Assembly (NCBI GenBank): GCA_948470475.1
Contig: OX419342.1
Coordinates: 6,658,496-6,722,495, forward strand
Reading direction: 5' to 3'
Length of the DNA: 64,000 bases
Source of the DNA: Galaxea fascicularis
Taxonomy: Eukaryota; Cnidaria; Anthozoa; Scleractinia; Euphylliidae
In this document: positions 1-64,000 of the stretch, one piece after another
How the letters are laid out: each line of letters starts with the position of its first letter
Position numbering within the stretch: position 1 is the stretch's first letter
Made by a program: the position numbers and the translations under genes
Notes under the pieces: generated by a model
The model's input: the letters and a program-made list of their open reading frames with translations, nothing else
What the model was told of the DNA's origin: nothing
The model's database searches: none

Positions 1-1206
1 TTGAAACGTTTTACAGTCTTATTACGTACTGAGTCCTAACTATGTGCATCCTTGACAGGATACTTTATAGTGACGACTAAACTCGGTCTCTGGTTCAGTT
101 CTGATGGTAAAAGTACATAGCTAACCCAGTTTTAAATTAACTGAACTTTAAAAACAAAAGCCTTTTACGGATATGACATTGTTAAATTATAAATAAGGCG
201 ACTTCGTCGGCTATCAGATTTTGTTTTAGTTGCAATTGATGTTAAAACTAGTCAAGCATCAATATTTTAATTTAGGTAGCGATTTGTTCTCTCGGCGTCG
301 ACTAAAAACAGCTGTAATACCTACTGAACGGCTTTGCAATACCTATCACCCCAAGTATATAACAAAGTGGCCCAACACCCCTTGCTAAGATCTCCTTTTT
401 GCACATAGTCATCAATAATGCACAAATGCTACTGCATCGGGAACCAGAGAGGGGCCAACGAATGGGAAGATTCATCGTCTGTTCGGTTTGAAAGAAAGTC
501 CAAGTAAACAATGCGACCAGTCACAACTGCGTTGAGTTTGGTAAGACCTCTTAACTATGCGGGGTTGAGGAGCTCCGTTGCTATTTTTAGTGTTTTTATC
601 TACACCACTTGGTGTTTTGGTGGCAAAGAAATTAAGGAACCTCTTCCCCCCGCCCCCCTCCCACCCCCCTCCTCATTTTGCAGTTAAACAATTGGGCTTA
701 ATAAAAGACTGATTTATTAACACAACACCTGAAGTTGGCTTAAGTAACTTTGCCGAATTACCACTCAGCGAGCACGTCTCTGTCATGATTAAAGTATCAA
801 AGTATCAAATTTATGAAGAATCAAATGATTATTCACACCACAGGAAGTTAATAAAGCTTACATAAAGCAGCTGCTTATACTTTGCATACGCAGTCAGTAT
901 TAACCGAGTGATACTGAAATTGTTTCCAGTTGCCATGTTCATAAGCGTGCAGAATGCCGGGATTAACATGCTAATTGGGGAGTTGAACACGCAATAACTA
1001 ATTATATAACTAGTTTCTGTTTAGTAGGGCGTAGGGTAATTAACTTGTCTGTTGTCAAATCATTATTAACCTACACAGTAGTGTCTATGAAACGGCCTGA
1101 TAATTTAGCCAGTCCTTACTAAATGCAAATTTCCGGCCAAAAAATTTCTCCTAAGCCGTCTCTAACACCAACAAAAAGTTGGGTATTGCTTCACTACGTA
1201 TAAGGG
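1..1206 (+). other. U1 5' flank and non-coding first exon of GPCR 1
   Basis: No protein-coding gene is visible. The stretch recurs from 6,204 onward and, inverted, upstream of the other GPCR copies, so it is the 5' part of the duplicated unit. It ends at a strong splice donor (GGG|GTGAGT at 1,207). The same donor context is found in all eight unit copies, so the bases just before 1,207 are probably a non-coding first exon of the receptor gene. The exon's 5' end and promoter cannot be placed. A C-rich tract lies at about 645-672. Confidence 0.5.
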
Positions 1207-3607
1207 GTGAGTTTTTCCATTCATTTAAAGTAAAAACAAGCCAAAAACCGGTCAGTTATCGGAAAACAACAAACTGGTGACTCGTTCTATTCGTTCAAAA
1301 TGTCACAAGTTCAAAATTATTTTATATCTACATCTTCGCTTTCTGAATAGAGTGTGCTGTAGTCAAGTTTAGAAGTAAAATATGCACGGGAACCAAGCCT
1401 TTCAAGTCGTCTTTGTTTTTGACAACCCTTAACTGGACGTCACTTGTTTCAAATTCGACAATATATAGTCATAGTCTGATATTCGCGTGTGGACGTAATG
1501 TTCATTATAGCTTAAACTTATCTCGATTTTTAAAAACCACTCAACGTTTTTTTTAAAAAAACATGTTAAACAGAATCTTCTGTCATCTTCAGTTTAAATT
1601 ACAAAGTACAGAGTTCTCGGAATATATAGTCTGCGCAAGATGCTAATTAACTATAACAACAAGGAAATATGGCATGTAAATCGTAACATGTCTCCTACTA
1701 TCCAGACCTTAAACTTATATGTGTTTTTATTTGCTGCTAGCAGCCTTCACTTTTTGTTATTCTTTGGCTGTGGTAAAGAAGGAAAAGACCGAAAAACAAC
1801 AAACTAAATTCACGTGTGTGTCAGACGAAGCCTTTACCATTTAATGCCATCCCCGTACATCAAGTTGCCAACTTTTTTGTTCGATTTCAAAAGACAGTGA
1901 AACGACAAACCTACAAAGTTCGAAGCGAAACAGTGTGATCGGAGCAAACCAAGAACGATCGCGGGAAATCATCGGCTATACCGTAAAACACCTGGCCAGC
2001 TTAGTATGCTGGGTTAAATTTTCTGCTTCGTGTGCGTGTAAAAAGCGTTCTTGTTTTGTTGTAGTATTTTTCCACGAAGAAACTCTAATGCGTATTTTGT
2101 GAATCATTTTTCTATTATCAAGCCTGTGTAGCGCTATAAGCAGATAAGGAAAGCAAATATGATGCGTTGTTGATGTCAAAATTGCATGATTAACTTTTTG
2201 GTGCCTCGTAAATGTTATTAGGAACTGGCTCAAAGAAAGAGGACGGCAACGGCAACGAGAAGGTCACAAAACAACAGGCTAAATCTGAACAAAAACAGTC
2301 GCTCAACACTTACATTTTAAGGAATGTTTTGCACATTTTTTCCCGCAATTTATAAAACAACATGGTGAAATCAACAAATTTAATGTTTGCTCGAGACCCT
2401 GAGGGTATGAGGGCAACATCTTCTTTCTTTCTCTTTACTTGGAGGTCGCTGATAAAACGAAATTACTTCCTGCAAAGTTCGGCAGCATTTTCCAGGTTAA
2501 ACAAATCGGAATGAGCGCGACGACGTTTTCGTTGATATCGCCGCACAGGTAGTCCAAGCTCTAAGGTCTGTGTTGACCTTTGTAATGTAAACACCAGGGT
2601 AATAGTGAAATTATAAGGCTTTGTATGGGGGAAAAATGTATCCGATTTGAAGGGATTTGAAGAGATTTAGTGGAGTTTCAGTTCCGTCCAATGGTTTCTA
2701 GAGAGAAACCGTTGGAACTGAAACTTGAATTTAAACTTGAACTTGAATTTGAACTTGAAACTCCACCAAATCCCTTCAAATCGGCCCAAGAACCACACAG
2801 GACCCAAAGCTTACCACAAGGGAGTTAAGGTACGGACATTTTTGTTAAAAATCGTTTCTAGTTTTCCCTTCAAATCCGATACGTTTTTCCCCCATACAAA
2901 GGCTTCTAATTTCACCATTACGCTGGTGTTTACATTACAAAGGGCAACACAGGCCTTAGAGCTTGGGCTGCCTGTGATCGCCGTTGTCGTTGCTTCAGCT
3001 GTCTACTTTCTCACCGAGGCCGACGCCTAAAAATTGTCATGGCGTATTTTCTCTGACATACTTTACATTAAGATAGAGCGATTTTCGTTTGATCGTTAAA
3101 AACGCCTTCCCAACGTTTTTGGCACTTGTTTCAAATACTAGTTTAAAAGTCAGAGCAATTTTTGGCAATCAAAATACAAATATATTTGGAACAGAAAATA
3201 TTACTTAAAAGCAATGTTGTTAATGTCAGCTATCGGGATATGTGCCGAGTGTTTGTTGAAGATAAACGAAGCAAAAGAGAAGCGGGTTTGTGTTTGTTCA
3301 ACCAACCAAATTGTTACTTTCCAGTACGTTTGTTGTCGCGCTTCATCATTTTCGGCAAGCTTATTAACTTTATCTGAATATCAGACGTGAGGGCGCGCAA
3401 AACTATAATTCAGTACATTTGTTAATTTATATTAAAATAAATCACGACAAATTAGTTTTATAAATTAGTTCATCTGTTCAAAAGCCTGGTCATAAAGTGA
3501 GCTGGAATACTGCTGACTGATAGAGGCTTGCATATATTTTATCGACACGCCGCATTCTTTTCTAAATTTAGTTTTTCTTCTTTATTTCTGTTTTTTTTTT
3601 CCCTCAG
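1207..3607 (+). other. 5'UTR intron of GPCR 1
   Basis: A GTGAGT donor at 1,207 and a polypyrimidine-CAG acceptor ending at 3,607 bound a ~2.4 kb intron. Exon 2 would start at 3,608, 69 bp before the ATG. Both sites are conserved in the paralogous units (donor/acceptor at 17,892/15,593 and 23,258/20,858 on the minus strand). The intron holds a decayed MITE related to the one at 43,257, the palindromic element at 2,545, and a Penelope-like 3' tail remnant near 1,560-1,600. The small ORFs here are not conserved between copies. Confidence 0.6.
2545..2976. mobile_element. Palindromic MITE 'P', U1 copy
   Basis: The ends form long inverted repeats: AGCTCTAAGGTCTGTGTTG near 2,557 is mirrored by its complement near 2,960, and TTTACATTACAAA pairs with TTTGTAATGTAAA. 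Three other copies occupy equivalent positions at 10,731, 16,208 and 21,484. The loop carries a short CTTGAA/TTTGAA microsatellite (2,725-2,762) in this copy only. No transposase is present, so it is non-autonomous. Confidence 0.7.
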
Positions 3608-3676
3608 CTTACCATCTCATCGAAAAACACAGTAAACGTCGATTATAGCAAGAAATACTTCTGGTGTTGTAACAGG

Positions 3677-4534
3677 ATGACTGATGATACAATCTGGTTG
3701 GCAGTGCTTATCACGGAATCTATTGTGATTGTGACAATAAACGCCTTCACTCTCATCGTCTTTGCAAGAAACAGCCAGTTACGCAAGCGCAGTACGTACC
3801 TGATAATAAACCTGACTGTGGCTGATCTACTGGTGGGAGCAGTGACGGTGCCTTTGGAAATATACTACTTACAGGCGGATGATGGAAGTGAATGGCAAGA
3901 CCACAGTATTTCTATCGCATATAACGTGTTCCCATTTGCTTCCTTAGTTAATCTTTGCTTACTATCTATGGAGCGCCTTCATGCAACACTTTTTCCATTC
4001 AAGCACTGCTTGTGTGAAGACCGGTCTTACTTTAAAGCCATCATTTGCAGTTGGTTTTTAGCTTTACTGATAGCATCTGTGGACACTGTCATATATATTT
4101 ACATGGGATCAGCTAGTTCTGCTTACCTATGGACATCATTAATTGTTCTCACACTTTTGATACTTACAGTGTCATACGTCATCATTATAGCAAAAATCAA
4201 AAGTAGCCCCGCTCCCCACCCTGATGGAGCAGTTGCTTCAAATAGGAAACTGTCCATTACCTTGTTCATAGTTACTGTTGTTTCCATAGTAACTATCCTG
4301 CCATATGCCATTTATGCTGTTATTCCATTTGATAAGTGGAATGAATTGCGCTTAGCAACACAATTTCGTATTATTGTGTCAGTGTATGCGCTATATTACG
4401 CGTGTTCAATAGTTAATCCTGTGATATATGCCATAAGAATGCAAGAGGTCAGGAAAGCAGTATACAGACAGCTGAGTTGTGGGAAGTATGCGAATTCAAA
4501 TCGTGTTCACCCTATTGATCTTCATGCAATGTAA
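3677..4534 (+). CDS. Class A (rhodopsin-like) GPCR, intact copy 1
   Basis: A complete single-exon ORF of 285 aa with seven hydrophobic segments. Class A landmarks: N22 in TM1, LTVADLLVG with D50 in TM2, ERLHA at 99-103 in place of DRY after TM3, W126 in TM4, ILPY at 207-210 in place of CWxP in TM6, and NPVIY at 247-251 in TM7. The N-terminus before TM1 is only about five residues and has no glycosylation site. No cysteine occurs before TM3 or in the second extracellular loop, so the usual class A disulfide is absent. The ATG lies 69 bp after a splice acceptor, and AATAAA at 4,597 is a likely poly(A) signal. It is one of six related copies here. The ligand is unknown; similarity to amine or adenosine-type receptors is only general. 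Confidence 0.93.
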   Translation: MTDDTIWLAVLITESIVIVTINAFTLIVFARNSQLRKRSTYLIINLTVADLLVGAVTVPLEIYYLQADDGSEWQDHSISIAYNVFPFASLVNLCLLSMERLHATLFPFKHCLCEDRSYFKAIICSWFLALLIASVDTVIYIYMGSASSAYLWTSLIVLTLLILTVSYVIIIAKIKSSPAPHPDGAVASNRKLSITLFIVTVVSIVTILPYAIYAVIPFDKWNELRLATQFRIIVSVYALYYACSIVNPVIYAIRMQEVRKAVYRQLSCGKYANSNRVHPIDLHAM

Positions 4535-4690
4535 CATACGGCAACATATGACAGAGAGCAGAGGTAGATTCGACACTTAACCCTTGGTTTACTTTTAATA
4601 AATAATAATAAATACTTAATTAAACACTCCCCTAGAGGGCCTTTTCAGGGACAATGAAATAAAAAATACAAATGAACACTACAGGGTTAA

Positions 4691-5820
4691 AGTGCCTATC
4701 ACCCCTAGCCGGTTTATTTTGTTCTGAAAAGTAGACATGGTAAAAAAGCAATAACAAAGAAAAAAAAAACTGGATTAGAAGCGCTCTGTGATTTTTAAAA
4801 CGCAATCGAAATCAAGATTTTCGAAGATAAAACCGCGCACAAAGAAGTCTGGCACCAGTATCAGTCGTGACGTCAACCCGTTATCTCCACAACATACGAA
4901 CAACTAAAACTATAAGCGATTCAGTGAGAAATCCACCCGAGGCGGACCATTTTGGCTGAAAAATGTCTGAAAGTCAATCCGACTCCGAGATAAGCGATTA
5001 CCCTGTTGATTCAGAATAAACTGCCGACCGGTTGGCTCAGTTAGTAGAGTACCGGACTACCGTGCGGAAGGTCGTGGGTTCAAGCCTGGCCGGACCAGCA
5101 CTCAAGGTCTTAATAATAACTGAAGAGAAAGTGCTTCCTCTCCAATAGCATCTGTAAATGGTTATACTTTCTAGTCTTCTCGGATAAGGACGATAAAACC
5201 GGAGGTCCCGTCTCACAGCACTTGTGTGGGACGTTAAAGAGCCCACACACTGACCCTAGGATCACTCTCTTCGGTTCTGGGGGCACCTATAATCCTACTG
5301 TTACTATGACATACTATAAACTGCGTGGCTGCCATTTGCGCCATAAGAGCAGTCTGGCTAAGTCCCCAACAAAGTGTTGTAAAGCGCTTTGAGTCTGTGG
5401 TAAAGCACTATATAAATACCTATGTATTATAACTATATCCCAGGATATATCCACCCAGTTCTTTCTACGTTTTTTCGCCTCGGGACGGGCATCACCGAAG
5501 AAAGGTATAACGTGAAGAATTATACCTTTCTGCACATCTGGAAAGGCAGAACATCCCCCAGCCACACACCTTCCCAGCATATTTCCTTCTGTTGAGCGAA
5601 GGTTAAGATACCGGGTTGACGTCACAAGCTATTTAGTTCCCAGGCTTTCGATTGCTCCTTTTTGAATTCAAAATGGCGGAAAAAAATGAGCTTTTCGGGG
5701 GTTTTTGCCCTCTGATAAAAAGAAGTCAAAGGGCAGAACAAGGTTTATTTCTTCACAGTGCTTCTTTGGTAGACATAAATTATCGGAATTCATTATCAGT
5801 AGGTAGGGATGATAGGCACT
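4691..5820. mobile_element. piggyBac-like non-autonomous element, TTAA target duplication
   Basis: The element is bounded by inverted ends (AGTGCCTATCACCCCTA at 4,691 and its near complement ending at 5,820) and by TTAA on both sides (4,687-4,690 and 5,821-5,824). The uninterrupted SINE copies show a single TTAA at this site, giving the empty-site sequence. TTAA duplication is the hallmark of piggyBac-type transposition. No transposase ORF is visible. A second SINE is nested inside. Confidence 0.75.
5025..5432 (+). mobile_element. tRNA-derived SINE nested in the piggyBac-like element
   Basis: The head (GTTGGCTCAGTTAGTAGAG near 5,031 and GGTCGTGGGTTCAAGCC near 5,069) has Pol III A and B boxes. 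The body has a GGGACGTTAAAGA segment, and the tail has an AAAGCGCTTTGAG and AAAGCACTATATAAATACC pair, typical of animal SINEs that share LINE 3' tails. No open frame is expected. Confidence 0.7.
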
Positions 5821-6734
5821 TTAAGAATCCCAACTGGCGGGAGGCAGACCAATTGGCTATTTACAAGAATGACCGAGGACTTGATCCAGGCACGAACCAA
5901 GAACAATACCAGCTAGTGGCTACAGCGGGATTTCAACCGGGGTCACCGCATTGAAATCCAGCGCCCTAAACCACTCGGTCTTTTTTGTAAACGAGTCACA
6001 CTGATATTTTTCATGAGCTCTGACTCAGGTGGAAATAACTTGCAGCTATTCTTTTCTTTTTTCGCTAACAGACAGTTGAATTGTTAGCCCAAGCGTTGTT
6101 AAGATTTAACAGCCATCATGTTAGGATACCACATTAAATTAAAGTAGCACTGTGGCGTCATTTTTATAAACTCAAGGTTCAGTACTTCCATCACTGAAAC
6201 CTTTGAAACGTTTTACAGTCTTATTACGTACTGAGTACTGACTATGTGCATCCTTGACAGGATACTTTATAGTGACGACTAAACTCGGTCTCTGGTTCAG
6301 CTTTGATGGTAAAAGTACATAGCTAACCCAGTTTTAAATTAACTGAACTTTAAAAACAAAAGCCTTTTACAGAAATGACACTGTTAAGCTATAAATAAGG
6401 CGACTTCGTTGGTTATCAGATTTTGTTTTAGTTGCAAATGATGTTAAAACTTGTCAAGCATCAAGAGTTTTAATTCAGGTAGCGATTTTTTCTCCCGGCG
6501 CCGATTAAAAACAGCTGTAATAACTACTGAACGGCTCTGTAATACCCATCGCCCTAAGCGATAAAGTGGTCCAATAGCATTTGCTACGATCTCCTTTTTA
6601 CAAGTAGTCATCAACGTACAATGCAAAAATACCACTATATCAGGGGGCAGAGAATTAGAAGGTTCACGTACCACGTAACGTTCACGTATGTTCACGTGTG
6701 TTGATAAACGGAGAATTATCAGAGCCATACATCA

Positions 6735-7829
6735 TCAAACTTGGCGTGCCACAACGAAGCATTTTGGGCCCTTTACTATTTAATGTGTACATTAATTGTG
6801 ACGCAAGTCACGCTATTTCCGTTCTCTTATTTAATTCTCTTTTGTGACACATCAACACGTCAAGAAACTCAAATTGCTCTGGAACGTGAATTCACTGAAA
6901 TGCGGTAATTGGTACACTGACAGCAGGTTGACTATAAATGTCAAGAAGATCAAACTTATGCTGGTAGGCAGTAAAAGGATGCTGTCTATTTGAAGATTTT
7001 GAGTTGCAACCAAATGGTACACAAATCGATCGCGTGCAGCCGTTCAAATATCTTGGAGTAACAATTAATGCAAAATGGAGCTGGAAGCCACAAATAAATC
7101 AGCAATCTGCTAAAGAAACTAGGTCATCGGCTTTCTTTGTTTAATCGCATATTTCATATGTTAGACAATATAACTCGCATAGCCTTCTACAATGGGCTAG
7201 TGCTGCCACACCTAGACTATGCCGACACAGTGTGAGGAGATCAACCCAGTCTAAAATCAGAAATAGAAAAATTGCAAAGTCTTCAAAGGAAATTTGCGAG
7301 GAAAATTAAATTAGGCAAGATGTCTTCTTCAGAAGCTCTGAAGTGTATGAATTGGCTCCCTCTGGCTGGAAGACGTCTTTCTCACCATGTACCGCCGTAG
7401 AAAATGCAATCAAAGGAAACATTTCGCAACATTTTGAAAGTTTTAAATCGACACTACCTAGATTACCTAAACCTAAAACGGAATGCGGAAAGAGAGAGTC
7501 CTACTTCCGTTTTACAAATGACTGGATGTCCCTCCCAGCATTTTTTAGAAAGCCAACGCCATGCACAATCTTTAAGAAAAACCTTACAAGGTTCTTAATG
7601 GATAAACATTTTTAGATAAATGAATAAATATTTTAAATGTGAACGGCGTATTGTTGATACAAAATTATTTGTAAATAGGTTTTGGGACAGTACCTAGTTT
7701 TTCATAGTTTTTAGATCTGTGACATTTGTATTTCTTATTTTAGATTTTAATACTTTTTTTTTCATTTTTATGGAGGACCTCCCTGAAAACCACGTATTTA
7801 TGTGACAGGTCCTTCCTCCTTAAAATTTG

Positions 7830-7905
<76 letters not shown>
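6735..7905 (+). mobile_element. Truncated LINE (non-LTR retrotransposon), dead
   Basis: Translation near 6,750 gives LGVPQRSILGPLLFNVYIN, the reverse transcriptase motif just before the catalytic aspartates. Later frames give FKYLGVTI near 7,047 and a C-terminal stretch at about 7,475-7,615 ending in FLMDKHF. Several frameshifts and stops break the frame. The 3'UTR contains GGACCTCCCTGAAAACCAC and ends in (ATT)n. The matching part of U1 (around 470-490) lacks it, so it inserted after duplication. 5'-truncated and inactive. Confidence 0.8.
7829..7905. repeat. (ATT)n microsatellite, LINE 3' tail
   Basis: About 25 ATT units directly follow the LINE 3'UTR and probably originated as its simple-repeat tail. 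Similar tracts occur at 39,184, 39,606 and 44,224. Confidence 0.9.
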
Positions 7906-7907
<2 letters not shown>

Positions 7908-8368
7908 GTCTTTTCGGTTTGAAAGAAAGTCGAAATAAACAACGTAAACAGGCGTACCTGCGTTGAGTTTGATAAGACCTCTTAACTATGCGGGGTTGAG
8001 GTGCTCCGTTGCTATTTCTAGTGTCTTTAGCTTCACCACTTGGTGTTTTGGTGGCTAAGAAATAAAGGAACCTATTCCCCACGCCTCCTCCTCATTTTGC
8101 AGTAAAACAATTGGCCTTAATAAAAAAACTGACTTATTAACACAACAGCTGAAGTTGGCTTACATAAGTTTGCAGAATTACCACTCAACGAGCACGTTTG
8201 TGTCATGATTATTAAAATGTTGTCCTCTTAAACTTTCGGTCTGAAGTATCAAATGATTATTCAAAACACAGGAAGTTAATAAAGCTTACATAGAGCAGCT
8301 GCTTATACTTTGTGCACACAGTGAGTATTAAGAGTGATACTGAACTCGTTTCCAGTTGCTATGTTAGT

Positions 8369-8747
8369 CCCGGTTCAGACGCCGCTCCACTCATGTGCCG
8401 GATTAAACTCATCAGTCCGGTAAAAGAGCAGCGTCTGAATGAATTCAGTACGACAGTTTAATTCGGTGTGGCAACGTTAATGTTAAGTTCGACAAGGTCT
8501 ACCGCATTATTCGACTCTGGAGCGGCAACTGATTCATATATACCGCGCTCTTCTCATGTGCCGAGCCAAATGCATTAATTATGACAATGTATAAATGTAC
8601 AATGCCTTCTCCCTACATAAAATACATATTAGGTCCAAAACACGGTACGCCGTCTGAATCAGCTGTCGCACGAATGTCGCTCCAAATTAAAGTCGAACCT
8701 AATTAAATTAGGTTGGACACATTAGTGGAGCGGCGTCTCAACCGGGA
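8369..8747. mobile_element. MITE, CCCGGTTCAGACGCC family, copy 1
   Basis: Terminal inverted repeats (CGGTTCAGACGCCGCTCCAC at the left, its near complement ending at 8,747) enclose ~380 bp without an ORF. The corresponding positions in U1 (about 935) and U3 (about 13,225) are uninterrupted. Two further copies are at 18,209 and 23,479. Confidence 0.75.
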
Positions 8748-10730
8748 CTTGATGAGCGTGCAGAATGCCGGGATTAACATGCTATTTAGCTAGTATCACG
8801 CTGACAGCATAAACTTAAAAAGCAACAATCAAACTAAATTCGGAAGTTGAAAACGCAATAACGGCATAGAGTTTCTGCTTAGTAGGGCGCAAGATAATTA
8901 ACCTGTCTGTTGTCAAATCAGTATCAACCTACAGTGCCAATGAAACAGCCTGATAATTAAGGCAGTCCTTACTAAATGCAAATTCACGGCCAAAAAAGTT
9001 TTTCTTAGCCATCTATAACACCAACAAAAACTTGGGTATTGCTCCGCTACGTACAAGGGGTGAGTTATTCCATTCATTTAAACTAAAGACATGCCAAAAA
9101 CTGGTCACTTCGCGGAAAACAACGGTTTTCGTTAAGAATTAACAAAACGACAAAATGGTGACTCGTTCTATTCGTTGACAATGTCACAAGTTTAAAATTC
9201 TTTTATATCTACTTCTTCACTTTTTGAATAGAGTGTGCTGTAGTCAAGTTTAGAAGTAAAATATACAAGGGAACCAAGCCTTTCAAGTCGTCTTTGTTTT
9301 GACATCCCTTAACTGGACGTTGTTTCAAATTGGACAATAAATAGTCATAGTCTGATATTCGCGTATGGACGCAATGCACATTATAGGTTAAACTTATCTC
9401 GATTTTTAAAAACAACTCAACGTTTTTTAACAACAAGTTTCAACAGAATCTTCTGCCATCTTCAGTTTAAATTACAAAGTACAGAGTTCTGGGAATATAT
9501 AGTCTGCGCAAGATGCTAATTAACTATACAAACAAGGAAACATGGCATGTAAATCGTAACATGTCTCCTACTATCCAGACCTTGTTGTTATTGTTTGGCT
9601 GTGGTAAAAAAGAAAAAGACCGAAAAATAACAAACTGAACTCACATGTGTGTCAGACGAAGCCTTTACCATTAAATGCCATCCGCGTACATCAAGTCGCA
9701 AAATCAGTTTTTTGTTCGATTTCAAAAGACAGGAGTCGTGGATAGCTCACAAGAAGACAACTAATGTGAGGAGTGAAACGACAAACCTACAAAGTTCGAG
9801 GCGAAACAGTGTGATCGGAGCAAACCAAGAACGATCGCGGGAAATCATCGGCTATACATCAAACACCTGGCCAGCTTAGTATGCTGGGTTAAATTTTCTG
9901 CTTCGTGTGCGTGTAAAAAGCGTTCTTGTTTTGTTGTAGTATTTTTCCACGAAGAAACTCTAACGCGTATTTTGTGAATCATTTTTCTATTATCAAGCCT
10001 GTGTAGCGCTATAAGCAGATAAGGAAAGCAAATATGATGCGTTGTTGATGTCAAAATTGCATGATTAACTTTTTGGCGCCTCGTAAATGTTATTAGGAAC
10101 TCGCTCAAGGAAAGAGGACGGCAACGGCAACGAAAAGGCCACAAAACAACAGGCTGAATGAACAAAAACAATCGCTCAACACCTACATTTTAACGCATCT
10201 TTTCCACATTTCTTTTCCCGTCACTTATAAAACAACAACGTCAAATCACCAAATTTTAGGTTTCCTCGACAACCTGAGGGTATGAGGGCAACATCTTCTT
10301 TCTTTCTCTTTTCTTTGAGGTCGCTCATACTGGACGAAATTACTTCCTGCAAAGTTCGGCAGCATTTTCCAGGTTAAACAAATCGGAATGAGCGCGAAAG
10401 AATGACAAAAACGAGAAATTATATTTTAATTTTAGATGACGTTTTCGGTGATGTCGCGGCGCATTTTCCGGCAGCTGACATTAACAACATTGCTTTCAGG
10501 TAATATTTTCTGTTCCACATATATTTGTATTTTTTTCGCCAAAAACTGCTCTGGTTTTTTAAACTAGTATTTGAAACAAATGCCGAAAACGTTGGGAAGG
10601 CGTTTTTAACGATCAAGCGAAAATTGTTCTATCTTAATGTAAAGTATGTCAGAGAAAATACGCCATGACAATTTTTTGGCGTCGGTCTCGGTGAGAAAAT
10701 AGACAGCTGAAGCAACGACAACGGCGATCA

Positions 10731-11126
10731 CAGGTAGGCCAAGCTCTAACGTCTGTGTTGACTTTTGTAATGTAAACACCAGCGTAATGGCGACATTATT
10801 ACGCTTTGTATGAGGGAAAACGTATCCGATTTGAAGGGAAAATTAGAAACGATTTTCAATAAAAACTTCCCACCTTAACTCCCTTGTGGTAGGCTTTGTG
10901 TCCTGTGTGGTTTTTGGGCCGGTGTGAAGGGATTTGGTGGAGTTTTAGTTCCAACGGTTTCTCGCTAGAAACCATTGGACGGAACTGAAACTCCACTTTG
11001 ACTAAATCTCTTTAAATCCCTTCAAATCGGATACGTTTTCCCTCATACAAAGCGTAATAATGTCGCCATTACGCTGGTGTTTACATTACAAAAGTCAACA
11101 CAGATCTTAGAGCTTGGGTGACCTGT
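10731..11126. mobile_element. Palindromic MITE 'P', U3 copy
   Basis: Same inverted-repeat ends as the copy at 2,545 (AGCTCTAACGTCTGTGTTGA mirrored near 11,096-11,115). It lies about 275 bp from the U2/U3 inversion junction. Confidence 0.7.
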
Positions 11127-11567
11127 GCGGCGACATCAACGAAAACGTCATCTAAAATTAAAATATAATTTCTCGTTTTTGTCATTCTTTCGCGTTCATT
11201 CCGATTTGTTTAACCTGGAAAATGCTGCCGAACTTTGCAGGAAGTAATTTCGTCCAGTATGAGCGACCTCAAAGAAAAGAGAAAGAAAGAAGATGTTACC
11301 CTCATACCCTCAGGTTGTCGAGGAAACCTAAAATTTGGTGATTTGACGTTGTTGTTTTATAAGTGACGGGAAAAGAAATGTGGAAAAGATGCCTTAAAAT
11401 GTAGGTGTTGAGCGATTGTTTTTGTTCATTCAGCCTGTTGTTTTGTGGCCTTCTCGTTGCCGTTGCCGTCCTCTTTCTTTGAGCCAGTTCCTAATAACAT
11501 TTACAAAGTGCCAAAAAGTTAATCATGCATTTTTGACATCAACAACGCATCATATTTGCTTTCCTTA

Positions 11568-11957
11568 GGCCCGTTTCAAACGCCGTGCTAAAGTCGTGCC
11601 GAACTAAATTCGTTATTTAAGTTCGACTTTGGCACGGCTGTAGCACGGCCTTTGAAACCATTTAAGAATACCACTCTGCCGTGTAGCACGGCAAGCTCTG
11701 TCGTGCTACCCGACTTTGGCACGGCATGGTTTCAAACGGCGTGCTACTGCCGTGCCGAACTGAATTCATAAATTATAAATACATTTTAAAAGTCAGCAAA
11801 ACCGGTTTGTTATGGTTTGATGCATGTTTACAGCAACAGCTTTTAACTCGACTTATTAAGCTCGACGTTTGAAACCAAGTCGTGCCAATGTCGTGCTATA
11901 GTCAAGCCAAATTGAATTTAGTTCGGCACGACTTTAGCACGGCGTTTCAAACGGGCC
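11568..11957. mobile_element. MITE with GGCCCGTTT ends and TTA target duplication
   Basis: Near-perfect terminal inverted repeats (GGCCCGTTTCAAACGCCGTG and its complement) of more than 40 bp bound a 390-bp element rich in TAGCACGGC repeats. TTA flanks both sides (11,565-11,567 and 11,958-11,960). The other units lack it at this site. A 3-bp TTA/TAA duplication fits PIF/Harbinger-type transposition. Shorter elements of similar design are at 48,131 and 57,027. Confidence 0.8.
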
Positions 11958-14329
11958 TTATAGCGTTACACAGGCTTGATAATAGAAAAATGATTCACAA
12001 AATACGCATTAGAGTTTCTTCGTGGAAAAATACAACAACAAAACGAGAACGCTTTTTACACGCACACGAAGCAGAAAATTTAACCCAGCATACTAAGCTG
12101 GCCAGGTGTTTGATGTATAGCCAATGATTTCCCGCGATCGTTCTTGGTTTGCTCCGATCAAACTGTTTCGCCTCGAACTTTGTAGGTTTGCCGTTTCACT
12201 CCTCGCACTAGTTGTCTTCTTGTGAGCTGTCCACGATTCCGGTCTTTTGAAATCGAACAAAAAAGTTTGCGACTTGATGTACGCGGATGGCATTTAATGG
12301 TAAAGGCTTCGTCTGACACACATGTGAGTTAAGTTTGTTGTTTTTCAGTCTTTTCCTTCTTTACCACAGCCGAAGAATTACAAAAAGTGAAGGCTGCCAG
12401 CAGCAAATAAAAACACAAATAAGTTTAAGGTCTAGATAGTAAGAGACATGTTGCGATTTGCATGCCATGTTTCCTTGTTCTTATAGTTAATTAGATCTTG
12501 CGCGGGCTCTATATTCCGAGAACTCTGTACTTTGTAATTTAAACTGAAGATGGCAGAAGATTTTGTTAAAACATGTTGTTAAAAAACGTTGAGTGGTTTT
12601 TTAAAAATCGAGATAAGTTTAACCTATAATGTTCATTACGTCCACACGTGAATATCAGACTGACTATATATTGTCGAATTTGAAACAACGTCCAGTTAAG
12701 GGATGTCAAAAACAAAGACGACTTGAAAGGCTTGGTTCCTGTGCATATTTTACTTCTAAACTTGACTACAGCACACTCTATTCAGAAAGCGAAGATGTAG
12801 ATAGAAAATAATTTTGAACGTGTGTCGACGACTACAACGAGTCACCATTTTCAATCTTGTTTTGTTAATTCGTAACGAAAACGGTTGTTTTCCGAGAAGT
12901 GACCAGTTTTTGTCTTGTTATTAGTTTAAATGAATGGAAAAACTCACCCCTTATACGTAGTGAAGCAATACCCAACTTTTTGTTTTTGGCCGAGAATTTG
13001 CATTTAGTAAGGACTGGCTAAATTATCAGGCCGTTTCTTTTATAGACACTAGGTTGATAATGTTTTGACAACAGACAAGTTAATTATTGTGCGCCCTACT
13101 AAGTAGAAACTAGTTATTGCGTGTTCAACTTCCGAATTGATTTTTGATTTTTCATTGTTGATTTTTAATTTTATGCTGTCAGCGTGATAGTAGCTAAATA
13201 GCATGTTAATCCCGGTATTCTGCACGCTCAAGAACATGGCAACTGGAAACGAGTTCAGTATCACTCTTAATACTGACTGCGTATGCAAAGTATAAGCAGC
13301 TGCTTCATGTAAGCTTTATTAACTTTCTGAGTTGTGAATAATCATTTGATACTTCAGACCGAAAGTTTAAGAGGACAGCATTTTAATAATTATGACACAG
13401 ACGTGCTCGCTGAGTGGCAATTCTGTAAACTTACGTAGGCCAACTTCAGCTGTTGTGTTAATAAGTCAGTCTTTTTATTAAGGGCAATTGTTTAACTGCA
13501 AAATGAGGACGGGGTGGGAGGGGGGCGTGGGGAAGAGGTTCTTTGATTTCTTTGCCACCAAAACTGAACACCAAATGGTGCAGCTAAGAACACTAGGAAT
13601 AGAAACGGAGCACCTCAACCCAGCTTTTAAACCGAACAGACGGTGAATCTTCTAATTAGTTTGCCCCTCTCTGCTTCCCGATATAGTGGCATTTTTGCAT
13701 TGTTGATGACTACGTGCAAAAAGGAGATCTTAGCAAGGGCTATTGGGCCATTTTGTTATATACTTGGGGTGATAGGTATTGCAGAGCCGTTCAGTAGTTA
13801 TTACAGCTGTATATAGTCGCCACTGGGAGAAAAAAAATCGCTACCTGAATTGAGACTCTTGATGTTTGTCAAGTTTTAATATCAGTTACAACTAAAACAA
13901 AATGTGATAACCGACAAAGTCGCCTTATTTATAGCTTAAGAATGTCATTTCTGTAAAAGGCTTTTGTTTTTAGAGTTCAGTTAATTTAAAACTGTGTTAG
14001 CTATGTACTTTTACCATCAGAACTGAAGCAGAGACCGAGTTTAGTCGTCACTATAAAGTATCCTGTCAAGGATGCACATAGTACTACGTAAGAAGACTGT
14101 AAAACGTTTCAAAGGTTCCAGTGTTGGAACTACCTAACCTTGGGTTTAGAAAAATGACTCGACAGTGCTACTTTAATGTGGAATCCTAACATGATATCTC
14201 TTAAATCTTAACAACGCGTGGGCTAACAATTCAACTGTCTGTTAGCAAAAAAAGAAAAGAATAGCTGCAAGTTATTTCCACCTAAGTCAGAGCTCAAGAA
14301 AAATATCAGTGTGACTCGTTTACAAAAAA

Positions 14330-14565
14330 GACCGAGTGGTTTAGGGCGCTGGGTTTCAATGCGGTTACCTGGGTTCAAATCCGGTCCGCTATAGCCACTA
14401 CCTGGTATTGTTCTGGGTTCGTGCCTGGATCAACTCCTCGGTCGTTCTTGTAAATAGCCAACTGGTCTGCCTCCCGCCAGATAGGATTTTTAACTCTGTA
14501 GTGTTCATTTGCATTTTTTGCTTGATTGTCCCTGAAAAGCGGGCCCTCGAGGGGAGTGGTCAATT
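14330..14565 (+). mobile_element. tRNA-derived SINE, U4 copy
   Basis: The head (GACCGAGTGGTTTAGGGCGC, then GGGTTCAAATCC) carries Pol III A and B boxes resembling a leucine-type tRNA. The body includes TCTGCCTCCCGCCAG, and the end is near GGGGAGTGGTCAATTAAGTA. It lies just downstream of the inverted GPCR 2. Confidence 0.75.
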
Positions 14566-14662
14566 AAGTATTTATTATTATTTATTAAAAGTAAACCAAA
14601 GGTTAAGTGTCGAATCTACCTGTGCTTTAAAGGTTTTAACCTCGGTCATGTGTTGCCGTATG

Positions 14663-15523
14663 TTACATTGCATGAAGATCAAAAGGGTGAACAGGATTTG
14701 AATTTGCACACTTCCCACAACTCAGTTGCTTGTACATTGCTTTCCTGAACTCTTGCATTCTTATGGCATATATCACAGGATTAACTATTGAACACGCGTA
14801 ATATAGCGCATACACTGACAACTTAATAGGAAGTTGTGTCGCAGAGGGCAAGTCATTCCACATGTCAAATAGAAAAACAGCATAAATGGCATACGGCAGA
14901 ATGGTTACTATAGAAACAAAAGTAACTATGAATAAGGTAATGGACAGTTTGCTATTTGAAGCAACTGCTCCACCAGGGTGGGGAGGGGGGCTACTTTTGA
15001 TTTTTAGAATAATGATGACGTAAGACACTGTAAGTATCAAAAGTGTGAGAACAATCAATGATGCCCATAAGTAATGATAAACACCTAATCGCATGAAAAT
15101 ATATAAGACGGCATGCACAGAAGATGCTAGAAGTAGAGCTAAAAACCAACTGCAAATGATGGTTTTAAAGTAAAAGCGCTCTTCAATTGAATAGTACCTG
15201 AAAGGGTAAAGTGTCGCGTGAAGGCGCTCTAAAGAAAGTAAGCAAAGATTAATTATGGAAACCATTGGAAATGTGTTATATGCGATAGAAATACTGTGGT
15301 CTTCCCATCCACTTCCATAATCCGCCTGTAAGTAGTATATTTCCAAAGGCACCGTCACTGCTCCAACCAGTAGATCAGCCGCAGTCAGGTTTATTATCAG
15401 GTACGTACTGCGCTTGCGTAACTGGCAGTTTCTTGCAAAGGCGATGAGAGTGAAGGCGTTTACCATCACGATCACAATAGATTCCGTGATAAGCACTGCC
15501 AACCAGATTGTATCATTAGCCAT
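14663..15523 (-). CDS. Class A (rhodopsin-like) GPCR, intact copy 2
   Basis: A complete 286-aa single-exon ORF closely similar to GPCR 1 (start MANDTIWLAV, end DLHAM). It keeps the TM1 asparagine, D50 in LTAADLLVG, ERLHA after TM3, ILPY in TM6, NPVIY in TM7 and the basic tail QEFRKAMYKQLSCGKC. As in copy 1, no cysteine precedes TM3 and none lies in the second extracellular loop. Changes cluster in the TM4 and second-loop region (for example MRLGVYHY against MGSASSAY), which is where ligand selectivity could differ. A 5'UTR acceptor (CAG complement at 15,593) lies about 70 bp upstream of the ATG, and AATAAA signals lie downstream near 14,570-14,590. It is the only intact receptor in the inverted part of the array. 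Confidence 0.93.
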   Translation of the reverse strand: MANDTIWLAVLITESIVIVMVNAFTLIAFARNCQLRKRSTYLIINLTAADLLVGAVTVPLEIYYLQADYGSGWEDHSISIAYNTFPMVSIINLCLLSLERLHATLYPFRYYSIEERFYFKTIICSWFLALLLASSVHAVLYIFMRLGVYHYLWASLIVLTLLILTVSYVIIILKIKSSPPPHPGGAVASNSKLSITLFIVTFVSIVTILPYAIYAVFLFDMWNDLPSATQLPIKLSVYALYYACSIVNPVIYAIRMQEFRKAMYKQLSCGKCANSNPVHPFDLHAM

Positions 15524-15592
15524 TTTGTTACTAGACTAGACAGATCTCTTGCTATAATCCACGTTTACTGTTATTTTCCATGAGATGGTAAG

Positions 15593-17892
15593 CTGAAGTA
15601 AAAAAAAAAACTAATAAAAAAAAAACTAAATTTAGAGAAGAATGCAGCGTCTCGATAAAATATATTTAAGCCTCTATCGGTTTGCAGTATTCGAGCTGAC
15701 TTTATGACCAGGATAATGTCTGAACAGATGAACAAATTTATAAAATTAATTTGTCATGATTTATTTTAATATAAATTAATAAATTACTGAATTATAGTTT
15801 TGCGCGCTCTCACGTTTGATATTCAGTTAAAGTTAATAAGCTTGCCGAAAACGATGAAGCGCGACAACAAACGTACTGGAAACCAGCAATTTGGTTGGTT
15901 GAACAAACACAAACCCGCTTCAGGTTCAACAAACACGCGGCGCATTTCCTGGCAGCTGACATTAACAACATTGCTTTCAGGTAATATTTTCTGTTCCAAA
16001 TATATTTGTATTTTGTTGGCCAAAACCTGCTCTGATTTTTCAAAATAGGAATTTGAAACAAATGCGAAAACGATAGGAAGGCGTTTTTAACGATATATGA
16101 TCAAACGAAAATCTTAATATAAAGAGATAATACGCCAGCAGATGACACTTTTTAGGCTTCGGCCTCGGTGAGAAAATGGTCGGCTTAAGGAACGACGACG
16201 GGGATCACAGGTAGCCCAAGCTCTAAGGTCTGTGTTGACCTTTGTAATGTAAACACTAGCGTAATGGTTAAATTTAGAAGGCTTTGTATTGGTGAAGAAA
16301 CGTATCGAATTTGAAGGGAAAATTAGAAACTATTTTCAATAAAAGCTTCCCACTTGAACTCCCTTGTGGTAGTGTTTGTGTCCTGTGTGGTTCTTGGGCC
16401 GATTTGGAGGGATTTGGTGGAGTTTCAGTTCCAACGGTTTCTCTCCAGAAACCATTGGACGGAACTGAAACTCCACTAAATCTCTTCAAATCCCTTCAAA
16501 TCGGATACGTTTTTCCCTCATACAAAGCGTAATAATTTCACCATTACTGGTGTTTACAATACAAAAGTCAACACAGACCTTAGAGCTTGGACTACCTAAC
16601 CTGGAAAATTCTGGCGAACTCTCCAGGAAGTAAGTTCGTTCTATGAGCGACGTTAAAGTAAAGAGAAATAAAGAAGATGTTGCCGTCATACCCTCACGTT
16701 CTGGAGTAAACCTAAAATTTGATCATTTCACGTTGTTGTTGTTGTGTAAATGACGAAAAAGAAATGTGCTATAAAACATGATTGTTGAGCGATTGTTTTT
16801 GTTCATTTAGCATGTTGTTTTCTTCTCGTTGCCGTTGCCGTCCTCTTTCCTTGAGCCAGCTCCTAACAACATTTACGAGGTGCCAAAAAGTTAATCATGC
16901 ACTTTTGACATCAACAACGCATCATATTTACTTTCCTTATCTGGTTAAAGCGCTACACCGGCTTGATACTAGAAAAATGATTCACAAAATACGCATTAGA
17001 GTTTCTTCGTCGAAAAATACTACAACAAAACAAGAGCGCTTTTTACACGCACACGAAGCAGAAAATTTAACCCAGCATACTAAGGTGGCCAGGTGTTTGA
17101 TGTATAGCCGATGACTTCCCACGATCGTTCTTGGTTTGCCCCGATCAAACTGTTTCGTCTCGAACTTTGTAGGTTTGTCGTTTTACTGACTTTTGAAATC
17201 GAACAAAAAAAGTACCCGGATGGCATTGAATGGTAAAGGCTTCGTCTGACACACATGTGAGTTCAGTTTGTTGTTTTTCGGTCTTTTCCTTCTTTACCAC
17301 AACCAAAGAATAACAAAAATTGAAGGCTGCTAGCAGCAAATAAAAACACACATAAGTTTAAGGTCTGGATAGTAGGAGACATGTTACCATTTACATGCCA
17401 TGTTTCCTCGTTCTTATAGTTAATTAGCACCTTGCGCGGGCTATATATTCCGAGAACTCTGTACTTTGTAATTTAAACTGAAGATGGCAGAAGATTCCGG
17501 TGAAACATGTTTTTAAAAAACGTTGAGTGGTTTTTAAAAATCGAGATAAGTTTAACCTATAATGTGCATTACGTCCATATGCGAATAAAAAATTATCAGA
17601 CTATGACTATATATTGTCGAATTTGAAACAACGGCCAGTTAAGGGATGTCAAAAACAAAGACGACTTGAAAGGCTTGGTTCCTGTGTATATTTTACTTCT
17701 AAACTTGACCACATCACACTCTATTCAAAAAGTGAAGAGGTAGATATAAAATAATTTTAAACTTGTGATATTGTCAACGAATAGAACGAGTCGCCATTTT
17801 GTCTTTTTGTTAATTGTTAACGAAAACCGTTGTTTTCCGCGAAGTGACCAGTTTTTGGCTTGTTTTTAGTTTAAATGAATGGAATAACTCAC
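15593..17892 (-). other. 5'UTR intron of GPCR 2
   Basis: The donor (GTGAGT complement at 17,887-17,892) and the acceptor after a long T tract (CAG complement at 15,593-15,595) match those of GPCR 1. The intron holds palindrome P, a decayed MITE and Penelope-like tail sequence. No coding region is supported. Confidence 0.6.
16208..16597. mobile_element. Palindromic MITE 'P', U4 copy
   Basis: Inverted ends as in the other P copies (AGCTCTAAGGTCTGTGTTG and its complement near 16,565-16,590), in the same position of the GPCR 5'UTR intron. Confidence 0.7.
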
Positions 17893-18208
17893 CCGTTGTA
17901 CGTAGCTAAGCAATACCCAAGTTTTTGTTGGTGTTATAGCGGACGGCTTAGGAGAATTTTTATGGCCGTGAATTTGCATTTAGTAAGGGCTGCTTTAATT
18001 ATTAGGCCGTTTCATGGACACTGTAGGTTGATAATGATTCGACAACAGACAAGTTAATTATCTCGCACACTACTAAGCAGAAACTATATGCCGTTATTTC
18101 GTTTTCAACTCCCGAAATTAGTTTGATTGTTGCTTTTTAAGTTTATGCTCTCAGCATGATACTAGCTAAATAGCATGTTAATCCCGGCATTCTGCACGCT
18201 CATTAAGA

Positions 18209-18238
18209 CCCGGTTCAGACGCCGCTCCACTCATGTGT

Positions 18239-18277
<39 letters not shown>

Positions 18278-18617
18278 CGCGCGACAGCTGATTCAGACGG
18301 CGTACCGTGTATCGAACCTAATATGTATTTTATGTAGGGAGAAGGCATTAGACATTTATATATGTATATACATTGTCATGATTAATGCATTTGGCTCGGC
18401 ACATGAGAAGAGAGCTGTATATAATATGAATCAGACGCCGCTCCAGAGTCGAATAATGTGGTAGACCTTGTAGAACTTAACATTGACGTTGCCACACCGA
18501 ATTAAAACTTTCGTACCGAACTGATTCCGACGTTGCTCTTTTGCCGGACTTAATTTATCAGTTTTTTATTAATTTTAATTTATCCGGTACATGAGTGGAG
18601 AGGCGTCTGAACCCGGT
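18209..18617. mobile_element. MITE, CCCGGTTCAGACGCC family, copy 2
   Basis: Inverted ends CGGTTCAGACGCCGCTCCAC and GTGGAGAGGCGTCTGAACC bound ~410 bp without an ORF. The inner sequence matches the copies at 8,369 and 23,479. It abuts the next MITE at 18,621; the same adjacent pair recurs at 23,479/24,195, so both were there before that duplication. Confidence 0.7.
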
Positions 18618-18620
18618 TGA

Positions 18621-19117
18621 GGCTGCGTGACCCGGGGTGAAATTTGATTTCGTTTACATGGTTGATTTCACCCCGGGATGAAATCAATGTCGAAAGCTAC
18701 CTCGGTGTTTTTGGTCAGCACCTATCAAACCATCATGGCGCTTTCGAGACGAAGGAAGGCCCCTCTTGCTCAGCTTGAACATCATTCTAAACTCAGTTGC
18801 TGTGCTGGCGGTAAATCTGTTCATTACAAAATGACCGTCCTTGCCGTAAACTGATATGCACAGTTATGATCATTCACCGCTGGTCATATGAAGGAAGGCA
18901 CAGAAAAATGTCAGTTCGGCCCTGGACAGAAAAGAATCAAGTGTTTACATGGATTTTTGATCCAGGGACGAAATTTCGTCCCGGTGCTGAAGACCGGGAT
19001 GAAATCGTCCCGGGATGAGCAAATTTCACTCCGGGATCATGTAAACACCAAAAGCCAAATGACTAGACACCGAGGTGAAACTCGTCCCGGGATGAGTTCT
19101 CGCATGTAAACAGCGCC
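18621..19117. mobile_element. MITE, GGCTGCG...CGCAGCGCC family, shorter copy
   Basis: Starts with GGCTGCG and ends with ATGTAAACAGCGCC followed by TAA. The interior repeats CCCGGGATGAAAT-type blocks in both orientations. It has no ORF. This copy lacks the two insertions found in the copy at 24,195 and serves as the empty site for both. Confidence 0.65.
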
Positions 19118-19601
19118 TAAGTTTCGAATCTACCTGTGCTTTAAACGTTTCAACCATTTGCAAATCACACATCGATGCATAGAATTTAGAGAGAATTTGC
19201 CAAGGAAACCTCTTGGTGCCTCTTCCAGAAGGCTGTTGGGGGAGAGAAAGCGCTTGGTATCCTTAATTAAATCAATTGGCTCTTCATTATAAGAAGCGTA
19301 AGTCAAACTACACATCTTAGCGAAAAAACTTCTTTACTCAGCTGAGCTTGAAATACAACGCGACTATTTCCACCGCATGCGTAAACTTGGGTAATCTTGT
19401 GCCCAGTGAACCTTGGGTTTATAAAAATGATGCCACAGTGCTACTTTAATGTGGTATCCTAACATGATAGCTCTTAAATCTTAACAACGCTGGGGCTAAC
19501 AATTCAAATGTTTGTTAGCGACAAAAGAAAAGAATAGCTGCAAGTTATTTCCAACTGAGTCAGAGCTCAAGAAAAATATCATTGTAACTCGTTTACAAAA
19601 A

Positions 19602-19835
19602 GACCGAGTGGTTTAGGGCGCTGGATTTCAATGCGGTGACCTGGGTTCAAATTCCGCTATAGGCACTAGCTGGTGTTTTTCTGTGTTCGTGCCTGGATCA
19701 ACTCCTCGTTCATTCTTGTAAATAGCCAACTGGTCTGCCTCCCGCCAGTTGGGATTCTTAACTCTGTAGTGTTCATTTGTATTTTGTTTCATTGTCCCTG
19801 AAAAGCGGGCTTTCTGGGGGAGTGGTCAATTAAGT
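19602..19835 (+). mobile_element. tRNA-derived SINE, U5 copy
   Basis: Same SINE as at 14,330: A box GACCGAGTGGTTTAGG, B-box region GGGTTCAAATTCC, then TCTGCCTCCCGCCAGTTGGG and the AGTGGTCAATTAAGTA end. Confidence 0.75.
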
Positions 19836-19928
19836 ATTTATTATCATTTATTAAAAGTAAACCAAAGGTTAAGTTTCAAATCTACCTGTGTTTTAAAGTT
19901 TTTAACCTCTGTCATGTGTTGCCGTATG

Positions 19929-20788
19929 TTACACTGCATGAAGATCAATAGGGTGAACAGGATTTGAATTCGCCCACTTCCCACAACTCAGCTGCTTGTA
20001 TACTGCTTTCCTGAACTCTTGCATTCTTATGGCATATATCACGGGATTAACTATTGAACACGCGTAATATAGCGCATACACTGATACAATAATACGAAAT
20101 GTTGTTGCTAAGGGCAGTTCATAAACATGTGAAATGGAATAACAGCAAAAATGGCATACGGCAGAATGGTTACTATGGAAACAACAGTAACTATGAATAA
20201 GGCAATGGATAGTTTCCTATTTGAAGCAACTGCTCCACCAGGGTGGGGAGCGGGGCTACATTTGATTTTTGCTATAATGATGACGTATGACACTGTAAGT
20301 ATCAAAAGTGTGAGAACAATTAATGATGTCCATAGGTAAGCAGAACTAGCTGATCCTATGTAAACGATCATGACGACATGCACAGATGCTAGAAGTAAAG
20401 CTAAAAACCAACTACAAATGATGGTTTTAAAGTAAAACCGCTCTTGAATTAACAAACAGTGCTTCAAAGGGTAAAGTGTCGCGTTAAGGCGCTCCAGAGA
20501 TAGTAAGCAAAGATTAACTAAGGAAGCAAATGGGAACACGTTATATGCGATAGAAGTACTGTAGGCTTGCCATTCACTTCCATAATCTGCCTTTAAGTAG
20601 TATATTTCCAAAGGCACCGTCACTGCTCCCACCAGTAGATCAGCCACAGTCAAGTTTATTATCAGGTACGTACTGCGCTTGCGTAACTGGCGGTTTCTTG
20701 CAAAGACGATGAGAGTGAAGGCGTTTACCATCACAATCACAATAGATTCTGTGATATGCACTGCCAACCAGATTGTATCATAAGTCAT
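19929..20788 (-). pseudogene. GPCR copy 3, single-base frameshift
   Basis: The first 226 codons match the intact receptors (MTYDTIWLAV through TM6), including D50, ERL after TM3 and ILPY. Near 20,125-20,130 one base is missing relative to the intact copies, in the loop after TM6. The original frame ends soon after, at 20,108. TM7, the NPVIY motif and the C-tail remain in another frame down to the stop at 19,929. The lesion removes TM7 from the product. With only one visible lesion, this is either a very young pseudogene or a sequencing or assembly error. Confidence 0.85.
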
Positions 20789-20857
20789 TCTGTTACTAGA
20801 CTAGACAGATCTCTTGCTATAATCGACGTTTACGGTGTTTTTCGATGAGATGGTAAG

Positions 20858-23258
20858 CTGAGGTAGAAAAGCAGAAATAAAGAGGAAAAGCTAAATTTAG
20901 AGAGGAATGCGGCGTCTCGATAAAATATATTAAGCCTCTATTGGTCAGCAGTATTCCAGCTGACTTTATAACCAGGCTCGTGAACAGATGAACTAATCTA
21001 GAAAATCAATTTGTCATGATTTATTTTAATATAAATTAACAAATGTACTGAATTATAGTTTTGCGCGCTCTCACGTTTGATATTCAGATAACGTAATAAG
21101 CTTGCCGAAAACGACGAAGGGCGACAACAAACGTATTGGAAACTAGCAATTTGGTTGGTTGAACAAACACAAACCCGCTTCTCTTTTGCTTAGTTCATGT
21201 TCAACAAACACTCGGCACATTTCCCGGCAGCTGACATTAACAACATTGCTTTTAGGTAATATTTTCTGTTCCATATATATTTGTATTTTGTTGGCCAAAA
21301 CCTGCTCTGATTTTTCAAAATAGGAATTTGAAACAAATGCGAAAAGGATAGGAAGGCGTTCTTAACGATCAAACGAAAATCTTAATATAAAATATGTCAG
21401 AGAAAATACGCCATCAGATGACACTTTTTAGGCGTCAGCCTCGGTGAGAAAATAGACGGTTTAAGCAACGACAACGGGGATCACAGGTAGACCAAGCTCT
21501 AAGGTCTGTATTGACCTTTGTAATGTAAACACCAGCGTAATGGTTAAATTTAGAAGGCTTTGTATGGGTGAAGAAACGTATCGGATTTGAAAGGAAAATT
21601 AGAAACGATTTTCAATAAAAACTCCCCACTTGAACTCCCTTGTGGTAGTGTTTGTGTCCTGTCTGGTTTTTGGGCCGATTTGAAGGGATTTTGTGGAGTT
21701 TCAGTTCCAACGGTTTCTCTCTAGAAACCATTGGAGGGAACTGAAACACCACTAAATCTCTTCAAATCCCTTCAAATCGGATACTTTTTTCCCCCATACA
21801 AAGCGTAATAATTTCACCATCACGCTGGTGTTTACATTACAAAAGTAAACACAGACTATAGAGCTTGGGTTACCTGTGCAGCGACATTAACGGAAACGTC
21901 ATCTAAAATAAAAATAGAACTTCTCGTTTTTGTCATTCTTTCGCGATCATTCCGATTTGTTTAACCTAGAAAATTCTGGCGAACTCTCCAGGAAGTAAGT
22001 TCGTTCTATGAGCGACGTCAAAGTAAAGAGAAAGAAAGACGATGTTGCCGTCATACCCTCACATTCTGGAGTAAACCTAAAATTTGATCATTTCACGTCG
22101 TTGTTGTGTAAGTGACGAAAAAGAAATGTGCTATAAAACGTAAGTGTTGAGCGATTGTTTTTTTTTTTTTTCATTCAGCCTGTTGTTTTGTGGCCTTCTC
22201 GTTGCCCTTGCCGTCCTCTTTCTTTGAGCCAGTCCCCAATAACATTTACGAAGTGCCGAAATGTTAATCATGCAATTTTGACACCAACAACGCATCATAT
22301 TTGCTTTCCTTATAGCGTTACACAGGCACAGATTCACAAAATACGCATCAGAGTTTCTTCGTGGAAAAATACTACACAAAACAAGAACGCTTTTTCACGC
22401 ACACGAAGCAGAAAATTTAACCCAGCATACTAAGCTGGCCAGGTGTTTGATGTAAAACCGATGATTTCCCGCGTTAACGTTCGTTGTTGGTTTGCTCCGA
22501 TCAAACTGTTTCGCCTCGAACTTTGTAGGTTTGCAGTTTCACTCGTCGCACTAGTTGTCTTCTTGTGAGCTATCCACGATTCCTGTCTTTTGAAATCAAA
22601 CAAAAAATTTTGCGACTTGATGTACGCGGATGTCATTGACTGGGAAAGGCTTCGTCTGACACATGTGAGTTCAGTTTGTTGTTTTTCGGTCTTTTCCTTC
22701 TTTACCACACCCAAAGAATAACAAAAAGTGAAGGCTGGTAGCAGCAAATAACAACGCAAATAAGTTTAAGGTCTGGATAGTAGGAGATATGTTAATTAGC
22801 ATCTTGCGCAGACTATATATTCCGAGAACTCTGTACATTGTAATTTAAACTGAGTATGGCAGAAGATTCAGTGGAAACATGTTGTTAAAAAACGTTGAGT
22901 GGTTTTTAAAAATCGAGATAAGTTTAACCTATAGTGAACTTTACGTCCATACGCAAATATCAGACTATGACGATATATTGTCAAATTTGAAACAACGTCC
23001 AGTTAAGGGATGTCAAAAACAAAGACGACTTGAAAGGCTTGGTTCCCGTGTATATTTTACTTCTAAACTTGACTACAGAACACTCTATTCAAAAAGTGTA
23101 GAGGTAGATATAAAATAATTTTAAACTTGTGATATTGTCAACGAATAGAACGAGTCACCATTTTGTTGTTTTGTTAATTCTTAACGAAAACCGTTATTTT
23201 CCGCGAATTGATCAGTTTTTAGCTTGTTTTTCAGTTTTAATTGAATGGAATAACTCAC
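20858..23258 (-). other. 5'UTR intron of GPCR copy 3
   Basis: The donor complement ACTCAC at 23,253-23,258 and the acceptor complement CTG at 20,858-20,860 correspond to those of the intact copies. The contents are the same repeats (palindrome P at 21,484, decayed MITE near 21,890-22,230, Penelope-like tail near 22,845-22,880). Nothing coding is seen. Confidence 0.55.
21484..21876. mobile_element. Palindromic MITE 'P', U5 copy
   Basis: Inverted ends AGCTCTAAGGTCTGTATTGA and its near complement around 21,850-21,870. Same intron position as the other copies. Confidence 0.65.
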
Positions 23259-23478
23259 CCGTTTACGTAGCGGAGCAATATCCAAGTTTTTGTTGCTGTT
23301 ATAGACGACTTAGGATAAATTTTTTGGCCGGGAATTTGCATTTAGGAAGGGCTGCCTTAATTATCAGGCCGTTTCATGGACACTGTAGGTTGATAATGAT
23401 TTGACAACAGTTTTATGCTCTCAGCATGATACTAGCTGAATAGCATGTTAATTCCGGCATTCTGGACGCTCATTAAGA

Positions 23479-23508
23479 CCCGGTTCAGACGCCGCTCCAC
23501 TCATGTGT

Positions 23509-23547
<39 letters not shown>

Positions 23548-24037
23548 CACCTGTTCAGGGGGACGTGGGTTCAAATCCCGCTCAGGGCAATTCTTTCATG
23601 GTTTTCATTCTAAATTAATCAGTTTATTTACGGTATGGGTTTCATTTCTTCATTCATTGCTGTCTATATAAATAAGCCTGCATCATTAATTTGATCCTTC
23701 TGATTATCTGATGCCTAAATTGGTGTTTGCCTGTGAATCGTTAGTCGATCCTTAGGTTTAAGGCTATGAAGGGGTTACAGGCTTTCCCATCTCACCTTTG
23801 AAAGAATCCCGGGATACGCACGTTAGGTCTACTCGCGTTGCCAGCGTGGTTGTCCTGATAGTGTAGTGGCCATTACACCCTTCCGGTGTTCGGGGGGACG
23901 TGGGTTCAAATCCCGCTCAGGGCAATTCTTTCATGTTTTTCATTCTAAATTAATCAGTTGATTTACGGAATGGGTTAATGCATTTAGTTCGGCACATGAG
24001 AAGAGCGTCGTATATATGAATCAGTTGCCGCTCCAGA

Positions 24038-24072
<35 letters not shown>

Positions 24073-24190
24073 TTAACGTTGCCGTACCAAATTAAACCTG
24101 GCGTACCGAACTGATTCAGACGTTGCTCTTTTGCCGGACTTAATTTATCAGTTTTGTCTGGCACATGAGTGAAGCAGCGTCTGAACCGGG
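23479..24190. mobile_element. MITE, CCCGGTTCAGACGCC family, copy 3, with nested tRNA-like insert
   Basis: The ends match copy 2 (18,209-18,617). At about 23,547 the element is interrupted by ~430 bp holding two partly duplicated tRNA-like segments (3' half at 23,551-23,589, fuller copy at 23,851-23,924). It resumes at about 23,978 (TTAATGCATTTAGTTCGGCA). Confidence 0.65.
23851..23924 (+). tRNA. tRNA-like sequence, probably a pseudogene or SINE head
   Basis: A 74-nt stretch folds with a 7-bp acceptor stem (TGTCCTG with CAGGGCA, one G-U) and a 5-bp T stem around TTCAAAT (GTGGG/CCCGC). The A box (TAGTGTAGTGG) and B box (GGTTCAAATCC) are both good. The anticodon arm does not form a normal 5-bp stem with a 7-nt loop, so no anticodon can be assigned with confidence. 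A second 3' half lies at 23,551-23,589 with the same downstream flank, which suggests a mobile copy rather than a working tRNA gene. Confidence 0.45.
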
Positions 24191-24469
24191 TTAAGGCTGC
24201 GTTTACATGAGACCCGGGGTGAGTTTTATCCCGAGATGAGTTCATTCCGGGGTGAAATTTGATTTCGTTTACATGGTTGATTTCACCCCGGGATGAAAGG
24301 AAAACTATTTCATCCCGGAATGAAATCAATGTCGAAAGCTTCCTCGGTGTTTTTGGTCAGCACCTATCAAACCATCATGGCGCTTTCGAGACGAAGGAAG
24401 GCCCCTCTTGCTCACAAGCTTGAACATCATGCTAACCTCAGTTGCTGTGCTGGCGGTAAATCTTTTCAT

Positions 24470-35779: not shown

Positions 35780-36498
35780 CATCGCCAACTATTTCGGTCA
35801 CGACATTTCAGCGCGACTTACGTGAGGTAGCTTTTCCCGCTGCTCTGTCAGCGGGCTCATATCGCCACGACACGAGGTACAGAATATGTTGCTTACATTT
35901 GTCTAAGTTTAGCCCATACCGAAGCCGCTGAGGAAAATAACTTGATCCGATGGTTTTGCGAGATATTTGGACAAAAGACAGCCAAGATATCGCCATTCGA
36001 AAACAGGGCATTTTACAGTTTAAACGTGGACTTAAGTTATCAATTTTTTTGCGTTTTTTGCAAAGAAAAACGAAGTGTCAAACATTTCGCTGTGGACTTC
36101 ATATTTTAGGTTAGGGTTAAGAACAGTCAACTATAAGACTCCACTCCGGCAAGTGAAGAACCAAGCGCAGGAACACAAGTATGTGTCTTTACTTTTGAGG
36201 TTTTACCTATTTTTGCATGCCGATTTAAAGGCCTATATGGGCTTCTCACCTTGATACAAGCCAAGTGAAAACGAAAGGGTTTTTTTCAAGACAGTCTTAT
36301 TATTTACAGCAGGACACCACCGACATTCGGTAGAACGACATCCCGGTCCGGCAAATGTTCCATCTCCATTTTAAACCGAGTATTTTTAAATAATCGAAAC
36401 CTTTCCATACATTTCTTTGTAATAATTCACGCCATTTTAGCAAGTCATTTTCTAAGAAACTGCTGACGCTAGCGGGCGCATGACCGGAATAGTTAGCG
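35780..36498. mobile_element. Second TIR element at the GPCR copy 5 start codon
   Basis: Ends CATCGCCAACTATTTCGGTC and GACCGGAATAGTTAGCGATG are inverted. In the other units the two flanks are contiguous across the receptor ATG (AGGATGACT), so this ~715-bp element landed within or next to the ancestral start codon. No ORF of note. Confidence 0.6.
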
Positions 36499-37400
36499 AT
36501 GATCCTTTTACCAGACTTGAAAGTTGTCTTGTTTTAATCGACGTGTGCTGTTTTTTTTTATTAAATGTCAAGCTGATGATTCCTAAAATACCCACTGAAA
36601 GTCGTCGCTGAAAAAAACTTTAAGGAAAAACATCTTTGATACGGAAACAAAGCAGGGCATTAGGCCAATAATGAGCGGGCCATTTCTTTATTCTCGATCC
36701 CTTCCGATCTTACTATTTCGCCGCCTCAAACTTTGTGAATTTGCTCTCCGACCACTCCCTGTGCTCTAGCTGTCTGCCTGTGAATTATTCAATATTGCTT
36801 CTTTGTGAGTCGAAATAAAAAATGTCGAACAATCTTAACTTGATCTACATTTAAGTTCTGAACTGGATCACAGCACACTCTATTCAGAAAGTGAAACCGA
36901 GTTGCAGAGTGAAATTATTTGAAAATGTTGAAATGGTCTACAAATCGAATAATCTAGCCTGCGAGCAGGGTACCTCGTTACGAAAAACCATTTTATTTAT
37001 TTTCTCGTGGTACTGAAAACCATTGCAACGTTTTCCGATCACTGTCCATTTCAGTTTGTCTTGTTATCACTTACAACTGATGAACGGAATAACTTACCCG
37101 TTATATTCAGAGGAACGAAGCTTAACGTATTGCTTGTGTTTAGAGACGCCTTAGGTGAAATTGTGGTCCTGGCGTTGTTAAAAAAGCAAGGAGAATTTGC
37201 ATTAAGAAGCATCTTTTAATGGACAGCCATGTCAGGTGTTCATATACACGGGGTTGATAATTCGATTTGGCCGTTCTCCGAATCATAACGAACCAGGGCC
37301 TCCATCTTAGCAAGGAAAAAAAATAGGTCCGCAATGCGTACATGTGTGGCTTACAAGACTGCATGACAGGCGCTCGAATCTCGGACAAACTCTAAGGAAG
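36499..37400 (-). repeat. Unit U7: 5'UTR intron and first-exon region of GPCR copy 5
   Basis: Matches the start-proximal intron of copy 4 (TTTTACCAGACTTGAAA near 36,508) and the first-exon region, with donor complement ACTTAC (a GTAAGT donor) at 37,092-37,097. No coding sequence. Confidence 0.55.
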
Positions 37401-39182
37401 GACATAGGCAAACTTCATCGTCAATGGGGGGCGGGGCGGGGGTGTGGATAAAAATGGAACGGAGCTGAGGTCAAATGACGAGTGATGTTTTTTTTTTTTC
37501 GCTGTTCAGTTTGTTTGTTTGTTTTTTGTTTTTTTCGCGATCAAAGAACTTCTGCTGGTCGGGTGCATCTGTTCAGTTGATTTGCCCTTCAAGTCGTACT
37601 ATGTGCCTGTTCAAAGCTAAGAGGTAAAATAATACAAAAACACGAGTAACGAATCCGCAGTGACAAACGGATCAACAACGTTTGATTAGCGGTTTCACCA
37701 AAGCAATCGATTGATCATCGTAGACAGTTCGTACACGCCATATTGATTGTGAAACTGGCTATTTTTCAATGCCAATGCTCATATTAAACCAAACACTAAA
37801 AATTTCTTTACCATAGAAGACATATATCTTTCTAAAACAGTATTATAATCGCAAAAAGTGGCTTAGAGAACTCGAGGAAACTTCGAGACGATTCGGTACG
37901 CTGTCGTTTTTACTTCGGACTTCGGCGACGAGTAGTCCTTTGTTTGAAGAAGCATAGAGGATAAAGAGCATTTCCTCAGACAAGTTCTCATTTCAAAAAC
38001 CTTTCATGTTGCATATCCCAGAAGTACTCCTGCATTTGAAGCCAGGAAATCAACCTTTATGAACCAGGAAGGATGTACAACATTTGCCCAAGATTTTCGT
38101 GATCAGTAAAAAAAAATGTTGTTCATGTTATTATTTCCCAGTAGAACTCAGGTATACAATGACGCCAGGACTTCAACCTGGATGAACCAGAGAAGATAAA
38201 AAAAGGAACAGTTTTTTACAAGGCCTCGCTCTCGAAGAGATCGTGGTTGCCTTTACCACGAAATATCCGAAAATATTGTTTTAGGCGATATGGTAATGCA
38301 AAGTGCGACGCAATTATTACAATTGGTATAACACTGAGCCATTTTTATAAATCGAATTACAGACTGCGACAGCTTATTCCGTTAAAAAGTGTGACAGCCG
38401 GTCATAACAATGTACAATACTATTTTATTACAACGCAGTGAAAGACTTGAAATATTAAAAAGTGCGGCAATTATTTTTATTACAAAGCGAAACAACCATT
38501 TATTAAAAGACGCGGCAAGTGCATGTAACGCGTATTACAAAGAGTGATGGGTATTACAAAGTCCGACAGAACCATTTGCAACCTAAAGCAAAAACTCTTG
38601 GCGCTTGACTAGTTTTAATACAATATAAGCTGCAAATTATTAAAAAAAAAAGTCGCTTAGGTTGCTTAATTTACAGATATAGGCAAAAAAGCTCATGCAA
38701 CAATGTCCTTTCTGTAGAATGTTTTTTTTTTTTTGTTTCTTGACTTCAGTTTATTCAGTTAAACTGCGGTTAAAACCTTTTGTGGTTACGAACGTATCTG
38801 ATAATAGATGCATTAGCGTTCATACTTCAATAGGCCGGCTTAGAGTATATGAATATGAATTCTTACAGTTAAGCCGTGGATCGGATAGTTAATTACAGTG
38901 AAAAAAACGCACTGGCTTTATCGAAGTACTTAAGTCAGAGCTCAAGAAAAATATCAATGTAACTCGTGGAGAAAATGTACAGACTGTTCAGGGCTGTTCA
39001 GGAAATGATCAGGGCTCCATTTAGACTAGCCCTGCTAAACTGGATCCCCCTGAGTAAATAAATAAGTAATATGAATTAATAAAATAAAAGACTGAAACAA
39101 AATGTTAAGTTTCGATTCTTCTTGTGCGGTAAAGTTTTAACCGCTCGAAACTCGCACAATAAATTAGTAATTCGAACAATGA

Positions 39183-39183
<1 letters not shown>
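37401..39183. other. No gene seen; U8 3' flank at the right end
   Basis: Contains G-rich (37,425-37,443) and T-rich (37,490-37,535) tracts and two related ~100-bp segments near 38,020 and 38,140 (CCCAGAAGTACT / CCCAGTAGAACTCAGG, then GGAAATCAACCT / GGACTTCAACCT). Between 38,300 and 38,580 there are several short ATTACAA-type repeats. The end (from about 38,930) resembles the 3' flank of the other GPCR units. Confidence 0.4.
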
Positions 39184-39234
<51 letters not shown>

Positions 39235-39615
39235 GATAGATAGATATTATTGAGTTAGATAGATGCCTTGTCAAAATCTAGGTCTTATGATTTTTATACA
39301 TATATATTTTTTTATTATATAACTATAGCTTCATGGTTTATCGAACATTTTTTTCTTATTTTGAAATTTGTGTTTTGTTAAACACTTTTGCTATTTACAA
39401 AAGCAGTTACAGACCATGACACGGCCGCCTCATTGTTCAAGGTTTTTATCTTTTTTTTATTTTAATTATTATTATTAATATCGAACACTTATTTATTGTG
39501 AAATTTTAATAATTGAATGTAATAACTATGTAAATATTCAAATGTTCTTTTTAGCTTTCTTAATCTTGTATGTAATTATTGTGAATAAAATTATTATTAA
39601 AAATTATTATTAAAA

Positions 39616-39659
<44 letters not shown>

Positions 39660-39660
39660 G
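39184..39660. repeat. (ATT)n microsatellites and AT-rich retroelement-like 3'UTR
   Basis: (ATT)n tracts at 39,184-39,234 and about 39,606-39,659 enclose AT-rich sequence without ORFs, possibly the 3' end of a LINE. A short GATA tract lies near 39,235. Confidence 0.6.
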
Positions 39661-39685
39661 TGTGTATTATGTGTGGTGCGGGAAA

Positions 39686-39900
39686 GGAAGGGGGGAGGGA
39701 GTACTCCCATATCTAAGCTATATGGGAATATGCCGCCTTTGAAGGGTATGGTTTTTAAACATTTTTTAGTCTGGGAGAGGGTATAGAAATGAGTTTTGGT
39801 CCAGAATCATGGGGTATCACTTTCCAAAAGCTAATCAGTTGTTTGAAGAATTGAGCTATTTTTCCCGGGAATTGAAACTAAAAAAAATATAATCAGCCCC
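39686..39900. mobile_element. G-tract element (GGGAGTACTCCCATAT family), partial
   Basis: Begins with a G-rich run followed by GAGGGAGTACTCCCATAT, GCTATATGGG and GCCGCC...GGGTATGG. The same series is found, in opposite orientation, at the end of the element at 51,043-51,605. No ORF. Confidence 0.5.
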
Positions 39901-40183
39901 GAACATTTACCGCCCACTCAGTTTAATAGCACAGGAAGCGTTGATAGATGGTTTATCATTGAAATCATTGAAATTACTACTGGATATCATTAGCGGGATT
40001 TTGGTGTTTAATCTAGTATTGGGTTGCAAAATGCACCCGGACTTGGTCTGGTTTAGAGTAAGGGTTTCAGATTCCCAGCGACACACCCTTAGCTGAACAT
40101 TTGCGGAGTAGCCTCCCCCAGGGGTTAGTTGGCATAATGTTGGGCCCAGTGCCAGTAATATCTTTTTCATGTGTTGTCGTATG

Positions 40184-41084
40184 TTACATTGCATGAAGAT
40201 CAATAGGGTGAACACGATTTGAATTCGCACACTTCCCACAAGTCAGCTGCTTGTATACTGCTTTCCTGAACTCTTGCATTCTTATGGCATATATGATAGG
40301 ATTAACTGTTGAACACGCGTAATATAGCGCAAACACTGATACATTAATACGAAATTGTGTCGCTAAGGACAACTCATTCCACATGACATATGGAATAACG
40401 CTATAAATGGCATATGGCACAATGGTCGCTATGGAAACGATGGTAACTATGAATAAGGTAATGACAGTTTCCTGTCTGAAGCAATTGCCCCACCGGAGTT
40501 CCGAAGAGGGCTACTTTTGATTTTTAATATAATAATGACGTAAGACACTGTGAGTATCAAAAGTTTGAGAACAATTAATGATGTCCACAGGAATGAACTG
40601 CCTGATGGTATGTACAAATATAATACATTATCTGCAAACGCTAGAAGTAAAGTTAGCAGCCAACTACAAATGATGGTTTTAAAGTAAAACCATTCTTCAA
40701 TTAACAAATGGTGCTTTAAAGGGTAAAGTGTTGCATGAAGGCGTTCTAAAGAAAGTAAGCAAAGATCCACTAAGGAGGCCATTGGAAACCAACCATAGGC
40801 GATATTAGTACTGAAGTCTTGCCAGTTAAACCCATTTTCATGATCCGCCTCTGGGTAGTAGACGTCCAAAGGCGCTGCAACTGCTCCCACCAGTAGATCA
40901 GCCACAGTCAGGTTTATTATCAGGTACGTACTGCGCTTGCGTAACTGGCGGTTTCTTGCAAAGGCAATGAGAGTAAAGGCGTTTATTGTCACAATCACAA
41001 TAGATTCCGTGACGAGTACTGCTGCCCAAATTGTGTACGCTTGAACGTTTGAAGAGAAAGATAAGCAGCTGTATCATTAGTCAT
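40184..41084 (-). pseudogene. GPCR copy 6, 38-bp insertion and single-base deletion
   Basis: The ancestral ATG is at 41,082-41,084. Four codons later a ~38-bp insertion shifts the frame; the receptor frame resumes from about 41,034 with TIWAAVLVTES. TM1 to TM5 read through to about 40,460, where one base is missing after ASDRKLS. TM6, TM7 (NPIIY) and the C-tail (ending DLHAM) continue in the next frame to 40,184. Motifs are otherwise intact (LTVADLLVG, ERLHA). An internal ATG (40,998) would start only in the middle of TM1. Only a few lesions, so a recent pseudogene. Confidence 0.85.
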
Positions 41085-41786
41085 CCTTTTACAAGACTTG
41101 AAAGTTATCTCAATATAATCGACGTTTCCTGATTATTCCAGGATAAAAAATAAATAGAAAAAATATTTTTCAAGGAGAATTTGGTTTCTAGATGTGATAT
41201 ATTTGAGCTCCATTTGTCACTTTTGCAACTCGCGTCTAAGAACCACTTAATGGATTGATCGATATAATGAAGTCCGGTCAGTTTTTGCTTAATGGATTTT
41301 GTGGTTAGTTTTTACAGGTGGCATTATGGTAAATACTTCCTGGCACAAGACAATTATGTCGAAATGGCGAAAGGTATATGTTGGTTAAGTTTGCTGTTGG
41401 TCTTAGGCATCTATTCAAACTTTTCCCCACCTTTCGTCTTCTCGCTTTTTTCAGTCAAATAAAAGCAACGAACTCGGCTGTAACAGCTGCAGCAGAAACA
41501 CAAAAATAATTGGATCAGCTTTGACTTCCTGCGTTGGGTCATCTGAAAATTATCTTCGCTTCATACACTTTTGACATTTGCTCCTCTGGTAATACTGTAC
41601 TCAAAATAAAGCTTGTGGGATTCGTAACGACATCTGAAGAGATGTGAAATCAATTAGCCATGGTAAGGGCTTTGTTCCTCCGTCTATTTACGTTCTGAAC
41701 CGGACCACGAGGTGCATCCTGAGGACACTATTCTGGGCACCACTGAGATTTTTCATGTTACCAGTTGAATGAATAGAATAACTCAC
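41085..41786 (-). other. 5'UTR intron region of GPCR copy 6
   Basis: The donor complement ACTCAC at 41,781-41,786 is in the context conserved in all units (ATAGAATAACTCACCC). The intron is only ~0.7 kb and lacks the MITEs found in U1, U4 and U5, so it may be closest to the ancestral state. Confidence 0.45.
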
Positions 41787-43256
41787 CCATTTGTAAGCCT
41801 TTTTTGATTCGAAGAAAAACCTCTGGCTTGTGTTGAAGACGATGTAGCTGAAATTTGGTCTCTTTTTCCATTATGAAAAGGCATCCAATTTGTGTCGCCG
41901 CAATGTTTGTTCGTCACTGTTTCCTTGATTAAGTTTTGTTGACACAAGATAGAGATGATTATGCTCCTTAAAATTCGGAACCCTTTCAAGTTTCATAATC
42001 AAGTTACGCACTTTTGATTTAATTTAGAGTTTATTTTGATTTACAGTCTCCCCAATCAGTAGAGCACTCGTGTTCAGCTTGAACGAGTTCCGAAGAACCA
42101 ACATAAGATGTTTTTGGGACATTTTAACCGAGATAGCAATTAAAGCGCTGATCAAGGAGCTCAAAACGGATCTAGACCTTTCGGATACAGTGGACGCCAA
42201 AATGAAATAGTTATCATAAGGACCTGTATGGTTTGAAACTACAAATCGAGCAAACCAAAATTACAAGCGTGGAGAACATAGACGAAAACACAGCGTTAGG
42301 TGTTGATGAAGGTCTTGTAAGCGCTGGAAAGCATTTGAATGAGATCTAAAGAGAGGTTAGTTTAGCAAAGAGGAATCCAACGAGCTGGGAGATACTGGAA
42401 CGTTACCATTATCTCAAGGAAAAAACATGTTAGAAATGGATATTGTTAAGTCATCTTATGAAGCATTCCATTTCAAACTAATTTGTCAGTATAGTAGTCA
42501 TTCATGGGGAGGTGAAGTTAGACATGTGTACATTATTTCTATGCAAATTCTTATAAGCTCTCTTCAATAAGCACGTTTATCATGAAACCTATCTTTCCCT
42601 ATAGTCGACGGTTAGTCGCCTAGGTCACCAGTGTACCACTTTGTAATACGTGTACCACGTGACCTTAGCAAAGCAGTACTTCAATTCGTTGACGTCACTT
42701 CTATACTGATTCATGCAGAGCTAACCAGTTAGCTGCAGGCTGCGAGTGGGTTTTAACTTTCCTGTGCTCCAAGTACTGTCACGTAATTATAACAGAACCA
42801 AATCTTGATAATAAAAGATTGCCAAAGCCAATCTATCGCTTGGCTGTCACAGTTTGTTGTGGATCAGTTGCATGTTAGCCCATACGAAACTAAATTCAGT
42901 GAGAGGCGTTTATGATAGCAGGGAATCAGAATGCAGATATAGAGTAAAAAAGCGTACAAAATTCATTGCTCAGATTCATAAGGAAATAATTAAGCCAATT
43001 CAAACATGCAATTTGAGTCACATGGATACCAGTGTGACCCCTTACAAACTCCTGCTGTGTGAAAGCCCAGGGAGGAGAGGGATATTGAAACGGATGGGAA
43101 ACAGTGGTGTTTAAGAATTAATAATGAACTGTTGTCCTCAAACAACTATTCTATATCAATTTAATTTAGACCACTTATTAACCTATTAGTATTTTGTATG
43201 AATCTGATACAGGATAATAATAGATTCTCCCGCATCCTTGCATCTAATTAAGCATA
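41787..43256. other. Intergenic; decayed coding-like remnant near 42,070-42,400
   Basis: At about 42,077-42,208 one frame reads like protein (with LIKELKTDLDLSDTVDAKMK) before a stop, and nearby frames also look coding-like, so this may be an old pseudogene. I do not recognise it. A 260-bp ORF at 42,854-43,114 has no recognisable domain. Nothing else is supported. Confidence 0.3.
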
Positions 43257-43610
43257 AGGGAGCTTAAGCAACGACGACGACGACGGCAACGAAACCGTCA
43301 TTTCAAAATATAGCTTCCCGTTTTTGTAACTCTTTCGCGATTTTTCCAATTTGTTTAACAGGAAAAATGCTGGCGAGCTGTCCAGGGTCTAAATTACTAT
43401 GAACGGTTTTAAAACAAAGAAACGGAAAGAAAACTTGTCGTCATACTCTCACGTTCTCGAGAAAACCTGAAGTTTGGTCATTTCACGTTGTTGTTTTGCG
43501 GAGGACGGCAAAGAAATGTAAAACGCACGTGCAGAATATTGTTTTGGCTCATTAAACCCATTGTTTTGTGGCGTTCTCATTGCCGTCGTCGTCGCGTTGC
43601 TTAAGCTCCC
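43257..43610. mobile_element. MITE with AGGGAGCTTAAGCAACGACG ends
   Basis: Inverted ends (AGGGAGCTTAAGCAACG and CGTTGCTTAAGCTCCC) flanked by TA on each side (43,255-43,256 and 43,611-43,612). The interior (TTTTTGTAACTCTTTCGCG, ACGTTGTTGTTTTG, CATTGTTTTGTGGCGTTCTC) is related to the decayed MITE inside the GPCR 5'UTR introns (11,150-11,480, 21,900-22,220). This is the best preserved copy in the window. Confidence 0.75.
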
Positions 43611-43612
43611 TA

Positions 43613-44220
43613 TTGCGAAACGTCACAAACCTGGCAGCGAAAATAACCATCAATTGGCTGAAATATAAAATGTCTAAAATGAGTAAATTAACAATTTCGT
43701 ACACTTACTTTCGGTCATTGGCCTCGCCAACATCACGGTTTATGCCATCCGCACCATTCACGTATCAGCTAGATACGTCCACCAATTTCACAGCTGAGTT
43801 GATACAGTGTTTTGAATGACTAGTGGTATCGGTCACCGGAGCGATGTCCACTTGTCCATCAAGAAGTTTTACAGTGGTTTTAAGACAGAGGGCGACATTT
43901 GCGCGACGTCGCGATAGTTAAATCTTGAACTTCGATTCGTCCACCTTCGCGGCGTCAACTAAGCCCAGCAACTCATTTATTGCTACTTTATTTGAGCGAG
44001 CACTTTGCCACTACTCGAATATTTTTACACTCTGCATTTTGTACTATTTGTTATATTCTGGGGAATAGTCTCTCGGAACCGCAAGCTGCCTTTTTGTCTG
44101 CACTTTTGGGGCTTCGAAAACGAATTCCTCTCACGTTCGCAATCACAGCAAATAAGTTTGATGTGATTCCCTGATCACTTCATCCCTCGAGAATTCTATT
44201 CGCAGACAAAGGAAAGCGTG

Positions 44221-44268
<48 letters not shown>

Positions 44269-45227
44269 TTCTAAGTATAATACAATAGTCCCTTCCGTAC
44301 TGAACAGGGTATAAAATGTGTCGCCTTCTGCTCGCCATTGTTTTTCTGATACAATACGGTCGTGACATGGCGGCCATGTTGGAGGTCAACACAATACATT
44401 TTTTTTAAGAATTTGCATAGAAATAATGTTTATTTCCCAGTGGAGAGACTGGCTATTGTTCTTACCAACCAACATTACCGCCACGACGTCACATACCAGC
44501 AATTGGTACTGAAATCGAGTCCTGATATGACTCAAGATCAGTCAAGATGAAAATGTGACTGCTTCGGTTGAATTGGGCTGCTCTTCCTCGGAGTAAGAAC
44601 CGCGGGTACTCGCTGACGACGTAAACCAAAGAAAACAAAATCGGCATCATAAACAATAGCGTACAGGTCAGAATTAAGGAAACCTCGTCAGGTTCTTTCA
44701 CACCAAGTTAAACCCTTATCATATTTACACTTCTTAGTGAGTAAATAGAATTTGAGCTACCTCTGCGTCACGAAATACTTATAGCGTCTAGGGATTGTTT
44801 TCAACATTTCCGACGTTTATTTCCCAAGAGAAGAGCAATCTTCCTTTTCTTTTTTGGAGTTCTGTTATCCTGATTGCACCATACCTATATAGTTATCAAT
44901 CTGCCTCTCTCTCTCTCTCTTTTGTTTTTGTAAAGCGGTTTTCAGATGATTGGTTCACTGAGCTGTCTTCATCTCTTGGAATTGGTCACAATGATTTTAA
45001 CACTACCCGCCTAGATTAGCACTTGCTATTTGCGGGATAGTGTAATATTTTTATTCAAAACATTTATAATTGCCAATAAACTTAAAGTTGAAACTTGAAA
45101 CTTGAAACTTGGTCAGAGTAATTGCTTTGGTGTTATGACACTTAATTGAAAACCACTCTTCACTGGTAATTAGACATATCCTTAGCACAACATCAAAAGA
45201 GCTCACTTCTTGTGACTATATTCACAG
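43613..45227. other. Intergenic with simple repeats, no gene seen
   Basis: Contains (ATT)n at 44,224-44,267, a (CT)n tract at 44,907-44,920 and a (TTGAAAC)n tract at 45,088-45,112 following AATAAAC, which may mark the 3' end of a retroelement. Upstream exons of the gene at 45,228 may lie here, but I could not identify any with confidence. Confidence 0.45.
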
Positions 45228-46494
45228 GATTCGTACTTTTCTTCAAAGACAAGTCCATCCTGGGATACTGTGTGGACTCCGGCTTCAGGGACGATATATA
45301 CGAATTTTTCTTCCAAGCCTCCACGGTGATTGTCGACGCACGGGAAAATGGGTCCAAGGAACACGCCTCGGTAAGAATCAAGCGCCAAACGTTCATTCAT
45401 TTGTTCTCGCTTTTATGTTGGATTGCTGTCGTTACTTGTTTTTAATTCTTTGTTCACGACTAGCTCTACTGATTTCGGTCAAGCTAGAGCAATCCTGTTT
45501 CTTACAACCAACCTTGTAACTTAATGCTGTTCACTGAATTCATGTAATTTTATATCCTTCGCAATCCTAGTTCAAAGAAGTTGTGGATTTTGTCAATAAA
45601 CGTGAGGTACGTATCCCCCAATACTGGCTTCCTTTGTTTTTGCGGCCAATTGGAATGATAAAGCTATATTGGAAAGATTTCTGCACAGCCCCGTACATAA
45701 GTACACATGCATCACTGTCATACTAACCCTGTTCCAAAAACGAGTAGAGTTTGAGTCATAAAATACATGCATAATTAATGTATGGGGCTGTGCGGAAATC
45801 TTGCCTAAAGATTAACTTATCCCCACTGACTTCAAGGAGAGCGTTGTACGGAAGCCGATTTTTCCCAGTGCTAGTTTGTACCAAAGCATTTTTTTTCATT
45901 TGCGGCAAATACACGTCTTTCTTAGATTTCAATTATCGCGGAATCTGATTTCCGAGTCAAACGAACAAGTTCAAAATCTAACAGTCCCATCACTTGACTG
46001 TGGGCAAAAATGAAATTGCGTGTTGCCAGTTATGGAAAGTGTTATTATTTCTTGGAGCGTTCTGTACGAAATGGAGTTTTATTGATTTTGTAAAATTGGC
46101 TAAGGTGTATTTGGTGGTGTTACCACCACACGCAGCTGGCCATCGGTGGAGCGGAACGCAACGGCAAAGACTAAACATAGTTCAAAGATCGTGTCTCAGT
46201 TACGGTTTTTGTGAGTTCGTTTTTAAGGTCTATTTCAGTCAAAATAAATATGTTCACAATTCCCAAATAAGTACAGCAAGTAGTCAATTAAATTAGATAA
46301 GAATGTTGTAACTGACAGTTCAATTGTAATAAAGCGAACTGTTTTTAATCTACGTGCCATAGATCAAAGACTCTACAGTGTATATCACGGGCTATGGAAT
46401 AGAAACCGAGTATCCGGATGAAGGACTGCCTGGTGTCGAGCAGCTGCGTACTGATCAGTACATAACACTTTGGGACGAGGACAGCGATGCATGA
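45228..46494 (+). CDS. 3' part of an unrecognised gene (three exons)
   Basis: Three exons join in frame: 45,228-45,370 (acceptor TTCACAG, donor GTAAGA), 45,571-45,606 (acceptor TCCTAG, donor GTACGT) and 46,363-46,494 (acceptor CCATAG, ending in TGA). Together they encode the last ~102 residues of a protein: a hydrophobic-aromatic stretch (FVLFFKDKS, IYEFFFQASTVIVDAR), a linker FKEVVDFVNKRE and an acidic C-terminus (TDQYITLWDEDSDA). The first two residues of exon 1 need one more base from an upstream exon, so the 5' end is missing or not visible. AATAAA at 46,872 may be the poly(A) signal. I know no family for it. It could be a partial duplicate rather than a complete gene; a related fragment follows at 47,292. 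Confidence 0.55.
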
Positions 46495-47291
46495 AGAACA
46501 AAGTACCGACGTTTTTGAGCGACGGACGCAAACCGGAAGTGAGGCCTGCCTTGACGCTACCACATTTGTATTGCCAAGTGCATGTCTTTACTCTTGTATA
46601 TTAGACAATTGACTTGAAAATTTGAGCAAAACCACTGCCCATGAATGCGGAACGTCCAATTCCGGTTGCCCGTTCTTGAGTCAAAAACGCCTTTCCTAAA
46701 GTTCGCTAAATTATTTAACTCGGCTTGATTTGCAGTGTAAGGAAACCATGTTTTCCCTTCAATGCAATTTAAGGTTGGCCTACTACTGCAAGAACGTCTG
46801 ACCAATGTGCAGAATAAGGAGGAAAGCTAAATGGATAGGCCTCTTGTTTTGCTAGATATAGCGTTGAGGAAAATAAAATCTACTGAATTAAACCGAGAGA
46901 AGAAACGGAAACAATGTGTCGCAAAACAGTGAGAAATTTCATCATGAGAAGAAATTTCTTCACTGAGCATTTGTTAATCTATGGTTGATCCTTTTAGAAA
47001 TTTAACAGGAATTATTTATTGAAGATATAACTCAATAAAACCTGTTTATTCACAATATCAGTTAAAGTCGCCTTCATCATGTTCATGAACAGCTGCAGCT
47101 TAGTTCCGCCGAGTCACTCCATTATACTTTTTTTTTTCTCGAACCTCTCTGGAGACGGAGACTTTTCGTATCGCAGTGACACATGCAGAAGTTAAACAAT
47201 CCTGGCAAATGGTAAGCTGAAAATTCATGAAAGGCTTCAGCTGACAAATTCCTATAATCATTTTAACTTCATACTGTTGGGATACTTTTCA

Positions 47292-47369
47292 TTGACCGTG
47301 TTCCTGGATTCTGCTCGCATCATTGTAGACGCAAGGGGTGGGGGCGAAAGGAAGTTCAAACAGGAATGA
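47292..47369 (+). pseudogene. Fragment resembling exon 1-2 of the gene at 45,228
   Basis: A 25-codon run ending in TGA reads LTVFLDSARIIVDARGGG then ERKFKQE. It resembles the sequence around FFFQASTVIVDARENGS plus FKE encoded by the first two exons at 45,228-45,606, but here without the intron. Too short for certainty; best read as a decayed relative or an exon of a neighbouring paralogue. Confidence 0.35.
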
Positions 47370-47897
47370 GGGAAAGGGATTCAGTTCAGGTGATGAGAGG
47401 AAAAATCGTTTCAGAATTGTCCTTTCATCGCCGAATATTTTCCATCGATTTCGACTGTATCTTGTCCTTACTTGGTCTAACGACGTGAGTTCTAGAGAAA
47501 AAGAAAACACCAATCGGTGACAATGGATTTTGAGGAGGATGCTAAAGAGCCCATAGCAATTTAGAAAGCCGGGCGTGTACACCCAGGAAATGTATTCGCA
47601 ATCCTGATAGGGAATCCAATTGGAGGCGGTATTTTTGGCCTATTAGATACGTTATAGAGATTCGGATCAGTTTGGGCTGAAACTTGGTAAGCGTTGCCTG
47701 CAAGTCTGGAAAAGGGTGGAAGAATCTAACTTTGGCCAGAAAAGCGAAAAAATACCAGTTATAAAAAGGCAGCTTTCCGTTCCCTAAACATGCAAACACT
47801 GATAACTTTTTTTGGCCAGTTTTTAGGGTCTCAAACCATTTGAAAACGTTACACGAGAAAAACTGGGGAATGTTTGCTCATCATTGCTAAGTACTGA

Positions 47898-48868
47898 CAG
47901 TGGAATCCCGATTTTTCGAACCCTCCTTTTTTCGAAACTCCTAAAGTCGGATTGGATTTGCTTCGGTCCTACCGGCTCCAATTTAACGCCCGATTTTTCA
48001 TAACTCGCGATATTTCGAAATAATGCTTTAATTCCTTTCAAAAATTTATATTCGGATTTTGGCCCCAGTTGTTTCATCCACATGCACTGCGATATGCAAT
48101 TAACACTCAGGGTTCCGGAACGGGGTGTTAAGGCCCGTTTACACAGGCGATTTTTGTCGCGGCAACTCGATGCAATTTTTGTCGCGCTGAAGTTGCATCA
48201 AGTTTCAAACATGTTCGAAACCTCTGCGATATCGCGGCGACAAATCGCACGGAAAATCGCATCTGGTTTACACGTGCGATTTTGAAGTTGCAACTTTAGC
48301 GCGACAAAAATTGCATCGAGTTGCCGCGACAAAAATCGCCTGTGTAAACGGGCCTTTACTGGCAGGGATCTTTTTTATTAGCAAAATTGCAAATCTGTCA
48401 TTTAACGCCGTTCTCAACACAATTCGAGGGTCTTGGATTATCTGATCAAAGCTCCTTTGTTTATTTGAAAACAAGCAAAAGTTTATGACTCGTTATTTTA
48501 GCTGAATGATTTGCTGTAGATGTTTCTTTTTTTCACCGTGGGATTGCCTCCAAATGGAAGGTAATGCAATCAGCGGGCCGGTCCGCGTAAAATTAACATA
48601 TGTATAATACAGCATTTAGTTTTTGTACCGCTAAATTGGCTTAAATCTTTAAACTTTTGTTTTGTTTGTAAATACAAAGAAAGTTTTCGATCTGTTTGTA
48701 CTGAATAGATGGTACATTCACCAACAAGAGTTCCATAACGTTGCTTTCTGCATTCTTGTTTCGTATAAACCAATACTATGGTAAATAAGGAGTCATTAGA
48801 TTTCGTACGCCCAATTTTTCGAACCAAATTCCGTTTCCATAGGAGGTTCGAAAAATCGGGATTCCACT
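47898..48868. mobile_element. pogo/Tigger-like MITE
   Basis: Inverted ends AGTGGAATCCCGATTTTTCG and CGAAAAATCGGGATTCCACT enclose ~970 bp. Further inner repeats read TTTTTCGAACC and TTTTTTCGAAACTCC. CAGTGGAATCCCG-type ends with TTCGAA repeats are typical of pogo-like Tc1/mariner elements. No transposase is visible. A younger MITE is nested within (48,131-48,355). The element ends ~180 bp upstream of the ATG of the gene at 49,053. Confidence 0.6.
48131..48355. mobile_element. 225-bp MITE with AGGCCCGTTTACACAGG ends, TTA duplication
   Basis: Inverted ends of more than 50 bp (AGGCCCGTTTACACAGGCGA and complement) flanked by TTA at 48,128-48,130 and 48,356-48,358. Very well preserved, so recent. 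Confidence 0.85.
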
Positions 48869-49010
48869 TTATGATCCCTTTTCCCGCCCGGTAGTCCATC
48901 CGTTACCAGCAACACGAGAAACAACCGGAAATGAGCTCTGCAAGTGTTACGTCGTTACGTTTGTCCCACTTTTGTCACACAATGAACGTGACCTTGTGAA
49001 AGTAAGATCG

Positions 49011-49026
49011 AAACTGAAAGTGAAAA
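49011..49026 (+). promoter_or_regulatory. ISRE/IRF-type site of the gene at 49,053
   Basis: GAAACTGAAAGTGAAA contains two overlapping GAAANNGAAA motifs, the core recognised by interferon regulatory factors. It ends 26 bp before the ATG. The paralogue at 57,468 has a matching site in almost the same place although the flanks differ. Cnidarians have IRF homologues, so the reading is plausible; it is untested. Confidence 0.55.
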
Positions 49027-49052
49027 TTGCTTACTTAGCAATATTCCCGTAA

Positions 49053-51996
49053 TGGCACCTTTATCAGGGGCAAACGAGGTAAGAAAATAATGTTAAATGA
49101 AATTTTCAAGGTCTTAAAACAAGAATCCTACACCGTTTTAGTTCATTCAAATACGATCTCAATTGAAAGGAATGGCTGATGTGACGTGGTTGGTAAAACG
49201 CGATAATTCTACACAGTAACCATTATCAATGATCCTTTTGCTTTTGACAGCGAGTTGACTTTTGTCCAGACGCTTTAATTATTAAGTGTCAAATTCTAGC
49301 CGATCTATGGTTCGGGGATTAAGCGTTCAGCCTTCGCCGGATGCCGGGGAGTGTTTGCCTTTACGCTTGCATGCTTAAACATCAAGAGTCTGCGTTTGAA
49401 CGCTGGTTTGAAGGAAACTGTATTTTTGTTCTTGTAGATTGCTGTGTATTCTAGGCTCGGCATCAGTGCTTTTTAACTGAGCTGCTTTAATTTTATTTAT
49501 TAAATATCATTAAGAAATCTTGTACAGGGTTGTTTTTTATTTTCCCATGATATGTTGTTGTTGTTGTTCTCTGTGTGAGGTTTTGACACAGAAATAAAAG
49601 AAATTATTTCTCATGTATTCATTCAATAACTTTTATACCCCTCAAATACCTTATTATGATGCTAAATGCATCATGGGTAATCTGCTTGACATGTTAAAAA
49701 AGTGTGAGGGCTTTTCAAGAACAAGCACCGAGTCACACATCTTCGATCATGTCAATCAGATTACCCATAAAGCCGCAGCTACAAGAGCAATTTTTTGCTT
49801 GCTATGGTAATGCATGTTAATTGCCAGAAAAATCGCAAGAAATTCAATGAGTTCAACTTTTTGCAACAAAATCACAGCCTTTGTCTCAATTATGTAGCCA
49901 CCACCGCGTGCCGGCAACGCGACATTTTCCAGAAAAAATCACATCGCCATTTGTTGGCAGTCTCAACCCATTAACTTCTGTGTCTCAGGAAAGCAATACT
50001 TGATAAATTAATGTTACCCCATTCTTTGAAACAGAAGACAATTATATAAAATTAAGTCCCACATCTCTCCCACATTCTTTCCCTTTCTTCTTGGCATGCT
50101 TTTCTTAGTTTTCATTAGAACAATTAACAAATTTCCTTTCAAAGGGAAAAACTCTTATAAATAGCTCCTATCTGAACTTTCTCCCTGTGTTAATTTTATA
50201 TATAATTTTTGTATATATTAAAACAGTAGATAGCATTTTTCACATGCTCTAATTAGCTACTCATACTCAGGATAGCAAGTGCTACTCACCTCCAGACAAC
50301 TTGTGCAAACTGCTCTTTATTGTTAACAGGAATAAATGAGTTCAAAATCATTATTTTTGAGTTTCTTATCATCTCACTGTTTTAGTATATACTAAAACCA
50401 GTTATTTACCCCAGTGTCAGTGGCCAGTGGAGGATATTTACCTGCTTTGTAGCTCAGTAAATTAATTCACCACTAGCCACTTCAACTTGTATCTTTCTCT
50501 TTTGTAACTGTTGTTGTCACAGATAGTGAGTCAGTTACCCTATGTTGGGTGTGTTGATTATATTTACAGTAAGCTGTTTTATGTTGTCACAGATGTCATA
50601 TGTAGCATTTAGAAATAATAATAATAATAAATTTATAGAGGGTTCCAGTCTTCATACTGAATTTTTGTTTTGTTTGAACTGCATTTTGGGTTTAGAAAAT
50701 GGCTGATAACAAATAGTTACAAACATTTATATTCAGTTATTGCTTGCAAACAGTAATGAAGCTGCCACTTGTCCACTTGAGACCAAATTGGAACCCAATA
50801 TGCAAGAGGCAAAGAGACCTCACAGCAGCTGCAATCATTGTCAGGCTAATTCTGTAGAACTTTGTTTTGCCTTTAAATTTTCATGGAAAGTTTCTGTTTC
50901 CAACCTGATTACTTGTGATGACTATTTACAGTGTAGCAGATAACTTTCAAAGCCAACTGGATTGGTGATGTTTTTTATGGTTCTTTAACTCACTGTAAGT
51001 ACTCTAAGCATGTCAGGTCAGGAAGCCATCTCCCTGAGACCCCCCCCCCCCCCTGGGGGGGGTACTTCTTGAAAAATTGGCTGAGGACGTGCGGCACACT
51101 TCCTGAAACCCTTACCCTATTTCAGACCAAAATCTGTGATTTACCCTACCCTATTTCAGACATGATTCATTGTTCCAGTTAACTTTCAGAGTTAGGGAGT
51201 CACGGAAAATTTTTAAGGGGTCATAAGACACGGGTCTTCCCTAATTTTCTTACTTAACAACTCTGTGTGTCGCGTCAGGGAGCCAGATTTCTCGGGTTTT
51301 TGACCCGAGACCCGCCGCTTATCTGGAACACTGTGATTAAAAATTTGATAGGCAATGTTTATATGCTTTTATTAAGTAGGATACAAAACTGTTCAAAGTT
51401 TTGAGTTTAAAATTACACTTTTAAAGCAGGTTGCATAATGTGCCACCAATTCAAGACTAAAGTGCATAAACCATACCCTATTTCAGACCAAAATGGGCAA
51501 AATTGACACCCTATTTCATACCTAAATGGCTGAAAAACAATACCCTTTGGTGCCGCACATACCAATATAGCCCATATAAGGGAGTACCCCCCTCCCCCCC
51601 ATCAGGCTTAAACCCCACAGGCAGCTCAGTCATATTATTTATATAATAGACCTGGGGTTATTTACAGATTCAAAGCTGCAGATATATTTGGTGGTGTTAT
51701 ACCAAGAAAAATAAGGTAGCAGTATCTTTGTTTTCTGGTTTCTTTGTTTGCAGTGTGTACTTAACTGAACCACATTTTGGTGCATTTGCACATGAAAATT
51801 GAAGAGTCACATTGTAGTTGTTCCTATTAGAGATCAATAGTCCATTTTACAGTTGTATGTTGACTGACCTGGCCTTTGAATGGAAGCAAGGCTGGGGGTG
51901 ACCGTGTTTTGATACAAACATCTGTCTTTCGCATGTAAATGCAAACTAGTTAGCATAACAACAACATGATTTACATGAGAAAAGCAGCGAGGTCTG

Positions 51997-52027
<31 letters not shown>

Positions 52028-55000
52028 CTACCCAAAGGCCAGGTCTCCGAACTCATAACTGCAAACTGGCCTATTCGCTGGTCTGAGTTTCCAATTAAGA
52101 ACAATTATTGCAATTTATATGGAACAAAACATTATTTTGACTTATCTTTGTTACTTCAATGTACCTTCGTGTGCTCTTTCTGGTTTAATTGTCACCTTGT
52201 TGACTTTTTTTCACCTGAGGGTCCATTGTGGACACAGACCTTTGAATTTGGTTGAGTGCACAGGACAACTGAGGAAGGCATAAAATAAAGGATAAATGCT
52301 ATTTTATTCTGACATAGTCTAGGTATTATGCCACTATATATCTACAGCAGTTCAAATCCATAAATAGCCCTCCCCCCCCCCACCCCCCAAACAAAAGTAA
52401 AATACAACCCAATAAGTAGCCCCAGGTCTTCTACTACATTTGGGTGGCCTGTGCCATTTTTGACCAAACAAAAAGGTGCAGGCCAGATCTTTGCAGTTGT
52501 CATTAATGAAGATTAGGGACTGGGGTTTTTCTCTTTTTATAACTCTGGTAGAAAACAGCATAATTTGATTACTGGTATGTTATACCATAGTAGCTGGAAT
52601 CCCCAGCTATGTTTTGCATATCCATGCCTTCCTTTAATCCCTGACTGTTAGAACTGTCCAATTTACCTAACCAAACAAACAATATATTTAAGTGAATAAT
52701 TTAAAAACTGTACTTCAACCATCTTAGAATACTGACTTTTCAATATTTGTTGTTTGGTGGGTGTGCAGATTGCCCTTATGACAATGCAGCAAATACTTGG
52801 CTGTCTCTATGAACACAGATATCCTTGCAGCGACACAGTTCAGCAAGGCCTTGATAGAATCCTGATTCAAGGGTATGGTGGGTGTCTGGATGACTTCACT
52901 GACCAATTTATTAGACCAACTCTTTCACTACTGGAAAAGCTTAAAGTTAAGGTGAATGTCAGTAGAAAGTAGTTTTTGTCCATTGACAAAACAATTTATT
53001 ATTGGTTTTGAAGGATCATCATATCCAGTTTACCATCATGATGATGAAGCTTGATGCACTGGACCCCAACTTTTGAGGCAGTTGATCAAATTAATGTTCA
53101 TGTGGTGTGGTTCAATTTTATCCTTGATTCAATTTTGTTGTGTGGTACATGTAACTGGGGATTAGGTTTGACAGGAAGTCCAATTGAACTTACAAATGTC
53201 ATGGCCAAAATGTTTCGGCAGGTTTTTTTCGCAGGTCCCATTCCCCAGGTAAAAAGCATCTCATAGCCCTAATCACTAATCAAAATTTTGTCTTAGATCG
53301 AGGTGAAACTGTTTGGCTAATAGCTATCAATTGATAAAACAGTGACACATAGCTGTGTGGAATGTGACATGCAAAAGAGATATGCTGGTGGTACATGTAT
53401 ATGCAGAAAACAGTTATACTAAAGAATACATATATATGTTGTGCCGCGTAGCACTATAAATACATACAAGTGGTGGAACAGAGAATTAACTCTGAAGTGT
53501 AAATTAAAGTGCTAAAAGAAACCCATCAAAAACCCACTGGGCGTTAGCCCTAGTAAAGGGTATCAGGGAACCACACGAGGATTAGATCTACCGTTGCTCT
53601 GCCGACTAAGCTACGAGGTCGGACAGAGAAAGTCGGGAACGATTAAGGTGGTGAATCGCGGCGAAGAGAAAGTAAGGGTTCATATATATGTTGTGCCGCG
53701 TAGCACTATATGTATGCATGTTGTAAAGGGTGTCAGGGAACCACACGAGGCAAAGAAAAAATTGTTATGACCCTGATACTGCTTCCCTGATACCCTTTAC
53801 TAGAGCTAACGCCCAGTGGGTTTTTCATGGGTTTCTATTAGCACTTTTATTTACACTTCAGAGTTAATTCTCTGTTCCACCACTTATACTAAAGAATAGA
53901 TCAGGTCACTGCTCTCATCTCCGCTCCCCCTCCCCACAGAAAACAGTCATACTATAGAATAGATCAGGGTCCTGCTTCCATCCCTGCTCCCCCTCTCCCC
54001 CAGCAATGTTCATTTCAAGGGTTTTCAACATTATTCTCTTTTTTTGTTTGTTTGCCTTTGCTAGGGCTTTCCTTTAGTTAAAAGAGGGAAAGTGATCGTT
54101 CTTCTGCTGCCACCATCACATCACTTGGAATATGGAGAAATGTTCTATCAAGTAAGTGTCTACTGAGGCACAACCCTGATGATCCTGTAGCTTGCCTCTT
54201 TTACGTTTTCAAATGGCGTAAAGTTTTGAGAATTTAGGGGACATTATATCAGATTCGGTGAACGAAGACGTTGCCGAGGCTGTGGACAAATTCAAATTAA
54301 GTAAGAAGAAGAATAAACAACAGGTTTTTTTTGTAATGACTTGAACAAAAATACTCGAGCCGTCTATGTCGAGCGTCACTAAACGAAACAGAATGTTTCT
54401 TTATTATATAAAACAAGTAGATTCCATGTTGCCATGCGTCTGTTTTATTAAATTGCACTGCTGAAACATTTTCCTCTGCTACATAGGTTGGCCACACAAT
54501 GCCAGGGACTTTAGCATTAAAGTTCTCAAAGTATCATGGTGACACCTTGGTTCTCCAATCATCTACCATTCAAGAAACAGACTTCCCTTTAGCATTCACT
54601 CAACAGTACATAAACAAAGTTCGGAATAAAGCCCTGACCGTGGGCGGCGAGTTAATGCAAGTTTTGTTAACCTCGATTGAAGATCATCATGGGGTCGTGG
54701 TTACTGAGAAGACCGCGCTAAAGAGCGTAATGCCTTACTCCGTCGGCGAATGTGCTAGTAGTTCTAGTCTCAGAGCAGTTTTGGAAACAGGCCCATCGAT
54801 GTCCTCTCTGTCTGAAAAACATATTTTCCGCCAACCAGACGCACACGCGCAGTCACGGTCAAGTGTAGACAAAACAGCGCCTCCTTCTTTAACGCAAGAT
54901 CATATGGATATTCCAACTGCAAAATCCAAGGGCCTGCAATCAAGGGAACGTTCCGTCAATGAAAGTGTTAACGGACCAGGTAGACCAGCAAATTCTTTAC

Positions 55001-55926
55001 TTAGGAAGGCTGTTAGAGATGAGCTACCGACACCTGTTTCGGCTCTTCATACTGACCGGCAGTTTTCATGTGAATGCGAAATTGATTCAGCTCATCCGAC
55101 AGCATTCACTTGTCTCGAAATTGACAGCCGCTGTTCAGGTGCGAGTAAGCATAATCTATCGCTCTCTAGCCCTTCCAAGCATGCTGTCAAAAATGGCCGA
55201 CCAAATCAGTGTCCTGAAGAACTCTCTTCAAGAGGAAGAAGCAATCAAGCACATTCTGTTCCCATACAAGCAGTTTATAACAAACAGTTGAAACAATCAT
55301 TTTCAAGTCAACGCGAAAGTGATGCTCCGTATCCGCTTCTTATAGAAGCCGTTAGGCGTGTTTCAATAGCATCGCCCAATGGACATCAACTTGAAGGACA
55401 GTCGTTAAGTGTAAGAGCAAGAAGTCCGACGCATGCTCACCAAATGCACGCATGCACAGTCAGCGATGATCCAGGACTGTTTCGTCCGGAAAATAGTTCG
55501 AGAAACGGTGATCATGAACAGTTAAACCCATTGCAGCACGTCATTCTCTCATGCAAAAAGCTACAAAAGATCCAAAAAATACAGTCACGGGATGCGAATC
55601 TGAAGGAAAGTCTACAGCTGCAACTAGATGCACTTGACCATATTTTGCTATCGTGTAGGCGCCCAAGCGAACCGTCTAAAGAACATTCTACAAGTGGAAG
55701 TCGACGCAATCCAGTGTACTCTCCTAATCTGCAAACACTTCGACATGATCCGGGGGAGTCAGCGTATCCTCTCCTCACGGAAGCAGTTAAAGAAGGTGGA
55801 CCAGAAACACTTCGAGATGACCCGAGAAATTACTGTTCCCCATCTAACGAATATTTTTCGAGTGGAAGAGACTGGAAGTCACCGTATCCTCCCTTAATGG
55901 AAGCAATTAAGGGGGGATATAGATGA
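49053..55926 (+). CDS. ISRE-linked YPxL-motif protein 1 (novel family), four exons
   Basis: Exons 49,053-49,079, 52,769-52,951, 54,065-54,151 and 54,487-55,926 join in phase 0 with GT-AG borders, giving about 578 aa. The N-terminal ~185 residues are conserved with the paralogue at 57,468: a predicted helical part (QGLDRILIQGYGG, FTDQFIRPTLSLLEKL), then KVIVLLLPPS, GEMFYQVGH and a mixed strand/helix region to about VVVTEKTALKSV. About half of exon 2 and two-thirds of exon 3 residues are identical. The remaining ~390 residues are polar and low in complexity, with the peptide YPLLIEAV (residue 381), YPLLTEAV (526) and YPPLMEAI (566). No signal peptide or membrane segment. AATAAA signals follow near 56,293. 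I do not recognise the N-terminal domain; function is unknown. The start ATG is supported by the matching first exon of the paralogue. Confidence 0.8.
49080..52768 (+). other. First intron of YPxL protein gene 1
   Basis: A 3.7 kb intron (donor GTAAGA, acceptor GTGTGCAG). Apart from the G-tract element at 51,043-51,605 and a C-rich tract at 52,372-52,388, it shows nothing I can name. A 67-codon ORF at 50,740-50,943 follows a CAAACAG and could be an alternative exon, but the paralogue has no counterpart. Confidence 0.6.
51043..51605. mobile_element. G-tract element (GGTACTCCC/GGGAGTACC family)
   Basis: C15 then G8 with TACTTC at the left, and GGGAGTACCCCCCTCCCCCC at the right, enclose repeats of ACCCTATTTCAGACCAAAAT (near 51,115 and 51,475) and GTGCGGCAC/GTGCCGCAC in opposite orientation. 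It is a fold-back element without an ORF; a partial relative is at 39,686. Confidence 0.6.
53471..53884. mobile_element. Fold-back element with tRNA-like core in intron 2
   Basis: Arms of ~100 bp mirror each other (TGGTGGAACAGAGAATTAAC at 53,471; its complement ending at 53,881; also CCCACTGGGCGTTAG with CTAACGCCCAGTGGG). The core on the minus strand includes a tRNA-like GTAGCTTAGTCGGCAGAGCA. TATATGTTGTGCCGCGTAGC occurs at both 53,435 and 53,687, so one arm has been duplicated. Lies in the second intron of YPxL protein gene 1. Confidence 0.6.
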
Positions 55927-57026
55927 ACACGGGAAATCCAGGAGCAACCCCCAATGTGAGAAACATCATACAAGTGTGCACCGGATCAGTCCGGTTTAGC
56001 CTCCTTCTGTCCGGGCAGTTAGGATTGATGCATAGCCAGCAGTCAAAGGTTACCAAGCTGAAAAAATATTCATGAACTGCTGCTATCATTAACTTGGCTC
56101 ATGCTAATTTAAAACTAAGCAATTGTAACTGTTTCCACTTATTCACAGGTCATCACTCTGCATGATCAGTTTCCTCGCGTCGGCAACGAATGCGGTTGTG
56201 TCGTACGTTTCATGTTCACGTTGTTTGGAACCTCTGATGAAACACGAAGCACGTATCATGACGTATCGTTGATATGCCGACTTTGCATTAATAATAAATA
56301 AAATAGTCGCAATAATATCAGTGACAAAGTATTAAATATGTACAGTGCCTGCAGCGCCAGCACTGAAAATAAAGGCCGCTAAGATGTAAAAGACTTTTTA
56401 AAAAAGCTTGTTTCAAAAAGAAGTTCTTGTGTGTTTATGTCTAAGAATAAGTGTTGTAGTTCATTTTTATCCTTGGTTTAAATTTTATTTCCCTTTATTT
56501 CAAACTCATTATAATACATTACCATACCTCAAAACAAAGGAAAATAGAATTTGAACCAAGGATAAAATTGAACCACAATATAAGCAAGATAAAACATTTT
56601 CTGTCTGGAATTTTTGCCATTTAAATAAACTTGCTTCTTGATCGGTCCATCCTTGCTCAGCATTAACTTAGAAATTAGACCTGCAACCCACCATTCCATA
56701 ACTGAAATGGGATGAATTTGCATATTATAACGTCATAACTCAGACAGTAACGCAAATTTCAAAAATCGATGCGTAAAGTTTTGCGCCTTGGCGATCGTTA
56801 ATCATCGGTACCATTTTCGATATCCAAAAGTGTACGCCGCTCCAGTTTTTGGCTCTTGGCTCTGGTCACGTCACTTACCAAATAAAAATAATTATGGTTG
56901 TGACTTGAAAATCTTGGAGACCTGTTCGATTGTATAAACATAACCAGACAGCTTGTCTGTGCAAGTTAGGGTTTCTAAAGATATGAGGGTTGGGAATTTT
57001 TCCATAGCAACAATTAAGTCAGCTAA
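55927..57026. other. Intergenic region between the two YPxL genes
   Basis: Includes the 3'UTR of gene 1 (AATAAA at about 56,293 and 56,297). A short inverted pair (TTTATCCTTGGTTTAAATTT near 56,467 and AATTTGAACCAAGGATAAAA near 56,547) forms a hairpin of ~100 bp total. No gene is seen. Confidence 0.5.
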
Positions 57027-57238
57027 AGGCGCGTTTACACTACAGAAAAAACGGGTCCGGACCTCATCAAAATTGTAGTACGGACCCATAACTTTTGTAA
57101 AGAAATACTGGAGTTTCCGCGGGGCCATAGGCGCCTATGGCCCTGCGGAAACTCCAGTATTTGCTTTACAAGAATTATGGGTCCGTACTACTTTTTTGAC
57201 GGGGTCCGGACCCATTTTTTCTGTAGTGTAATGTGCCT
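57027..57238. mobile_element. 212-bp palindromic MITE upstream of YPxL gene 2
   Basis: Ends GCGTTTACACTACAG and CTGTAGTGTAATGTGCC are inverted and flanked by TAA (57,024-57,026 and 57,239-57,241). The whole element folds back on itself, with CGGGTCCGGACC, GGAGTTTCCGC and GGCGCC in the centre. It lies ~230 bp from the ATG of gene 2. Its length and TAA duplication match the MITE at 48,131 upstream of gene 1. Confidence 0.8.
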
Positions 57239-57423
57239 TAAGTTACTTCCCCCTTTAAAATCAAGGTGGGTTTTACCGAGGGGCAATATTAAGAGCATAA
57301 ATTGTTGATCCTTTTCCCTATTCCACAAGTCCAGGCTCAAAGCATACAGAGAAAATTACAACCTTTTAACTCTTCCTGTTTTTCGCGGAAGTAACGCAGC
57401 ACTGTTCCACATTGCGTCAGAAC

Positions 57424-57435
57424 GAAAGTGAAACT
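57424..57435 (+). promoter_or_regulatory. ISRE/IRF-type site of the gene at 57,468
   Basis: GAAAGTGAAACT is a perfect match to the vertebrate ISRE core (complement AGTTTCACTTTC). It ends 32 bp before the ATG and is followed by a TATA-like GTATAATTTT at 57,441. The corresponding site in the paralogue lies at 49,011. Confidence 0.6.
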
Positions 57436-57467
57436 TTCAAGTATAATTTTCCCCTTAAGTCCTTGCG

Positions 57468-60400
57468 ATGGCACCCTCGAGAGATATAACTGAGGTAAGA
57501 ACATAAAATAACGTCGCTTTTTACTGCTAAAATCAAGTGATGTAAATTCAAGCCTTCCATTCTGTCGAATTCATCACTTGAGGGCGATCAGAAATCAATC
57601 AGAAACGAATGGTGACAATTTGTCTGGCAATTGTTTTGAATAATAAAATCGTGCCTTCGCTGCCGTACGAAGGCAGTGATGGACATTTAAAATGCTCAAA
57701 CAAGTTTACTGAAGTACTCTGAAACTTCAGAGATCATACATTCATCGAGGAGCAGCACTGAAGCATTAGGTTGAACATCTCCATAAGCTAATTATGACCA
57801 CAGCCGTGTTCAGTAACAAATACCCTTTCTTTGTGAACAGAATGCCCTCATCGAAGCTCAACGTGCACTTGCGGTTGTTTATGGAAGCAGTTATCCCTTC
57901 TGTAATACAGTTAAACAAGGCCTGGAAGGAATATTGAATCAGAGGTATGGTGGATCTCAGGAGGACTTCACCGTTAAGTTTATCCGACCCACTGTTGTCT
58001 TACTTAATAAACTGAGTGAGAAGGTAACTACTATTGTTGTCTCTTAAGTTTATAGGTTATGACAGTGGCTTAGTTTTGATTTTATTAATATCGGTTTGTC
58101 TGTTCATTCCTTCAATGTTCACTATAAACTATTTTCTTTGTTGTTATTTTTTCCATGCAGAGGTCTGGTTAATGTTAATTGTGTGTATTTTTAATATAAA
58201 GCCATGTTGTTGAGAACCACAGAGTAGTAACACTATACAGCTAGTGAACAAATGGAGTCCATTTGGTAGTTCGTGTGTAATCCAATAAGACATGCATAAG
58301 GTCAAAATGTATGAACAAGGAGCCTATGAGCCGGCCAGGCGAGTAGTGTGACTACGGTTCTTACCATGTTTTGACATCCTTCATGCATTAATTATCAGAG
58401 TACACATGCACTGATATGAAATGTGTTTGTTCAAAACATTGTTTTCTTTTTAATTTCTTTGACTCGTGACATCATTCGTGCATCTATACTTTGAATTAAT
58501 CACAAATACATCTAGACCAATCAAAATGTGAGGTTTGCACCATCTATTGTGTAACAAAATACCATAATCATTATTGCCATGCAGGGCTTTCCCATAATAA
58601 AAAATGGCAGAGTGATTGTTCACCTGTTGGCACCAACAAACCATCTGGAAAGTGGAGAAATGTTTTATCAGGTCAGTATGTTTCAGTAAAGGCCAAAAAC
58701 ATTTTTAGAGTGCACCACCTCCCCCCCCCCCCCATCCCCTTCCTCCTCTTATCTCTAGGTCTGGATCCACCAATGTGCTGACTGTACTACAGCATCAAAT
58801 GAATGTGCATGAATAATACGATTCAGAGGGTGAAGGTGAGGTGACATGAAACAACTTAGAATGATTTCTGCCTTTGTAATGCCCCTCGCAACAAAAGTGT
58901 GGTGAAAATAATTTTCCAAGTCAGTGTGGTTCCACAAATGTTGACTGTTCCTCTAAAACACACCAATATGACTGCCATGCGCCACGAACATTGGCAGAAG
59001 GAATAAAGGAGATCATGCTGATTGGTATTACTTCTTTCTCTTCAAAATTGGTAAGGTGGCACTTTCACACTCAAAAGTGTAAAATACAGGTTTTATGACA
59101 TTTTGACAATTCTGTACTACAGACTGCTACAAATTTCATCAAATATCAAATTGTTCATGTGAAACAAAGCAACGTATTGGCTTAAAATTTCCCTGTGAGA
59201 TTTCTTTCACGCGTGTGTAGAAAATGTTGCAATAGGAGCCTTGTGTTGCTGTAACGTTATCTTTTAGACTTTTGCTTACCACATGAAATCCAGCAATAGT
59301 AATGCCTACTCTTACGACATTGAATTGGGTTTAAATTTTTAGTGTGCATGCACTTGAAAAATGAGAATTTCAAAGTAGTCATTAATATACTAATTTTAAA
59401 TTGACTCATTGTAACTCTAGTGTCATTGTGTGTGATGCGTTTATGATTACTTTGCTTTAACTGTCTTTTTTCCAAAGTGAAACTGTTTTTTCCACGTTCC
59501 AATTGTTTTCTTTTGTGCTCAAATGACCGTGGTGTTCACATAATAGGTTGGCCACAGAACTCCAGGGACATTGGCAGTAAAGTTCACCAAGTATGAAGGC
59601 AACAATGTGGTCATGCAAGCAGGCACCATACAGGAAAATGAATTACAGATGGCATTTAGACCGGAATATATTGAGAAAATGCGAAATCTAGCCAAAAACA
59701 TGGGTGACCAGTTAATGCGAATTATGCTAATCTTAACGGAAAACAGCCAAGCAGTCTTTATTACGGAAAAGGTGGAAGTTCGGAAAGTCATGTCCGACTG
59801 TCACCCACCTGTCATGGAAACAGGTATGCCCAAGTTGCCTGGCCCAGGGGATCCAGTACAGGTAGATGAACCCACTACCTGTTGCTGCTGTGCGGATCAA
59901 GCAGTCAGAGATGACCAAACAGCCCTAATCTTTGGCCACCAAGCTAAAGAACACGATTCTAAGGAAACTGAAAATCTACCTTATCCCCCTCTTACACAGG
60001 CAGTCGGAAATGCCCCTCTGGCACCGGCTACTAGCCGTAACATCGACCACGCAAGTGTTCCAGGATCTCCAGGAGTCACCAATCTCCAACCTGAAGAGCA
60101 CAGTAGAAGCAATTCATCATATCCTCCTCTTGGGCTAGCCGCCGATGATAATGTGTCACATCCAGTCACTTGCCCCTCAGCCGGAGAGAGATTTTCTGGA
60201 GCAAATGTGACCAATTCAAAATATCCTCCTATAGTGCAAGCAGTCAAGGATAATCCTCCTCTTGTGCTAGCCGCCGATGATAATGTGTCACATCCAGTCA
60301 CTTGCCCCTCAGCCGGAGAGAGATTGTCTGGAGCAAATGTGACTAATTCAGTATATCCTCCTATAGTGCAAGCAGTTAGGGATAATCCATCACAAGCCAC

Positions 60401-61538
60401 CAACATACTTGCAGCCCCAGAGCGATCGTCTGGAACAAGTGTGACAAATTCAGAATATCCTCCTATGGTGCAAGCAGTCAAGGATAATCCATCACAACCA
60501 ACCACCAGGCCTACCGCACCCGAGCGATCGCATGGAACAAGTGCAACCAATTCAGAATATCCTCCTATAGTGCAAGCAGTCAAGGATAATCCATCGCAAC
60601 CAACCACCAGGCCTACAGCACCAGAGCGATCGCATGGAACAAGTGCAACCAATTCAGAATATCCCCCTATAGTGCAAGCAGTTAGGGATAATCCATCACA
60701 AGCCACCAACATACTTGCAGCCCCAGAGCGATCGCATGGAACAAGTGCAACCAATTCAGAATATCCCCCTATAGTGCAAGCAGTTAAGGATAAACCATCA
60801 CAACCAACCACCAGGCCTACAGCACCAGAGCGATCGCATGGAACAAGTGCAACCAATTCAGAATATCCCCCTATAGTGCAAGCAGTTAAGGATAAACCAT
60901 CACAACCAACCACCAGGCCTACAGCACCAGAGCGATCGCATGGAACAAGTGCAACCAATTCAGAATATCCCCCTATAGTGCAAGCAGTTAAGGATAAACC
61001 ATCACAATCAACCACCAGGCCTACATGCCCAGAGCGATCGCCTGGAACAAGTGCAACCAATTCAGAATACCCTCCTATGTCGCAATCAGTAAGGGATAGT
61101 CCATTTGAACCAGCCACCAGCCGTGCAACCGAAAAGCACTTGCGCGATACAATTGTAAGAAATCCAGACTATCCGCCTTTGATGGAAGCAGTTAGAGACC
61201 ACTCGTCAAGGGGCAGAAGGGAGCATCCAGCATATCCTCTTACACAAACAGTTAGTGATACGTCAATGTCTGCAGCTAGTGAACAGCCAGCTGCAGACAA
61301 TCCAACATACCCTGCTCTTATACAAGCAGTCGGTGGCACTGTCCAGTCGGTTGAGGAATCTTCTATTGCGAGTGCAGCTGCAGGCAATCCAGCATACCCT
61401 CCTCTCATGCAAGCAGTGAAAGACAATCCAGTTGTATCCGTGAATGGCTACCAATCCCAAGGAAACCTTCTTAGCTCAAGCAGTTCACCGACGAATGGAG
61501 AACCGTATATGGTAGAAGAAGGTCTAGATTTGTTTTAA
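57468..61538 (+). CDS. ISRE-linked YPxL-repeat protein 2 (novel family), four exons
   Basis: Exons 57,468-57,494, 57,841-58,023, 58,585-58,671 and 59,547-61,538, all phase 0 with GT-AG borders, encode about 762 aa. The first three exons have exactly the same lengths as in gene 1 (27, 183, 87 nt). The N-terminal ~185 residues match gene 1 (QGLEGILNQRYGG, FIRPTVVLLNKL, GRVIVHLLAP, GEMFYQVGH, VFITEKVEVRKVM). A cysteine cluster TCCCCADQ follows. The tail from about residue 245 to 716 has some fifteen copies of Y-P-[PA]-[LIM]-x-[QE]-A-V-[KRG]-[DNG], the central ones in a 34-residue tandem repeat. YPPL/YPxL is the type of peptide bound by the ESCRT adaptor ALIX, but other readers are possible. No membrane segment or enzyme motif is visible. 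AATAAA at 61,922 may be the poly(A) signal. Confidence 0.82.
58672..59546 (+). other. Third intron of YPxL protein gene 2
   Basis: Donor GTCAGT, acceptor CATAATAG. It has a C14-15 tract at about 58,718-58,732 and otherwise no feature I can name. Confidence 0.6.
60121..60325 (+). repeat. 132-bp imperfect duplication within YPxL gene 2
   Basis: CTAGCCGCCGATGATAATGT occurs at about 60,137 and 60,269, each followed by CACATCCAGTCACTTGCCCC and CCGGAGAGAGATT. The 132-bp (44-codon) period keeps the frame. It borders the 102-bp array. Confidence 0.8.
60326..61085 (+). repeat. 102-bp coding minisatellite in YPxL gene 2
   Basis: The marker TTCAG[AT]ATA recurs at 60,347, 60,449, 60,551, 60,653, 60,755, 60,857, 60,959 and 61,061, exactly 102 bp (34 codons) apart. 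Each unit encodes EYPPIVQAVKD followed by a proline/threonine-rich spacer ending APERSHGTSATNS. Units differ by a few bases and two spacer types alternate (QPTTRPTAPE, QATNILAAPE), so the array grew by recent unequal exchange. Confidence 0.93.
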
Positions 61539-63084
61539 GAACAAGTGTTTTGAACCTTTCCTTGCAGATTTTCACCACAAAAGAAGTTTATTTCAAAACG
61601 GTTTTACCAACTCAAAAGTACTATTTAACTATTAACTTGCTAATAACTTATTTCCTACAAAGAAAAGCTTAAAGATGTCAGATAGAGTCAGCCTCTAACG
61701 TTATGGAAACACGAATTCATCAAATTCGTGTTTGGAGCGTAAGACAAAATTTTAGGATGATCTGACAGATGGATTGACTTCAAGAAGTTTATACCCTATT
61801 TTGTTTAAAACATTACAGTTTTTCTCAACATAACGTGCAATTTCGTATTTCTGTGAAGTTTGAATAACCATCAACTTGTTGTCAGAGCCATCTAAAAAAA
61901 AAAAGCACCGTTTAATAGCTCAATAAATCAGTAATGCATTTTGCTTCCAAGTTTGGTAGTTTTTATATCGAGAAACTCTGATTCTCAAAAGCGTAAAGGA
62001 CCTTCGGTCTGAAATGAGAAGCAAAGCAAGTGTAGGGTTCATGACATAATTGAGAACTGAAGGCAATATGAGTGTACTCAGAAGAATGAGTTTTAAGATT
62101 CGGGATTCCTAGTTACATTCCAAAATTTACGTTTTCCACTTTATTTGCGTATGGGAGTCATATAGGTTGCTGCGCGAAATGACGGAAGTATAACATTCTC
62201 GGAAATAATAATATTCTGTATTTGAATAACACGTTTTATTCGTCTATTGAGAAAAACAAATTACATCGTATGAAACGCATCCTCCGAAAAATGTCCATTC
62301 CCTGAATTAATGAAAAAAAAATTCGTTTATTACATTTAGTTTCGAAACGTAAGAACAGTTGATCTAGGGCTCGATAAAAGACACTCTTGCAGCGAAATGA
62401 CGGAAGGCAAAATGTGATGTTCTTGAAAGAGATCGATAACATTAACTATCTCGAAATTTGAATAAATGTTTGTTCACCTATTACGTAAAGACTGGCTTCA
62501 AACCAAAAGTAGAACTCCGGGAAATTCCCAATTCTGCCAACTAAAAAATTGCTTTTTTCATCACATTTGCTTTCATTTTCAAAGGATAACGACGCACCGT
62601 GACGGGAGGACATTTGTAAAGGTATCCGTGAACACTTTAATTCAAAATATCTTTTCAAGAAGAAGTACATGATTCTGGAGGACATCGACGAAATCGGTCA
62701 GTCGACACGTTTAGTATTTTAATCGATGCTAGGCCTGTATATTGAGCTACAATGCCGTCATTTTGTCTTTAACCCTCGTCTCTGAAACAGTATAAAAGGC
62801 TAACGGGTTTCCTTCCTTTACCATCAAATACAACTAAGCCGCGAAAATGTGATATTAGCAACGGCTTGACTGTTTATTTGAGGAAACGTTCAAAGAGAAA
62901 TCCATCGAGAAACTGGGGGTATTCATGCAATTGTCTTGTTGACCGACACCAAAGATGTCTAATACGGGTTATTTTGCAAGGCGAGTAGCTTCAATTCAGT
63001 GAAATTTGGATACTTGTTTGTTGTTTCGCCGCTTCGTGTATAAATCGACCTGCCGTGATAACAAGCAGGGTTGAAAGTGAGGGA
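61539..63084. other. Intergenic, no gene seen
   Basis: A hairpin (AACACGAATT, CATCA loop, AATTCGTGTT) lies at about 61,709-61,733. Two loosely related ~220-bp segments start with GAAATGACGGAAG near 62,178 and 62,396 and may be an old tandem duplication. No ORF of note. Confidence 0.45.
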
Positions 63085-63320
63085 CTGAGCAGTTGGCGCA
63101 GTGGTGAAAGCCCTCGCCTCCCACCAATATGGCCCGGGCTCGATATGTGGGTTTGTTTGAGTTTGTTGTTGGTTCTCTACTCTGTTCTGAGAGGTTTTTC
63201 TCCGGGTACTCCGGTTTTCCCCTCATCTCAAAAACCAACTTTTCCAAATTCCAATTCCATCCGGATGCAGGACCTCCCTGAAAACCACTTTGGTGAGTGA
63301 AGCTTCCTGAGTAAATGTCA
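63085..63320 (+). mobile_element. tRNA-derived SINE with a LINE-type tail
   Basis: The head has a tRNA-like A box (AGTTGGCGCAGTGGTGAAAG near 63,091) and a degenerate B box (CCCGGGCTCGATAT). The 3' part contains GGACCTCCCTGAAAACCACT at 63,269, nearly identical to the 3'UTR of the LINE fragment at 7,773. Sharing a tail with a LINE is how many SINEs borrow its reverse transcriptase. Confidence 0.65.
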
Positions 63321-63650
63321 TGATGTATTCAAGATAAAAACGTCCACTAATGTCGAGTGCATGTAAACAGTCTATAAAGATTAAAAAAGTCTTTCTCAGA
63401 AATTTGTCACTTCCGGTCATCATCATTAATTAAAGAAAGAAAAATCTGAGACACATTTTCCTGGAAAGAACCTTCTAGCTGCAGTGACACCACGAATACG
63501 TAAAAAAGACGTCGTAAACAACACAGTTCCTTACAACGAGGTAAACCCGAAAAATGGTTCATATTAATATTGAGAGCTGGGCAGATTTCATTCCAATCTG
63601 TGGTTTGTTTTCTTTTAACTGAATGCAGTTCACAGAGAATTGATTCGACG

Positions 63651-63827
63651 ATGGACTCAACCGACAATGTCCGTTTGAAGTTGGCCACGCAGCTTGAAAA
63701 CATCCGATCAAAAATCGCCAGCGGGACACTTGTGTTATTCGTTGGTGAACAAGCTTCAACGTTAGCCTCCCCTGACAATCCTTATCCTTCACTGGATGAC
63801 TGGTGGCAGCTTATTAACCAAGCAGAG
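63651..63827 (+). CDS. First exon of a gene with a possible SIR2-like N-terminus (cut by the window end)
   Basis: The ATG at 63,651 opens 59 codons ending at a GAG|GTAAGA donor (63,828), the same donor context as the first exons of the two upstream genes. After LATQLENIRSKIASG comes TLVLFVGEQAST, then NPYPSLDDWWQLINQAE. The pattern helix, then L-V-L-F-V-G-x-x-x-S, resembles the beginning of SIR2-type NAD-binding domains, whose usual motif is GAG[VFI]S. Here the second glycine is replaced (GEQAS), so catalysis may be lost or the resemblance may be superficial. Later exons lie outside the window. Confidence 0.45.
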
Positions 63828-63859
63828 GTAAGAGCTGCCTTTAAACACCGACATGCTCG

Positions 63860-64000
63860 AGCAACTGCCGCTGAGTGAGCTGTGTCAGAAGGTCGTGGGC
63901 TCGAACACGACACCGGGCCACCAACCAGCGTCTTAAAACAACTGGCATGAAATTAAGTTGTCTGCCTCAGTTGTCTCTTTCAACTCCGTACATAGAAATT
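63860..64000 (+). mobile_element. Possible tRNA-derived SINE fragment
   Basis: A weak tRNA-like head (GCTGAGTGAGCTGTGTCAG, then GGTCGTGGGCTCGAACACG) follows the exon donor at 63,828. Further copies would be needed to confirm it. Confidence 0.3.

What the first reader, a model, noticed from the sequence alone, without database searches (positions are those of the whole stretch)
48950..61538. Tandem pair of paralogous genes of an unrecognised, possibly immune-inducible family
Seen: two neighbouring genes with identical exon plan (27, 183, 87 nt, long last exon, all phase 0), similar starts (MAPLSGANE, MAPSRDITE), an N-terminal region of about 185 residues conserved between them, and tails full of one short peptide. 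Both have an IRF-type site just upstream. I know no family with this layout. Inference: an inducible multivalent adaptor, with a folded N-terminus sensing or assembling and the tail recruiting a partner many times over.
Basis: partly seen in the sequence, partly recalled or inferred. Interest (0 to 1): 0.88.

Follow-up and report, generated by a model that had tools for sequence, protein, structure and literature searches.

The report
Twin coral genes, YPPL-repeat docking tails
Two neighbouring genes in what is likely a coral genome share one predicted four-exon plan, a similar 180-residue head with no significant match in the family libraries searched, and a tail carrying 3 (first gene) or 14 (second gene) copies of a YPPL/YPPI-type peptide, and they likely encode immune-inducible scaffolds whose tails would recruit the membrane-remodelling adaptor ALIX many times over.

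Summary
Gene A (49052-55926, 578 aa) and gene B (57468-61538, 762 aa) have exons of 27, 183, 87 and 1440/1992 nt, GT-AG, phase 0. Their first 181 residues are 51% identical, NG86 dN/dS 0.28. A relative, P0001, runs uninterrupted across the head's four exons on a 2.5-kb contig, supporting the joins. A third copy with the same exon plan and no repeat tail lies about 430 kb from A. One pattern-based scan each of prokaryotic and viral contigs found no relative. Held Pfam, NCBIfam and PADLOC give the head no significant hit; P0001 and P0004 carry a precomputed label, PF27628, that the held Pfam lacks. IRF-type GAAASTGAAA sites end 26 and 34 nt before the two ATGs. The tail unit is N-x-x-Y-P-P-[L/I]-x-[Q/E]-A-V-[R/K]-D; YPX[L/I] is a published PalA/ALIX motif. 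My best mechanism, an inducible multivalent ALIX/ESCRT scaffold, is inference (0.3). A STAT/SH2 lead from a weak structural match failed profile tests. A gene weakly resembling FAM118B (SIR2-like) sits near both loci.

The parts
49010..49025 (+). IRF/ISRE-like site of gene A, two overlapping GAAANNGAAA cores
   Evidence: ends 26 nt before the ATG
49052..49078 (+). gene A exon 1 (MAPLSGANE)
   Evidence: donor gtaag
52769..52951 (+). gene A exon 2, 61 aa; the matching part of relative P0001 is modelled as a three-helix bundle
   Evidence: P0001 residues 5-69, pLDDT block means 67-87
54065..54151 (+). gene A exon 3, 29 aa
54487..55926 (+). gene A exon 4: rest of head plus tail with 3 YPxL units
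55330..55353 (+). gene A tail unit YPLLIEAV
55522..55662 (+). gene A tail segment LNPLQHVILSCKK...LLSCRR, shared with P0001, not seen in B
   Evidence: sequences, compared by eye
55765..55788 (+). gene A tail unit YPLLTEAV
55885..55908 (+). gene A tail unit YPPLMEAI
57424..57433 (+). IRF/ISRE-like site of gene B, GAAAGTGAAA
   Evidence: ends 34 nt before the ATG
57468..57494 (+). gene B exon 1 (MAPSRDITE)
   Evidence: donor gtaag
57841..58023 (+). gene B exon 2, 61 aa
58585..58671 (+). gene B exon 3, 29 aa
59547..61538 (+). gene B exon 4: rest of head plus tail with 14 YPx[LIM] units
59982..61418 (+). gene B YPPL/YPPI repeat array; its core 60345-61120 has a 102-nt (34-aa) period, 7.6 copies
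61521..61535 (+). gene B C-terminus GLDLF, cf. DLDLF in P0001
   Evidence: sequences

Best explanation
Genes A and B are paralogues predicted to encode proteins with a conserved head of about 180 residues and a Ser/Pro-rich tail bearing repeated YPx[L/I]xxAV units, and they likely act as immune-inducible multivalent scaffolds in which the head would bind or assemble on a target while the tail would recruit ALIX/Bro1-type ESCRT adaptors. Shown: exon anatomy, paralogy, fewer amino-acid than silent changes in the head, repeat units retained while linkers diverge, IRF-type sites next to both start codons. Supported but not shown in this species: the exon joins. Inferred: induction by an IRF factor, the YPx[L/I] unit as an ALIX V-domain ligand, several ALIX molecules gathered per protein and so ESCRT-III membrane remodelling or cargo sorting at the place the head marks. 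The tail-less third copy would then be a head-only version, for example a regulator.
For: Anatomy; P0001 uninterrupted across the head's exons; dN/dS. YPx[L/I] counts A 3, B 12, P0001 9 against shuffle means 0.08, 0.15, 0.15 (2000 shuffles each, largest 2, 4, 2). Of 32 anchors [QEHKL]A[VI] in the three tails, 26 are preceded by YPx[LIMV] and 23 by YPx[LI]. In 9 repeats of B, pairwise nonsynonymous:synonymous changes are 82:52 in the 10 motif codons and 337:56 in the 24 linker codons (pairs not independent). YPXL/I as PalA and AIP1/Alix motif: title of Vincent 2003 seen in the reference list of PMC2171039; Alix and LYPXnL, and syntenin as Alix cargo: passages of PMC9531180. IRF sites. IRF, STAT, NF-kB and ETS motifs reported for poly(I:C)-induced Nematostella genes: passages of PMC8476169.
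Against: No binding, induction or localisation data. A has only 3 units. ALIX ligands are written LYPXnL, with Leu before the Tyr; here that residue is A, E, P, T or S in 23 of 28 units. M or V replaces L/I in 4 of 28 units. The Ala-Val-[Arg/Lys]-Asp part of the unit is not explained by the ALIX motif. The presence of ALIX in this genome could not be checked (family search unanswered). The third copy has no YP unit and no GAAASTGAAA in the 20 kb read, though its first exon and promoter were not found. The 300 nt upstream of A and B score higher than 198 of 200 shuffled pairs, so the shared IRF site may partly be inheritance rather than selection.
Confidence: 0.3

Rival explanations
1. The YPPL/YPPI unit is a YxxPhi sorting signal read by adaptor-complex mu subunits, so the protein would be a multivalent clathrin-adaptor scaffold; the C-terminal DLDLF/GLDLF would add a clathrin contact.
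For: L, I, M or V at Tyr+3 in 28 of 28 units (the picking pattern allowed L, I, M, V and T there); GLDLF/DLDLF ends in B and P0001.
Against: Does not explain the Pro at +1; sorting signals normally sit on membrane cargo, and no membrane segment was looked for. GLDLF is not a canonical clathrin box (recalled).
Confidence: 0.13
2. The unit binds a lineage-specific partner, or the protein's own head, giving head-to-tail assemblies (a condensate or filament scaffold) without ALIX.
For: The conserved unit is longer than YPXL/I (NxxYPPLxQAVRD); the head of the third copy holds YPNSQAVKEGL, which resembles the unit.
Against: The resemblance is clear only in the third copy, which lacks a tail; no test of self-binding.
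Confidence: 0.25
3. The head is a diverged STAT-type linker plus SH2 module whose FLVR Arg became Lys, and the tail tyrosines are phosphosites.
Confidence: 0.07
4. The tail is a neutral minisatellite in a spacer with no specific partner.
For: A 102-nt period, 7.6 copies at 90% match in B, points to recent expansion.
Against: The unit is kept across A, B and P0001 while linkers differ; fewer amino-acid changes in the unit than in linkers.
Confidence: 0.15

Closest known systems
YPXL/I ligands of PalA/Rim20 and ALIX (PacC; syntenin, partly recalled)
   Same: Y-P-x-[L/I] core, more than one copy in one protein (copy numbers of known ligands recalled)
   Different: Many more copies in B, a longer shared unit with AV[R/K]D, no Leu before the Tyr, unrelated head
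Poly(I:C)-induced hexacorallian-specific gene NVE23912 (PMC8476169, passages)
   Same: Apparently lineage-restricted, linked to antiviral induction
   Different: NVE23912 is a predicted secreted cysteine-rich protein; induction of A and B is only predicted
STAT linker-SH2 module
   Same: Weak structural ranking and a nine-residue PGT...F match
   Different: No profile similarity, Lys in place of the FLVR Arg, low-confidence model
Pfam PF27628
   Same: Precomputed label on P0001 and P0004
   Different: Model not held, so its name, extent and match to A and B are unknown

Membership tests
PalA/ALIX YPXL/I ligands | YPX[L/I] motif above chance | tested here: met
   A 3, B 12, P0001 9 against shuffle means 0.08, 0.15, 0.15
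PalA/ALIX YPXL/I ligands | Direct binding to a Bro1-family V domain | not testable with these tools
   needs a binding assay; the ALIX family search of the genome did not complete
SH2 / STAT linker-SH2 | Profile similarity | tested here: not met
   positive control 89.9%
SH2 / STAT linker-SH2 | FLVR arginine | tested here: not met
   Lys at head residue 111 in all 5 aligned members, if the PGT alignment holds
SH2 / STAT linker-SH2 | SH2 fold | tested here: inconclusive
Pfam PF27628 | Score above the family cut-off for A and B | tested here: inconclusive
   label only on relatives; model absent from the held library
IRF target genes | GAAANNGAAA-type site in the proximal promoter | tested here: met
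IRF target genes | Induction by an immune stimulus | not testable with these tools
   no expression data
AP-mu YxxPhi cargo | Signal on the cytosolic side of a membrane protein | not tested
   no membrane-segment prediction was run

The most novel reading that the evidence does not exclude
A coral-type lineage has an IRF-driven effector family with a new kind of head that plants an array of up to 14 ALIX-binding peptides on an intruder or damaged membrane, so that the cell turns the ESCRT machinery, normally exploited by budding viruses, into an inducible defence scaffold, encoded next to a gene resembling the FAM118 (antiphage-type) sirtuins.
Probability: 0.12. Interest if true: 0.82.

Novelty: new variant of a known kind. 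Interest (0 to 1): 0.5.

Why it matters
If right, it links an interferon-like promoter signature in a likely non-bilaterian animal to a multivalent peptide scaffold, and gives a directly testable partner (ALIX). Even if the partner is another one, it defines a small, apparently lineage-restricted gene family with a clean exon plan and a conserved docking unit, near FAM118B-like genes at both of its loci.

Full report
Observation. The two genes are as described. One search gives exons of 27, 183, 87 and 1440 nt (A, 49052-55926) and 27, 183, 87 and 1992 nt (B, 57468-61538), all GT-AG and phase 0, encoding 578 and 762 residues. Residues 1-181 are 93 of 181 identical with NG86 dN 0.34 and dS 1.22 (other methods put dS at 0.97-2.06), so the heads look to have been under purifying selection since an old duplication.

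Are the exons joined? Protein P0001, 768 aa from a 2543-nt contig of an unnamed assembly, matches A's head at 57% identity over 93% of the query region and runs without interruption through what are four exons here. That contig is too short to hold introns like those seen here, so it is most simply a transcript (inference). This supports the predicted joins; it is not RNA-seq from this species. P0002 is a near-identical relative of A's exon 4. P0003 and P0004 are exon-level fragments from long contigs.

Family. The head has no significant match in held Pfam, NCBIfam or PADLOC, and none that I trust in PDB sequences (an ankyrin row at E 0.00071 rests on summed weak stretches and is gone). Three protein-database searches found four relatives in all. 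P0001 and P0004 carry a precomputed PF27628.1; the homologous stretch I see in P0004 is exon 3, so the model probably covers that region (inference). The model is not held. One pattern-based scan each of prokaryotic and viral collections gave none. In this genome three loci were found: A, B and a third copy at C8:6275230-6276644, minus strand, about 430 kb from A, with exons of 183, 90 and 306 nt, 35% identical to B, no YP unit in the 20 kb read, first exon not found. B's tail as a query found itself and one match at E 0.65; it did not return A's tail, whose units are too few.

Tail. Picking units by pattern gives 28 (A 3, B 14, P0001 11), so Tyr and Pro are constant by construction; B has one further degenerate copy, YPLTQTV. 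An anchor that does not use them, [QEHKL]A[VI], finds 32 places, of which 26 follow YPx[LIMV] and 23 follow YPx[LI] (A 3 of 6, B 12 of 13, P0001 11 of 13 for the wider form). The unit is NxxYPP[L/I]x[Q/E]AV[R/K]D. Linkers change more than units. P0001 shares an LSC...LLSC segment with A and the DLDLF-type end with B, so it may retain an older, fuller architecture (by eye).

Promoters. GAAASTGAAA occurs 5 times in the window (0.88 expected, 0 of 100 shuffles reach 5): two overlapping before A, one before B, one at 36887, one inside B's exon 4. Script one search found none in the 20 kb around the third copy or in L011, most of which is withheld. Upstream regions of A and B show some overall similarity (2 of 200 shuffled pairs score as high). 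Passages of PMC8476169 report IRF, STAT, NF-kB and ETS motifs in poly(I:C)-induced Nematostella genes.

Neighbourhood. A gene starting at 63651 has a paralogous counterpart near the third copy: first exons 35 of 56 identical, second pieces 47 of 63. A piece of the counterpart, joined by guess, matches FAM118B chains in PDB at whole-sequence E 0.0011, with no single stretch better than 2.5; its second exon matches SIR2_2 below the cut-off (E 0.019) and the first exons match no SIR2 model. The SIR2-like reading is therefore weak. Passages of PMC12700824 report FAM118B as needed for a toll-like-receptor-dependent response. Whether the linkage is more than one block duplication could not be tested.

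Mechanism. I commit to an inducible multivalent ALIX/ESCRT scaffold at 0.3. The core YPX[L/I] match is real and recurrent; binding, induction and target are inferred. Self-assembly or a private partner is nearly as likely.

Noticed in passing
window 63651-63824 (+), L011 318-551, L010 1407-2155: Genes weakly resembling FAM118B (SIR2-like) lie near both loci of the family and are paralogous to each other.
   Followed up: partly
L011 about 1000-8500: A stretch just right of the window is withheld and reads N; part of the SIR2-like gene may lie in it.
   Followed up: no
window 3572-4534 (+), 14663-15535 (-), 20108-20800 (-), 29881-30660 (-), 34761-35472 (-), 40184-41073 (-): Array of receptor-like reading frames, several apparently broken (by eye); the two long ones tested score as 7tm_1.
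   Followed up: partly
window 36887-36896 (+): Another GAAAGTGAAA site, with no gene assigned beside it.
   Followed up: no
window about 48130-48355 and 57026-57230: Long near-palindromic elements, possibly MITE-like, read by eye.
   Followed up: no
window 23852-23924 (+): tRNA family match at 38.2 bits, possibly part of a SINE.
   Followed up: no
L009 6593-6561 (-): Head of the third copy holds YPNSQAVKEGL, similar to the tail unit YPPIVQAVKD of B.
   Followed up: no
L010 8934-9179 (+): Protein kinase exon beside the SIR2-like gene at the third copy's locus.
   Followed up: no
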